Positions 1-64,000 of a DNA stretch of 64,000 bases are shown one piece after another; positions within the stretch are counted from its first letter, which is position 1; each line of letters starts with the position of its first letter. Made by a program: the position numbers and the translations under genes. The stretch is from the IMG/VR virus record IMGVR_UViG_3300047550_001767, positions 24,674-88,673 of that record, one strand, 5' to 3'. The notes beneath the pieces were generated by a model that made no database searches, was not told the origin of the DNA, and was given only the letters and a program-made list of their open reading frames with translations. The DNA is from a virus.

Positions 1-346
1 CACCGCCTCGTATTAGATTTAAGTGTTTTTGAAACTGAAAACTAATACACATTAGTGTACCCGGTATGTATCCGTTCTCTTTCCAATACACTGCTGCGTC
101 AACAATATTAGTGTTGTTTAAATAATAATAATTTTCCCATAGTTCATCAGTCCAAACATAGGGTATTCCTAATTTTGTAAATGTCATAGGTATGCTTGGA
201 TACGTATGGCGAGGACAGCCTGTAGTTTGAGGTTTTATAAGTCTTAAACATAATTCTACCGCATGTGTACAACAATCTGTTGCTACTGCATATGGCGCAT
301 TAAAATATCCTGCAATTAATTTTTCAAAATCATGAACCGGCTTCAT
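1..346 (-). CDS. DegT/DnrJ/EryC1-type PLP sugar aminotransferase, 3' end cut by window
   Basis: I translated this frame from the ATG at 346; it is open to the window edge (115 codons seen). Residues 17-37 (APYAVATDCCTHAVELCLRL) match the cofactor-binding start of DegT/DnrJ/EryC1/StrS aminotransferases. Residues 82-85 (VDAA) fit the PLP-ring Asp motif, and SFQFQKHLNLIRGG (102-115) fits the Schiff-base lysine motif, making K107 the likely catalytic lysine. The family transfers an amino group from glutamate to a keto-sugar nucleotide. The gap between the first motif and the lysine looks shorter than usual, so this may be a compact version. The start overlaps the upstream radical SAM gene by 17 nt, so the two are probably translationally coupled. 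A sugar amination role is inferred and fits the nearby UDP-sugar dehydrogenase and glycosyltransferases. Confidence 0.72.
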   Translation of the reverse strand, partial: MKPVHDFEKLIAGYFNAPYAVATDCCTHAVELCLRLIKPQTTGCPRHTYPSIPMTFTKLGIPYVWTDELWENYYYLNNTNIVDAAVYWKENGYIPGTLMCISFQFQKHLNLIRGG

Positions 347-2576
347 TAGGCACCTTTGATTTAAATGATACTACTTGTTCTTTTGGTTTAGAGACTTCTA
401 AAGTTTTTGGTTTTTTCCAAGTTTCGCCGCCGGGTACTTCAATTATATATTTTTCCCAGTCGCTCCAATCTCCTTCACCTTCCCATACGTGGTCAAATGT
501 AAAATTAACACACTGATTCAATATTCTTTCTTCTTCAAGTAACCACATAAATTCTTCGTGGTTTCTCCCTGCATCGCCCCACTTAGGCTTAGCAAATATT
601 CTACTGCGCTTTGCTGTGTTAATATCATAACGGCTATAGTCCTGAGCAAAGAAAGGACTTCTACGTTCAAGTGGATCCGGAGGATTTACATTTGAAGGTG
701 GTTGAATAAATTTGATCCAACTTTTAGCCTTCCATTTACCTTCATCTGTAATTTCAAAGGTATGTTCTGCCCACATAGGACCAGCGTTACGATTGCCCCA
801 TTCTTTCATGTCTAGGTCTTCGTCAAATATCATAACTCCTTTAAAGCCGCCTCTGGTGCGCCATAACATACGCCAAAACGCAAACATTTCATTAAACATA
901 CTATCAGCAAAAGGACTGATATTAGGTTTGGCTATGTTGTAGTCAAACTTTTCATATTCAATTTCTTTAAACAAATGTGGATGATTAAAATCTATTTTAT
1001 AATGAAATTTAGGCAAATTTGATCTATTAGGTATGACTACCGGCTTATCAAATTTTATGTTTTGTAAAAACGCAGCGAACATTTTCATGCGTTTTACAAC
1101 GTGCATTTTACTCAATTTAAAGTCTTTTGTAATCCAATTATCCATGTACATATGATCTAGTACATTAAATCTTTCTAAATTTTGTCCTACAATACTTGTC
1201 GGGCCTAATCCAAAACCAAATCCTGCAGCGATATTTACTATTGATGTATTTCTATTACGCCATAAGAATGTCATTGTATCAGCAAAGTCTTGGTGTTCTT
1301 CGGTAGGAAATCCAATTAACCAATTAGTAAAAGCACCTATATTTGTTGTTGCGCCATCACGTAGATTTTGCTCCATCTCTTTAATAGTAACACCTTTGCT
1401 CATATCGTTGAGAACTTTTTGACTACCTGACTCAATACCGTAATTAAGCATTCTACAGCCACCGGCTGCAAGGTCTTTAAAGTATTCAAGATCCATGCGA
1501 CCATCACAACGAGCATAACCAGTCCAGTTTATTTTAAATCCCTTTGCTGCTACTGCCTTTACAAAGGCACGCAACTCATTTACGTTGCCATTAACTAGAC
1601 TATCAATAAACCAATATACATCGGTACCATAATTGTAGTATAGATGTTCAACTTCGCTTACAGCATCTATTGACTGACGCTGACGATAGCGCCAAAAGTG
1701 TGTTTCTTCACAGAATGTGCATTTGGCTGTACATCCGCGACTTAACTGACTACACACACCATTTGGAAAACGATACTCATTAAAATCAAAGTGACTATAA
1801 TCGGGCAGAGGTAAATTACTAATGTTAATACGTTGTTCTTCTGGTTGGCGACGTATTTGTACCTCATCGTATGTTACACCGTTTTCAATTTCATCTAATA
1901 TATCTAAGAATATTTGTTCCCCTTCACCATTACAAATATAATCATATATTTTAGTTCGTTGGGCTTCTTCAGTTAATCTGCCTATTTGATTATGAGTATT
2001 ACTTCCGCCTATTAATATTTTAACATGCGGTAATCTTTTTCTAATTTCTTTACACATATATTTAATAGGCTCTTCATTGCAATAGTATTGACTGAAGCCT
2101 ATCACATCAGGTGGGTTCTCACAAATTTTGTTAAGATGCTCGTTAAATAAAGGTTCTACGAAAGGATGAATATCAGTGTAATAGTTTGATGCTAGCCATT
2201 TCCATTCTCTAGTCCCGTCCCATGGATCAAAGTCCATTATTCCAGTTTGAACGTGGTGTCGCAAATATCTATAGGCTTTAATGTTTAAATCTAGTGCGGT
2301 AGTCTCATAGCCTGCACGTTTTGCAACAGCAGTTAAAAGTGCTGTGTTGTACGGCGGAAATTCTGGAGCCCATTCGGGCATCAATATCATTAGTATCTTT
2401 GTTTTTCTTGTAGCATAACTTACATCAACATCAGTTACGTTTTTCTGTACACTATTTTTTGCATAGGGAGCAATTGCTTCCATCATTACAAGATGTTTAG
2501 CATCAGCAATATCAGGAGTTGGTTTTTCGTTGGGCTTCCATTCTTTTTTGGCTAATGCCATAAACTCTTGATACAT
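330..2576 (-). CDS. B12-binding-domain radical SAM protein
   Basis: A 748 aa protein. The N-terminal part (about residues 55-230) resembles a cobalamin-binding Rossmann domain, with KILMILMPEWAPEFPPYNT, then IGGSNTH and GEGEQ. It lacks the DxHxxG base-on motif, as most B12-radical SAM proteins do. The radical SAM core follows, with the cluster motif SRGCTAKCTFC (CxxxCxxC) near residue 285, then NYGIESGSQKVL and GFPTE, typical of the Elp3/MiaB-like core. The last 250 residues are not recognised. Family members do methyl transfers, ring rearrangements and other radical chemistry; the substrate here cannot be told. The start has a GAGG ribosome site and lies 2 nt after the upstream gene. It is the only one of the eight radical SAM proteins in the window with a B12 domain. 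Confidence 0.88.
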   Translation of the reverse strand: MYQEFMALAKKEWKPNEKPTPDIADAKHLVMMEAIAPYAKNSVQKNVTDVDVSYATRKTKILMILMPEWAPEFPPYNTALLTAVAKRAGYETTALDLNIKAYRYLRHHVQTGIMDFDPWDGTREWKWLASNYYTDIHPFVEPLFNEHLNKICENPPDVIGFSQYYCNEEPIKYMCKEIRKRLPHVKILIGGSNTHNQIGRLTEEAQRTKIYDYICNGEGEQIFLDILDEIENGVTYDEVQIRRQPEEQRINISNLPLPDYSHFDFNEYRFPNGVCSQLSRGCTAKCTFCEETHFWRYRQRQSIDAVSEVEHLYYNYGTDVYWFIDSLVNGNVNELRAFVKAVAAKGFKINWTGYARCDGRMDLEYFKDLAAGGCRMLNYGIESGSQKVLNDMSKGVTIKEMEQNLRDGATTNIGAFTNWLIGFPTEEHQDFADTMTFLWRNRNTSIVNIAAGFGFGLGPTSIVGQNLERFNVLDHMYMDNWITKDFKLSKMHVVKRMKMFAAFLQNIKFDKPVVIPNRSNLPKFHYKIDFNHPHLFKEIEYEKFDYNIAKPNISPFADSMFNEMFAFWRMLWRTRGGFKGVMIFDEDLDMKEWGNRNAGPMWAEHTFEITDEGKWKAKSWIKFIQPPSNVNPPDPLERRSPFFAQDYSRYDINTAKRSRIFAKPKWGDAGRNHEEFMWLLEEERILNQCVNFTFDHVWEGEGDWSDWEKYIIEVPGGETWKKPKTLEVSKPKEQVVSFKSKVPNEAGS

Positions 2577-2578
2577 AA

Positions 2579-3730
2579 TTAATCCTCAAATAGACTATCG
2601 ATGGGAGGTCCTACTCTATGATCTGTAAGACTCAAAAGATATTTATAGTTATATTCCACTATAGGTTTAATATTTTTTTGCCATTCTAACCACTCATTTT
2701 TTGTAAATTTTTCCAAACGTTTAATTTCCTTTACTATCATATCAAATCTTTTATCCGGGTCCTGTTCGTTGTCATAACTTTCGTCTATATATGGGTGAAA
2801 AGTTTTATAGCCTCTTTGTTGTAACACCTTAAGTGTTCCATGCCAGGCTATTGCTATAAAAGGATGTTTAAGTGCTAATGGTTTATAAATCTTTTCACTT
2901 AGGAAAAGTGTGTCCATATAATCAAAAAACGGACTCTTTTTTGAATCGTAAGGTTCATAAAGAGTTTCTGCGACTACGCTGAAATAACTTTCTTGATGGT
3001 AAATTAAATCATCGGGGCAAACATCAACTGGATTATGTCTACTTTCAGTAATGTTTAATCTAAGAGGAAGTTTGTCTTTAATAGACAATATTTGTTTATA
3101 TTCTTCATCTGAAATTAAGGGTAATTTACTGTAGTTTTCGGGTTCCAACCAACCGGGAAATTGTCCTTCAAAACTAAAAAAAGATTTTTTAAGCCAATCA
3201 TTTTTAATGGCTGCTGCTAAAAAGCGTAATCTATGATGTCTGTGAAGTTTATTAAAACATACAAATAATTTTTCTTTTTCTTTTATTTCATATGGTTGAT
3301 TCAAATCAGGTTGATGTAGCGTATGCCAATATATAGTTTGTTCAAAATGATGTGCTCCTATAACGGTAAGTCTGTTATCCCAACCATATTTTTCACAAAT
3401 TTGATCATAAAATTCTTGAGCGTGGGGTACGCCTACTGTAAAAATTAAATCTTTTTTGGGTATTTCTTTACATAGTTCAGCAATAGTTTGAACTTTAAAT
3501 AATACTGAAAACAAAAAAGTTTCGCTACTGTTAAAGAAAATAATTTTCTTTACAGGTTTTTTACTAGGTGTACCATGATATGCATCACGTACTTCCTTAA
3601 CTAACTCTAATGTACTTCTTGAAACTATACTATGGTCTACAAACGTAGAAGCATAGACCATGTAAAATTCGTCTTGCCAATATTTTAATTCAGGAAAACT
3701 ACGTAAAGTGGCTTTAAGAGGACCAGACAT
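2579..3730 (-). CDS. Glycosyltransferase-like protein of a four-member phage family
   Basis: 383 aa, no close family recognised with certainty. The C-terminal third carries a motif shared by four proteins in this window: FLSEKIYKPLALKHPFIAI, then GYKTFHPYIDESYD (about residues 285-340). The xTEK/SEK...KP...HPF pattern resembles the nucleotide-sugar-binding C-terminal region of GT-B enzymes such as GT10 fucosyltransferases. I therefore infer a glycosyltransferase role without proof. The N-terminal half has an FFNSSE segment and no clear motif. Closest relative here is the protein at 5862-7100; more distant ones lie at 54798-56848. It sits between the UDP-sugar dehydrogenase and the B12 radical SAM gene, in an accessory sugar context. 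A family of unknown function is equally possible. Confidence 0.6.
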   Translation of the reverse strand: MSGPLKATLRSFPELKYWQDEFYMVYASTFVDHSIVSRSTLELVKEVRDAYHGTPSKKPVKKIIFFNSSETFLFSVLFKVQTIAELCKEIPKKDLIFTVGVPHAQEFYDQICEKYGWDNRLTVIGAHHFEQTIYWHTLHQPDLNQPYEIKEKEKLFVCFNKLHRHHRLRFLAAAIKNDWLKKSFFSFEGQFPGWLEPENYSKLPLISDEEYKQILSIKDKLPLRLNITESRHNPVDVCPDDLIYHQESYFSVVAETLYEPYDSKKSPFFDYMDTLFLSEKIYKPLALKHPFIAIAWHGTLKVLQQRGYKTFHPYIDESYDNEQDPDKRFDMIVKEIKRLEKFTKNEWLEWQKNIKPIVEYNYKYLLSLTDHRVGPPIDSLFED

Positions 3731-3762
3731 AAAATCTGATCCTGCTATAGTAGTATACTTGT

Positions 3763-4971
3763 TTAAGGATTTAATTTTTTTTTTCTGGTGTCGCCGTAAT
3801 GAATAATTTCAGCATTACATTGATCTTTTTCTAGTTTGCGCCAAGGATCAACTACTGTTACATAACTAGGTAGTGAGCCAATAAGTCCCTGAGTCCATTT
3901 ATCCCAGTATCCTATAAGATATACATTTGCCCACTGTGGGTCAAGTTCTAGATCATTTGTATTTTGATCATAATATCTTACTTGTCCGCCGTGTTTTTCA
4001 ATGTAGTGTCCGACAAGCATACTTGCGCTACCATTAGTATAAGGCACTGCAGGCTTATATGCCTTACCAATTATAACAACTCTTGTTCCGTACTTTAAAC
4101 ATGCCAAAGCCATGCGCTCTGCTTGTTTCTCTCTTGCTGTCATAATAGCATCAAATAAATCATAACCTAAATCAAGACGCTCTGCAAGATAGCGCAATGC
4201 TATATTGTCACGTGGATGACAAGCGCCGGCGTCTCCTAAGGCTGCCTTCATGTATGCAGGGCCCATAATTCGATGTGTTGATTTTGCTAATGCATTTGTT
4301 ACAACATCAACATTCATGTTGCCGTTAGTCTCAGCAACATCTTGTATCATATTAACTAATGCTAACTTTGTGCTTATAAATGTATTATAGAAAATCTTAA
4401 TTGCCTCTGCTTCATCCCAGGTACCTACTTCATAACGAGGGTTATTTTCCATAAACGGTTTATAAAACTCTATCAATTCTTGTGCATCACCGGTAAGGCT
4501 ACCATCTTCAGTACCAATAATTACCATTTCAGGATTTACCATATCCCATTTTACAGTACCCATAGCGATCAAATATGGATTATAAATGAATCTAGCATTG
4601 GTTATATGTTGCACTAAATGATTTCTAACTGTGCCAGGTAAAACTGTAGAAATTAGTACTACCAATTTTTCTTTAGTGGCATACTTATTAACTTCTTTCA
4701 ATATTTCTACTACAGTACTATAATCAAAATCTTTATTGGGTAAGTGACTAGTAGGAGTCTCTCCGCCATAAATCGGGTCATGTGGAGTAGGGGCGGCAAT
4801 GAATATAATATCGCCGTGGCCTACTGCTTCTTCTATGCTTTTACACATGCCGAATCTAGGTTCAACTACAGGATTAACATCGTATCCCATAACGATATAA
4901 TGTTCAGACATGACTTGGGCACAATCTTTACCCAACTTACCTACACCAATCATTGTTACTCTTTTAATCAT
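3763..4971 (-). CDS. UDP-glucose/GDP-mannose dehydrogenase family protein
   Basis: 402 aa, the usual length for the family. An N-terminal NAD Rossmann fold carries GVGKLG (residues 9-14). The middle domain has NPYLIAMGTVKWD. The catalytic cysteine is in GDAGACHPRDN (C251), matching the family GxGGxCxPKD loop with conservative changes. The C-terminal UDP-binding domain starts at VVIIGKAYKP. These enzymes oxidise the C6 hydroxyl of a nucleotide sugar to a uronate with two NAD+. The exact sugar (UDP-Glc, UDP-GlcNAc, GDP-Man) cannot be fixed. An ideal ribosome site GAGGAATTC precedes the ATG, and an ATAAATA box lies 21 nt upstream, so this gene may start its own late transcript. It supplies a possible activated sugar acid to the neighbouring transferases. 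Confidence 0.87.
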   Translation of the reverse strand: MIKRVTMIGVGKLGKDCAQVMSEHYIVMGYDVNPVVEPRFGMCKSIEEAVGHGDIIFIAAPTPHDPIYGGETPTSHLPNKDFDYSTVVEILKEVNKYATKEKLVVLISTVLPGTVRNHLVQHITNARFIYNPYLIAMGTVKWDMVNPEMVIIGTEDGSLTGDAQELIEFYKPFMENNPRYEVGTWDEAEAIKIFYNTFISTKLALVNMIQDVAETNGNMNVDVVTNALAKSTHRIMGPAYMKAALGDAGACHPRDNIALRYLAERLDLGYDLFDAIMTAREKQAERMALACLKYGTRVVIIGKAYKPAVPYTNGSASMLVGHYIEKHGGQVRYYDQNTNDLELDPQWANVYLIGYWDKWTQGLIGSLPSYVTVVDPWRKLEKDQCNAEIIHYGDTRKKKLNP

Positions 4972-4991
4972 GAATTCCTCAAATTTAGTTT

Positions 4992-4999
4992 TATTTATT
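4992..4999 (-). promoter_or_regulatory. Possible T4-type late promoter box
   Basis: AATAAATA on the minus strand, 21 nt before the ATG of the dehydrogenase gene, in a 45 nt gap between genes. T4 late promoters are TATAAATA boxes read by gp55. The first base differs and AT-rich DNA gives chance matches, so the call rests on position. Confidence 0.4.
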
Positions 5000-5016
5000 T
5001 GGATAAAATATGTAGG

Positions 5017-5865
5017 TTAAATTAAATGTAAATTATGAAAATAATTACTATTACTTTCTACTATATTATTAAACCATTTTTCAATTACTGTCCTTTCTTT
5101 TAAATCTAAAAGTTCAGTATTATACTGTAGGACTTTCTCTGCGTTTTTGTCTGAAATATTGAATCCTAAATTTTTTAAATATTCCATATACATTTTTGGA
5201 TTAGGATGATAATCTTGGAATGGCGTTTTCCATGAGGAATATGATATAGATGTCCAGTGATATTGATGCCCATTTATCCAACCGCCCTTGCCGTCTTTAA
5301 CAAATTCATATAGACAATTTGGCATGTCAAATATCACATCTCTATATAAATCAACTACATCATCTAATCCTACATCTCCTGTATAATATCTTATGTCATA
5401 TATAGGATCGACTGCTTTTAAAACAACTGCGTGACATGGTAAATATCGTAACGAATTCATCGTGGTAGACATTAAACCTAAATCTCTAATAATATAACCG
5501 CGTACACAAGTATATTTTTTAATAAATTCTTTAGAATAAAAATCTTGTGTCCAAATGTTTCCAGGAGTTTGCCAACCGTTTTCAATATAACGATCTTCTC
5601 TGCTAAACGTGCTCCACATAATCAGTACTAAATCTTTGTCTGTAAATCTATACTTTTGATTAGCACTTGATATACGCTCAGTAATATAGAGATTGCCTGC
5701 CCCCGAACTACCAAAATTGTATATTAATGTATCCTCATTTGTCTCCATAGATAGAATATTTGCCCAAGTAGGCCAAGTATAGTGTGTAAAACTACAACCA
5801 AAAATGAACACGCGGCTATAAGATTTAAAATCTATGTCTTTATAATTCCTAAAGTCTAAAATCAT
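5017..5865 (-). CDS. SGNH/GDSL-like hydrolase, divergent
   Basis: 282 aa. The region FIFGCSFTHYTW (residues 20-31) matches the first block of SGNH hydrolases with S25 as the likely nucleophile. FGSSGAGN follows in the place of block II, and DYHPNPKMYMEYL near the C-terminus supplies the Asp-x-His type catalytic pair. Such enzymes act as esterases, deacetylases or O-acyltransferase partners on sugars and lipids. Here the target is unknown. The start overlaps the upstream gene by 4 nt (ATGA type), so translation is likely coupled. It belongs to a group of three SGNH-like genes within 3.6 kb but is more divergent than the two at 7104-8584. A de-acylating or acyl-transfer role on a phage-made glycan is inference. 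Confidence 0.6.
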   Translation of the reverse strand: MILDFRNYKDIDFKSYSRVFIFGCSFTHYTWPTWANILSMETNEDTLIYNFGSSGAGNLYITERISSANQKYRFTDKDLVLIMWSTFSREDRYIENGWQTPGNIWTQDFYSKEFIKKYTCVRGYIIRDLGLMSTTMNSLRYLPCHAVVLKAVDPIYDIRYYTGDVGLDDVVDLYRDVIFDMPNCLYEFVKDGKGGWINGHQYHWTSISYSSWKTPFQDYHPNPKMYMEYLKNLGFNISDKNAEKVLQYNTELLDLKERTVIEKWFNNIVESNSNYFHNLHLI

Positions 5866-7100
5866 AAAAGTTTTCTCACAAAGTTCTTATGGAGTAATTC
5901 GCATTTAGGATCATCTCCCCTTAAAAATGGGGCAGTCTTACTAATAATCATTTTTTGATTGTGTTCACAAATAGGTTTTACATTGTCTATAAAAGTTTGT
6001 ATCTCGTCATTATTGTAATTGCAAATTTTTTCGATCTCTTTAATTATTTTTTTAAGTCTTTCACAATCATCAAATTCATTATCGTAACTTTCATCTATAT
6101 AAGGATGAAACGTTTTATATCCTATTTCTCGTAATAATTCTAAACTTTTCGGTACGGTAACAAATATAAAAGGGTGACCTACGGCGATAGGTTTGAATAT
6201 CTTTTCACTTAGAAATCTTGCCTCATTCATTCCTTCCCCATGATAAAATGTAGTTTCAGTAACTACACTTACTAAACTATTAAGGTATAGATAAAGACTT
6301 TTGCCTTCTAGATGCGGTTTATTTTCTACTAATTCATCAGTATCTAGATAAAGTTCTGGCATATTTAATATGCTTTGCTCATTGTCGGTTAAGAGTTTAG
6401 AAATTTCTGCATCTTTACTATGATGTCCTTTAATCCACCACCAAATATCATTCCATCCTCGACAATCATCACTACGTGCTAAACTTACATATCCTTGTGG
6501 AAGCAAATTTTTAGCATGTAATAATGCGACTAATGTAGGCCTGTGTAGGCGCCATCTACGATTAAAATTCAAGAATCGTTTCGGGTATGGTTGATATGTT
6601 AATACTTTGCTATAATCAACACTTATTTGTTGCGCTTCTATGCTTATTGATTCTTCAAACTCCAATAACCATTCTACGTTCATATACTCAAAATTATTTT
6701 CATCAGCATATTTTTTAACTGCTTTACCTAAATCTGCTGCTTCATTTGCTATGTAAATTTTATGAGCTGGAATACCGGCATCAACAACTAATGATTGATA
6801 AAGGGGTTCAACTATGTCTAAAAAAGCCTCATGTGTATTTGCCAAATACAAATATGTTCTACTATCTGTTTTTATTTTATCCAAAATAACTTCAGGCATT
6901 ACAGAGTCTATAGGAAAGACATCAAATGCGTCACCGTGAAAAAATTCAATATACCAGTAATCTTTATCATCCCAAGTTCTTAACAACCATATTAAACAAC
7001 CGTCGGCCTCATGACGTATCCAGTTATCATTTTCATTACCAGTTCTAGAGGTATGTAAATATTTAAAGCCCAATTTATATTGTTTATTGAGTAAAGCCAT
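5862..7100 (-). CDS. Glycosyltransferase-like protein, paralogue of 2579-3730
   Basis: 412 aa. The C-terminal region has RFLSEKIFKPIAVGHPFIF and then GYKTFHPYIDESYD, almost the same block as the protein at 2579-3730, so the two are clear paralogues. A middle segment KRFLNFNRRWRLHRP parallels LFVCFNKLHRHHRL in the same relative place of that paralogue, which supports homology over most of the length. The SEK...KP...HPF motif recalls GT-B C-terminal donor-binding regions, so a glycosyltransferase is my best guess. The gene lies between SGNH-like genes: 4 nt overlap with the downstream one, 3 nt gap from the upstream one. No signal peptide or membrane segment is visible, so it should act in the cytoplasm. 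Confidence 0.6.
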   Translation of the reverse strand: MALLNKQYKLGFKYLHTSRTGNENDNWIRHEADGCLIWLLRTWDDKDYWYIEFFHGDAFDVFPIDSVMPEVILDKIKTDSRTYLYLANTHEAFLDIVEPLYQSLVVDAGIPAHKIYIANEAADLGKAVKKYADENNFEYMNVEWLLEFEESISIEAQQISVDYSKVLTYQPYPKRFLNFNRRWRLHRPTLVALLHAKNLLPQGYVSLARSDDCRGWNDIWWWIKGHHSKDAEISKLLTDNEQSILNMPELYLDTDELVENKPHLEGKSLYLYLNSLVSVVTETTFYHGEGMNEARFLSEKIFKPIAVGHPFIFVTVPKSLELLREIGYKTFHPYIDESYDNEFDDCERLKKIIKEIEKICNYNNDEIQTFIDNVKPICEHNQKMIISKTAPFLRGDDPKCELLHKNFVRKLL

Positions 7101-7103
7101 ATA

Positions 7104-7814
7104 TTAAAAATTAATTTCTACCATTTTTCCCGGTTTGTAATTGTCTATGCATTCAATTATAGCATTCGCTAATAACTTATGCATTTTAAGTGATAAATGG
7201 CATTCTCTAGTTTCATTTGATAAATTTTGAGGCCACTCGTCCTTTCTGCTCAAAAGCATTAAAGGAGGTCTTACTTCTGCACAATTTTCAAAACGATGAA
7301 AGTATTTAATATCTTTAAAGTTCACTGAATCATAAATTTCCCATTTATTAAGTGGTACCTGCGAGAAAACATGTAAGTTAATAAATTTTACTGATGGAAA
7401 ATCAAGAACCATATGATCATACATGTTCATTAGTGCAGACATTTCAATATCTGGTTTTTCAGTAAGGGCAAAGTGTTTATAATAGTTGATTGCGGCTTTA
7501 TACACAGGGTTGTTAATATCTGTTGTATCGGTAACTTTTCTATTTGCTATGCTCTCATTTAAAACAGGCATAAAATTATTGTATAATCTATTAATATCAG
7601 ACCAAACAAATATAACAACATCTGGCACAGATTCATTTTTCATGTAATCAAGAAAATTAAAAAATGCTGACCACGGACCAGTTCCGCTCACCCCTCTGAA
7701 ATCGACATCAGCATTATACTTTGATCTTAGAATACCTTCATAGACCTGTGGTATTAAAGGATTACCCTGTTGTAATCTTAATATAAAACTATCTCCAAAA
7801 CCTACAATTTTCAT
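7104..7814 (-). CDS. SGNH/GDSL-like hydrolase
   Basis: 236 aa. It opens with MKIVGFGDSF, the GDS block of SGNH hydrolases at the extreme N-terminus with S9 as nucleophile. GVSGTGPWSAF is the probable oxyanion-hole block II, and a late ECHLSLKMH block supplies candidate catalytic histidines. The block III GxND motif is replaced by WSD in VIFVWSDINRLYN, a clear departure. It is a paralogue of the next gene upstream (7811-8584), with the same GDSF, SGxGPWxAF, AEVRPxLMxxSR and CHLxxxMH blocks in the same order. There is no signal peptide, so it is a cytoplasmic enzyme. A role in sugar O-acyl chemistry is inferred from neighbours only. Confidence 0.65.
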   Translation of the reverse strand: MKIVGFGDSFILRLQQGNPLIPQVYEGILRSKYNADVDFRGVSGTGPWSAFFNFLDYMKNESVPDVVIFVWSDINRLYNNFMPVLNESIANRKVTDTTDINNPVYKAAINYYKHFALTEKPDIEMSALMNMYDHMVLDFPSVKFINLHVFSQVPLNKWEIYDSVNFKDIKYFHRFENCAEVRPPLMLLSRKDEWPQNLSNETRECHLSLKMHKLLANAIIECIDNYKPGKMVEINF

Positions 7815-8584
7815 TTTGTCACTAATTTGGTTAAATAAGGTTTATCCATCTTATAGGATTCTATTTCTACTAATAAACCAGGTTCATACTTATCTATACA
7901 ATTTATAATTGCTTCGGCTACAATTATATGCATAGCCTCTGTTAAATGGCAAGTCCGCGTTTCTAAATGCATTTTGTTACCGCCGGGCCAACCATCTCTG
8001 CGACTCATCCACATTAATGCTGGTCTAACCTCTGCACAATTTATAAATCTATGATGATAGTCTAATTGTTTTGGTCCTAGTTTATCATAGTGATCCCACC
8101 ATTGAAAACGCTTTAAATAAGAAAAGTTATGTAAATTAATAAATTTTATGTTAGGATAATTAAAGACAAATTTATCAAAATACATCATTAAAGAACGCAA
8201 TTCATAATTTTCTTTTTTATGATCCGCTATATATAATCCATAATCTAAAGCTGCCTGGTAAATTTCTGAATTAATATGGTTTTCTTGTATTTTATTCTTG
8301 CAGGTACCCCGTGTAGTATCAAGGATGTTAGGATGATATAAGGATCTGCACGCCTCACTCCAGCCGAATAAAACAACATCAGGTAGAACCTCTGCTTCTT
8401 TAAGGTAGTTTCTGCACTTTATAAACGCATGCCATGGACCAGAACCAGGATCGCCATAAAATTCTACGTTAGTTTCGTCAGCCTTATAATTTTTTAATAA
8501 TAAGCCCTGATAACATGCAAATTCATAACTCGATAAATTGTGAACATCATGTTGAAAACTATCCCCGAAAGCAACTATTTTCAT
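7811..8584 (-). CDS. SGNH/GDSL-like hydrolase, paralogue of 7104-7814
   Basis: 257 aa. MKIVAFGDSF gives the nucleophile S9, GDPGSGPWHAF is block II, and TCHLTEAMH is the C-terminal histidine block. FGWSEACR replaces the family GxND block, as in the paralogue next door (FVWSDINR), so this pair forms its own subfamily. The gene overlaps both neighbours by 4 nt, pointing to translational coupling with the radical SAM gene upstream. Tandem duplication followed by divergence is the simple reading. If block III is truly missing its Asn, activity could be changed to acyl transfer or lost. Function is otherwise unknown. Confidence 0.65.
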   Translation of the reverse strand: MKIVAFGDSFQHDVHNLSSYEFACYQGLLLKNYKADETNVEFYGDPGSGPWHAFIKCRNYLKEAEVLPDVVLFGWSEACRSLYHPNILDTTRGTCKNKIQENHINSEIYQAALDYGLYIADHKKENYELRSLMMYFDKFVFNYPNIKFINLHNFSYLKRFQWWDHYDKLGPKQLDYHHRFINCAEVRPALMWMSRRDGWPGGNKMHLETRTCHLTEAMHIIVAEAIINCIDKYEPGLLVEIESYKMDKPYLTKLVTK

Positions 8585-9837
8585 TCAAATACCCAAAATT
8601 CTTTCATATATGGTAAATAATCAAATATCTTTCTGTTTCTATATTTATCCAGTGGTTCAACAAAATCACGCATCCTGCGCCAATGAGCGAGACGTATTTT
8701 TTCATCTACCTTAGCCTTTAACACATTTGTTCTAATATTTTCAATAGCAGGTAACCACTTATCTTCAAGGTTAACTGTTTTTAAATAATTTTGTAGATCA
8801 TCCAACATGATTGCTGTTTTATTTTTTAATTCTATTGGAGCATAAGCAGGATTAAAATAACTAGGATTGTTTACGCATTGTACGTGCGGCAACGATTTTA
8901 ATATTCCGCATCCTTCATCAGCAACCTGTGTTTCCCACCATTTAACAATATCACCAAATGTTAATAGATTCAATGATGTTACTGTATGACTTAAATTAAT
9001 ATAATAATCGCCGTTTTGTTTAGCAATATTTTTTATACTATCTAATTGACTAGTTACTTTTTTCCATGTAAAGGGATATCGTATGTATTCGTTTACTTTT
9101 CCTACACCATCAATACTGACTGTTATGTGTTTAGTGCTAAATTGACTCCACAGTTCTAGCATCTCATCACTTATACCTGTTAAATTAGTAACAAATCCCA
9201 ATGTAATATCTTTGCTACGTCCTTGTTCTATTAACCTTTTTAACAGATAGGTAACAGCATCATTGATTGTAGGCTCGCCGCCCGCAAACTGCACTGCTTT
9301 TAAGTTAGTCAACTTATCTAATATTGGTGCAATATTTTCTTCTTTAAACCAATTTAAGTTTGGATGATTCCATACAAACCCTGTAATATCTTCTTGCTCT
9401 TTAGCCCATAGTGAACTGGCTGAACTATTGCACATCAAACATGCACTATTACACTTGTTCCCTGTAGTAACATCTAATAAAAAGATTTTACTAAAGTCTG
9501 TAACTTCAGGATTATCTACACGCCAACTTTGTCCGGTTTTTTCTTCCACACCAGCAAGCGTGTGATTAAAGATTTGTCTTGTGCTTGCTTGTCCAACATC
9601 TTCACGTATCTTACATAAATTACATATAGGATTCCATTTGCCTTCTAACATGTCTTTACGTAATTTAACCATGTTTTCATTGTTAAACCATGTAGGCAAA
9701 TGATTTCTATAATCTGCTAATTGATGGTCTGTTTCACGCCAAAAATATGTATCAACAGCGCAGCAAGGTCTGCTTCCGCCATGTGGGCCAAAACTTACTG
9801 AGTTAAATGCTAATGAGCAATATAAATCTTTAGGCAT
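8581..9837 (-). CDS. Radical SAM protein with N-terminal twitch/SPASM-like cluster domain
   Basis: 418 aa. An auxiliary-cluster domain comes first: C7, C25-C26 and C72/C75 in the pattern CSLAF...RPCC...CNLC. The radical SAM motif follows at C129, C133, C136 (NKCNSACLMC), then FAGGEPTINDAV (GGEP, SAM amino group contact) and VTNLTG. The auxiliary domain lies in front of the core instead of behind it, as in proteins NCBI calls twitch domain-containing radical SAM. Such enzymes cleave SAM to a deoxyadenosyl radical; substrates of this subgroup are not established to my knowledge. It overlaps the next radical SAM gene by 8 nt. It is the last of six in tandem in the transcription direction. Confidence 0.85.
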   Translation of the reverse strand: MPKDLYCSLAFNSVSFGPHGGSRPCCAVDTYFWRETDHQLADYRNHLPTWFNNENMVKLRKDMLEGKWNPICNLCKIREDVGQASTRQIFNHTLAGVEEKTGQSWRVDNPEVTDFSKIFLLDVTTGNKCNSACLMCNSSASSLWAKEQEDITGFVWNHPNLNWFKEENIAPILDKLTNLKAVQFAGGEPTINDAVTYLLKRLIEQGRSKDITLGFVTNLTGISDEMLELWSQFSTKHITVSIDGVGKVNEYIRYPFTWKKVTSQLDSIKNIAKQNGDYYINLSHTVTSLNLLTFGDIVKWWETQVADEGCGILKSLPHVQCVNNPSYFNPAYAPIELKNKTAIMLDDLQNYLKTVNLEDKWLPAIENIRTNVLKAKVDEKIRLAHWRRMRDFVEPLDKYRNRKIFDYLPYMKEFWVFE

Positions 9838-10816
9838 TTTGTTTTACCGGTGCACGTTTACTTATTATAATGTCAGTGCCGCAAGTACATTGCATTTTTT
9901 TACAGATGACTGGACGTGACATAAGTTGTATATCTTCATATATATTGCCTAATATGGGGCCCTGTCCACAACTCGCTGCTGTAGTATGTCCGGCACTGTT
10001 AATAAACAACGCTTCATCTACATTACATTCCCAACCAGTAAAGAAGTTTCTGCGTTCTGCGACTATACGGTTTCCGTTTAAGGGTTGTTCTAATCCAGAT
10101 TCATAAACTTCTTTACTAGCGCACTGCCACTTACTGCCTTGTGGTTTGTCTATTGTAGTTTTACTTTCAAAGGTATGAGTTTTGAAAAATTCATGCATCC
10201 AAGGTTCGCTATAGTCCCATGGTGCAACATTAATATCAATATCGCTAAACAATGGTACCCATTCTAGGTTATAGTTTTGTAATGTTGATTTTACTTTTTC
10301 GCCAAATTCCATAACTTCTCTAAATCTATCTTCTTGCATCATCATGCGACTACAGAGATAATTTACTTTATCCTGCAAAAATATTAGATTGTCAAGGTAT
10401 CTGTCACGATTAGCAAAGTCAATATGAAAACTTGCTACTACATCGTGAAACAAATGATAATGCTCTTTCCACCATTGCGTACTACGGCTTAAATTAGTAT
10501 TGATACCAATATGAGGATCATCAATACGTTCTTTCAACCATTTAATTAGAGGTATCAAAAATGGCCAAACAGTTGGTTCGCCACCACTGAAATAAAACTT
10601 ATAACCCTTCGTACCCTTACGTTCAAACTGTGTGATAATTTTATCTAAGTTAAATTTAATTCTATCAAAATCTTCTGGTTTTCCATGTTTAGGGCCTAAT
10701 CCTGCCCAATTACCCGGATTGCAGTACTTACATTTAAAGTTACAAAAATCATTAACCTGCCAAGTGATATTGACATATGGATGATACATTGGTTTAATTT
10801 CAATTAACTTATCCAT
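9830..10816 (-). CDS. Radical SAM protein with C-terminal SPASM-like cysteines
   Basis: 328 aa, the shortest of the tandem set. The cluster motif is at C25, C29, C32 (DFCNFKCKYC), close to the N-terminus, so there is no N-terminal auxiliary domain. YFSGGEPTVW follows. A C-terminal cysteine region (GWECNVDEALFIN, ASCGQGPILGN, then ICKKMQCTCG) looks like a SPASM/twitch auxiliary cluster site in the normal position. It therefore has the opposite domain order to four of its five tandem neighbours. Overlaps of 8 nt on both sides suggest coupled synthesis with the flanking radical SAM enzymes. Substrate unknown; a peptide, sugar or nucleotide substrate are all open. Confidence 0.85.
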   Translation of the reverse strand: MDKLIEIKPMYHPYVNITWQVNDFCNFKCKYCNPGNWAGLGPKHGKPEDFDRIKFNLDKIITQFERKGTKGYKFYFSGGEPTVWPFLIPLIKWLKERIDDPHIGINTNLSRSTQWWKEHYHLFHDVVASFHIDFANRDRYLDNLIFLQDKVNYLCSRMMMQEDRFREVMEFGEKVKSTLQNYNLEWVPLFSDIDINVAPWDYSEPWMHEFFKTHTFESKTTIDKPQGSKWQCASKEVYESGLEQPLNGNRIVAERRNFFTGWECNVDEALFINSAGHTTAASCGQGPILGNIYEDIQLMSRPVICKKMQCTCGTDIIISKRAPVKQNA

Positions 10817-12191
10817 GTTTTGCTCTATAACCGTCTAAAAATTTCTTATAATTTTTAAATTGATTACTATAAGTTTCGTTATAAGGAATATTGATAATTG
10901 AATTTTCTAGTGCAGCCATTGTGTCTTTGTTCACAGTAAAATATTTTAAACCACTATCATGCTGTCTTGCCTTTTCTCTAATTCTAGGTATACACTTCAT
11001 ACGATCCTCATTTGGTATTGATGCTAAACCCAAATATAAAGGATATGATAATGTAATAGGCCACCATTCAACACGCTTCTGATATTGCTCTGCTTCTTTT
11101 GCTAGCAAATCCCATATTTCTGTAACATACTGATAATTTAAGGCCTGTAAAACCGTGTAGCAAAGTATACGCCAGTTAGGACGAGTACTCGCCATTTCAA
11201 ATACTTTCTTAATATTTTCACGCACTACGTCCCACTTAGTACCATAGCGTATGTATTCTGCTACACCACCAATACCGTCAATACTCATCTGTATTTCAAC
11301 GTTATCAAAATTACTTAAAGCCTCATAGAATTTTGGATTCCATGTTGTCATATTGGTCGTAAATTCAATCTTACAGTTTCTATTTCCTGCTGCAATTAAT
11401 TCTTCAAACATCTTATAGTTTGCTTTAATAAGTGTTGGCTCGCCTCCCGTCGTGTATAGGCGTCGCAATTTAGGTGCCATACGTCTAAAGTTTTTATAAA
11501 ACATTTCTGTTTCATACCATTCAGTAATTTCGCTTTTTTCTACAAGATCGTAATCATCTTGCCACTTATCCTGTAACCAATCTAGTTTTTGTTCTTTTAG
11601 CACGCCTGATTTTAAAATCTCTTTACGCTCATCTTGAATAAGTGAACTACTCATGCCCCAACATGTTATACATTTTAAATTACATTGATTGCCCAAACGT
11701 AACTCAAGGCTTAAAGGTAGCATGTCTAACACGCTATACATCTTTTTGTTTATACCATCATATTCTGTAATACTGTTTAAATGATTTGATAATTCATTAT
11801 CATTTTCTTGTCTTATCAACCACATTTTATTTTGTCCTTTTCTAGGACTGTGGCCACTTACTTTTTCCATTTTATAACAATCTAAACAATCTCCAGATCC
11901 ATTATTTTGTCTATGTAGATCACGCACGTTTTGCATATGATCTGAATTCCAGATTGTGTCGATATCATCATATCCTAAATTAAAAGGCTTTGCAGGTTTA
12001 CCATAACCTACAAAATAATCCATAGCGATACTACAACATAATTTGACATTACCGTTTGGATTCGTATTAAGATTGAGCCATGGCAGTACACAAAACTTCT
12101 TCATGTTTCCTGCTAGCCAATTAATTTTTTTATCGCTTGGTACGTCTTCAGGAACTTTAGGTACAGCGTGAACTACCCAATTTAAATCCAT
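10809..12191 (-). CDS. Radical SAM protein with N-terminal twitch/SPASM-like cluster domain
   Basis: 460 aa. N-terminal auxiliary cysteines: FCVLPW at C34 and KLCC at C52-C53, then CLDCYK. The radical SAM motif QCNLKCITC is near residue 170, followed by YTTGGEPTLI and EFTTNMTTW. The C-x-L-P-W opening and the GN...CC spacing are shared with the proteins at 12182 and 13390, so these are paralogues. About 30 extra residues precede the first cysteine. The gene overlaps both neighbours by 8-10 nt. The conserved GGEP and IDGIGGVAEYIRYG segments suggest an intact SAM site and a working enzyme. The reaction is not known. Confidence 0.85.
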   Translation of the reverse strand: MDLNWVVHAVPKVPEDVPSDKKINWLAGNMKKFCVLPWLNLNTNPNGNVKLCCSIAMDYFVGYGKPAKPFNLGYDDIDTIWNSDHMQNVRDLHRQNNGSGDCLDCYKMEKVSGHSPRKGQNKMWLIRQENDNELSNHLNSITEYDGINKKMYSVLDMLPLSLELRLGNQCNLKCITCWGMSSSLIQDERKEILKSGVLKEQKLDWLQDKWQDDYDLVEKSEITEWYETEMFYKNFRRMAPKLRRLYTTGGEPTLIKANYKMFEELIAAGNRNCKIEFTTNMTTWNPKFYEALSNFDNVEIQMSIDGIGGVAEYIRYGTKWDVVRENIKKVFEMASTRPNWRILCYTVLQALNYQYVTEIWDLLAKEAEQYQKRVEWWPITLSYPLYLGLASIPNEDRMKCIPRIREKARQHDSGLKYFTVNKDTMAALENSIINIPYNETYSNQFKNYKKFLDGYRAKHG

Positions 12192-13393
12192 AGTGGTTTT
12201 AACTCCGGAAATGTTATTGTTAAATTTTCATTTCTTAAATTGTCGATTGTAGTTATCACTGCCTTAAATTCAGGAATCAATTCTCTATGATCTGCGCTAT
12301 CCATATAATCTAGTATACCCTTTACGGCGTGTATTGTTTGTGGCCAAGCATTATTATCAGTTAACCACTGTATATACTTTTCATATAATTTGTGTACTTC
12401 CTTTTTTTGCTCTGGGGTTAACATTGTAATACTAAAGTAACGCGGATGTGTTAATATGTTAACACGAATGTTATTGATATTCAAGAGTCCTTCTTCGACC
12501 CAAGTTCTGTGAAAATCAAAAAGGCTATATACACTGAATATACTTACTGTGGGGGTTATTTCAAAATAAACATCTGGGCAACTTTCAATCATCTGTCTAC
12601 GATTCTTTACAATACGATCCCAGTCTGTGCCTTTACGACTATATTCTGCACGATCTCCATATGTATCTAAACTTGCTGCGACACGTACATCCTTAAACAT
12701 TTTCCAATAATCTAATATTGACTTCTCTTTTAATTTTAAGGCACTAAAGTTAGTAGTATAACGTAGACGTACATCTGTTCTGCCCTTTTCTAACCAATAG
12801 TCTAATACTTGGTAGTGTTGCGGTGTGATTAATGCTTCGCCACCAGCAAAGTAAACTTCTTCAACATAATCTAAATGCTGTTTTAAATCATCCATAAAAA
12901 ATGGATTATTCTTTAAATCAATAAACTTAGATTTGGACCAAGTGGGGAACATCTTTACTTGATCGTCGTACCAACTGCTACTTAAATCAGGGCCGCACGT
13001 TCTACAGCGCATGTTGCATAAATTACTAAAACGTATATCCATATAATACATTTTGTAATCATTTATACTACCATCGTCATTTGTCTTGTCAAACAAATCC
13101 ATATGATTACTAAAACTTTCTAAACTATTTTTTCTTAATGTCCAACTATCTGCGCTTGTCTCTAATTCGTAACAACGCATACATGCTTTTGGTTTTTCGC
13201 CATTTAGCATTTGTCTGCGCAGTTCTTTAAATTTTTCATTATTGATTAATTTGTTAATATCTTCCTTATAGACATTACCAAATACCTCGCTACTATCGCT
13301 CATACAGCAAGGAAATGTATTTCCATTTGGCCATATATGCATATGCATCCAAGGCATTAAACATACAACATTTTTATCTATTGATTTACTCAT
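12182..13393 (-). CDS. Radical SAM protein with N-terminal twitch/SPASM-like cluster domain
   Basis: 403 aa. Auxiliary cysteines C11 (VCLMPWMHMH), C29-C30 (TFPCC) and a CMRCYE pair lie in the first 80 residues. The radical SAM motif LCNMRCRTC is near residue 125, followed by YFAGGEALI. The usual GGEP is GGEA here; the proline is lost while the neighbour at 13390 keeps it. DLSSSWYDDQ after the third cysteine is shared with the neighbours (SSxW). This and the 13390 protein look like the closest pair in the set (RYTTNFSALKL against RYNTNLSNLKF; both have AEYxRKGTDW). A tandem duplication is likely. Overlaps: 4 nt with the upstream gene, 10 nt with the downstream one. Confidence 0.85.
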   Translation of the reverse strand: MSKSIDKNVVCLMPWMHMHIWPNGNTFPCCMSDSSEVFGNVYKEDINKLINNEKFKELRRQMLNGEKPKACMRCYELETSADSWTLRKNSLESFSNHMDLFDKTNDDGSINDYKMYYMDIRFSNLCNMRCRTCGPDLSSSWYDDQVKMFPTWSKSKFIDLKNNPFFMDDLKQHLDYVEEVYFAGGEALITPQHYQVLDYWLEKGRTDVRLRYTTNFSALKLKEKSILDYWKMFKDVRVAASLDTYGDRAEYSRKGTDWDRIVKNRRQMIESCPDVYFEITPTVSIFSVYSLFDFHRTWVEEGLLNINNIRVNILTHPRYFSITMLTPEQKKEVHKLYEKYIQWLTDNNAWPQTIHAVKGILDYMDSADHRELIPEFKAVITTIDNLRNENLTITFPELKPLWI

Positions 13394-14625
13394 GTTATTA
13401 ATTCTTCTAGTTCCGGAAATACATTTGCAAATTGTTCTTCACGTAAATTATCTAAATGTGATGTTTCCTTCTGAAATTGCTCTTTATGTCTTTCCCAAGT
13501 GTTATCTGCTAAAACCCATTTTTTAGCATCAACTAATGGCTGTACATGATGTGGTTTAAACCCCATCATTTTCATACGTGTAATCACAGTTTCAATACCT
13601 TCTATCCCCTGTATTTTAAGATGTACAGGTAATGCCAATGCTGCTATATGTTCAGGGCTTATCATGTTGTAAATGGTGTTTGATCTATCTTCAGGGGTAT
13701 AAAAATTCTTATTTAAGAGATAATGATAGAAAGTACTAAAGGTAACAAAGTTAAAAATGCTTAATACACTGTTTATTTGTGTAGCAACATAGGGAACACT
13801 TTTTACTTTTTTAAAGTTTTCTTCAATTTGTTTCCAGTCTGTGCCTTTGCGCATGTATTCTGCTCTTGATCCATAATGATCTAGGCTAGCATAAACTTCT
13901 ATCTTTTTAGTAAAGTGACTCCACAAATCTAATAGGTCTTTATTTTTAAATTTTAAATTACTCAAGTTAGTATTATATCTTAATCTAACATCAGTACGTC
14001 CCTGACGTATCATTTCTTCAAGCATAATATAATGTTCTTCTGTAATTAATGGTTCTCCGCCTGCAAAATATGCCATTGTTATATGTGGAATCTGTTGTAG
14101 TACATCATCTACATATTTGCTACGGTTATCTTTATCAATTGTTATAATTGTTCGACCTTGCTTTGCATCTTCATTTTCCCATTGACTACTATAATGACTA
14201 TTACAAGTTCTACATTTCATATTACATATATTGCTTAAACGCAAATCAAAATAGCGCATTTTAAATTTGCCTATTTCTCCTGTAATATCGGTCGATGCTA
14301 ATGCTTCGTCAAAAAATTGACCAAACATCTGTTCTTCGTTCATATTATTTCTAAAACTATAAATGCCTTGTTCTTCATGTCTATGACAGGCTTTACAAAT
14401 AGGATTTTTTATACCTTCTAGCATATCTCTACGCAATTCTTTCATTGCTTCGCTATTCACTAATTCTATTAGTGATTTTTCGTTTGCGTTTCCTACAGGA
14501 TATAATTGATTACCAATGCAACAAGGAGTGCCTACACCAACAGGAGTAACATGCATACTAACCCAGGGAAGCATACAAAAACTTCCGTTTTTAGTTAATA
14601 ACTCTTCTTCTGGTGTATACTTCAT
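13390..14625 (-). CDS. Radical SAM protein with N-terminal twitch/SPASM-like cluster domain
   Basis: 411 aa. Auxiliary domain cysteines: FCMLPWVSMH (C17), GTPCC (C35-C36), and CKACHRHEE. The radical SAM motif ICNMKCRTC lies near residue 135, then SSQW, YFAGGEPLI and RYNTNLSNL. It is the closest paralogue of the 12182-13393 protein. The start overlaps the upstream stop by 4 nt (ATGA). A KGTDW segment shared with the neighbour probably lies in the SAM barrel. No membrane segment or signal peptide. With six such enzymes in a row, each may work on a different position of one substrate or act in sequence; the sequence does not decide. Confidence 0.86.
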   Translation of the reverse strand: MKYTPEEELLTKNGSFCMLPWVSMHVTPVGVGTPCCIGNQLYPVGNANEKSLIELVNSEAMKELRRDMLEGIKNPICKACHRHEEQGIYSFRNNMNEEQMFGQFFDEALASTDITGEIGKFKMRYFDLRLSNICNMKCRTCNSHYSSQWENEDAKQGRTIITIDKDNRSKYVDDVLQQIPHITMAYFAGGEPLITEEHYIMLEEMIRQGRTDVRLRYNTNLSNLKFKNKDLLDLWSHFTKKIEVYASLDHYGSRAEYMRKGTDWKQIEENFKKVKSVPYVATQINSVLSIFNFVTFSTFYHYLLNKNFYTPEDRSNTIYNMISPEHIAALALPVHLKIQGIEGIETVITRMKMMGFKPHHVQPLVDAKKWVLADNTWERHKEQFQKETSHLDNLREEQFANVFPELEELIT

Positions 14626-16025
14626 TGCAATGGATTCAATCTATTTGTTTCTTGGCAAATTCTATAAAAATTTAAAAGTTCAGGAAATATTTCAAGCATA
14701 TTTGTGTCTCTGCGCTCATCCAACTCATTGAACCAATTATAGAAATCTCTACGTCCTTCTATTAATTTATCTTCATCATATTGAGTTTCACGCATATAAT
14801 CAACCACACGTTTAAACTTTTCATATTCAATCGTGCTAAATTTTTTGCTTGACTTATCATCTACATTTTCTTTCATAAAATCTAATGCTTCTTCCATAAA
14901 AGGCATAAACTCGCCTTTGGGTAAAATATTCATGTCATACTGGAGTGGCTCACGTAGATAAGGAGTATCAAATCTTACGCGGTGTTGTGGGTTGATGGGG
15001 TCATCATACCAATCATACATATTACGCCACTCCAATATTTTTTGTAGTAATAATTTAAAAGATGTTACACTAAACAAATTAAATGTAATCATAAAGGTTA
15101 CAGGACTGTTTGTGATACTCAAATATGTGTGCAAGTTTTTTTCCCATAATTCTATATCAAGGCCTGTACGATTATATTCTGCTCTTGGGCCCCAAGTATC
15201 GATACTTGAGAAAAGTTTAAATGCTCTAATTTTCCCTTCGTCACTTAACTTTCTAACCGCCTTACTCATTTTTTCTACAAGTGCAGTCTTTGTACCTAAA
15301 TTGCTATTAATGTTAAGTTCAAGCCAGGGCATAGGATCTTTATCAATTTCATCAAGCACTTGATATGTACTTCTATGCATAGTAGGCTCACCACCAGTTA
15401 TACGCATGATGTTTAATGTCTTGCGTAACTCAGGCCACCATTTCCAGAACGCATCAACGTAAGGGTTTTCTTCTTCACGCTGATATAGTTTCATCCAGTC
15501 AATATCACAGCGGTGATTTTTTACGCTTGTGACAGGACCATGTTCTTTGATTTCTTGATAGAAACGTGTTGAATATTTTGGATGACAGTACCCGCATTTG
15601 AAGTTACATTCATTACCGAAATTAATTTCAAGGTATTCTGGATTAATATTTTGTTCGTGACTACCCTTAGCACATTGATTAAAACGTTCATCTGTAAAAA
15701 TACTTGCATTTCTAATGTGGCGGTCGCTTACGTAATCAGGACCCATATCCTCTACGTTCCAACAATATTGACAGCCAGAAGGACGTTTGCCCTCTAACAT
15801 CATTTTTCGTTCTTCTTTTTTCTCTTTAGTATTGTGTAATGCTGACGGATTGTCTACTAATTCCTCTAGTGGAATCTTATGAGGGCGGGGGTGATAGCAA
15901 CTATGTGTCTCACCCGATTGTAAGTACATAGTGACATGATGCCACTTTGCTAAACAAAAAGTTGACGTTGCTTGATTTTCAACTACTACTTTTATTTCTT
16001 TAATTCTGTCAATCTCATAACTCAT
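14622..16025 (-). CDS. Radical SAM protein with N-terminal twitch-like domain, divergent
   Basis: 467 aa, first of the six tandem radical SAM genes in transcription order. The auxiliary domain is altered: FCLAKWHHVTMYL (C24) and HSCYHPRPH (C43) replace the CxLPW and CC of its relatives, with CQYCWN later. One ligand of the usual CC pair is therefore missing and a His-rich stretch lies beside it. The core motif ECNFKCGYC is near residue 140, then RITGGEPTMHRSTYQ and NINSNLGT. The C-terminal part is longer than in the neighbours. It touches the glycosyltransferase-like gene upstream with a 1 nt stop/start overlap, which links the radical SAM set to the glycosyltransferase set. Confidence 0.85.
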   Translation of the reverse strand: MSYEIDRIKEIKVVVENQATSTFCLAKWHHVTMYLQSGETHSCYHPRPHKIPLEELVDNPSALHNTKEKKEERKMMLEGKRPSGCQYCWNVEDMGPDYVSDRHIRNASIFTDERFNQCAKGSHEQNINPEYLEINFGNECNFKCGYCHPKYSTRFYQEIKEHGPVTSVKNHRCDIDWMKLYQREEENPYVDAFWKWWPELRKTLNIMRITGGEPTMHRSTYQVLDEIDKDPMPWLELNINSNLGTKTALVEKMSKAVRKLSDEGKIRAFKLFSSIDTWGPRAEYNRTGLDIELWEKNLHTYLSITNSPVTFMITFNLFSVTSFKLLLQKILEWRNMYDWYDDPINPQHRVRFDTPYLREPLQYDMNILPKGEFMPFMEEALDFMKENVDDKSSKKFSTIEYEKFKRVVDYMRETQYDEDKLIEGRRDFYNWFNELDERRDTNMLEIFPELLNFYRICQETNRLNPLQ

Positions 16026-16981
16026 TACCAGCCCTCTATTTTTCTTATGACATCCATTTCTTTTACTAATGGGCCTAAGTTATGTTTGTCGGAGTTATAG
16101 TGTCGTTTAAAAAACTTACTTTGTTCTGCATCAAGTGTGCATATAGGTAAATCTAATTTATTCTGTAAAATATCGCCCAATCGGTCACTTTCGGTAACCG
16201 GACGCATATGCTTAAAAATACCATCCCACATTTTTTGTAAGTTGTCGAACCACATTACATTTTTATGATCCCAAATTGTCAACATAGTCATGTAAGTACC
16301 AAGACGTGCGCCATATATAGCCCAATCTCCGTTCTCTACATCCATGCCAACATTATGCCATATAGTTAAATTATTGAGGTTACGTGATGCTACTCTTGTT
16401 TTAAATTCGTCAACTGTTGGTCTAGCGCCGGCGTCTAAACACATTTTAACTCCCTCACGAAATCCTGCACGCCATGCTTGAAATGGTGTACCATTGGGGT
16501 AAGTAGTACTATAACAATCGTACATAGCCCAATAAAGATTGTCTGCACTATCCATACAAAAATCTACTTGTGTGGCCGAACTACCGTCTGTATGTTCATG
16601 TGTACGCATGTTAAACACATATTCTTTTGTCCAACTGCTCATGCCACCGTTGCCGTAACGTAATCCATTAATATTATTTGTAGCCTTCCAGCGAAACTGT
16701 GCTTTTTTATAAATTGGATCAAGACCAGTAAAGTCAAGTTGAATATTGAAAAAATCAGGTGTAGGTAAATTGTCGCCGTCAATTAATATAAAACGATCAG
16801 TCTCACTTGCTTCTGCTGCTGCTTTATGTGCGGCATCACTACCCTTTACGCCATCAACACGTTTAGCATATGGGCATAATTCATTTTTTATTTTATGCCA
16901 AAAATGTTCTTTTTGTGGCTCATCATAACTTAGATATATGCAATCTAAGTCAACAACATCTACTATGTCATCCCAACTCAT
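16025..16981 (-). CDS. GT-A-like glycosyltransferase (putative)
   Basis: 318 aa. The N-terminal 90 residues read like a GT-A nucleotide-sugar fold: a DCIYLSYDEPQKE strand, AKRVDGVKGSDAAHKAA, then RFILIDGDNLPTPDFF with an Asp-x-Asp-like metal site (DGDN). Similar proteins occur in marine T4-like phages, usually as hypothetical or glycosyltransferase. The C-terminal two thirds is Trp- and Asn-rich and not recognised. It overlaps the 117 aa gene upstream by 14 nt and touches the radical SAM gene downstream. I infer transfer of a sugar to an unknown acceptor in the cytoplasm. Confidence 0.6.
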   Translation of the reverse strand: MSWDDIVDVVDLDCIYLSYDEPQKEHFWHKIKNELCPYAKRVDGVKGSDAAHKAAAEASETDRFILIDGDNLPTPDFFNIQLDFTGLDPIYKKAQFRWKATNNINGLRYGNGGMSSWTKEYVFNMRTHEHTDGSSATQVDFCMDSADNLYWAMYDCYSTTYPNGTPFQAWRAGFREGVKMCLDAGARPTVDEFKTRVASRNLNNLTIWHNVGMDVENGDWAIYGARLGTYMTMLTIWDHKNVMWFDNLQKMWDGIFKHMRPVTESDRLGDILQNKLDLPICTLDAEQSKFFKRHYNSDKHNLGPLVKEMDVIRKIEGW

Positions 16982-17321
16982 ATGTTATTAACACCCATTG
17001 GGTAATTTCAATACTACCATCATCAACTATAATACTAATATCTTCTTTAGCACATTTATTGCCTAAAAGACTGTCTGGTTGTAACTTGCTTATAATTGCA
17101 GAAGGATTTACTGTTGATAAGCGACCGTTGATAACTCTAACATCAGGGCGAGCTGTAGCAAAAGTAATAGCATCAATAACTATGTATTTGCCTTCAGGTT
17201 TCTCGCAGGTATAAAATAATACTTTACCGTTTTCTTCTTCGTAATATAAACGAAATTCGGGAGCCTCAATTTTAGGTGCCTCAAACAATAAGACATAATC
17301 TTCTGTTTCATCTTGATTCAT
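16968..17321 (-). CDS. Hypothetical phage protein, 117 aa
   Basis: Not recognised. The protein is acidic, with a beta-rich look: LFEAPKIEAPEFRLYYEE, then GKYIVIDAITFATARPD, then ISIIVDDGSIEITQWVLIT. No cysteine clusters, signal peptide or membrane segment. It overlaps the neighbouring glycosyltransferase-like genes by 14 nt downstream and 4 nt upstream, so it is a real coding frame in the operon and not a shadow. Its position between two transferases could mean a small partner protein. I considered a peptide substrate for the radical SAM set, but it has no leader-core look and only two cysteines. Confidence 0.7.
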   Translation of the reverse strand: MNQDETEDYVLLFEAPKIEAPEFRLYYEEENGKVLFYTCEKPEGKYIVIDAITFATARPDVRVINGRLSTVNPSAIISKLQPDSLLGNKCAKEDISIIVDDGSIEITQWVLITYELG

Positions 17322-18112
17322 ATAGACTTCTCTATTTCATAGGCAAATTTTTTCACATGATAGTGAAAAGGATACATTTGCGGTACGGTATTTATACGTA
17401 AAGTATGAGGTAATATTTCATAAATTAAAACGTCTGTCCAATCTTCACTAGGCGTGCCATTAATATGTTGCTTCATGTGCACCATAGACATTTCTGGATA
17501 ATTAGGTAATGTTGTATGTTCTATTCCTATGATGTGCGCTGCTATCGCATATGCCCAGTCAGTAGTAACAGGCTCAGTAGGACTGCATTTAAGCATAGCA
17601 CGAAATTCAGGCCAGTTTTCAAAAACCATTCTAACGATTTTAAAAAATGTTTCAGCAACATTACTTTTCTTAAAGTATGTTATAGCGTTATAAACATTAG
17701 GTAGTTTATTATCTTCAATAAACCGACGATAAAATTTCTGTTTACTAATTTCTTGCTTAAAATCTCTTATGTGTGTGCTTACCACTAAATCTTTATGCTT
17801 TAAAATATCCCACCAAGGTTCTATTGATTTTGGCAAATACAAATCTGCTTCAAGTTTAATAGTATATTCATAAGGACTTGCTTCATAAACTTGCCAGTCA
17901 TTGATAAGTTTCCAGTTACCGCCTTTATCCAAATCTCCATATGGCAAGGCTATCACGCTATCAAAATAACTTGCATCATCTACTTCATCACTAATTAAAG
18001 AAACTTTTGCGTCTGGCATATGTTTTTTAATACTATAAGCCAGCATTTCAGCACATTTAACATAGTTAACAAACTCTGTGTTTTGTGCTAAGATTACAAA
18101 TCCTTTATCCAT
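17318..18112 (-). CDS. GT8-like glycosyltransferase (putative)
   Basis: 264 aa. An N-terminal GFVILAQNTEFVNYVKCAE is followed by AKVSLISDE and then YTIKLEADLYLP, which fits the strand-Dx(D) metal motif of GT-A retaining enzymes (ExD here). A later segment NVYNAITYFKKS parallels the FNSGVM-type acceptor region of GT8-like proteins. It overlaps its neighbours by 4 and 8 nt. The protein upstream (18105-18932) shows the same architecture with a proper DVD motif, so they are probably distant paralogues working on the same glycan. No transmembrane segment; acts in the cytoplasm on nucleotide sugars if the call is right. Confidence 0.6.
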   Translation of the reverse strand: MDKGFVILAQNTEFVNYVKCAEMLAYSIKKHMPDAKVSLISDEVDDASYFDSVIALPYGDLDKGGNWKLINDWQVYEASPYEYTIKLEADLYLPKSIEPWWDILKHKDLVVSTHIRDFKQEISKQKFYRRFIEDNKLPNVYNAITYFKKSNVAETFFKIVRMVFENWPEFRAMLKCSPTEPVTTDWAYAIAAHIIGIEHTTLPNYPEMSMVHMKQHINGTPSEDWTDVLIYEILPHTLRINTVPQMYPFHYHVKKFAYEIEKSI

Positions 18113-18932
18113 TTTTAATTAACTCCACATAAATGTCTTTATTCATTACGTGAAAATCCATATCTTTTATAGTAATAAATTCTTTTCTTATTTTACCACG
18201 CTGCCAATTGTCAAACAATACAGTATATTCTGTATTGTAAGGAGAGTTACTTGCTGCGATAACATTAGTATTTTTACCTACGTGCATTAAATTCCATGGT
18301 ATAATATCTTGAGGTGCTATAGTATGACCATTTACTATACGTAATGCTAAAGTTAATGCATAATCATTTCTAAAAATATTTGCTAAAAAGTGATGCATGT
18401 TTGCGTAGTGACCAAAATTATTTTGTATCATTTCAATACAATTGAAGATTTGTTCTGCACGTTCTGTTTTTTTAAAAGCAACTACTGTTGCCCATAATGT
18501 TTTATAACTGTATACACTTAATACTTCTTGCGGTAATCTAGGCTGCATGAAATACTCTGTGTTGTCATGGCAACAAAAATCATCGTACAAATCAAAACAT
18601 TTTAACAACTTGTCGCTATTAACAACATAATCAACATCAAGTAATAAAGTTTCTTTATAAGGACTTAATTTATAGGCTTGATATCTTCCTTTATTAATCC
18701 AAGGCGCGCCGTCTCTATTATTATTTTTATCTGCCGTGACTAATTTTACTTTATCAAATTTATAATCTGAAATGGCGCTATTTAAAGTCTCTTTATCAGT
18801 AACTAATGTAACTGGCAAATTTAAAAAATGATTTATACGCTGGGCAGTATGAACTGCCATGTCATAATAATTATACTTGGTATTGTTAAATGCAAAAAGT
18901 ATCGCACCGCGACTTTTCTTTCCGCGTTTCAT
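18105..18932 (-). CDS. GT8-like glycosyltransferase (putative)
   Basis: 275 aa. A basic N-terminus (MKRGKKSRG) leads into ILFAFNN, LPVTLVTDKETL and then APWINKGRYQAYKLSPYKETLLLDVDY, written here as two motifs: APWINKGR and LLLDVDY. LLLDVDY is a clear DxD metal and nucleotide-sugar site, and KxxxxxxSPYxxTLLLDxD is a common pattern in phage and bacterial GT-A enzymes. A late IPWNLMHVGKN segment may be the acceptor side. It overlaps the downstream transferase by 8 nt and the upstream 101 aa gene by 4 nt. Donor and acceptor cannot be read from sequence. Confidence 0.68.
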   Translation of the reverse strand: MKRGKKSRGAILFAFNNTKYNYYDMAVHTAQRINHFLNLPVTLVTDKETLNSAISDYKFDKVKLVTADKNNNRDGAPWINKGRYQAYKLSPYKETLLLDVDYVVNSDKLLKCFDLYDDFCCHDNTEYFMQPRLPQEVLSVYSYKTLWATVVAFKKTERAEQIFNCIEMIQNNFGHYANMHHFLANIFRNDYALTLALRIVNGHTIAPQDIIPWNLMHVGKNTNVIAASNSPYNTEYTVLFDNWQRGKIRKEFITIKDMDFHVMNKDIYVELIKNG

Positions 18933-19234
18933 CTCTTTGCCTCTAACTCATTCCATTCTTTTAACCACTCAGTCATAGTCTGTTGATAAACAGATTTTAA
19001 TTTATGTAGTAAATCTTCTCTATTAATTTTAACGGGATTATTAAAGGTATCCATAACGACTATTTCATCGTCATCAAAAGAATTTAATAAAGTTATAGTT
19101 TGCTGATCTGCTTTCCATAAGCCACCTTGATCAGCCAAAGTTAGTCTACTATCATATTTTTCTTTTAAGTAGGCTTTCGCTGAATTGTGACTAAATCTAG
19201 CCTTTGATTCGGCTAATAAAGTTTTGACATCCAT
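18929..19234 (-). CDS. Small conserved phage protein near tail-fibre genes, 101 aa
   Basis: Function not known. A mostly helical, charged protein: LLAESKARFSHNSAKAYLKE, then LADQGGLWKADQQTI, then MDTFNNPVKINREDLL. Proteins with this LxxxKARFxHNxAKxYLKEKY start occur in T4-like marine phages beside fibre genes, from my memory of the family, not from a search. A strong AAGGAG site lies 8 nt before the ATG. The leader contains a second AAGGAG within a short hairpin (arms AAGG/CCTT). It starts the coupled run of accessory genes and overlaps the next gene by 4 nt. A virion or assembly role is possible. Confidence 0.7.
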   Translation of the reverse strand: MDVKTLLAESKARFSHNSAKAYLKEKYDSRLTLADQGGLWKADQQTITLLNSFDDDEIVVMDTFNNPVKINREDLLHKLKSVYQQTMTEWLKEWNELEAKR

Positions 19235-19270
19235 TTTATACTCCTTGAAGGCGCTAATGCTCCTTGCGAG

Positions 19271-19278
19271 TATTTAGA
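19271..19278 (-). promoter_or_regulatory. Possible T4-type late promoter box
   Basis: TCTAAATA on the minus strand, 37 nt before the 101 aa gene, in a 68 nt gap. It differs from TATAAATA at one position. If used, it would start the transcript that runs through the glycosyltransferase and radical SAM genes. Confidence 0.4.
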
Positions 19279-19302
19279 TTTAAAAAATGGAACGATTAAA
19301 AA

Positions 19303-20238
19303 TTATGCGCCTGTAACTGAACCAGCAAGTGTAATTGTACCCCAAGTGTTTGACAAATTAGTTGTCTCTGGAGCCTGTGCTGTTAGTGTAGTTGCAGAAC
19401 CAGTTGATACAGAATATCCATCTGGAACTTCGTCCCAAACTGTATATAGTGTTACTACTGAAGGTGAGGCGTTTGAATTTACTGCGCCTATTACACGAAT
19501 AAATGTGCTTTGATATGCTGCTGGACCTGTACTTGCTGTTTGTGTAAATAGGGTAGTATTTGCAGTAGTCAATGCATAGAAACCTGAATTAGTTGAAATA
19601 GTTGGTGTTGATCCACCACCGCCTACTTTAGTTACACCATTGTAAGATACTGATGCAACTGTAATTGATCCTGATACAGGAGCACTCAATACTACTGTGC
19701 CTACGTTACTTGCTAGGTTGTTGAACAATAAGTCTATGTTTACGCCTGCTGGGTGTGAACAAGTAATTTTTAATGAGCCACCTGCATTGAAGAAATAACG
19801 TGCGGCATCTGCGTTAGCAAATGTAGCAGTATGTGTAAATGTTAAAGCGGCACTCCACGCACCTGAACGTGTGGCAGTATTTGCTGTGGTGCTGCCTACT
19901 GTTTGTGCATTTAATCTATTTGTATAGATAGTTTGTAAATTAGTTGGTACTGCCGATACGTATGTTATAAGGCCGCCAGAAACAGGTGCTGAAACAGAAG
20001 TTATGCTTGAACCTTGGTGTGTAGCGGCGTTTGAGGTTCTGTTTACTAGATTAGCCCATGTTGTTGCGCTCACAGTATCGCCCACTGCAACGTTTGCCAA
20101 AGCAGTTTGACCATAACCTGCATTGCCGCTGCCTGTAGCCCAAGTCGCATTTAATGTATTTGCTGTTGTTGAGGTAGGACCGCCTGTAAGATTGTTATAA
20201 TCAGTTGCTTGGACTAATCCAAATTGTGCATAAGTCAT
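19303..20238 (-). CDS. Virion structural / tail-fibre-like protein, 311 aa
   Basis: The sequence is rich in Thr, Ser, Asn, Ala and Gly with almost no charge after the first 60 residues, typical of beta-rich phage fibre proteins. It opens with MTYAQFGLVQATDYNN and a GYGQTALANVAVGDTVSAT segment seen in phage appendage proteins. The C-terminal half has many TVVLSAPVSGSITV-like beta strands. It lies between another fibre-like gene and the accessory operon, and has its own late promoter box 28 nt upstream. Exposure on the virion is likely. The Ser/Thr-rich surface would be a plausible acceptor for the glycosyltransferases encoded just downstream, which is inference. Confidence 0.65.
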   Translation of the reverse strand: MTYAQFGLVQATDYNNLTGGPTSTTANTLNATWATGSGNAGYGQTALANVAVGDTVSATTWANLVNRTSNAATHQGSSITSVSAPVSGGLITYVSAVPTNLQTIYTNRLNAQTVGSTTANTATRSGAWSAALTFTHTATFANADAARYFFNAGGSLKITCSHPAGVNIDLLFNNLASNVGTVVLSAPVSGSITVASVSYNGVTKVGGGGSTPTISTNSGFYALTTANTTLFTQTASTGPAAYQSTFIRVIGAVNSNASPSVVTLYTVWDEVPDGYSVSTGSATTLTAQAPETTNLSNTWGTITLAGSVTGA

Positions 20239-20265
20239 GTTTTTAACCCTATATTACGTATACAG

Positions 20266-20273
20266 TATTTATC
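20266..20273 (-). promoter_or_regulatory. T4-type late promoter box (GATAAATA)
   Basis: GATAAATA followed by CTG on the minus strand, 28 nt before the ATG of the 311 aa fibre gene, in a 38 nt gap. The same GATAAATA occurs before the genes at 21206, 45113 and 52693. Confidence 0.6.
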
Positions 20274-20276
20274 AAA

Positions 20277-21206
20277 TTATCTAATAATTACTATGGCCTC
20301 TAATAGACCCTCGCCCTCAGAGTTTTTATTCTCAAGGGCTCTACCAATAGTATTAAAGGCAGTAGCCTCTCCCTCGTCTGCTCCACGTGCTAATCCGTCT
20401 CCTGCACTTACTAAACGCTGCCCCTTAAGTACCTTTCCTGTAACCTTTACTTTAACACGGCCTGACATAGCAACAGCGGGATGTGTTTTATCTGTACCTG
20501 CTCTAGCATTCATTAGATAGCCAGCAGAGTTAGAAATTACGCCAAATACATCTTCGGACAAATCATATCTGACTTTTCTAATTTCTTTTTGCCCGCCCAA
20601 TTCAACTACGGTTCCAGGGTCTAATTCTGTGTCAGCAGCAAAGCGTTCAGCCAAGTCAGCATAAGTTGAATTTAAACGTGAACCGCCTGTTAATGTCCAA
20701 TTTCCTGTAATAGTTCCTGGATTGCCTGAACTGCCTGTTGATATAACAGCAGTGTTTAAATTTCCTATGTTTGCTGTAGTAATATTAGCATTTCCAGATA
20801 CACTTATGTTTATACAGGCTATATTAGAAGTAGTAATAGAGTTTGTGATAGTGGCATTGTTAGCAGTAAGATTACCTGTAACCGTAACTGCACCGAAAGT
20901 TGTTGTACCCTCACTACTTGTGCTTGCTAATTCTGACCAATTTGCTGCAACTGTTTCCCCATCACTTGGACATACATATAATGTATTATTATTTGTGTTG
21001 TACCATAATTGACCTCTTAGAGGATTTGGGGGAGGGGTACTATCAGCAAAATTTTCAGTTAAATGTGTGAAGTTAGTATCTAAAATTTGACCATAACCAG
21101 CATAGTTACGACCGGGTAATCCCAATGAAGTACTATCTGTATTAACTTGGCCATCAGGAATTGTTGTTAAAACAGTTCCGTCACTTTTTAAAATCGTATA
21201 TGCCAT
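20277..21206 (-). CDS. Tail-fibre-like protein with C-terminal AERF-type domain, 309 aa
   Basis: N-terminal part: MAYTILKSDGTVLTTIPDG, then GRNYAGYGQILDTNFTHLTENFA and LRGQLWYNT, which I recognise as the usual start of T4-like marine phage fibre proteins. A low-complexity middle (ITTSNIACINISVSGNANI) has short repeated beta strands. The C-terminal 120 residues begin YADLAERFAADTELDPGTVV and contain VFGVISNSAGYLMN and MSGRVKVKVTGKV. This resembles the tail-fibre domain often annotated as peptidase_G2-like in tailed phages. Expected to be a trimeric structural fibre on the virion. A late promoter box lies 22 nt upstream. Confidence 0.72.
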   Translation of the reverse strand: MAYTILKSDGTVLTTIPDGQVNTDSTSLGLPGRNYAGYGQILDTNFTHLTENFADSTPPPNPLRGQLWYNTNNNTLYVCPSDGETVAANWSELASTSSEGTTTFGAVTVTGNLTANNATITNSITTSNIACINISVSGNANITTANIGNLNTAVISTGSSGNPGTITGNWTLTGGSRLNSTYADLAERFAADTELDPGTVVELGGQKEIRKVRYDLSEDVFGVISNSAGYLMNARAGTDKTHPAVAMSGRVKVKVTGKVLKGQRLVSAGDGLARGADEGEATAFNTIGRALENKNSEGEGLLEAIVIIR

Positions 21207-21227
21207 AGAATCATAACTCCGCTAATT

Positions 21228-21235
21228 TATTTATC
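21228..21235 (-). promoter_or_regulatory. T4-type late promoter box (GATAAATA)
   Basis: GATAAATA on the minus strand, 22 nt before the ATG of the 309 aa fibre gene, in a 30 nt gap. The ribosome site GCGGAG follows it. Confidence 0.58.
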
Positions 21236-21236
21236 T

Positions 21237-21851
21237 TTAAAGTGTTATCTGATTTGTGAGGCTCTGTATTCTCACAGTATAATCTATCTGTATCTGACGG
21301 TTAAGTGACTTCTGTACGGGGTGGAATATAACATGCGTTAATAGTCTTGTAATTACATTTCCATCATTGTCAGTTCCGTAATTAGCAAGAAGTCCTAATT
21401 CATCAAAAATAAAACTTGAATCTGTTTCTGTACTGTTGTCAAATGCCATTTGACCCGGGGGTTCACCGTAATCTAGTAAACACTGCACTAAAATGTCTGT
21501 ATACAATTTTCCACTAGTATGGTTTACTGTCATTTTGTTACGTGTTGGATCAGTATTTGATACACTTGTATCATCTACAATTTTAGCATAAGTTTCATTA
21601 TACAAAGCAGCGTTGGTGCCTGTAACGTTAGGAGGCAAGTATGTAATAATACCGGTCTCATCAACACTGGCGCCTCCATTACCAAAAGCCATTTGGTAGA
21701 TTTCGCCAATACCACGGTTACTAAGCGTGTCTGCTAGGGCTTCGCTCATGTTTTCGTAATTGATAGCATTCTTTTTATCTACGAATACTTCTAATGTATT
21801 AGGATCGTAAATTTTTAAGAATCCATCAATTTTATATGATAATGTAATCAT
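21237..21851 (-). CDS. Virion structural protein (unassigned), 204 aa
   Basis: No named family recognised. It opens MITLSYKIDGFLKIYDPNT, a short block shared with the small protein encoded just upstream (SSHLKIFDPNTKEV). The middle has Tyr, Asn and Thr-rich stretches and IYQMAFGNGGASVDETGI. The end is TVRIQSLTNQITL. The order gp6, giant protein, this gene, fibres suggests a baseplate or appendage-attachment protein. The ATG overlaps the stop of the 54 aa gene by 1 nt. Its function is not known. Confidence 0.65.
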   Translation of the reverse strand: MITLSYKIDGFLKIYDPNTLEVFVDKKNAINYENMSEALADTLSNRGIGEIYQMAFGNGGASVDETGIITYLPPNVTGTNAALYNETYAKIVDDTSVSNTDPTRNKMTVNHTSGKLYTDILVQCLLDYGEPPGQMAFDNSTETDSSFIFDELGLLANYGTDNDGNVITRLLTHVIFHPVQKSLNRQIQIDYTVRIQSLTNQITL

Positions 21852-22015
21852 TAATCGTCAGCCCTCTTTTGTAACAACACTTCTTTAGTATTAGGATCAA
21901 AAATTTTTAAATGTGAAGATATATATACCCCATTATTTTCATTGGGTTTTTTACTATTATCTGCGTCCTTTTTTTCTTCAGATTTAACTTCTTTTCCTAT
22001 AAAATTATTTATCAT
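21851..22015 (-). CDS. Small protein, 54 aa, shares a block with the 204 aa protein
   Basis: I translated this short frame by hand; it starts at the ATG at 22015 and ends at the TAA at 21853-21851. The N-terminal half is Lys/Glu/Asn-rich and probably flexible (KSEEKKDADNSKKPNENN). The C-terminal half reads VYISSHLKIFDPNTKEVLL and then QKRADD. The block LKI(F/Y)DPNTxEV matches the N-terminus of the next gene (FLKIYDPNTLEVFV). The start directly follows the stop of the giant gene, and the stop overlaps the next start by 1 nt, so it fills the space exactly as a coupled gene would. Role unknown; perhaps a small baseplate linker. Confidence 0.65.
   Translation of the reverse strand: MINNFIGKEVKSEEKKDADNSKKPNENNGVYISSHLKIFDPNTKEVLLQKRADD
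22006..22013 (-). promoter_or_regulatory. Weak candidate late promoter box
   Basis: GATAAATA on the minus strand overlaps the ATG of the 54 aa gene. A transcript from here would begin inside that gene and serve the 204 aa gene. It may be chance, since the start codon forms part of the match. Confidence 0.3.
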
Positions 22016-25000
22016 TTAGGTTACATCCATATTTAAGAAATCAGGGGCTATACCTGATGCTATTTGCAAAGGGTCGCCCTTAGTTGTATTATATACACCG
22101 GGAATTGGATTCCAAGTTTGATTATAGTAAGTATTACTCATTTTATTAGCAGTAAGTAATCCATATATCGTTGTATATTTAGGTATTATGCTATTTACAG
22201 GCGATCCTTGTGCTCCGCGCTGAACATTTATAATATGGTTATTTAAGTCAACATTAATAATGTTCATATATTCGCCTTTTACATATAGTGTCTTGCCTTC
22301 TAGGATAATGATAGTCAATTCGTCGCCGGTCTCTATCCAACTTCCAGATTCAATACTGATGTAGGGTCCTATTCCAAAAACTTCTAATTTCAAGTAGTCT
22401 TGGTCAATATACCCTAGTCTTGCAGGATTGTTATTGAAAACACGTACCTGTAATATATCAAAACGTTTTACCAACAAGCCAATACTATGATAACCTAATA
22501 CAGCAGCAGGGGTAGTATTGTTTTGTGTTGTTGTGTCAACAAGTTTTGTTACATCATGTACAACTATATTAGTATCATACTCGCCCACAGTGTCGGCTAA
22601 CCAAGTTCTAGTATCTGTATTTGCTCTGTAGACTTTACCTTGATTATCTTTATCAACTATATTAATATATGTTTGAGCGTTTGGAGTTGCGCTTGGCATC
22701 ATGCTTGTAATTACAACTTCATCCGAACTTGAAATTTCTGTTAATATACCAATTTGGTTACCTTCGTAAATCACTAAGTTATTTGAGTTGACACGTTTGC
22801 CGGCTACTGTTACCCACAATCTGTCAGTATTTGTTTGTTCCCATTGTGTAACACGGATATTAATTAATGCCTGACTTGATAGTGTTAATGCTGCTCCATC
22901 TAATGTTGCACTTATTGTAAACTCATTTGTAAATTCATTTATACCTTTAATATAATACTTTTGTCCTGCTATGACTTGTGGTACAGATGTTGGATCTCCC
23001 AATTCAATATTATCCTCAGTAAAGTATACTGGGGTACCTGCAACTAATCCATCTACCTCAGATACATTTAATGTCCATTGTTCTGTAAGTGCGTTATAAC
23101 CTGATGAAGTTACATACATGTTTTCAATTATGTAAGTGGTATCTATCCATACATAACCACCGCTTATATAAGTATCAATATATTGAATTGGCGCTGACGT
23201 ATTGTAAGTTTGACCTGGGATATACTCGTATAATGCTATAGTTGTATTTGTTAATTTTTGAACTATAAATCTATCATTATTCAATTGAGTTGCCCCAACA
23301 CATCCATCAATGCGTATTACATCATTGTTAACTAAATTATGATTTGTACTTGTAGTGACTACTACAGGGCTTGCAAGTGTATTAATGCTAGTAATGGCAC
23401 TTGTTGTGTTATTTGTAAATGTATTTGTAAACAAATATTGTCTTTCAGTATCATTAAATGTTGTAACAGCAATATTATCTGTTATATTTGGTGATATTGA
23501 AACAAAAGTTATTTCTTGTCCAGCAAAGTTTATTCCGTATTGATCAGGGGTTAAACGTAATCCATTTATTTCTACAATAGCATTTTGTGGGTTATCTCCC
23601 CCAATAAAATTATCTAGTGTGTAGGGTCCCTGTGTTCCGTCACCATTAAATGTTTGAGTTTGTGGCAATGTATATCCATATTGCAACGGTTCTGTTTTGC
23701 CAAAAAATGAATAAGAAATATAATCACCTGCAATATCGTAATCTTTTGCAAATACAATCTTAGCATTAATTTGATTATCTGCTAACATTGCTGCATAATC
23801 ATTAGTAATAAAGATGGCTGTGCCTGAACCGTTTGTCAAAACTACTACGTTGCCATATTGATCTTCAATTGTAAATTCAGTAGCACTTAAAATTTCATGT
23901 ATATAATAAGTTTCTCCATGAGTTATACCACCAAAAATAGTATTTGAGAAAACAATTGGTTGATCAACAATTAGTCCTGATGTTGAGAACGTTACTATAC
24001 TATTATTTGAACTCTTAGTGCTAATGACATAATTAGTTAAACCAGAATTTAGTTTGATGCCATTACAGAAAACTGCAGGTTCAGTATAGAATTGTCCTGA
24101 AGTTTTTTGTATTACTACAATCATAGACCCTGTATCAGTGCTTAAGTCAAATGTTGGACCTGCTACACCCGAAATTAATGTGTCGCTAATAGTAATAGCT
24201 TTTCTGACTTCATTAATTGATTTGACATAATAAGGTACATTTGCTACGACTCCGCCAAATACTGCTCCCACAAATGTAATTTCATCGTTAACTGTAAACT
24301 GAGAAATGTCTGTGCAAATTATATAGTCATTACCGCTGTCTGTTTCGGTCGCCTCAACGCTTATTGGATAAGAGTCAGGTTGAACAATACCGTTACCATT
24401 AAAATCAAGTCTTGTATAGTTGCAATCAAGTGCTATTTCACTAAACCCTGTAACTTCATTTAGTTCAATAGGATCTTCGTCAGTGCTTGATTTTACAAGT
24501 TGATCACCATTGCCAACTTGATATACGTCAATTCTTAATTGTTCTCCTGCTAAAAGAATATCATTCAGAGTTACAGTTTTATTTACCCAGTCTACTGTAT
24601 AATCAAGTGTGTCGTATAGGCTTATGCCTACTCCATCTGTAACTTTAAATACGCTAATATATGCAGGGGTTTGTACAATATTCGCAAAAGTATACTCATT
24701 TTCTGTGTTTAGATCATAAATCGTTGAAACAACATCATAACCTACATGCGCATACTCTACAGCAGGCCAATTAGTACCTGCTCTAGTGTTTACTATTATT
24801 GTCACATTATCATCAACATTGCCTGGAACCATTTCTTCTGGACCATAACCTGCTTGGAAAGGATCTCCTACTACAGTATATTTTGGTTGAGGGCCTGTAA
24901 ATATTTGAGTATTATCCCAAGTAATTGTAGGTGCTGTTATATTTGTAGTTTGTAATACTGTGTTATTATTACCAACTATAGTCCATTCTCCCTTTTCAGA

Positions 25001-28000
25001 GACATATGAAATACCATTTAATGTTTCTGTAGTACCTGTAGTTTTTTGTACGAATGTGTTACCGTCTGTGCTGACTAATAATAGTCCATTCTCGCCTACA
25101 GCAACTAATGTATTATCAGCAAATAGTATATCATTTAATCTACCTGAAGTAGGAGTATTGACTTGAATCCAATTTATTCCATCTGTAGATTTAGCAATTA
25201 TATTAAAGTTGCCTACCACATAAATGTTATTAAAGCCGCTAGTTGCTGCGTACCAAGAGTACACTATACCAGAAGGTGTGGTGTTTTCCCAATTTAAACC
25301 ATCTTCGCTAATTAAAATTAATCCTGCTGCGCCGTTTTTTCCAACTGTAATATATCCATCAAAGTCGGCACTGGTTACATATTGTACGTCAAAAAGTTCT
25401 TGAGTACTTGCTAGTACACCTCTTTCAAACCACAACGTACCATTAGCACTAGTGACAACTTTATTTCCTGCGGCTACATAAAGATTGTTATGATATACAA
25501 CAGAATTTAATTCTAAACCGCTTGCTATTAAACGAACCTTATCAAACTCAATACTGTTTGCAGGAGTACCTAATGGTACTATGTAACCATTAGTGTTCCA
25601 GTTAACCTGATCTGAACTAATAAGTATTGGGGTAGGTTTATTTGTTGATGTTACAACATATAGATTCTGTACTTTTATAATGTCAGTAAAGTCTAAAGTT
25701 TGATTTGCAAGCACAGAAATTGCCCAGTCATCTGTAACTTCAAGGTCTGCAACCATACCTGAATATGCAGGGGTGTTTATAGGACCAATATAATTTGTAC
25801 CGTTGAATACTACCTTAGGAATGTTTATGTGTGTAATATCGAACGGTCTATCAACAAGTTGTGTATCTAACGCAAATTGTTGATCAGGTTCAAACTTATT
25901 TCCTTTATAAGTTGCATTTGGATAAGTCAAACCTGTAAATAATTGAGGCAAGTCTAATCCTGGCATATTCACAGTAGGTCTATACCATCCTACTGCTCTA
26001 TCTAGTGCGTTTAACTTACGATTTCCACTGTTTAATTCTTCCCATTTACCAAACATAAACTCACTGTCATTGTTTGATACTATACACATCCATACACGAT
26101 TATTGTATTTGACGATGCTAGGATTAAAGTAGAAGGGTTCAGATAGTAAAGCAAAACTACCCGCTTTAGCAACTACAGGTCCTTCACCTGGCAAATATGA
26201 ACCTGATACGGGAATGGTCACTGAAGAAATAGATATAACGCTACCTCCAGGATTATCACTTACACGTATTGTATTACCAGATTTATAAACAATATAATAC
26301 TTTGATCCTTCTTCTATAGTGAATCCACTGTCATTTAATTCTGTGAATACTATTGCGTCATTAATATCTAAATTCGTTGCGTCATACAAATTAATATCGT
26401 TTGTAGAAGATACAACGTTAGCGATTGTTGTTTGAGTAATACCCTCGTAAGGTAGTGTTAAGCCGCTTACCGGTATAGTTAATAGTGGATCACTATATAA
26501 TTTAAATGTATTTTCTCCATCAACCTTAACAAAGTAATTAGAAGTTAAACCAATTGGCGTTCCACTTGCAATTACTTTTGTTATAATTCCATTTGATTCT
26601 TCAGGTAATGACCAACTATAAGTCCCTGATACTAATGCATTAATTCTTGAGACTGTCAATATTAAATCATTGTCTGGTGTGAGTCCACCTAACGCAGTGC
26701 CTGGAATAGTTATAGTATTATTTTGAGTAAATCCTAAACCGCCGTCATTTATTATTACATTATAACCACCTAGTACATAACCAACGTCAAATGTAGGACT
26801 TTGAATAATTTCTTGATTTAATTTAACTGTGCTAATATCATCAGTAAGTACTACAGTTGCTTGACCGTTACCTGTTTGTGGGCTTGATGTGCAAGTAAAA
26901 TCTATTTTAAAGGCTGTACCATCTAGAACGCTGCTCATTGTTGATGAAACCTCAGCGTAAATGATGTCATTTTGTGCTACAGTTACATTAGTGCCGGCTA
27001 CAACACTCCAAAATAGATTACTTGTAGTATTAGTGTCATTAATAATGTAGTAATTTCCTGCTACAACTGAAGCAGTTGTGCCAACACCGCCGCCATATAA
27101 TACATATGTGGCACCCAAAGACTGCCAAGTTGCTTCGTCAGTCGTTCCTAAATTTTTAATTTCGTACTGGTCGCCGTCTATTAATGTGCCAACTGGTAAG
27201 TAAACTTTTGCTGAATTGCTACCTGTGCCCAACATATTACCGTTGCCGATAGTTGTGACTGTAGCCCCCTCCATTAAGACTTCACTTACTGTAAATGTAG
27301 TGCTGTTAATAATATATCTTACATAGTATGTAAAGTTAGGTACTAGATTTCCAAACACTACTGCGCCCGAAAATTTAATTGGCATACCTTCATATATCAT
27401 ATCAGTAGTATAATCGTCTGCCAAAGTAAGTACACCTGATTGACTTTCAGCATCAGTGGTCGTTACAGGTACAAAGTAAATTTTGTTGACAGTATATGTA
27501 CCTACTCCACCTGATCCAGTTCCATAACTTACGATGTAAGTATTTTCTTCAACTCCTGTTCCTGTAATTAAACTGCCCGGATATAGTGTGGGTGTTCCGC
27601 CAGTAATACTGGTTACATTCATTTCATCCCCAGTAAAAGTTGCTTCAAAACTTGTAGTTTCAGCAGTTGTAGTTTTAATATAAACTTGAATTTTACTTAC
27701 ATCATATGCGTAATATGTTTTACCTGTCTGTAAAGTAGAAATATTTGCATCTACAGTAAATGGGAAATTAGTATACATGCCCTTTATGCTTTCTACAGAA
27801 ATTATATTAGTTGACGCAAGGGCTGCATTAATGTTAGTTTGAATTAAATTACCGTATACCAAGTTGGCTCCAGTAATATTAGCAAAGTTTTGACTAGTTG
27901 GGTAGAAAGTTAATTGTTGTCCGTTTACTTGTCCTGGACTTACAGGTAGAGATAAAGTTACTGTACCATTAAATGATGAATTGGTTAAAGTTTTTGCTGT

Positions 28001-31000
28001 AGTTTGACTTGTAATATAGCAATAATTACCTGATGATTCTGTTACAACTCCAGTTGTAAATACAGGTCCGCCCTTTGTTTCACTTATTGTAATTTCATTA
28101 ACACCTATAGTTAAAATATAATAAATTTTTTGCTTTTCTATATTTCCAAATGTATTACTTGATGAACCATTAATAGATATGCTATCAAACACAATAGGAT
28201 CATCTATTGCCAAACCATTAGTGTTTTGTACAAACAGTTGGTTAGCAAGATTAGTAGATGTAACTATTACAGTAATAGGAGTGTCATTTTCACTTACACT
28301 AAATGATTCTGATCCTAACAATGATAAGACATAATAAACTCTTCCGTCCTCAAGGCCGCCGCCTAATGTACCACTAAATGTAACTGGTAATTTTTGATAC
28401 ATTCCAGTAGTACCAGCAGAACTTATTTCAGTAAGAGGTATGGTAACAGTATTGTTAGATGCACTAGTGCCTGTAATTTCTCTTATACCATTATATTCAG
28501 TAGTAATTATAGCCGTATCCGTTACTTTTGCTGTGTAGCAAGTTAGTGATACATTAGCATTTGGAGCTAATACTTTTGTTGGGCCTAATTCTGTTTCACT
28601 AATTTTGAATGAATTTAAATCATCTATTTCACTTACATAATAAGTAACTCCTGCAGTAATATTTGTTCCTACATTTCCAGTAAACTTAACTGGCATACCT
28701 ATTGTAAATCCTACAGTAGATCCTGAAGGGTATAAGTCATCAATTGATGAAGTATAAGATAACGTTATATTATTGTTTGCACCTATTGAATTTCCTGTAC
28801 GTTCAAATGACGACCAATCTAATTGTCTGTCATTTGACACATTAAATATTGGGAATACAGTACCTTCAGCACTAGCCTGCAATATGTTAATATCAGGTTG
28901 TACGGAGGCTAAACTTAAACTAGTGCTTGATGAGTTTAAGTAATACCCTACAAATTCACTACCGTAAAATGTATTTGGAGTCCAATCTGTAATTTGACTA
29001 GTGTATGAAGTTCTGTCAAAACGTATAGTTATATTATTTTCTCTGACAGGACTTGATGAAGTTATTGGAATTGCTCTTGCTCCAATATCAAATTTTTGTG
29101 TGCCTGACCCCTGAGATAGTAATTTTACACGATTTGTATCGTTGATACTATCACTATAACTATTATACAAAGCTAAAATAGTTGTTGGGTTAGAATCTAA
29201 AACATTGATGTAGTAATATTCTTTGTTTGACAACCCGCCAATGTTAATATTGCCTTCTATGTATCTTACCAAATCGCCAGTGGCTAATACAGGAGCATAA
29301 ATTTCAATAGTGTTAGTTAAAATGTTTACATTGCTGCTATTAAATTCAAAACTATCGCTAGGATCAATTACAATTTCTGGGGTAATGGCGTAGCCTTGTC
29401 CTGGATCTATAATATTAATACCAATAACACTTCCTGCACTCATTTCTGCTTCTAGTACCGCTTCAACTTTTGGCGCAGGATATTGTCCTAAATCTATTTG
29501 CGCTAAAACTCTAGGAGGATTTGCGTAATTTCTTCCGGTTTCTAGCAATACAACACCCGGTAAATTTATAAAAATTTGTGCTCCGGGTAAGTGATTTGTG
29601 ACTACAGTTTGGTTTACGCCTCTTGTTAGTCCAGTTATATAACCACTTAAACGATCTACTGATGCATAACTTATATTTTCTTCGCCTATAGTAATAGTGC
29701 CGTTGGCTGGGAAACTCTCAATGTTGCTTACAAAAATTACTTCACTTATAGTAGTGACGTAAGTTTTAATTGTAGAGATAGGATAATTATCTTGTCCTGC
29801 TAGTGATAGTCCATAGTTATTATACCATTCGCTATATTCCTGTTCTTGCCATACAGGGCTATCTGGCAAAAACTCATAATCATTATTAACTTGTTGATAG
29901 ACTAATTGAGGGCTTACAAATTTATTTATAGTGCTATCCCAAACAGCAGGCAAGTCAAAGTCTGTTAATGTTCCTGGATAGACGTTTGTTCCTGTATAAT
30001 CAAATAAAAATTCTTTTACGACGACATGGTAAGGTTTAGTTTCGTTTACATAACCTTCTAAAAACTGCTCATTGTCGCTAACAAAGTTTTCAAGTTCTTT
30101 TAACTCACGTACTTTATGAGATACATCTACTAAAGAAGTTTTATTTAACCAAGGCAAATAATTTTGATTTTCAACAGTTTCTTCCTGAATGTACTCAAAT
30201 AATAAGATTAAACTTTTATTTCTAAAAATTAACAATTCGTTTGTATAAATTTGTTCATTAAGGGCTCGCATTATCCAGCGTGTTTCTTCGCTTGGATATA
30301 TATCATAACTGTCTGTGTCGTAGAATGTACCACCAAATCCGTAACCTGCAGCCTGATAGTCGAACAAATCACTATTAAACTGTATGGTTCCGTTTTCTAC
30401 ACCGATTCTTACCCATGATCCTATAACGCCTGTATAAGGTTCCCAATAATTTACATCGGTAGGGAAAACATTAGGTGGAACATCTTTTAATGAGATATAA
30501 TTGGTATAATTATATGTTACAACCTTTTTAGCCAAATACGAACTTCTTGATAGATAATTGCCTTGATAATTTTCAATACTGTCATAACGATAGGTTTCTG
30601 TAGAACCCTTGTTGTTCATAGCAACGTTAACTATAGTGCCGTTGGCTACGTTTAGGGTAGATAAATCGGCATAAATTTGTACCTGTAACACTGGTTTAGT
30701 GCTATCGTCATAGCCAGGAGCCCACCAGTTTACATACTTCCAATAATTAGTTGTATTATAATAAGTTCCTTCTTTATTCAAATAATTGAAAGTTCGCATT
30801 TCAGCGATAGGATAAATTTTCATTATACTATTAGCATACTGCAAATAATTTTGCATTGCTTTAAATCTATTATAGAAGAAACTTTGTCTTGGACGTGCTA
30901 ATATTCCTGATTGTACTGCTTTAGGTAAGAAAGGATTTGGTACAGTAGCACCGCCTTCATCTACGCCTGCCATACTATCAAGCAATCTATCATATAAACT

Positions 31001-34000
31001 TTCAGGTTGTGTTATGTTAAATGATCCCGGTACGCCTGGCAAAAAGTCATCTGCATAGTTTGTTCTAATTAAGTCATATTGTGAATGACCAGGATTATCT
31101 TGCTGCCCAGTTACATATCCAATATGTAACACGCTGTCATTAGCATTAATATATGGTTTACAATTATAAATTGCAAAAGTATCTTGTGCGAGTGGAGCAA
31201 AATAACTTATACCGCTAGATTGCGGATTAGCAATATATCCTGCTATACTTACATCGGCTAAAGTTTTGTTACCAAATATTATTCCTGAGTTACGGACCCA
31301 AAAGAAATATACAGGAGTTACAGTATTACTACTGTTAATTACAGTCTGAACTGTATATGCAGTTACATCTTTTGGTATGCCAGCACCTTGATATTGTAGT
31401 GGGGGGACGGAACTACCTATCCAAGTATATACCGCTACATCACTTCCTGGGAATAATTGGCCCCAATATCTGCTATTATAAACATTATCATTTTGATGAT
31501 AATTCAAATAACGTATGTTAGAAGTGTCAAACCAAATAGTGCCAACCTGCGCTGAACCCCATACTATGCCTCTAATATTAGCAACATTATTATAACTTGC
31601 AGGGTCAGTATTTCCAACAATATCGAGATTTTGTCTTACTGCTCCTAAAATTTTACCTTGCAATGGATCTATATAATCTAAATTTATAAGTGTGTTATTT
31701 GTTTCTGCACTAAAGATTTGTATATTTTCAACTTTATTGATATCAACAATAGGATTACTTTGTCTATGTACCACCCAGTTGTTGGTACCAGTTACGTTTT
31801 TATAAATTATAACTTGACCATCAAACAATGTTTGTGAGAAATAAGGAGAACCAACTATTATTTTGTTGTCGTGCCAGTCAATAGCAAAACCATATTTTGG
31901 TTGACTACCATAAACTAGACTTTGTGAGTTGACACTTTGAGCGAATGTATAAGCACCGATATTGGTTAATGATTCATGGAAGTTACCTAAATAATCAAAT
32001 GTATATACCGCACCTGCATTATTAAATGAATCTAAAAACTGTGTAGAGTTATTATCAAAAATAGTGTCGTTATTATAATTTGCATCATCAGTAAAATCAA
32101 ATGTTGTTAATGCATAGCGTGTAGCGACAGGTGCGCTAACAGCAACACTGTTGTGTTCATTAAATTTTACTGTAGTACCAAATTGGCTTGCTCCAGCCTG
32201 GTTTGGATTTTGTATAATTTGTGTTAATTTATATACTTCTAGTCCTAATTCTGTAAATGTATCTGGGTCAGGGGCACTTAGCAATAACTCTTGATTTACA
32301 TTTGCTATATCTTGATTGGCTAAACCTATCATAAGTTTGCCGTCAACTGCGCTAGCAACTATATTAGTAATTTTGGCTGAATTGATTACAGCGGCTGCTT
32401 GATCTGCATCACCAGCAAGAATTTCAACCAAATAACCGTTAATCAATAATTGTCTTGTTGTTGTAACGTCAACATCAGTATCGCCAACTATGTATCCAAA
32501 ACGTGCGCTACCATAAGTATATCTGAATACTCCGCCCTCAATATTTTGTGAATCTAAGTAGAACGGAGCACCAATTAAGATTTCAGTTCCAAATGTATTT
32601 GTGTCTAAACTATAACCAAATTTGACACCCGTTCTAGGGGTTTGTTGATTAGTGAATGTTTGTATTAATACAAACTCATCGCCGCTTACTGTGATAATAT
32701 CACCGTACTGGAATTCCCCTGAATATTCTAAAATTGATCCTACAAAACTATAATTGGAACTATCTACAACTATTCCGTTTTTAGTAACTGTTGTAAATGT
32801 AGAATTTGGTGTCCATGCTAAGTTGAATGCTGCCGGCTCAAGTGAATTATATGCTTGATTAATTTCTATATTTTGAACCAGTCTATCATAAACATATGCA
32901 TTACCGTAATTTTCTACAATGTCTGTATCTACATGAGGAGCACCAACCACCAAAGTTGTTCCGTAATAATTTGTTGCTATGGATTGACCATACAAATCAG
33001 GTGAAGTTGACCCACTATTAATTGTTTTACAATACTGATAATCGCATTGTGTTGCAATTCCGTCACCAGAACCAACACCTTCAGCAATAAAGTATATTCC
33101 AACTTCATTTGATACTGCCCCGACAGTTGTAAAGTCTGTCGTTCCTATGCTTGTAATCTGGTATGTTGCACCTATTGTGAAACTACCTGCGCTAGTTAAA
33201 GTATTGTTTCTATGGTAAACATGAACTTTATTTCGAGCAGTAGGAGTTGCTTCATTGTAATCACTAATAAACAACCAATTCAAATCCCCAGATAGCGCAG
33301 TGGCACTACCAAAATTAGTTGATCCAGATGTAGCAACATTACTTGCAGCAGTAATTGTTTGATAAGGTATTATATTATCGCTTACTGTAGTATTATTGAC
33401 TGTGTACAAGAATACTGTAGGATTAGTTGTTGGTTGTGAAATGGCGTAAATATTTTGTTCGTGTGTTATTGAACTACCAAAACTTACATCATTTGTTAGT
33501 GTTTGATCTTCTTCATAAGTTTCAGTGAAACTATCATACTGATAGCGTATTACTTTACCCAATGGTGCATCACCAATCAAATAATCACTTAATTTGGTAT
33601 AGGCAACGCTTGTTCCAAATTCTATACTATTTGTTCTTGCAAACTCAACATCAAATTTGTAAGCAATATTTTTACGATAAACTGCCCAATCGCCATCAGT
33701 ATTAGTATCTACCCAAACTGTGTTTTTAACAAATTGACTATTTTGTAATGGTAAATTTTGAATGTCGCTTGGTTGTGCAACTCTTTGTGTAGCAAACTTT
33801 AATCCTATTCCTTGTCCAGTTAGAATTGTGGTTGAATTAGGTAATGTTAGATTTATTAATACTTCTCTAGGATTTATAATTTGAGTAGCAACATAATAAC
33901 CATTAACTGAACTATCAAAATTAATTATTGAAAAAATATCGTACTGAGTCAGGTTGTGATTTTTGTTAAATGTTACTACACAAGTATTATTAATATTACT

Positions 34001-37000
34001 GCGTACCTGAACTACTTGACCTATTGAAGTAGGTGTTAATATCTGCCATGAAGATTGATAATCTGCAAGCCATACATAATCTCCCACATATAAATTACCA
34101 ATTGGGACAATTATATTGTTCTTATTAACTGCTGTTGGTAAATTACTGTAAAAATATGCACTCATTTTTACATCATCTAAATTTACATATCCAGCATTTG
34201 GATAAACTTGATTTGGTGTATCTTTAGGTAGTAAAGGTAATACATATGCGCTATCAAGCGGTCTACCATAATTAAACAATGAATAAAGCGGAGTTAATTG
34301 CTGCGCCCCCTCAACATTATTACCGTCTGTTAATCCTATGATTGCAGGGTTGCCAGTCAATAGATTTTCATATAGTTTTAATTCTAAAAAGTTTGCATTT
34401 AGAACGCCACCAAATGTACCTTGCAAGATAGCCCAATTTTCGTAAACATCGTAATCAATTCCACCTTGTGGTAGATTTGCACCCTTAAATGCTTTCATCG
34501 CATTCAATGTACCTTTTTGTTTAATTAGATTTTTATAAACGTTAACCTGAGTAATATCTGTAAGGTCTGCGCTAGCCATATACTCTCTAGGTCTAAACCC
34601 TATTAAACTAAAACTTAATAAATCGGCGTCATTTTCAAGATTGGCTTCATCAGCATTATAATATAATGTGCTTTCGTAACTTCTTGTACTGCTATTTGGT
34701 AATAAACCTTTTTGTAGTTCATCATAATCAGTTACACGCCATTCGTTCTGTTTAAATTCTTTACCTGGTTGAACGATTGTTAATGCTGTAAAAAATTTAT
34801 TTTTATACTTGACCACAGAGCCCCTGGTGTATTTTACCTCAGGGTTCCATTGTTCCACATTATCCTGATTATATATAAAGCCACTTGCGAACATAGTGCC
34901 GTTCCATTCTGCACTCTTAGTTCCTCGGACGTAAATACGATTCTGTTTTAAACCAGAAACAAGATTATAGATAACATCATTAAACAGAGTTGTATTTTGA
35001 AACACTATGCCATGTTCTATGTTGCTTAAATTAAATTGCCCATAAGATATAGCATCCCCTGCATTTAATGCAGTAACACTAAACTTATTACTATCTCTTA
35101 CTATGTTTAAATCTTTATTTTGAATTGGATATAAATTGTTATTTAAAACAAAATTTGTTTGTGCATATGTTAAAGGCTCAACCACTAAACTTTCTTTGTC
35201 TATGGTTAGTTTACTTGCTGCTGGATTTAGTGTAAGTACGCTTCCTACACTCCAACCAGTCTGACTCCAATACAAGAATTCTGCTACCATTTGTGACCAA
35301 TTTATAACGATATTTTGTACTTGATCGTCAAATACAGCGCCCTTACTTGTTAAGTATGCTCCGTAACTTAGTAAAAATTGACTTACTTCTGTTATAGTAT
35401 AGAAAATAGTTCCATATGGTACTATTTCTTCATCGGTACTATATGTGGTACATACATTTACTACCGCATCTTGAACATCAATTTTTTCTTTTGGTCCATT
35501 TACTATTGGTTTTAAAATTTTAAAATATGCATTAGTTTGGTTATTTCCAAATACAGCATATCCAGTACTTGTTAATTGAACTATTACTCCACTATAAACT
35601 ATACGAGCTTCAGGTACATTTTGATATAATAATACTTGATAACTCTCATCAGGAATCATTAATGAACTGTTTCTACTATCTGGTGTACTCTTTTCAACAA
35701 AGAATTTTAACAATGTTTTATCGCTAAATCCTGCAAGGCGGAATACAAGTCTTACGTCAAGATTAGAAAGTAGTTTTGTGATGTTTGCTGTAGCATCAAC
35801 TCCTAATTGCTTTTCATAATCTACGATCCAGTTTATATAAGATGTTTTGGCAACTCCGTTACCATAAATTTGTATTTGATCGGGTATAAGGTGTGTTCTA
35901 CCATTAACTAAAAATTGATCAAACTCAACATTATATTTGTAATTGTCTAAATCAGCGCCTAAGTTATAGAATTCTGCTGGCTTTAATAAAGATTGAAGTC
36001 TTATTAAATCAAACGGATATGTTGAACTCTTACGATAAGAATATTCAACTGGCGCATCATCGCCAACTCTCCAACTTCTTTGAAATGTTAAATTATTGTA
36101 ATTTGATATTACAGCGTCAAGTGGCTGACGTAAGTTGCCGTCGCTATCTACAGGTATTACGCCTGGCCAACTTGTTTCTGGGTTAGGCATTAAGCCTGGC
36201 TGACCATCACGTTTTCTCTTGTAAAGAGTTCTGATAACTGGAACCCCATTATTGTAATCGTAGCCATCTTCCATATCTTGCCATAACAATAGGTTGTCGC
36301 TTGTATATGGTGCTGGGCCATAACGATCTTCCCACCAATCTGGTTTATTGGAATAGCCAATCATAGCCCATGGTGTTAAGTTAGGTGTTGATGTGTCATA
36401 TAGATAAGTGTAAATACCGCGCCAATTACCTTGAAGTACTAAAGAATTTTCTAACTTTAATGTACTTTCTCTATAATTGTAAGTGTAGGGATCATTTGAT
36501 TTATAAAGTTGCACTTTATAATCTAGTCTATTTTGTCCAACCCAATCTAAGAAATTTTTACTGTATATAGATGTCCACTCTGCATAGTCTAATGCTGTGT
36601 CTCTAAAGTATCCAGGAATAGTCTCTGCTAAATTAAACGGCAACGTTCTACTTAACTTAAGGTTGTTATAAATTCTAGTTTCAAACTCTAATAGAATCTG
36701 ATCTCTAAAATCAATTAACATACCTAATGTTTCATTGTAATCACCATAAAGTTTATTATATGAACCGTCATGCCCTTGTATAAAATATGTTGGCTGGCTA
36801 TAAGTGGTATCTAATACTACTGATGGGACATATGCAGGATACAACCCAAGTTTAGTAGGAGTGTTTGGAACATATGATCCATATGTTTGATTATATTCTT
36901 TGATTATAACTTTATCGCCACGCAATAAATCTTTTGTGATAGTTAAACTTGGACTATCAGTGCTTACGTTATAATCAATATCTATAATAAGTTGTTTTAC

Positions 37001-40000
37001 AGTTACAACTCCTTGTATTGTTCTTTGAATATAAACTAATAAGCCATAATAATTAGCACTTGTAAAATCATAAACTCTACTTAATGGGAAAATACTAGTA
37101 TCCGAATCATTAGCAAAAGTGTAAACGTTGCTTATATATGCGGCTTTATTAGGCAACATGTCGGACCAAAAGAATGGTTGCTCTTGATTTTTTGTTGCGG
37201 TGATGTCAGCGATTGCCTCATCTAATAGTAGCGATGGATCAAACTTTTGATCATTAGCAATTCTGTTAATAGCATCAACTAGTAGAGTTTTATATTTTAT
37301 ATACTCTCTACTATTAAACAATAATGAGTCTGATAAATTAAATCTAGGCTCACGTAAAAACGCTCCAGGCAATACTAAACTTGCACTATTTTGTATTATC
37401 TTAGTCCCCCATGGAACTAAATTACCTAAATCTCTATAATTGTTTGAACCAAAAACTTGTCCAGTAGTATCTGGGTTATTATCAAAAATACTTTGGTATT
37501 GGCCACGTATGTCTCCAATATCAACACTAACTGGATCTTCATTAAAAGGATTGTTAGATAAGTTAATTGGAATAGTGTAGTAAGCGTTAGAACTTGTTTT
37601 ATCGCTTAAAATTAAAACTTGTATAGGGGTATCAACATCCTTGTTTAATTTTACCGTTATGATTGTAGAACTGCTAGTATTTTCAACTGTATAGTCAACA
37701 CCTTCAGTTAAAATTTCATTATTATTGTATACTAGTAAACTTGGCCATATTGTTTTATCTACATTTAATTGGGGTATGTCTACCGTAAATGTATAGTCAA
37801 AAGTTTCGTCTGGTGTTAATACAAGAGGCGTAATATTTGCAGTATAATTAAACAAAAATGCTTGATATTGTGTGCTTGGCGCAACTGCTGTTTGCCATCC
37901 TGTTAATCTTACAAACTCATTTGATGTGAGGTAATTGTGTACAAATCCATTTTTAACAGTTGATGTAATTGAATTACCATTATCGATATAGTCAAATGTT
38001 TCTGTATTCAAATACACTTGGAAACTAATGTCTCCGACATTGTTAATTGAACTATAACTTATAGGAAAACCTAATATAGTATCGTCTACGCCAACTCCCA
38101 ATTTATAATTAAAGAGTTTGTTGCCTTTAAATGTTGTTGATTGGTAGACTGCTTTATTACCATAACTACGTCCATTTTCATCAAATAAATCAAACAATGG
38201 AGCCTGATTAACTATTTGTTTTTGTTGTGCTTGAATGTATTCTGTACCGTCGTAGTAGAAACTAAAACCTTTATAATTAAATCCACGAGAAACATAAAAT
38301 TGATCGTTTTCTACAATAGGACTATCAAATGCTTCTGTTAAATTAATAACTGGGAAAGGTTCACTTCCAGTATTGTTAAAATTGACAACAAATATTTTAT
38401 TACGTGTTTGGCTATCTGTATCACCAGCAAAAACTATTCTTGCCCCTGCAAATACTTGTAAATCTGTATTATCTTTAGTGCTGGATACAAAACTTGCATT
38501 ACTTATTGTAGCAAGTACGTCTGTAGGTATAGGCCAATATACTGTTAATACATAATAAGAATAATAATTGTTGTCGATAGACAGAATTCTTGTACCAGTT
38601 GGTAATCTGCTTTGTTCATTTATTATTAGGTCGTTAATCCAAGCACCTTGACTAAATGTTCCGGTTACAATATCATCAGCCGGAATAGAAATTGTTGTTA
38701 CTGTTTTTGATTTTGCTGTACCATCACCTTGAATTGCTGTGCCGGTGCCGAAAGCACTACCTGTCGCTGTAAATATTTCACCTACAGTAGGAGTTGCGCT
38801 GGCTCCTATATTTTGCCATTGTGTAGTTCCTAAAGTAATGATAGTATATTGATTACCTGCAACCAATGATTGCGATTCTGTAATTCCAGTTCCAGTAGAC
38901 TTAAATAAAGTTTTAAGTGCTGTACCACCACCGCCGCCTGCTCCCGGATAAGCACAAGTAAAGATGCTCTCAACATTGTACGTTACTGCTGTGGTACCTG
39001 CGATTGCATTCCATTCTGCTTGTGTTAATGTACCTAAGTCGGTAATAATATACTCAACTCCCACTTCAAATCCGCCATCGCTATCCTGTTCACTACCTAA
39101 TGCAATCCATGTGTTTGGAGTTGTTAAACCTAAACTTAAAATTTGGTAATATTGATTTGATAGTATGCCTTCTAATGTAACATTAGGAGGAGTATAAATG
39201 GTTCCTGTATATTTGGTATAAGTTTCTACGTCTGGATAATAATTTTGCTGACCTTCTACTAGATTGAAGGCATCTGTTGTTCTATAATCAATAAAGTCTA
39301 TACCTTGTTTACCTACAGAACCACTATTGAATAATTTTAAGTTAGGGTAAAATTCAATAATAGGACGTTTGGCTTTATTATCAGGAGTTGCAAATTCATC
39401 TAATATAGATGGGTTACTATTATATTGCGCAGTCGCTTGTATGACCTGTATGTGGAACCAACGGTTACTGCGTGACCATGCGTTTTGATTAATACTATTT
39501 CTAGCAATCGTTATATAATCTTGTACGCTTGGAATATTAAGTCCTGCGTCATATGGGCCTATATCATATCCAGTACTATCATATGGAATAGAACTTAATG
39601 TTGTAAACGGTTCAGGTACGATTAATAAATTAGTATTGATTAATTCTATTCCACGTTCTGTACCAACACCTTGAACATAATATTGTCCTTCTAGGTAACT
39701 TCTTGGTACAACGTCGCCATTAAATTGAACTTTTAATCCATTGGTAAATACAACACCGTTTTTCGCAGTGTAATTTTGTTTACCTAAAATATCAACATCA
39801 ACGTTGATTGTATTTGTTTCATTATTTTCAATTAACTTTATAGTACCGACTCTACTAGATACTGAACTGTCTTGATAGTACAAAGTATCTAATGGTGCAC
39901 TGATATATGGTAGCAATTGAATTACGCCTGTAACATTTTTTACAAAATGTAATCCTACATACTCGCTACCGTATAGTGGGGTAATCTTTTCGCCAATTGG

Positions 40001-45615: not shown

Positions 45616-45620
45616 AATTT

Positions 45621-45628
45621 TATTTATG
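45621..45628 (-). promoter_or_regulatory. Possible late promoter box (CATAAATA)
   Basis: CATAAATA on the minus strand in the 15 nt gap between gp5 and gp25, only 6 nt before the gp25 ATG. A transcript from here would begin at or inside the gp25 start, so it may instead serve gp6, or be chance. Confidence 0.4.
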
Positions 45629-45630
45629 TA

Positions 45631-48600
45631 TTAAGCAGAACCTTTAATTACGGTACGTTTTATTACGGTCACGTTTGTATTATTATTAGAAACAGCATCA
45701 CTTTCTTGAGTAGAATTTCCATATTCAGCAAGTGCGATAGAAGGATATTTTTCATCTAATTTCTTAAGGGCATCCAAGGCTTTTTGTACCTTAGCGATAG
45801 ATGCGTCCCATGCTGTTTTGAGACTAATAATTTCAGGATCACCAGGAGGATAATTGTTTTGTGCATCTAGGTATTCGCTTTCTGCAAAACTTGCTTCATC
45901 CTCAGCGTCATTTAATTCTTCAGTTAACATATCCTGTTCATCGATATAGGCATTTCTTTCTTCTGTGGCACTATCAACTTCACTAGCCGCTGCCTCATCT
46001 ATTTCGCCAAACTTAGGAGGAGGAATATCAGGGTCATCCAATGTGCTTGCTACAGAATCGGTCAACTCTGATCTATCTACAGTGTTTAATGCTACAGAAG
46101 GCATTTTAACACCTGATCCAGGACTTGCTACTGATCCTAATGCATTTTGCAACTCTGACGCTGCGCCTGCAGGAAGTCCCGAACTTACCAAACTTGACAA
46201 TCCGCCTGCCTGAGCTTTTGCTTTTGAGAGTAAATCTCCTGCCTTGCCTAATAATTCACCAGCCAATCCTGTTAATGCTCCTGCTTGTGATCCTGTTATT
46301 GCACTCTTTAAGTCTCCAATGCCAGGCATATTCGGCATGCCTCCTTTTGCTAAATTTGTAATACTGCCTGCTGCTGCTGCGCCTCCTGGCAAATTACTTA
46401 ATCCGCTAGCCAAAGAAGATACTGTACCTGAAACTAATCCTGTTGCTTTTGCCTTAGCAGCATCAATTAAACCGTTAGTAGCAGTTGGATTATTTAATAA
46501 TGAAGTCGGGCTTGCAAAGGCTCCCGGTGACATTGTAGGGCTATTTGCAAATTTTGACAATTGTCCAGTAGCATTACTTAACACACTTGAACCAACTGAT
46601 GCTAGTCCTTTTGAAGCGTTTACAAGTGAGTCTGCTATGGTACCTGAATTAGGTAAAATGTTTGAACCTAAACCTACATTAGCACCTGTTTGCTGTAACG
46701 TTGACTGCGCAGCCTGTGATAAAGAGTTAGTTGTATCAGAAACAGATGCTAAGGCATTGTCTGCTGCTGCTTGTTTTGCAATGGCTGTTAAGTTTTGTGG
46801 CTTGCCTGCTTCCATTGGTTTAAAACTTGCTGCTATGGCACTAAATGCGCCTGCTGAAACACCTTTTGCTGTATCAATAACATCTGATAACGACGGAGAC
46901 TTTGCTAAGGCCTGCACACTATCTAAACCCTCGCCTATGCCCGCTCCAAAATTGCCTGCACCAATATCGTCCATTACATTGTCTAGACCAGAAAATGAAG
47001 AACTTACACCCAACTTACTTAGTGCGCCGGCATTTACAGCATCTAACGTTTTGGATAAGCCGTTTTTACTAGTTGATAGAACCATGCCTCCTAATTGTGT
47101 TGATACCTCTTTGCCTGATATTACACCTGCTGCTTGTAATTGTGTTTGTGCTTGTTGAAAATTATTTGTCATTAATTGTGTTTGTGCCTGCGTATTTGAT
47201 ACAAGCGAAGGTAAATTTTGTGCGCCGCTATAGCCTGTAAACAAATTTTGTCCCATACTTACCTTAACGTTGCCGCTTTGACCTGCTAGTGAGGTTATTA
47301 AAGGACCCGACCCAGGTTTTAATGCTCCTGCTACCTGCAACTGGTCTGCTGTTAAGGCGTATTTTCCTACTGCTATTGTTGGGCTATTGCCAGGCACATC
47401 GGCAATTGCTGCGCCCTTTTTTACAGCATCTTTTAATGGGCCTTTTCCAGCCTTTTGACTTTGCGCGCCTGCTATTGCTGAAGATACTTTAGAATTAATT
47501 GATGTGCTAGTGCCTTTACTTGATGGTACTGTATTTGTAACCGCTGAGCTAGGTTTACCAGACAATGCACTCGCCGCTTTGTTGTTCGTATTTTTGACGC
47601 TGTTTGCTGGTGCAGAAGGCAATGCGCTACTAGCACTAATAGTGGTTTTTACATCTACGCCTTGACCTGCATTAGCCCATGGTGTATGCGCAGGCGCTCT
47701 GCTAGTGATACTAACCAATTTTGCAGGCGCTGCCAAAAATCCTTTTTGTTTATCAAACAGTGTATCTGTATGTAATGTTTTTTCTATAGCAGGAACTTCT
47801 TGTGGTTTAGTGCTTGTTTGCCCACTGTTTAGGTTAACTTTACTTCCATTTACAAACGCTTCAGCAGACGATGCCATACTTGCTTGACCACCTGACTCAA
47901 CACTATATGCGCCGCCTACCTTAGTAGTATGTTTTCCAGAAGTGAAATTACTATAATTACTACCAACTCTTTGTTTATATTCTTTTTCACTGTTAAGGTG
48001 AATATTTTCACCTTGTAAATTTAAATTTTTAGTAGCATGAATATTAACATCATTATCAGCGTGTAAGTTTAAATCTCCTTGAGTACGAATGTTTACTGAG
48101 TTTGTAGAGTACAAATCAATAGTACCCTCTTTACCTAACTCTATATAACTTTGACCGTTACTATGTAGTAACATTAATGTTTGACCATCGTCACTCATTA
48201 ATATTTGATGTCCTAAACTAGTGCGTATTCTTATAAGTTGGTCACGACCAATAATATCACCGTCATCCATTACAATTGTATGACCGCCTCTACGTGCAAC
48301 AACACGTAATTGTTTAGCGTTATCTGCCTTTAAATTACTAGCAATACTTGTATCGTCGAAACCGCCTTCATATATTGGGCGTCCTGGAGTACTCACACCC
48401 CATCCTACTCTACTTGGACTTTCACGTTGACTGCTTGAACCTATAGGTCCTCTTACAGGATCACGTAATATTCCTTGTTGAAACATGATAGCACTGCTGT
48501 AACTGTGTACAGGTTTTGGTGCTGTTAAGTATTGGCTACTATCGGCAACATCTTTATTATTTGTGTTAATATTAGTTACAGGTAATCGTTTAGCACCACC

Positions 48601-49062
48601 ATAACTATCTGCTTCACCTTTATTAGGTATAATATTATCTACTGCTCCTATAGCAGGAACCATTTGTAGTGCTTCTGGTTCAGGTACACAACCTATATAA
48701 AATCCATAGTTCATGTCACCGTCGACAAATAAACACAATACTGTAGTGCCGATGTCTGGAGGACTCATCCACATACCATAACTGCTGGGATTAGTTTTGT
48801 AAGTACCTAAATCTGTATCTCCTGCATCTGGTCTTGTAAATCCAAAAAATGGACTTAAGAATTTTACCGGGCGCCAGTTATCTTTGTTGTCGGGATCTAT
48901 ACCACTGTTATCCACAATATAAACCATTAAGCGGCCAGAACGTGTAGGATCAACATTATCTTTGACTATACCTAGAGCAGGCGTCATGCGTGGATTGGTG
49001 CCACCGGCATCTGCCTTACTTCTTTTTAATGCGCCTTTTGGTTTAATTACGTCTTGTGCCAT
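45631..49062 (-). CDS. 5: gp5-like baseplate hub/spike protein without lysozyme domain
   Basis: 1143 aa. Residues about 25-135 form the gp5 OB-fold: TPALGIVKDNVDPTRSGRL, LSPFFGFTRP, then MWMSPPDIGTTVLCLFVDGD and YGFYIGCVPEP. About residues 255-400 are the VgrG/gp5-like beta-helix: GHTIVMDDG, LGHQILMSDDGQTL, YIELGKEGTIDLYS, DLNLHADNDVNIHATKNLNL. The 120 residues between them are too short for and do not resemble the T4 lysozyme insert. Residues about 430-1020 are Ala/Gly/Ser/Leu-rich low complexity, and the end is acidic with a coiled-coil-like EYLDAQNN...AKVQKALDALKKLDEKY. The protein should form the central spike that punctures the outer membrane; wall digestion must come from elsewhere. The AGAGGA ribosome site supports the start. 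Confidence 0.85.
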   Translation of the reverse strand: MAQDVIKPKGALKRSKADAGGTNPRMTPALGIVKDNVDPTRSGRLMVYIVDNSGIDPDNKDNWRPVKFLSPFFGFTRPDAGDTDLGTYKTNPSSYGMWMSPPDIGTTVLCLFVDGDMNYGFYIGCVPEPEALQMVPAIGAVDNIIPNKGEADSYGGAKRLPVTNINTNNKDVADSSQYLTAPKPVHSYSSAIMFQQGILRDPVRGPIGSSSQRESPSRVGWGVSTPGRPIYEGGFDDTSIASNLKADNAKQLRVVARRGGHTIVMDDGDIIGRDQLIRIRTSLGHQILMSDDGQTLMLLHSNGQSYIELGKEGTIDLYSTNSVNIRTQGDLNLHADNDVNIHATKNLNLQGENIHLNSEKEYKQRVGSNYSNFTSGKHTTKVGGAYSVESGGQASMASSAEAFVNGSKVNLNSGQTSTKPQEVPAIEKTLHTDTLFDKQKGFLAAPAKLVSITSRAPAHTPWANAGQGVDVKTTISASSALPSAPANSVKNTNNKAASALSGKPSSAVTNTVPSSKGTSTSINSKVSSAIAGAQSQKAGKGPLKDAVKKGAAIADVPGNSPTIAVGKYALTADQLQVAGALKPGSGPLITSLAGQSGNVKVSMGQNLFTGYSGAQNLPSLVSNTQAQTQLMTNNFQQAQTQLQAAGVISGKEVSTQLGGMVLSTSKNGLSKTLDAVNAGALSKLGVSSSFSGLDNVMDDIGAGNFGAGIGEGLDSVQALAKSPSLSDVIDTAKGVSAGAFSAIAASFKPMEAGKPQNLTAIAKQAAADNALASVSDTTNSLSQAAQSTLQQTGANVGLGSNILPNSGTIADSLVNASKGLASVGSSVLSNATGQLSKFANSPTMSPGAFASPTSLLNNPTATNGLIDAAKAKATGLVSGTVSSLASGLSNLPGGAAAAGSITNLAKGGMPNMPGIGDLKSAITGSQAGALTGLAGELLGKAGDLLSKAKAQAGGLSSLVSSGLPAGAASELQNALGSVASPGSGVKMPSVALNTVDRSELTDSVASTLDDPDIPPPKFGEIDEAAASEVDSATEERNAYIDEQDMLTEELNDAEDEASFAESEYLDAQNNYPPGDPEIISLKTAWDASIAKVQKALDALKKLDEKYPSIALAEYGNSTQESDAVSNNNTNVTVIKRTVIKGSA

Positions 49063-49065
49063 TTA

Positions 49066-51444
49066 TTATCCTCTTCTATCAGGATCATCCTCAGCGAACG
49101 GATCATCACTTAACTTATCTTCACCAACATCTGTTTCAAGGTCATCGTCATTACTACCTTGTTTCTCTTGAGTTTGTTTAGCCGTACTATCATCTGAACC
49201 TGGTTCACCCATATCAAATGTAGGGCCTACTAATGTTAGTGTTTGTTCAAATTTACCTTGTGAGAATGTACTTTCAACTTCTGTTAGCATCCAAATTACA
49301 GCACCCTGTGCCATATCTTTGATATATTGGGGGTAGTTTAAAAACAAAATGGATTCGTTTATATCCATTACACCTGTTTCATTATTATAATCAACTGCTT
49401 CTTTAAATGCCACTTCAATATAAACTTGACCACCGCTTGCACTAATAGTATATCCGTCAGTGCCATAAAATTTACTATAGAATTGTGTTAGGGATGTTTG
49501 TGCATCTCTCATTAAAAAGTCAGGATCTCCTAAAATTCTTATACGACCATTGCAATAAGCACCGTCATCCTGCAAACTTGTAACCACACTATTTTGTGCT
49601 TCTAAACTTATACCTAATCCACCCATCTTACTTGTATTATTTGTTGCACCTGTTCTTACACTTGCGCCGCCGGCTACTGCTGTGCCGGCACTTGTGTCTT
49701 TACTTCCGGGCGGTGGTGGATCACTTTTTGTTCCGCTATTACCGGCTGTTGCTTTAGAATTTCCTGTTGCTGAGCCTGATGTGCCTTGTGCGTTAGCATC
49801 ACTTCCTTGACCTTCTCTTTCTGCACCGGGATTTTCTGTAGTGCCTATAGGTTTAAATTCTTCTTGGGTCATGCCTAAAACAGTGTTAAAATACAAATTA
49901 TCAAATGTTAATGTATAATCTAGTACTTCACTATTTTGACCTGTAAAATAATAATCATATCTTTTATGTGGACCATAATATTTGGTAGTATCTGGCGCAA
50001 ATGGAGTTGCTACGCTAGGTATATCATATACAGTAATAACAAATGTTTGTTCATATGCCCAATCTTTAATTTTGTCGTCCCAATAACATGCAGTAATATC
50101 GCTATTGATACTAAACCACGCTAGTGGAAAAGGATCTTCTACTGAAGATTGAACATAACCCTTTTTAGTAGGGTCAGGTTGTTTTGCATTAGAATAAACT
50201 GTTTGCAAAGATTGTTCCATGTACTGACTTTTTTTAATAATTGTTTCTATCATCTGCACGATAGATTCATCATTGTTAAAAGTAAACATTCTTTCATTTG
50301 GGTCAGGTGGTTTATTACTTTTAGCATCAGTAGATTCTGATGTAGTTTTTGCTCCGCTACCTGGCCAGCGCCATTTATCTAAATCTGATTGTGTAACTAT
50401 ACTTGCTAAACCAATTCTTTCATAAGCATCGCCTTGATACATAATGCTGTAAATATTCGGTACTTTAGCATCAGGTGGTTTTTTATTGACTTTATCTTGT
50501 TCAAGTTTGTTTAATTTTGTAATTAATCCTTCTGGACCTTGAAGTACATCATCTACTGTTCTTCCCTGAACTTTTACTCCAGTAGGCACACGACCGCGCT
50601 TTACACCTAATAAAGATTGAGCATTAATGCCTGTTGCTTCAATATTATAAACTGTGGCTTTGCCGTCTAATTTAAATCTTACATTAGTAAATTGTATATC
50701 GTAAAATTGCTCAAACAACGCACCACTGCCTAAAGGATCAATTGGTTCACCGTATAAACTATCTCCAGATTGTACTATTCTACCATCAATATCATAGCCA
50801 TAAAATCGTATGCCTAAAATATAAATTTGTTTAAATTGGTCACTTAATTCTTTATATGCAGTATTATCGGTATATGCTTTTAAAGCATCTGCTGCTCTTT
50901 TTAATTTTGTAAGAAAGCTAAAACCATATGGCTCTGTAATTTGAAAACTTAAAGAGGGTATACAACTAACATCTGTACCAGTGCCTGCACTGCCAATTAC
51001 AGTATTATATTTGAGATTATCAATATAATAGTCAACTTCAAATCCTGGTGCTCGTCTATCAGTGCTGTTGTTAATGCCACCACTTTGCGCTATAATATAT
51101 GCGCCGGCGCCTGATCCATCTTCATTAATAGTTTGTAATGCTTTAATATTTTGTCTGCCGCTTGCTACGAATTCACTATATGCATCTGGCGTAATCATAT
51201 ACAATGTAAGATTATACGTGTAACTTGCTAACTTACTTAAAGGATTATATAATCTTCTACCCGGTCTATCTGCTCCGCCAAACCCTGCTTTTCCTGGACT
51301 AGCAACTGTTCCTGTGGCATTTCCGCGACTTGATACTGAAGTTGCAACTCCGCTGCCTGAAGGTATTACATTTTGATTTTGATTTAATGATGATTTTGCC
51401 AGACTATTTAAATCATCGTCTGCAAGGTTAGCGTTCAAAGCCAT
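49066..51444 (-). CDS. Baseplate hub-like structural protein (unassigned), 792 aa
   Basis: No firm family. A Gly/Ser-rich N-terminal tail (about 75 residues) precedes SKLASYTYNLTLYMITPDAY, a start I associate with large baseplate proteins of T4-like marine phages. Residues about 100-330 contain beta-rich text such as GFEVDYYIDNLKYN and FYDIQFTNVRFKLDGKA. A Gly/Asn/Ser linker follows around 535-610, then ILGDPDFLMRDAQTSL, which recalls gp27-like or hub beta domains, and an acidic tail (DDDLETDVGEDKLSDDPF). It lies directly before gp5 in transcription order, where a hub partner of the spike (gp27 role) is expected. That role is inferred from position. Confidence 0.6.
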   Translation of the reverse strand: MALNANLADDDLNSLAKSSLNQNQNVIPSGSGVATSVSSRGNATGTVASPGKAGFGGADRPGRRLYNPLSKLASYTYNLTLYMITPDAYSEFVASGRQNIKALQTINEDGSGAGAYIIAQSGGINNSTDRRAPGFEVDYYIDNLKYNTVIGSAGTGTDVSCIPSLSFQITEPYGFSFLTKLKRAADALKAYTDNTAYKELSDQFKQIYILGIRFYGYDIDGRIVQSGDSLYGEPIDPLGSGALFEQFYDIQFTNVRFKLDGKATVYNIEATGINAQSLLGVKRGRVPTGVKVQGRTVDDVLQGPEGLITKLNKLEQDKVNKKPPDAKVPNIYSIMYQGDAYERIGLASIVTQSDLDKWRWPGSGAKTTSESTDAKSNKPPDPNERMFTFNNDESIVQMIETIIKKSQYMEQSLQTVYSNAKQPDPTKKGYVQSSVEDPFPLAWFSINSDITACYWDDKIKDWAYEQTFVITVYDIPSVATPFAPDTTKYYGPHKRYDYYFTGQNSEVLDYTLTFDNLYFNTVLGMTQEEFKPIGTTENPGAEREGQGSDANAQGTSGSATGNSKATAGNSGTKSDPPPPGSKDTSAGTAVAGGASVRTGATNNTSKMGGLGISLEAQNSVVTSLQDDGAYCNGRIRILGDPDFLMRDAQTSLTQFYSKFYGTDGYTISASGGQVYIEVAFKEAVDYNNETGVMDINESILFLNYPQYIKDMAQGAVIWMLTEVESTFSQGKFEQTLTLVGPTFDMGEPGSDDSTAKQTQEKQGSNDDDLETDVGEDKLSDDPFAEDDPDRRG

Positions 51445-51446
51445 TG

Positions 51447-51761
51447 TTAAATACCTAATACTTGTTTAAGTGTATCCAATTTAGGCACATAAAATTCTAC
51501 GCCAGTCTTAAAATCAAAATAAGGATCAGGCCCTAAACGATTGGGATTTCGTGCAGCAAATACCCACCAAAGCCTACTATCATTGTATAAGTGGAAGGCT
51601 AACAAATCTGGACGATATTGATATACTGCCGGTAATACATAAAGTACATCGCTAGGCTGACTTGGTATAGGTCTGTTTACCATAAAGTCTAAAAACTTTT
51701 TGTTAAACACTCCCGTATCCTTATAGGGACTAGTTTTTGGATATAAGTTATTTGTAGCCAT
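51447..51761 (-). CDS. 53: Baseplate wedge protein gp53-like
   Basis: 104 aa, shorter than T4 gp53 (196). The core block is clear: YRPDLLAFHLYNDSRLWWVF, then ARNPNRLGPDPYFDFKTGVE and FYVPKLDTL. This pattern (a YRPDLLAxxLYGxxxLWWVxxxxN block ending in an IYIP strand) is shared by gp53 and LysM-like baseplate proteins. gp53 binds gp6 and gp25 to join neighbouring wedges. It overlaps the upstream gene by 1 nt and is followed 2 nt later by the 792 aa gene. The shorter form without the C-terminal half is common outside enteric T4 phages. Confidence 0.82.
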   Translation of the reverse strand: MATNNLYPKTSPYKDTGVFNKKFLDFMVNRPIPSQPSDVLYVLPAVYQYRPDLLAFHLYNDSRLWWVFAARNPNRLGPDPYFDFKTGVEFYVPKLDTLKQVLGI

Positions 51762-52693
51762 TACCAGAATCCTGCCGTGCCATTATTTGAACCATTTAAG
51801 ATAGCGCCATTACCATATTCAGTAACACTAAATCTGTTGCTTACGTCATATCTACTTACTATTGGTATGGCTGAAAAACTAATATTAATTTTAGTTGGTA
51901 CATACGTTGGATCTTTTGTTCCAGGTGGAACTCTTGAATTAAAGCCTGAGTTTGTAAATGCTGGTTTAGGCAAAACGCCGCCGGGCATTAATCCAGTTGC
52001 TTGTATGAGTCCTTGTGCTGTGCTGCCTAAAGATTTCACTGCTCCTTGTGCTAATGTTTGTACTACTTTATCAAACAAACCCAACGTCTTTTTAGGTTTT
52101 TGTATATCAGCGGTTTCTGCTCTACTTACACCGGAAGGTAAAGTTATTGCTCCTGCTCTAATATAATCTACGTCTGTAGGTAAATTATATGTAAAATTTG
52201 AGATTGCTAAAGGATGTTCGTTAAATTGATACTCACCTAAACCGGTTAGATAACACAATGGTGGAGGAGTACCTGGTTTAGGATACTCATCTTGACCATA
52301 AAACATTTTAGTTACTGATCTTAAAAAATGTATGACTGCCAATAGGTAATTTGCCTCTGCCGTATCTTGGGCAGTAAAATCACATGTTATACTAATACTA
52401 TCAACATTGCTGCTTTCGTATTGAAATATTTTATAGTTAGTATGTACCGGAGCCACACTTTGATAATTTGCAGCGTATGTAACTGTGATATTTGGAGTAT
52501 ATGGGAAAATTATACCGTCTGTTGCAGCCAATGGCGACAACAAAATATTATTAGGATCGTTATAAAGATAGGTTGCACCACGTGCTAATCTAAGGCGAAC
52601 ACGCCAGTCTTTTTGCTGTTCGTAGTTTGTACTATCTTGTAGGGTAGCCTGTTCTCTGGCTTGCTCTGTTGCTGATGGTATTCCCTGTGCCAT
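51761..52693 (-). CDS. Baseplate tail-tube junction protein (gp48/gp54-like, putative)
   Basis: 310 aa. The pattern KDWRVRLRLARGATY, then GIIFPYTPNITVTYAANYQS, SITCDFTAQDTAEANYLLAV, IHFLRSVTKMFYG and LPTDVDYIRAG fits the tube-baseplate proteins that T4-like marine phages carry as gp48 (from memory of the family). About residues 205-260 are a Gly/Pro-rich helix-loop insert. A late ISFSAIPIVSRYDVSNRFSV strand closes the fold. gp48 and gp54 sit between the hub and the first tube ring. It is the first gene of the leftward baseplate operon and has a GATAAATA box 48 nt upstream. gp54 is an equal alternative. Confidence 0.6.
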   Translation of the reverse strand: MAQGIPSATEQAREQATLQDSTNYEQQKDWRVRLRLARGATYLYNDPNNILLSPLAATDGIIFPYTPNITVTYAANYQSVAPVHTNYKIFQYESSNVDSISITCDFTAQDTAEANYLLAVIHFLRSVTKMFYGQDEYPKPGTPPPLCYLTGLGEYQFNEHPLAISNFTYNLPTDVDYIRAGAITLPSGVSRAETADIQKPKKTLGLFDKVVQTLAQGAVKSLGSTAQGLIQATGLMPGGVLPKPAFTNSGFNSRVPPGTKDPTYVPTKINISFSAIPIVSRYDVSNRFSVTEYGNGAILNGSNNGTAGFW

Positions 52694-52717
52694 ATAATTC
52701 CTTTACAGTTCTATATG

Positions 52718-52725
52718 TATAAATA
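52718..52725 (+). promoter_or_regulatory. Possible late promoter box before gp55 (TATAAATA)
   Basis: An exact TATAAATA on the plus strand, 112 nt before the gp55 ATG and facing the minus-strand box at 52741. It could let gp55 stimulate its own late synthesis. Confidence 0.42.
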
Positions 52726-52740
52726 GACTGTCTTGTGTAT

Positions 52741-52748
52741 TATTTATC
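52741..52748 (-). promoter_or_regulatory. T4-type late promoter box (GATAAATA) for the baseplate operon
   Basis: GATAAATA followed by ATAC on the minus strand, 48 nt before the first baseplate gene, in the 143 nt gap that divides the leftward tail genes from the rightward gp55. Good position and spacing for a late start. Confidence 0.62.
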
Positions 52749-52780
52749 GCCCTAAAAATCACCGTTTTTCTATTGCAGGC

Positions 52781-52809
52781 TTGACATAATCTGTCAGGTC
52801 ATGTATCAT
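52781..52809 (+). promoter_or_regulatory. Sigma70-type promoter for gp55
   Basis: TTGACA at 52781-52786, a 17 nt spacer, then TATCAT at 52804-52809. The -35 is a perfect consensus and the -10 has five of six TATAAT bases by position except one. The predicted start (about 52816) lies before the gp55 ribosome site. This would let host RNA polymerase make the late sigma factor early. Confidence 0.72.
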
Positions 52810-52836
52810 TTTTACAACACAATAACAAGAGGAACT

Positions 52837-53733
52837 ATGTCTACTGCTAAGAAACCTGTTAACTATCTAAACAATAAAGATATTCTAAAAGAGATACATG
52901 CCAGCAAAACTACATATTGCTGCTATAGCCGTCAAGAATATCATCAATATGATCTAATCATTGACATGCCACAGAGCCCATTGGAAAAGTCATTAGATCA
53001 ACTAATAAGACCCAAAAACATCAAGGCTGCTAGAGAAGCAAGAGCAGCAAGAATTTTAAATCAAACTGGACAAGAAGTTAAATTAAAGGATATACCCGTA
53101 ACCGATCTTGTATTTCGTGTTATGACTTGGGATCATATTCCAGTAAGCCCAAAGCAACCACGCAAGGTTGTTAAAAAGAAAACAGCAAAAGACATATTAG
53201 AATTCGATGACCAAGAAGAAGAAAGTCTATTTGAAGATTTAGAACTTGAAGATACTAAGGACGATGTTGATGACATGGTTCATGTCAAGGTCAACTTCCC
53301 ACCATTCCAACACTACAAATTAGATGAAAACAATAGTGCAATTTGTGTTGGCAAAAGTCATTGGAAGGGCGGTGTAAAGACTGGTGAGTTTAGTAAGGAT
53401 CATGGAAAGATTACTGACAAACTAGCCCGCATGTTCATTATGTTGTGTGAAAAGTATGCCATGAAGTTCAACTGGCGTGGTTATACTTACAATGATGAAA
53501 TGCGTAATAGCGCAATTTTACAGCTAACTTATGTTGGATTACGATTCAATGAAGCCAAGAGTGCTAACCCATTCGCATACTACACAGCCGCTATTACAAA
53601 TAGTTTCTGCCGCGTGTTGAATACTGAAAAGCGTAATCAAAATATCCGTGACGATATTTTAGAAATGAATGGATTGAACCCGAGTTACACACGCCAAATG
53701 CGTGATATGAAATTTGATAGTTATGAAGAATAA
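52837..53733 (+). CDS. 55: Late transcription sigma factor gp55-like
   Basis: 298 aa from the ATG at 52837; T4 gp55 has 185. I chose this start because AAGAGGA lies 4-10 nt upstream, and because a start at 52801 would sit inside the promoter. The C-terminal 130 residues carry the sigma-like region: KFNWRGYTYNDEMRNSAIL, NEAKSANPFAYYTAAITNSF, then TEKRNQNIRDDILEMNGLN. The WRGYTYxDEM...NPFAYxT pattern is typical of gp55 and related phage sigma factors (region 2-like). The N-terminal 100 residues are Lys-rich and acidic by turns and unmatched. gp55 directs host core polymerase to TATAAATA boxes with gp33 and gp45, which were not seen here. Confidence 0.88.
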   Translation: MSTAKKPVNYLNNKDILKEIHASKTTYCCYSRQEYHQYDLIIDMPQSPLEKSLDQLIRPKNIKAAREARAARILNQTGQEVKLKDIPVTDLVFRVMTWDHIPVSPKQPRKVVKKKTAKDILEFDDQEEESLFEDLELEDTKDDVDDMVHVKVNFPPFQHYKLDENNSAICVGKSHWKGGVKTGEFSKDHGKITDKLARMFIMLCEKYAMKFNWRGYTYNDEMRNSAILQLTYVGLRFNEAKSANPFAYYTAAITNSFCRVLNTEKRNQNIRDDILEMNGLNPSYTRQMRDMKFDSYEE

Positions 53734-53777
53734 CCAAAAAACTTTAATAAAATCAATAACTTAGATAAACTATATAG

Positions 53778-54797
53778 ATGTCCAACTTATTTAAGAAGGC
53801 AGCGGTCTTTACAGATATACACTTTGGCTTAAAATCAAACAGTCTTGAACACAATCAAGATTGTGCCGATTTCGTTGATTGGTTTATAGAGACTGCTAAG
53901 GCAGAAGGTTGCGAGACTTGCTTTTTCTTGGGTGATTACAATCACCATCGTGCAAGTATCAACATACACACTATGCAGTATGGTCTACGTGCTTTAGAAA
54001 AACTAAACGACAATTTTGATGTGGTATACTTTATTCCAGGTAACCACGACTTATATTATCGTGACCGTAGAGATATACATAGTGTTGAATGGGCAAAACA
54101 TCTAAAAAATGTAGTGATTGTAAATGATTGGTTCAGTCAAGATGACGTAACAATTGCGCCATGGTTAGTAGGAGATGAATACAAGAAACTGCTCAAGATC
54201 AAATCAACGAAATATTTGTTTTCGCATCTTGAGTTGCCACGCTTCTACATGAACGCAATGGTAGAGATGCCAGATCACGGTGAAATTAATGATGAGCATG
54301 TTAAAGGATTTGAACAAGTATACAGCGGGCATTTTCATAAACGTCAAGCAAGAAAGAATATTTGGTATATGGGCAATGCTTTCCCACATAACTATGCAGA
54401 TGCAGGTGATGACGCACGTGGTATGATGATACTTGAATGGGGAGTTGATCCTATATTCAAATCATGGCCTAAACAACCTGTATTTCGTGTCTATAAACTT
54501 AGTGATGTGCTTGAAAATCCAGATGGATTATTATTGCCAAGAAGTAGCGTAAGAGTTCATCTCAATATAGAAATAAGTTATGAAGAGGCAAACTTTATTA
54601 AAGAGCAACTTATTCCAAAACATCAACTACGTGAAATGGCATTAATACCTATAAAATTAGATCAACATCAACTTGATCTTGCGCCGGGCGAGTTGAAATT
54701 TGAAAGTGTTGATCAAATAATAACAGATCAAATAAGCAACATAGAGAGTCAATTTTACGACCACAAATTACTATTAGAAATATATAGGAATTTGTAA
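53778..54797 (+). CDS. 47: Recombination endonuclease subunit gp47 (Mre11/SbcD-like)
   Basis: 339 aa, matching T4 gp47 (339). Metallophosphoesterase motifs are all present: FTDIHFG (D13, H15), FLGDYNHH (D53), PGNHD (residues 88-91), FSHLELP, and SGHFHKRQ near residue 188. With gp46 it forms the Mre11-Rad50-type complex that resects DNA ends for recombination-dependent replication. In T4 gp47 and gp46 are almost adjacent; here two glycosyltransferase-like genes lie between them (54798-56848). The gene starts 44 nt after gp55 without a clear promoter, so it is probably on the gp55 transcript. Confidence 0.93.
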   Translation: MSNLFKKAAVFTDIHFGLKSNSLEHNQDCADFVDWFIETAKAEGCETCFFLGDYNHHRASINIHTMQYGLRALEKLNDNFDVVYFIPGNHDLYYRDRRDIHSVEWAKHLKNVVIVNDWFSQDDVTIAPWLVGDEYKKLLKIKSTKYLFSHLELPRFYMNAMVEMPDHGEINDEHVKGFEQVYSGHFHKRQARKNIWYMGNAFPHNYADAGDDARGMMILEWGVDPIFKSWPKQPVFRVYKLSDVLENPDGLLLPRSSVRVHLNIEISYEEANFIKEQLIPKHQLREMALIPIKLDQHQLDLAPGELKFESVDQIITDQISNIESQFYDHKLLLEIYRNL

Positions 54798-55844
54798 ATG
54801 CTAACCGACGATAAAAATATAGATTACAATCAATTTATATTTGAAACTAAAGAATATGTATCTGTAGAAATTCCTTGGATAACATGGAATGCATTACACT
54901 TAGAAAATAAAAATCAAAGGCACGAACGGTTAGCATATGAAATTAATGCTGTAAAGTTGGGTCAAAGAACTTTAGTTTTAAACTGTTCAAATGAGGTTTG
55001 GTCTATAGGTGCATTGTTAAAAAAATTTTTACCTTACATTAGATTTCCTAAAAATCAAATAAAATTAGTATTTGGTACCACTTTAATAGATCCGGTGTTT
55101 AAAAATTATATGTGTGAGGTGACTCATACTGGAGCAGCAGATTGGTTAGGATTTTATACAAAACTTAGAAAGCAAGGTATTGCATGGAAAAATGTAGAGA
55201 TTAATTCACATTTAATCGCTCTCTGTAGAAGACCAAACAGTTTACGTGCTGATATTATAAAAAGTCTTTTGGACTTATATGGAGAAAAAGTAAAAGTAAG
55301 TTTTCATACTATTGATGCCAGCCAACAAGAAATTGAAGATTACCAAAAGATGTTTTATCCTAAAAGTATTCCTATTGAATTAGACGACATGAGTTCACAT
55401 ACTTCTGTAATACAATTATCAAATACTTCAAGTGTGATGTACAAAAGTCTAATTCATTTGGTACTAGAGACAGAGCCGCCTGATAATTGGTACGGCATTT
55501 TACTTACTGAAAAAAGTTTTAAACCTTTTGCTTATCATCAATTACCTCTATTTTTGGCACCCGCAGGACAGATTAAAAAATTGCGAGACTTAGGGTTTGA
55601 TATGTTTGATGACATATTTGATGGACATCCCTATGATACTGAAACTTATTATAATTTATATAAACTTAAATTACTAAAAGTTTTAAAAAAATTTATGGAT
55701 AGTTATCCAACAGTTGATCATGTGCGTTCGTTACGTGGGAGTCTTTTCCCCAGACTAGAGTATAATAACAATTTATTAGAGTCAATTATTATTAAAAATC
55801 CGCCTTATCTAAAACATCACTATTTTAGCAGGGATCCATTATAA
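54798..55844 (+). CDS. Glycosyltransferase-like protein, inserted between gp47 and gp46
   Basis: 348 aa. The C-terminal third has LLTEKSFKPFAYHQLPLFLA, then LRDLGFDMFDDIFDGHPYD, the same layout as the SEK...KP...HPF and GYKTFHPYIDESYD blocks of the proteins at 2579 and 5862. It is about 40-50 percent alike by eye to the next gene in this region. The start follows the gp47 stop with no gap. The xTEK-x-x-KP motif suggests a GT-B donor-binding site, but an early LILNCSNEVW block has no known match. Function not established; likely the same biochemical role as the leftward paralogues, expressed early instead of late. Confidence 0.55.
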   Translation: MLTDDKNIDYNQFIFETKEYVSVEIPWITWNALHLENKNQRHERLAYEINAVKLGQRTLVLNCSNEVWSIGALLKKFLPYIRFPKNQIKLVFGTTLIDPVFKNYMCEVTHTGAADWLGFYTKLRKQGIAWKNVEINSHLIALCRRPNSLRADIIKSLLDLYGEKVKVSFHTIDASQQEIEDYQKMFYPKSIPIELDDMSSHTSVIQLSNTSSVMYKSLIHLVLETEPPDNWYGILLTEKSFKPFAYHQLPLFLAPAGQIKKLRDLGFDMFDDIFDGHPYDTETYYNLYKLKLLKVLKKFMDSYPTVDHVRSLRGSLFPRLEYNNNLLESIIIKNPPYLKHHYFSRDPL

Positions 55845-56848
55845 TGAAGTTTTTAGATTTTATAACCGAAAATGATAGTGAGATTGCTTTTAATTTAATG
55901 TACTTTTCATTTAACCTTACCGAACAGTTAAAAACAAATGATTTTAATGTCAAAGCAAAGTATATAGTAGATTTTATTTCAAATTACAATATGAACGATA
56001 GGACTTTAATATTAAATGGGTCTATGGAACATTCGGCAATAGAAGTTTTGATAAGTTACATTTTAGATAAAGTAGCATATCCGAAAAATAAAATTAAAAT
56101 TGTACTAAGTGTACCCACTAACAATCCAAAAATTTTAAACTATGACCATGAAATTATTCCGTCAGCAAGTGCAAATATGTTTGATTACTACGGCAAACTT
56201 AAAAAAGAGCAGGTTGATTGGGTAAACATACCTATGAGTTCGCACTTAATTGTTTTGGCAAACAACCCTACTACTGAACGTGCTGAAATAATTAAAATGA
56301 TTTTAAGTATAGCCAAAAATCAAACTAGAGCAAGTTTTGGTATAGATAGAATTACCAATATGAGTTTACAATATTGGAAAAAAATAATGGATCCTTATCC
56401 TGTACCTATGGTTATAGACAAAGAAAGTTTTACTGATTATCACGATATAAATTCTTTTTCAATAAAACTATATCAATCATTGGTAAATGTAATACTTGAA
56501 AGCCTGCCCCCAAGTAATACATATACAGATTTGAGTGAAAAGTCATATAAACCATTTGCATGGCATCAAATGCCATTGTGGTTTGCTCCGCACAACCAAG
56601 TAGATAAGGTGCGTGAGTTGGGCTTTGATACATTTGATGATCTTTTTGATGGGCATACTTATAATAAAGAACCAAATAATCAATTTTACAAATTAAAACT
56701 TTTAAAAACTATAAAAAATTTTATTAATGCATATCCTACATTAGATAGTATTACAGAATTGAGACATAAAATGTGGAATAGGTTAGATGCAAATGAAAAA
56801 CATCTAGCCAAAATAATTGCAAATAATCCTTATTATTTGCAGAGTTAA
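55844..56848 (+). CDS. Glycosyltransferase-like protein, tandem paralogue of 54798-55844
   Basis: 334 aa. LSEKSYKPFAWHQMPLWFAP and VRELGFDTFDDLFDGHTYN repeat the blocks of the preceding gene, and SSHLIVLANNP matches NSHLIALCRRP there, so the two are a tandem duplication. The start overlaps the previous stop by 1 nt. It ends 25 nt before gp46. Both are more AT-rich than gp46/gp47 to the eye, which fits a later insertion between the two subunit genes. No further function can be read. Confidence 0.55.
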   Translation: MKFLDFITENDSEIAFNLMYFSFNLTEQLKTNDFNVKAKYIVDFISNYNMNDRTLILNGSMEHSAIEVLISYILDKVAYPKNKIKIVLSVPTNNPKILNYDHEIIPSASANMFDYYGKLKKEQVDWVNIPMSSHLIVLANNPTTERAEIIKMILSIAKNQTRASFGIDRITNMSLQYWKKIMDPYPVPMVIDKESFTDYHDINSFSIKLYQSLVNVILESLPPSNTYTDLSEKSYKPFAWHQMPLWFAPHNQVDKVRELGFDTFDDLFDGHTYNKEPNNQFYKLKLLKTIKNFINAYPTLDSITELRHKMWNRLDANEKHLAKIIANNPYYLQS

Positions 56849-56873
56849 AATTTATATAATATAATAATCAACT

Positions 56874-58637
56874 ATGATATCTTTAAAGAACATAACACTA
56901 AGAAACTTTCTATCGATTGGCGCAGTCACACAGGCTGTGAACTTTGATAGCAAGGAACTCACATTGATTCTTGGTGAGAACCTCGATCTTGGTGGTGACG
57001 GTGCTAGAAACGGTACTGGTAAGACTACATTAATACAGGGTTTATCATATGTACTATTTGGTACGCCAATCAATCAAATTCGTAAAGATAATCTAATCAA
57101 TCGTACCAATGCTAAGGGTATGATGGTTACATTAGAGTTTAGTTGTAACGGTGTTGATTATAAGATTGAACGCGGTCGTAAACCAAATGTATTAAAATTT
57201 TATATAAATAATCAGGAAGAAGAATGTGTAAACGATGCTCAAGGTGAAAATAAAGAAACACAAGAGCATATAGAACGTGCAATAGGTATGACACCCGATA
57301 TGTTTAAACATATTGTGGCACTAAATACTTATAGCGAACCATTTTTAGCCATGAAGGCTAATGATCAGCGTAACATTATTGAACAGTTGCTTGGCATCAC
57401 ATTGTTGAGTGAAAAAGCAGAACTTATAAAAGAGCAAATAAAGAGTACAAAAGACAAAATAACCGAAGAAGAATATAAAAACAAAGCAATAGAAGAAGCA
57501 AATAAACGAATACAAGAACAAATTGAAAACTTAAAAAGACGAGCGAAACTTTGGGATGCCAAGCACGATGAAGATTTATTGAAACTCAAAGATGACCTTG
57601 AAGAACTACAAAAGTTAGATATTGATAGTGAACTTCAGGGTCATAAAGATTTGGCTTTATATAATCAAAAGAAAAAAGATTTAGCCGACCTAGATAAAGC
57701 AATCAATAGAACAGAGAGTGATATAGATCGTGAAGAAAAAGGTCTAAAGAAAGCCGAAAAAGAATTAAAATCATTACAAGATCATAAGTGTCATACTTGT
57801 GGTCAAGATATACACGATGATAAACATAATAAACTTTTAAAGGAAAGAGAAAAATTTGTAAAAGCCACCACAGACACACTCGCTACATTGAAAGCAGAGT
57901 TGTTAGAACTAACTACGGCAAAAACAGAACTAGGTACTATCGGTAAACAACCAAAATTATACTATGATACAGAGCAAGAAGCCTTTCAACATCGTAGTTT
58001 AGTTGATTCATTGATTGTAAAAATTGACGAAAAAGAAAAAGATGAAAATCCATACACCGATCAAATTGGTGAAATGGAAAGTCAAGCACTACAACCAATA
58101 AGTTTTGATAAAATAAATGAGTACACAAGATTATCAGACCATCAAAAGTTTTTGTTAGAGTTATTAACAAGTAAAGATAGTTTCGTCCGCAAGAAGATTA
58201 TCGATCAAAATCTAAGTTATCTCAATGCAAGGCTCACACACTACCTTGATAGAATAGGCTTGCCTCATCAAGTTGTATTCCAAAACGATCTTAATGTTGA
58301 GATTACCGAATTAGGTCGTGAACTTGATTTCGATAATCTTTCTCGCGGCGAACGCAATAGATTGATATTAGGTCTATCATTTGCGTTCCGTGATGTATGG
58401 GAAAGTCTATATAGCCCAATCAATACATTGTTTATTGATGAATTGATTGACAGCGGTATGGATAGTATCGGTGTTGAAAACAGCATGGCTATTCTCAAAG
58501 ACATGTCACGTAATAGGAACAAGTCAGTATGGCTTGTAAGTCATCGTGAAGAACTTGCAGGTCGTGTACCTAGCGTACTGAAGGTTGTCAAAGAAAACGG
58601 ATTCACTACATATAACACTACACATGATTTTGTATGA
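56874..58637 (+). CDS. 46: Recombination endonuclease subunit gp46 (Rad50/SbcC-like)
   Basis: 587 aa, close to T4 gp46 (560). Walker A is GARNGTGKT (residues 43-51). A long coiled coil runs from about 180 to 420 and carries the zinc hook CHTC at C306-C309. The ABC signature LSRGERNRL is near 489 and Walker B LFIDELID near 520, with the H-loop VSHREEL close to the end. It partners gp47 as the ATPase of the end-resection complex. The stop overlaps the next gene's start by 4 nt (ATGA). An AT-rich TATAAT lies in the short upstream gap but has no matching -35. Confidence 0.94.
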   Translation: MISLKNITLRNFLSIGAVTQAVNFDSKELTLILGENLDLGGDGARNGTGKTTLIQGLSYVLFGTPINQIRKDNLINRTNAKGMMVTLEFSCNGVDYKIERGRKPNVLKFYINNQEEECVNDAQGENKETQEHIERAIGMTPDMFKHIVALNTYSEPFLAMKANDQRNIIEQLLGITLLSEKAELIKEQIKSTKDKITEEEYKNKAIEEANKRIQEQIENLKRRAKLWDAKHDEDLLKLKDDLEELQKLDIDSELQGHKDLALYNQKKKDLADLDKAINRTESDIDREEKGLKKAEKELKSLQDHKCHTCGQDIHDDKHNKLLKEREKFVKATTDTLATLKAELLELTTAKTELGTIGKQPKLYYDTEQEAFQHRSLVDSLIVKIDEKEKDENPYTDQIGEMESQALQPISFDKINEYTRLSDHQKFLLELLTSKDSFVRKKIIDQNLSYLNARLTHYLDRIGLPHQVVFQNDLNVEITELGRELDFDNLSRGERNRLILGLSFAFRDVWESLYSPINTLFIDELIDSGMDSIGVENSMAILKDMSRNRNKSVWLVSHREELAGRVPSVLKVVKENGFTTYNTTHDFV

Positions 58638-59647
58638 GTTTAGCATTATGGCATTGGCATATAGAGGTAAGTAGTAAATGTACATTACGCTGTCCGCGAT
58701 GCGCACGTAGTGAAGTGCCAAAAACTTTAACCAATACAGAATTAAATTTAGATTTTTTTAAAAAGAATTTTACACCAGAGTTTGTAAGTAGGCATGTTGA
58801 AAAAATTACCTTTTGCGGCGATGACGGTGATCCTATCTACGCACATGATCTAGTACCCATTATTAGATATCTAAAATCATTTAAAGATATAGCCATAGTA
58901 ATAGTAACTAACGGCAGTTATAAAAAACAAGATTGGTGGACTAATTTGGCAAAAATATTAACGGAAGTCGATCACGTTCATTTTAGTTTGGATGGCTATG
59001 ATCAAGCAAGTAATGAGCAGTACCGTATCAATAGTGATTGGGACAGTATTATGCTGGGTATTAATACTTTGAGAAGCAATAGTAGATGCTATATGACTTG
59101 GGATGCTATAGGATTTAAGTTTAATGAAAATCACATAGATCGTATGATGAGCATGGCTAAAAATTTAGGTTTTGACCAATTTCAATTAACACGAAGCACA
59201 AAATTTGGTAGCAAGTATGATCATTATGGAACCAATGATGCACTTGAGCCTACACGTAAAGATTTAATAAGTAGTACTCACCGTTTTGAAAGACGTATTT
59301 GGAATTTATCTAATCGTACTTTACGTGAGCGTTATACAGAAACAAATTTACAATTGTTTAATGATGTTAAAGTTATAGGTGATATTAAACCTATATGCCA
59401 TATAGGCAATAAAGGATTGTTTATTAATAGCAAAGGTGAATTTTACCCATGTTGTTGGGTAGCAAATAGATATAGCCATAACACTCATTGGTCTGAGTTA
59501 GGAAAAAAATATAACTTAAATCTTACAACACTTACAGATGTTGTAAGTGATAAATTTTGGAATAAAAATTTTGTTGAAAATAGTTACGAATGTAGTACAA
59601 AATGTTCAGCAAAATACGTAGATAAAAATTACGCCACTGAGTGGTAA
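58634..59647 (+). CDS. Radical SAM protein with C-terminal SPASM-like domain
   Basis: 337 aa. The cluster motif KCTLRCPRC gives C16, C20, C23 at the very N-terminus. GGEP is replaced by FCGDDGDPIY, an unusual variant of the glycine-rich SAM contact. IVIVTNGSY and HFSLDGYDQASNEQY match later barrel strands. The C-terminus has ICHIGNKGLFINSKGEFYPC followed by CW, and CSTKC, a SPASM-type pattern in the normal position. It is coupled to gp46 by a 4 nt overlap, so it is expressed with recombination genes, apart from the seven leftward radical SAM genes. Its substrate is unknown. Confidence 0.85.
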   Translation: MSLALWHWHIEVSSKCTLRCPRCARSEVPKTLTNTELNLDFFKKNFTPEFVSRHVEKITFCGDDGDPIYAHDLVPIIRYLKSFKDIAIVIVTNGSYKKQDWWTNLAKILTEVDHVHFSLDGYDQASNEQYRINSDWDSIMLGINTLRSNSRCYMTWDAIGFKFNENHIDRMMSMAKNLGFDQFQLTRSTKFGSKYDHYGTNDALEPTRKDLISSTHRFERRIWNLSNRTLRERYTETNLQLFNDVKVIGDIKPICHIGNKGLFINSKGEFYPCCWVANRYSHNTHWSELGKKYNLNLTTLTDVVSDKFWNKNFVENSYECSTKCSAKYVDKNYATEW

Positions 59648-59663
59648 TCGTATACATATAGTC

Positions 59664-60236
59664 ATGCCTAATCCACAAAAACAAAAGGGAAACAGTTTTG
59701 AGCGTGAAGTCGCTATACATCTTAGCAAACTCTACAATGAGAGTTTTATTCGTGCTCCTGGATCCGGTGCGTATGTAGGTGGTAAAAATCAAGTACGCAC
59801 ACAAATACTGCACGAAGGGCAGATTCGTAGTTTTAAAGGTGATATAGTGCCCGGGCAGAGTTTCAGCAAAATGAATGCTGAGTGTAAAAGTTATGCTGAT
59901 TTTCCATTTCATCAAGTTTTAACTGGAGAATGTAAAATTCTAGAAAGTTGGTTAGATCAAATGATGGATGTAAGCGAGTCAGATGATGTTAATATATTGT
60001 TTATGAAATTTAACCGTAAAGGAAAGTTTGTAGCAGTACAAACGTCTATGACTTGGGTTACAGATAATTTTTTATATTTTACTTCTAAAAAACACAAAGA
60101 CTGGGTTATTATAGAATTTGACCATTTTTTTAAACTCAACAAAGACCTTCTTAAATCATATTGTTCAGGCAAATCAGAGAACAACTCAATTCATACCATT
60201 ACTACTGAAATAGTTCCTACATTTACAAAATTATAA
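59664..60236 (+). CDS. PD-(D/E)XK nuclease, Holliday-junction-resolvase-like
   Basis: 190 aa. The motif set E13 (GNSFEREVA), D60 (FKGDIVP) and E73-C-K75 (AECKSY) matches the PD-(D/E)XK active site of Hjc/VRR-like nucleases. GAYVGGKNQVRT between them is shared with phage resolvase-like proteins. It lies just after gp46 and the radical SAM gene, in a recombination context, so branched DNA processing is the likely job. The C-terminal 80 residues are Lys/Phe-rich and specific to this protein. It is the last rightward gene before the hairpin-rich region. Confidence 0.72.
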   Translation: MPNPQKQKGNSFEREVAIHLSKLYNESFIRAPGSGAYVGGKNQVRTQILHEGQIRSFKGDIVPGQSFSKMNAECKSYADFPFHQVLTGECKILESWLDQMMDVSESDDVNILFMKFNRKGKFVAVQTSMTWVTDNFLYFTSKKHKDWVIIEFDHFFKLNKDLLKSYCSGKSENNSIHTITTEIVPTFTKL

Positions 60237-60244
60237 AATTAGTT

Positions 60245-60559
60245 GATAGTTTATCTATCCTCCTTGAGCAAGTCTAGTTTACTAGTCACCTGCGGATCTG
60301 GAGTAAAGATACTTTTATAGTATCGTATACCGAGAGGGCAATCGACAGGTTTGCGAACCCTCAATGAGCCTATATCTTATTTCGTTTTGCGGATATAGGA
60401 CATGCGTTATAGTAGATGAGAGTCTACAACTACAGTCCATAAACTTTACAGTATAACCGGTAGCGTATAACATCACAACAGGGTAGTTATACGGGAACAA
60501 ACGACATGGCTGATGGGCAGGCAAGTCCACAGTTTGGTAGTGCTGAGATAGCACTACCA
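60245..60559 (+). ncRNA. Candidate structured RNA: gene-free stretch with seven perfect hairpins
   Basis: A 408 nt gap between convergent genes holds hairpins with perfect arms: GATAG/CTATC (60245-60259); GATACT/AGTATC (60308-60324); GAGGG/CCCTC (60334-60362); CCTATATC/GATATAGG (60369-60399); GTAGA/TCTAC (60412-60427); CGTATAAC/GTTATACG (60464-60493); TGGTAGTGCT/AGCACTACCA (60535-60559). No frame here reads like a protein. The leftward terminator at 60595-60626 would stop transcription from the hub genes before this region, so a rightward transcript is more likely. No promoter was found inside, so it may be processed from the resolvase mRNA. A DNA role (origin, packaging site) is possible. 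Confidence 0.5.
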
Positions 60560-60594
60560 TGGCTTCAAAGCGGCAAATCATTCATATACCAAAT

Positions 60595-60626
60595 AAAAAA
60601 ATAAGTCCGAGCGAAGCGAGGACTTA
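60595..60626 (-). terminator. Rho-independent terminator of the gp26/gp51 transcript
   Basis: On the minus strand a 7 bp stem TAAGTCC/GGACTTA closes a GC-rich interior with a TTC-type loop and is followed by seven Ts. It lies 19 nt after the gp51-like stop. A typical intrinsic terminator for leftward transcription. Confidence 0.78.
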
Positions 60627-60646
60627 GACAAACGAAGTTTGTCTTT
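60626..60646 (+). terminator. Hairpin terminator for rightward transcription
   Basis: AGACAAAC-GAA-GTTTGTCT, an 8 bp perfect stem with a 3 nt loop, then TT and an A-rich stretch. The T run is short, so it is weaker than the minus-strand terminator beside it. It would end transcripts coming through the hairpin-rich region. Confidence 0.5.
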
Positions 60647-60821
60647 AAAAGAATGGCAACTGAGTTTTCTTAGTAATGTCCATATGCTCATCTACTAATT
60701 CTGCTAAATGTTTTCTTTCTTGATAAGACATGTTAAGGACATCTTCATAGGTCGCACTGCCTCTCATATACCAAGCCATGGATAATGCGTTCTTTTTTAT
60801 ACCCTGAACCTCAAGTTCCAT
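60645..60821 (-). CDS. 51: gp51-like baseplate hub assembly protein (start uncertain)
   Basis: 58 aa from the first ATG (60821), but protein-like sequence (LTANPEDIKKLVENM) extends upstream to the end of the gp26-like gene with no ATG, GTG or TTG after that gene's stop. The core KNALSMAWYMRGSATYEDV, then MSYQERKHLAELVDEHMDI and TKKTQLPFF, resembles gp51-type hub assembly proteins of T4-like phages by memory and position. Options for the start are the ATG at 60821, a CTG near 60862, a TTG at 60926 inside the upstream gene, or a -1 frameshift from gp26 at 60875-60881. The last would add 76 residues to the gp26-like protein. The terminator follows 19 nt after the stop. Confidence 0.5.
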   Translation of the reverse strand: MELEVQGIKKNALSMAWYMRGSATYEDVLNMSYQERKHLAELVDEHMDITKKTQLPFF

Positions 60822-60868
60822 ATTTTCAACTAACTTCTTTATATCTTCAGGGTTAGCCGTCAGAAGTC

Positions 60869-61693
60869 TTAGCCGAAAAAATCTGATGCGTTGAGAGTAT
60901 ATGGTTGTTGATATTCGTTGCTGCAATTAGTACATTTAATTTCTAAAGGTTTTAATTCAGTACTATTTTTAAGATTTGCATTATGGTCACGAATTGCAAT
61001 ATAAATGCTACCATCGCAGTTATGTAAGAAATCATCAATAAATTCTTTTTCGGTAACTGTGGTGGTTGGAGTTTCTATATAATCTATTGTGTTACTGATT
61101 ATTTTCATGGTTGCTTCAGTAATATCACGTACAGCGTTTTGTGTTACTTTTGCCTTTTCATCAACATTTTCAATAGTTTCAATATTGGCATATACTTTTT
61201 GAATATTAAATTGATCAGTAGCAGCCTGATTCATTTCTTTATAAGTCAGTGGTCTAAACTTTATTTTAAGATCATTGACTGCTAACGGGGTATCATAATC
61301 ACCCTGCTTCATTTGTGCTAATACATTTAATAAGTTTAACCCAAATCTTTCACTATTTTCGCACTTAGGACAAGTTGTATCAATTTCTAATGTCTCTTGG
61401 CCACCTGCTGCTCTAATAGCAATTAATACAGCATCTAGATCGTTAGCATTTAAACGCCATGGGTCTTTAATTGCCGGTACGCAACTTTTAATAAGATCAG
61501 TTATTGCTGACCCGTTAAACAATGCGTCAGGAGTCCTTACAGTAATTTCATCTATTGCAGTCATGGGATATACTGGTAATTCCCCTGATTCAGGCATTTC
61601 TAATACGCCTGGCTGATATCCTTTACCTGCGCTCGGTAATTTAAAATGAACTGCTGGTCTACGAAAAAACTGCTTTAGTGGATTATTCTCCAT
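60869..61693 (-). CDS. 26: gp26-like T4-type baseplate hub protein
   Basis: 274 aa. The pattern VYPMTAIDEITVRTPDALFN, then CVPAIKDPWRLNANDLDAVL and IAIRAAG, resembles T4_baseplate (gp26) family proteins of T4-like phages. Two CxxC pairs, TCPKC and IKCTNC near the C-terminus, could bind one zinc. T4 gp26 has 208 aa and takes part in hub assembly; a tape measure and gp51 are its expected partners, and both candidates lie next to it here. A GAGGAATTAAT ribosome site and an exact late promoter box 50 nt upstream support the start. The end carries a slippery heptamer. Confidence 0.68.
   Translation of the reverse strand: MENNPLKQFFRRPAVHFKLPSAGKGYQPGVLEMPESGELPVYPMTAIDEITVRTPDALFNGSAITDLIKSCVPAIKDPWRLNANDLDAVLIAIRAAGGQETLEIDTTCPKCENSERFGLNLLNVLAQMKQGDYDTPLAVNDLKIKFRPLTYKEMNQAATDQFNIQKVYANIETIENVDEKAKVTQNAVRDITEATMKIISNTIDYIETPTTTVTEKEFIDDFLHNCDGSIYIAIRDHNANLKNSTELKPLEIKCTNCSNEYQQPYTLNASDFFG
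60875..60881 (-). other. Candidate -1 ribosomal frameshift site T TTT TTC
   Basis: In the gp26-like frame the codons GAT TTT TTC GGC TAA end the gene. T-TTT-TTC fits the X-XXY-YYZ slippery rule, and slipping back one base enters the gp51-like frame, which stays open to 60645. No strong stem was seen just downstream, so efficiency would be low to moderate. Confidence 0.42.
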
Positions 61694-61728
61694 ATTAATT
61701 CCTCTTTAAATATTGGGTATTTTGTAAC

Positions 61729-61736
61729 TATAAATA
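61729..61736 (+). promoter_or_regulatory. T4-type late promoter for the tape measure gene
   Basis: Exact TATAAATA on the plus strand, 47 nt before the tape measure ATG. It faces the minus-strand box at 61743-61750 with 6 bp between. Confidence 0.66.
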
Positions 61737-61742
61737 GTGTTG

Positions 61743-61750
61743 TATTTATA
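61743..61750 (-). promoter_or_regulatory. T4-type late promoter for the gp26/gp51 genes
   Basis: Exact TATAAATA on the minus strand, 50 nt before the gp26-like ATG, facing the plus-strand box at 61729-61736. Confidence 0.66.
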
Positions 61751-61782
61751 AAATCCAAAAACCCTGTAAAAAAAGGTAGGTT

Positions 61783-64000: not shown

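Follow-up and report, generated by a model that had tools for sequence, protein, structure and literature searches.

Why would a virus carry six radical SAM (rSAM) genes in an unbroken row, and on what would their products act? The genes occur on an 88.7-kb fragment, the IMG/VR virus record IMGVR_UViG_3300047550_001767, which is related to Rak2-like jumbo phages. We analyzed a 64,000-nt stretch of this record (the window). Matches to PF04055 number exactly eight in the record, all inside the window, in agreement with the count in the initial annotation. Seven of the eight are above the curated cut-off; the exception, R6, has an intact CxxxCxxC motif.

The rSAM genes and their surroundings

The six tandem frames, R1 to R6, are on the minus strand (8581-9837, 9830-10816, 10809-12191, 12182-13393, 13390-14625 and 14622-16025). 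Successive frames overlap by 8, 8, 10, 4 and 4 nt, as expected from the 4-10 nt first noted. With eight rSAM genes placed at random among 42 genes, a run of at least six arose in about 2 of 10,000 trials. The CxxxCxxC motif is present in all eight proteins, as annotated, and the reported GGEP motif was found in R1, R2, R3, R5 and R6 (GGEA in R4). Five of the six tandem enzymes are members of NF033640 (N_Twi_rSAM, cut-off 170 bits), with an auxiliary Fe-S domain at the N-terminus, and cover nearly the full profile (R1 278, R3 266, R4 398, R5 349 and R6 312 bits). R2 (48 bits, below the cut-off), a B12-binding rSAM and a separate rSAM, R8, are not members.

The first rSAM of the cassette, R6, is also its most conserved member. 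An N-terminal twitch/SPASM-like domain (C24, C43, C85, C88) precedes the rSAM core (CxxxCxxC at C140, C144, C147), and all of these cysteines are invariant relative to 38 relatives with 56-89% identity. The AF2 model (pLDDT 85.5) has no fold match to solved structures in the PDB at E<=0.001; AprD4 is among the weak fold matches. A profile of R6 matched only core stretches of MoaA and viperin among solved structures (best E 0.003). SPASM-type domains are N-terminal in R5 (PF13186, 41.7 against a cut-off of 21.5, residues 17-81), R4 (46.2 against 21.5, residues 11-75) and R3 (29.4 against 21.5). R5 is duplicated in many relatives, and R3 occurs in a minority (the best-hit label of 13 ORFs in 13 loci). 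R1, the last of the row and of the N-terminal twitch type (PF04055, 47.3 bits), is the best-hit label of 11 ORFs in 11 loci. R2 is short and without an N-terminal domain (PF04055, 34.9 against 29.5), and is a core member in relatives, with CxxxCxxC kept in 101 of 101. Its C-terminus appears Cys-rich by eye.

The B12-binding rSAM at 330-2576 (minus strand) was correctly recognized, with PF02310 just above its cut-off (33.2 against 32.1) and PF04055 at 46.1 against 29.5. It is probably of the C- or P-methyltransferase type and falls in no named functional family, as TIGR03975, PhpK and BchE are all below their cut-offs. The best NCBIfam match is TIGR03975 (RiPP C-methyltransferase), at 124 bits far under the cut-off of 282. 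In many relatives, a B12-binding rSAM comes straight after R2. R8 (58634-59647, plus strand; PF04055 35.7 against 29.5; phrog_21308, E 6.5e-25) adjoins gp46/47-like genes on the strand opposite to the cassette and lies outside it. The SPASM-like C-terminus attributed to R8 is visible by eye, but no SPASM profile matched.

Directly upstream of R6, with a 1-nt overlap, is GTg (16025-16981, minus strand), probably a GT-A glycosyltransferase given its model (AF2, pLDDT 87.6) and an invariant D68-x-D70. The best Foldseek matches are mainly GT-A proteins (BcsA, HddC, a PBCV-1 capsid glycosyltransferase, SunS and WrtF; E 7e-4 to 2e-3), with TM only about 0.3, and a sequence search against the PDB found nothing. 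The other nearby genes are also on the minus strand. A nucleotide-sugar dehydrogenase of the UDPG/GDP-Man type is encoded at 3763-4971 (PF00984 55.9 and PF03721 53.8, both above cut-off; TIGR03026 135.8, under the cut-off of 189.8). A DegT/DnrJ aminotransferase gene (PF01041, 41.3 against 19.8) is cut by the window edge (2-346; whole gene at 24429-25019 of the record). Two further proteins appear glycosyltransferase-like by eye and have a C-terminal block in common: GTx1 (2579-3730; no match in Pfam, PHROG or NCBIfam) and GTx2 (5862-7100; no match in Pfam or PHROG), the latter usually straight after R2 in relatives. Three proteins were read as SGNH-like from sequence blocks: SGN1 (5017-5865, hydrolase-like, GCSF), SGN2 (7104-7814, FGDSF) and SGN3 (7811-8584, FGDSF). 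They have no profile match in Pfam or, for SGN1 and SGN3, in PHROG.

On the upstream side, two small proteins that look glycosyltransferase-like (17318-18112 and 18105-18932, minus strand) are conserved along with the cassette, at a median identity of 62-66% in 71-72 loci; their sole PHROG match, phrog_1903, is of unknown function. A Ser/Thr-rich tail protein (19303-20238, minus strand; 29% S+T) contains an ARYFFNAG motif and is a candidate acceptor of the modification. A baseplate-type protein (21237-21851, minus strand) is a fixed landmark ahead of the cassette, with a median 85% identity in 59 loci. It is 54% identical to its counterpart in Sinorhizobium phage Phosso and 52% to that in Atu_ph07, and is annotated as a baseplate protein in Escherichia phage Turkey5.

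Strand and position suggest that the operon is expressed late. We identified a T4-type late -10 box (TATAAATA) 60-70 nt ahead of the starts at 17321 and 2576. The box is not conserved in relatives, and so was dropped as late-promoter evidence and not counted toward lateness. Predicted sigma-70 promoters and terminators were at chance level.

Conservation in related viruses

The row recurs in order in dozens of relatives, and is intact beside glycosyltransferases in about a hundred related viral sequences. The conserved IMG/VR block is GTg-R6-R5-(R5)-R4-R2, often with B12-binding rSAMs, behind the Ser/Thr-rich tail protein. Untruncated runs of four to six rSAM genes occur at 74 loci, with a median overlap of 4 nt, and cassette-bearing contigs reach 364 kb. 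GTg is immediately upstream of R6 in 70 of 113 loci and a GTg-like protein takes this place in 16 more. An ORF with the ARYFFNAG motif lies 4-7 kb from R6 in 70 of the 75 loci with enough flank, and homologues of the tail protein contain 28.5% S+T, compared with 12.8% over all ORFs >200 aa. The auxiliary-cluster cysteine pattern is N-terminal to the rSAM core in all 392 complete homologues of R1, R3, R4, R5 and R6, and is absent in R2.

The initial annotation had read the row as a multi-step modification of a glycan or virion protein, a view to be given up if related phages had the rSAM genes scattered without sugar genes, or if cluster cysteines were lost in most homologues. Neither was seen. 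Of the R6 loci, 90 have 8 kb or more of downstream flank; a glycosyltransferase or glycosyltransferase-like gene is present in every one of these, a nucleotide-sugar enzyme in 72, a B12-binding rSAM in 68 and an SGNH-like gene in 66. Among complete homologues of the tandem enzymes, CxxxCxxC is kept in all 493. Thus, the proposed modification is a fair reading, supported in part by the sugar-gene neighborhood and the intact cysteines. Relatives also cluster a GDP-fucose-synthase/epimerase-like gene (71 loci) and a second B12-binding rSAM (53 loci) with the cassette, and Fe-S carrier genes are present in 9 of 24 long relatives.

Counterparts in cultured phages and Bdellovibrionota

The virus has homologous core genes with Rak2-like and Atu_ph07-related jumbo phages; for example, its SbcC-like protein is 49.6% identical to that of PA5oct-type phages, 45% to that of Phosso and 42.5% to that of Atu_ph07. 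Searches of the cultured-phage collection returned no match to R6 or GTg. N-twitch-type rSAMs are present in Vibrio phages KVP40, K566 and relatives (40 records). One of them has a GT4-type gene as its partner within a conserved triple (89, 81 and 69% between KVP40 and K566), and in K566 rSAMs are interleaved with GT-like genes. However, these rSAMs occur at up to five places per genome, lack the ordered R6-R5-R4-R2 row and have only ~25% identity. Atu_ph07 and Phosso have rSAM clusters at the same genome position as the cassette, after the homologous baseplate-type protein, but these are of the C-terminal-SPASM, peptide-maturase type, with no homology to R1-R6 by BLASTP. They surround a 296/306-aa protein ending in CHxSCHxSCHxSRxRR; no Cys/His repeat of this kind was found in the cassette-bearing phage loci.

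Most cellular relatives of R6 come from Bdellovibrionota, where they lie in glycan-type clusters. Members of the family are present in 41 of 144 Bdellovibrionota genomes, compared with 3 of 150 from Pseudomonadota and 1 of 148 from Bacteroidota. Neighbors of R6 relatives on Bdellovibrionota chromosomes include carbamoyltransferase, GT1 and DegT genes, enzyme types shared with the phage loci, and a GTg relative accompanies one of these R6 relatives, surrounded by GT-like ORFs. The peptide-chaperone fold PqqD is encoded near R6 relatives in seven Bdellovibrionota loci. PqqD, S24-like and other partner genes were not found in the phage loci; tblastn with Bdellovibrionota PqqD found none in the window or phage loci, a search that distant RREs could escape. 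Phage R6 sequences nest within a mostly Bdellovibrionota tree, built by a quick method and with long branches flagged, which shows clustering rather than the direction of transfer. The MAGs into which R6-bearing contigs had been placed belong to Bdellovibrionota, Rhodobacteraceae, Flavobacteriales and Neomarinimicrobiota. Binning was rejected as a guide to the host, because at least the Rhodobacteraceae and Neomarinimicrobiota contigs are phage contigs by gene content.

Possible targets of the cassette

We favor, at a probability of about one half, the explanation that the six rSAMs, the upstream GTg and the nearby B12-binding rSAM make up a single conserved phage operon that modifies a glycan in several radical steps. 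The phage nucleotide-sugar dehydrogenase, aminotransferase and (in relatives) epimerase would supply the glycosyltransferases that build this glycan. Its most likely site is the Ser/Thr-rich tail protein, whose gene lies 4-7 kb upstream, which would place it on the virion. Each twitch-type rSAM may then alter a single sugar carbon by means of a 5'-deoxyadenosyl radical (epimerization, alcohol oxidation or deoxygenation), in the way known for NeoN, BtrN and AprD4 from aminoglycoside pathways. The B12-binding rSAM would add a methyl group, and products of carbamoyl- and amidino-transferase-like genes further along may decorate the product.

Several observations count for a glycan: the conserved block and the 74-locus runs, the GT-A model of GTg with its DxD, the glycosyltransferase (90/90) and nucleotide-sugar (72/90) loci, the epimerase-like gene, second B12-binding rSAM and Fe-S carriers of relatives, the Bdellovibrionota neighbors, the rSAM-GT pairing in KVP40 and K566, and the nearby Ser/Thr-rich protein. 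The glycosyltransferase and nucleotide-sugar genes by which a glycan-biosynthesis locus is recognized occur in the operon (GTg fold, PF00984/PF03721 dehydrogenase, DegT). Counted against a glycan are that several glycosyltransferase and all SGNH calls were made by eye without profile support, that the R6 model fits no solved sugar-acting rSAM well, and that phage tail regions often include nucleotide-sugar genes, regardless of any rSAM role.

The main rival, possible though doubtful, is that the cassette acts directly on amino acids of a virion (tail or fiber) protein in the manner of a RiPP or sactipeptide maturase, with the glycosyltransferases acting separately on the same protein. The tail tip would be stiffened or protected by crosslinks or by epimerized or C-methylated residues. 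Peptide maturation is the best-known role of twitch/SPASM rSAMs. This role, the PqqD genes near bacterial R6 relatives and the post-baseplate maturase-like rSAMs of Atu_ph07 and Phosso fit this explanation and count against a glycan; the Cys/His-repeat protein of these two phages and the best NCBIfam match of the B12-binding rSAM also fit it. However, those phage rSAMs differ in type, and neither a PqqD-like gene nor the Cys/His repeat was found in the cassette-bearing phage loci. The cassette has no intergenic space and no precursor-like small gene inside it; the window contains no CHxSCH, HxSHxS or Cys-repeat motif, and relatives have only chance HxSHxS matches. The PqqD/RRE and precursor that characterize a RiPP maturation system were thus not found at the locus, and the N-twitch type accompanies GT genes in unrelated phages.

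Remodeling of a host surface polysaccharide during infection (for superinfection exclusion or release), by enzymes from Bdellovibrionota-like hosts and with the virion not the target, seems unlikely. The Bdellovibrionota glycan-type clusters and the nesting of phage R6 in their tree are consistent with it, but the cassette keeps a fixed place on the same strand, immediately after the baseplate and tail genes and in step with tail proteins, which better suits virion assembly, and no polysaccharide export or polymerase gene was recognized. Very improbable is production of a free small molecule or modification of tRNA or DNA. Precursors of 7-deazaguanine are the substrates of other phage rSAMs, for instance QueE, and R5 has a weak PHROG match to a QueE-like protein (2e-5), but the cassette lacks queuosine or DNA-modification partners and its best matches are to the N-twitch family.

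The aminoglycoside enzymes BtrN, NeoN, AprD4 and GenK are twitch/SPASM or B12 rSAMs encoded beside aminotransferase, amidinotransferase and carbamoyltransferase genes. Partner-gene types of the cassette are comparable and AprD4 is among the weak R6 fold matches. Given the N-terminal auxiliary domain of the cassette rSAMs and the lack of a significant fold match, we treat this likeness as a lead rather than as membership. A bolder extension of the glycan explanation, which we consider rather speculative, is that four to six viral radical enzymes act as an assembly line, editing the sugar carbons of a tail-attached glycan. This enzyme set, which is otherwise concentrated in predators of the Bdellovibrio type, would place antibiotic-like, radically rewritten sugars on the virion.

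The initial annotation knew of no phage pathway with so many rSAMs; this needs correction. A T4-like marine phage genome, TARA_ERS488813_N000010, has 12 rSAM genes (PMC5332604), Aeromonas giant phage 332-Vera has eight within a structural-gene cluster (PMC12390700), and pelagimyophage host-recognition clusters contain rSAM cassettes (PMC7029224). Like the virus studied here, these phages are large and have many rSAMs; in two of the three, structural or host-recognition genes are close by. In the parts of these reports consulted, the genes are counted or mentioned without gene order, glycosyltransferase coupling, a cysteine census or a Bdellovibrionota link. NF033640 is defined by sequence only, and no account that we found describes a phage cassette with a strict gene order.

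The cassette hypothesis is testable, because its genes are strictly ordered and their cysteines fully conserved. Should the modification be on the virion, the virus would use several radical steps to alter a glycan or tail protein of its own. Such a pathway would account for the many rSAM genes in large aquatic phages, described as highly unusual (PMC12390700). The concentration of the family in Bdellovibrionota points to a common surface chemistry, and offers a clue to which host this abundant group of uncultured phages infects.

The radical SAM genes and their virus

As the initial annotation had proposed, eight radical SAM (rSAM) genes are present, matched by PF04055 in a search of the whole record, an 88,673-base IMG/VR fragment whose positions 24,674-88,673 make up the window, and CxxxCxxC is intact in all rSAM genes of the window. 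Six minus-strand genes form a tandem row (8581-16025) in which neighbours overlap by 8, 8, 10, 4 and 4 nt, transcribed in the order R6 (14622-16025), R5, R4, R3, R2, R1 (8581-9837). Profile searches place R1, R3, R4, R5 and R6 as full-length members of NCBIfam NF033640 (here N-twitch), in which a SPASM/twitch domain is N-terminal to the rSAM core; R2 is shorter and lacks this domain. The B12-binding rSAM (330-2576) falls in no named family by profile search, and the separate rSAM (58634-59647), on the opposite strand to the tandem row, adjoins gp46/47-like genes. No solved rSAM fold matched R6 outside the core, and thus its reaction is not readable from structure.

The SbcC-like gene shares 49.6% identity with its counterparts in PA5oct-type jumbo phages of Pseudomonas and 42-45% with those in Agrobacterium phage Atu_ph07 and Sinorhizobium phage Phosso, the protein encoded at 21237-21851 is 54% identical to that of Phosso, and relatives with the gene cassette sit on contigs as long as 364 kb. 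The window thus belongs to an uncultured jumbo phage of Rak2-like/Atu_ph07 type. One ORF of 6569 aa (22016-41725), rich in Thr, Asn, Val and Gly, lies in the tail region (median identity 45% in relatives). The motif TATAAATA is rarer than expected in the window (1-64000; 7 copies vs a mean of 16.5, with at least 7 in all 100 shuffles). Three of its four minus-strand copies sit 50-70 nt before gene starts (61693, 17321, 2576); conservation of this placement at the cassette was looked for in relatives and was absent.

Conservation of the cassette and its sugar genes

Two IMG/VR scans returned 322 relatives of R6 and 176 of the B12-rSAM (80 kept in each case). The gene order is fixed. A giant tail gene comes first, followed by a baseplate-type protein of 204 aa, a pair of tail proteins, a pair of small glycosyltransferase-like proteins and GTg (a probable GT-A glycosyltransferase); R6, R5, (R5), R4 and R2 come next, and behind them lie genes of glycosyltransferase-like, SGNH-like, dehydrogenase and B12-rSAM type. 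Of 113 R6 genes, 70 have GTg and 16 a GTg-like protein as upstream neighbour, and 92 have R5 as downstream neighbour. rSAM runs that are not truncated mostly comprise 4-6 genes (median gap -4 nt). Long contigs carry 5-20 rSAM genes each, 3-11 of them N-twitch, and 9 of 24 encode a PF01521 Fe-S carrier. Twenty rSAM matches, eleven of the N-twitch type, occur on one 231 kb contig, whose second tandem array spans 6.6-17.1 kb.

Two observations were named in advance as counting against a multi-step modification of a glycan or virion protein, and neither was made. Rather than being lost in most homologues, the cluster cysteines (CxxxCxxC) are kept in 493/493 complete R1-R6 homologues, and the N-terminal cysteine pattern in every R1, R3, R4, R5 and R6 homologue; C24, C43, C85, C88, C140, C144 and C147 are invariant across 38 non-redundant R6 relatives (56-89% identity). 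Nor do the rSAM genes of relatives lie scattered without sugar genes: a GT-type gene is present in all 90 R6 loci that have 8 kb or more of downstream sequence, a nucleotide-sugar enzyme in 72 of them and a B12-rSAM in 68. Additional genes in relatives are a GDP-fucose-synthase/epimerase-like one (71 loci) and a second B12-rSAM (53 loci).

The predicted GTg model (pLDDT 87.6) has mainly GT-A enzymes as best PDB matches, which it overlaps in part (best E 7e-4; TM about 0.3), and D68 and D70 are invariant. The dehydrogenase (3763-4971) and the DegT aminotransferase are backed by profile matches; the "SGNH" genes and "GT" genes besides GTg were named by eye and have no profile support. Within its first 30 kb, the record also encodes SpeD (profile match) and, by eye, carbamoyltransferase-like and amidinotransferase-like proteins; PF02543/PF16861 match a homologue of the carbamoyltransferase from a bacterium. 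Upstream of the window (record 11241-19370) is a gene for a 2709-aa protein with some 27 or more repeats of ~65 aa (FDFSWHPD..PPYIYQFGTQWQKTGGPRYVVPGATEIKYV) and a GTg-like C-terminal domain. Its relatives reach 2500 aa, many with 6-23 repeats.

Relatives in bacteria and cultured phages

Scanning GTDB contigs with the R6 alignment gave 38 loci, mostly in Bdellovibrionota. Above-cut-off family members occur in 41/144 Bdellovibrionota, 3/150 Pseudomonadota and 1/148 Bacteroidota sampled genomes, each count including a centre genome picked for having a member; with centre genomes left out, Bdellovibrionota still exceed Pseudomonadota (Fisher p about 6e-12). N-twitch arrays reach seven in a row in Bdellovibrionota, and one Bdellovibrionales contig has an R4-R2-rSAM-R6 row. 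The seven consecutive genes of Bacteriovoracaceae bacterium UBA6144 (G173:C41:68210-77775) are near housekeeping genes. R6 relatives in genomes of Bacteriovoracaceae and related groups lie beside carbamoyltransferase and GT1 genes and, in some cases, DegT, a PqqD-like protein and a second rSAM. Phage R6 sequences nest inside a largely Bdellovibrionota tree, built by a quick method with long branches flagged, which shows clustering rather than the direction of transfer.

R6 and GTg had no tblastn match among 50,697 cultured-phage records. Among Vibrio phages, 40 records of the KVP40-like kind do have N-twitch rSAMs. One of those in KVP40 lies in a gene triple together with a small protein and a glycosyltransferase matching PF00534 (89/81/69% conserved in phage K566), and K566 has further N-twitch rSAMs interspersed with GT-like genes. 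The corresponding post-baseplate position in Atu_ph07 and Phosso is occupied by rSAMs of a different kind, with a C-terminal SPASM. Among these peptide-maturase-like genes, behind the baseplate genes, are a 296-aa protein (Atu_ph07, L173:25062-25952) and a 306-aa protein (Phosso, L172:24306-25226), both ending CHxSCHxSCHxSRxRR and limited to these two phages within the cultured collection. It is possible that they are RiPP-like, radically modified virion proteins.

Proposed substrate and site of modification

The initial annotation knew of no phage pathway with so many rSAMs; many rSAM genes in a single phage are in fact already on record (PMC5332604, PMC12390700 and PMC7029224). A search of the open-licence literature found no report of a cassette that is fixed, intact and linked to glycosyltransferases, or of its being concentrated in Bdellovibrionota.

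A candidate acceptor is the tail protein with an ARYFFN motif, located 4-7 kb from R6 in 70/75 loci with enough flank, among them a second cassette group whose tail genes otherwise differ. Its homologues are 28.5% Ser+Thr (vs 12.8% across all ORFs >200 aa), a composition compatible with O-glycosylation but no evidence for it. Direct modification of a tail protein by the rSAM enzymes is still a live alternative, in keeping with the PqqD neighbours of bacterial R6 relatives and with the presence of peptide-type rSAMs at the corresponding site of cultured relatives. N-twitch rSAMs are associated with glycosyltransferases in the jumbo group, in KVP40-like phages and on Bdellovibrionota chromosomes, and thus a glycan substrate is the most economical reading. 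The position of the cassette beside tail genes favours the virion as the probable site of modification.
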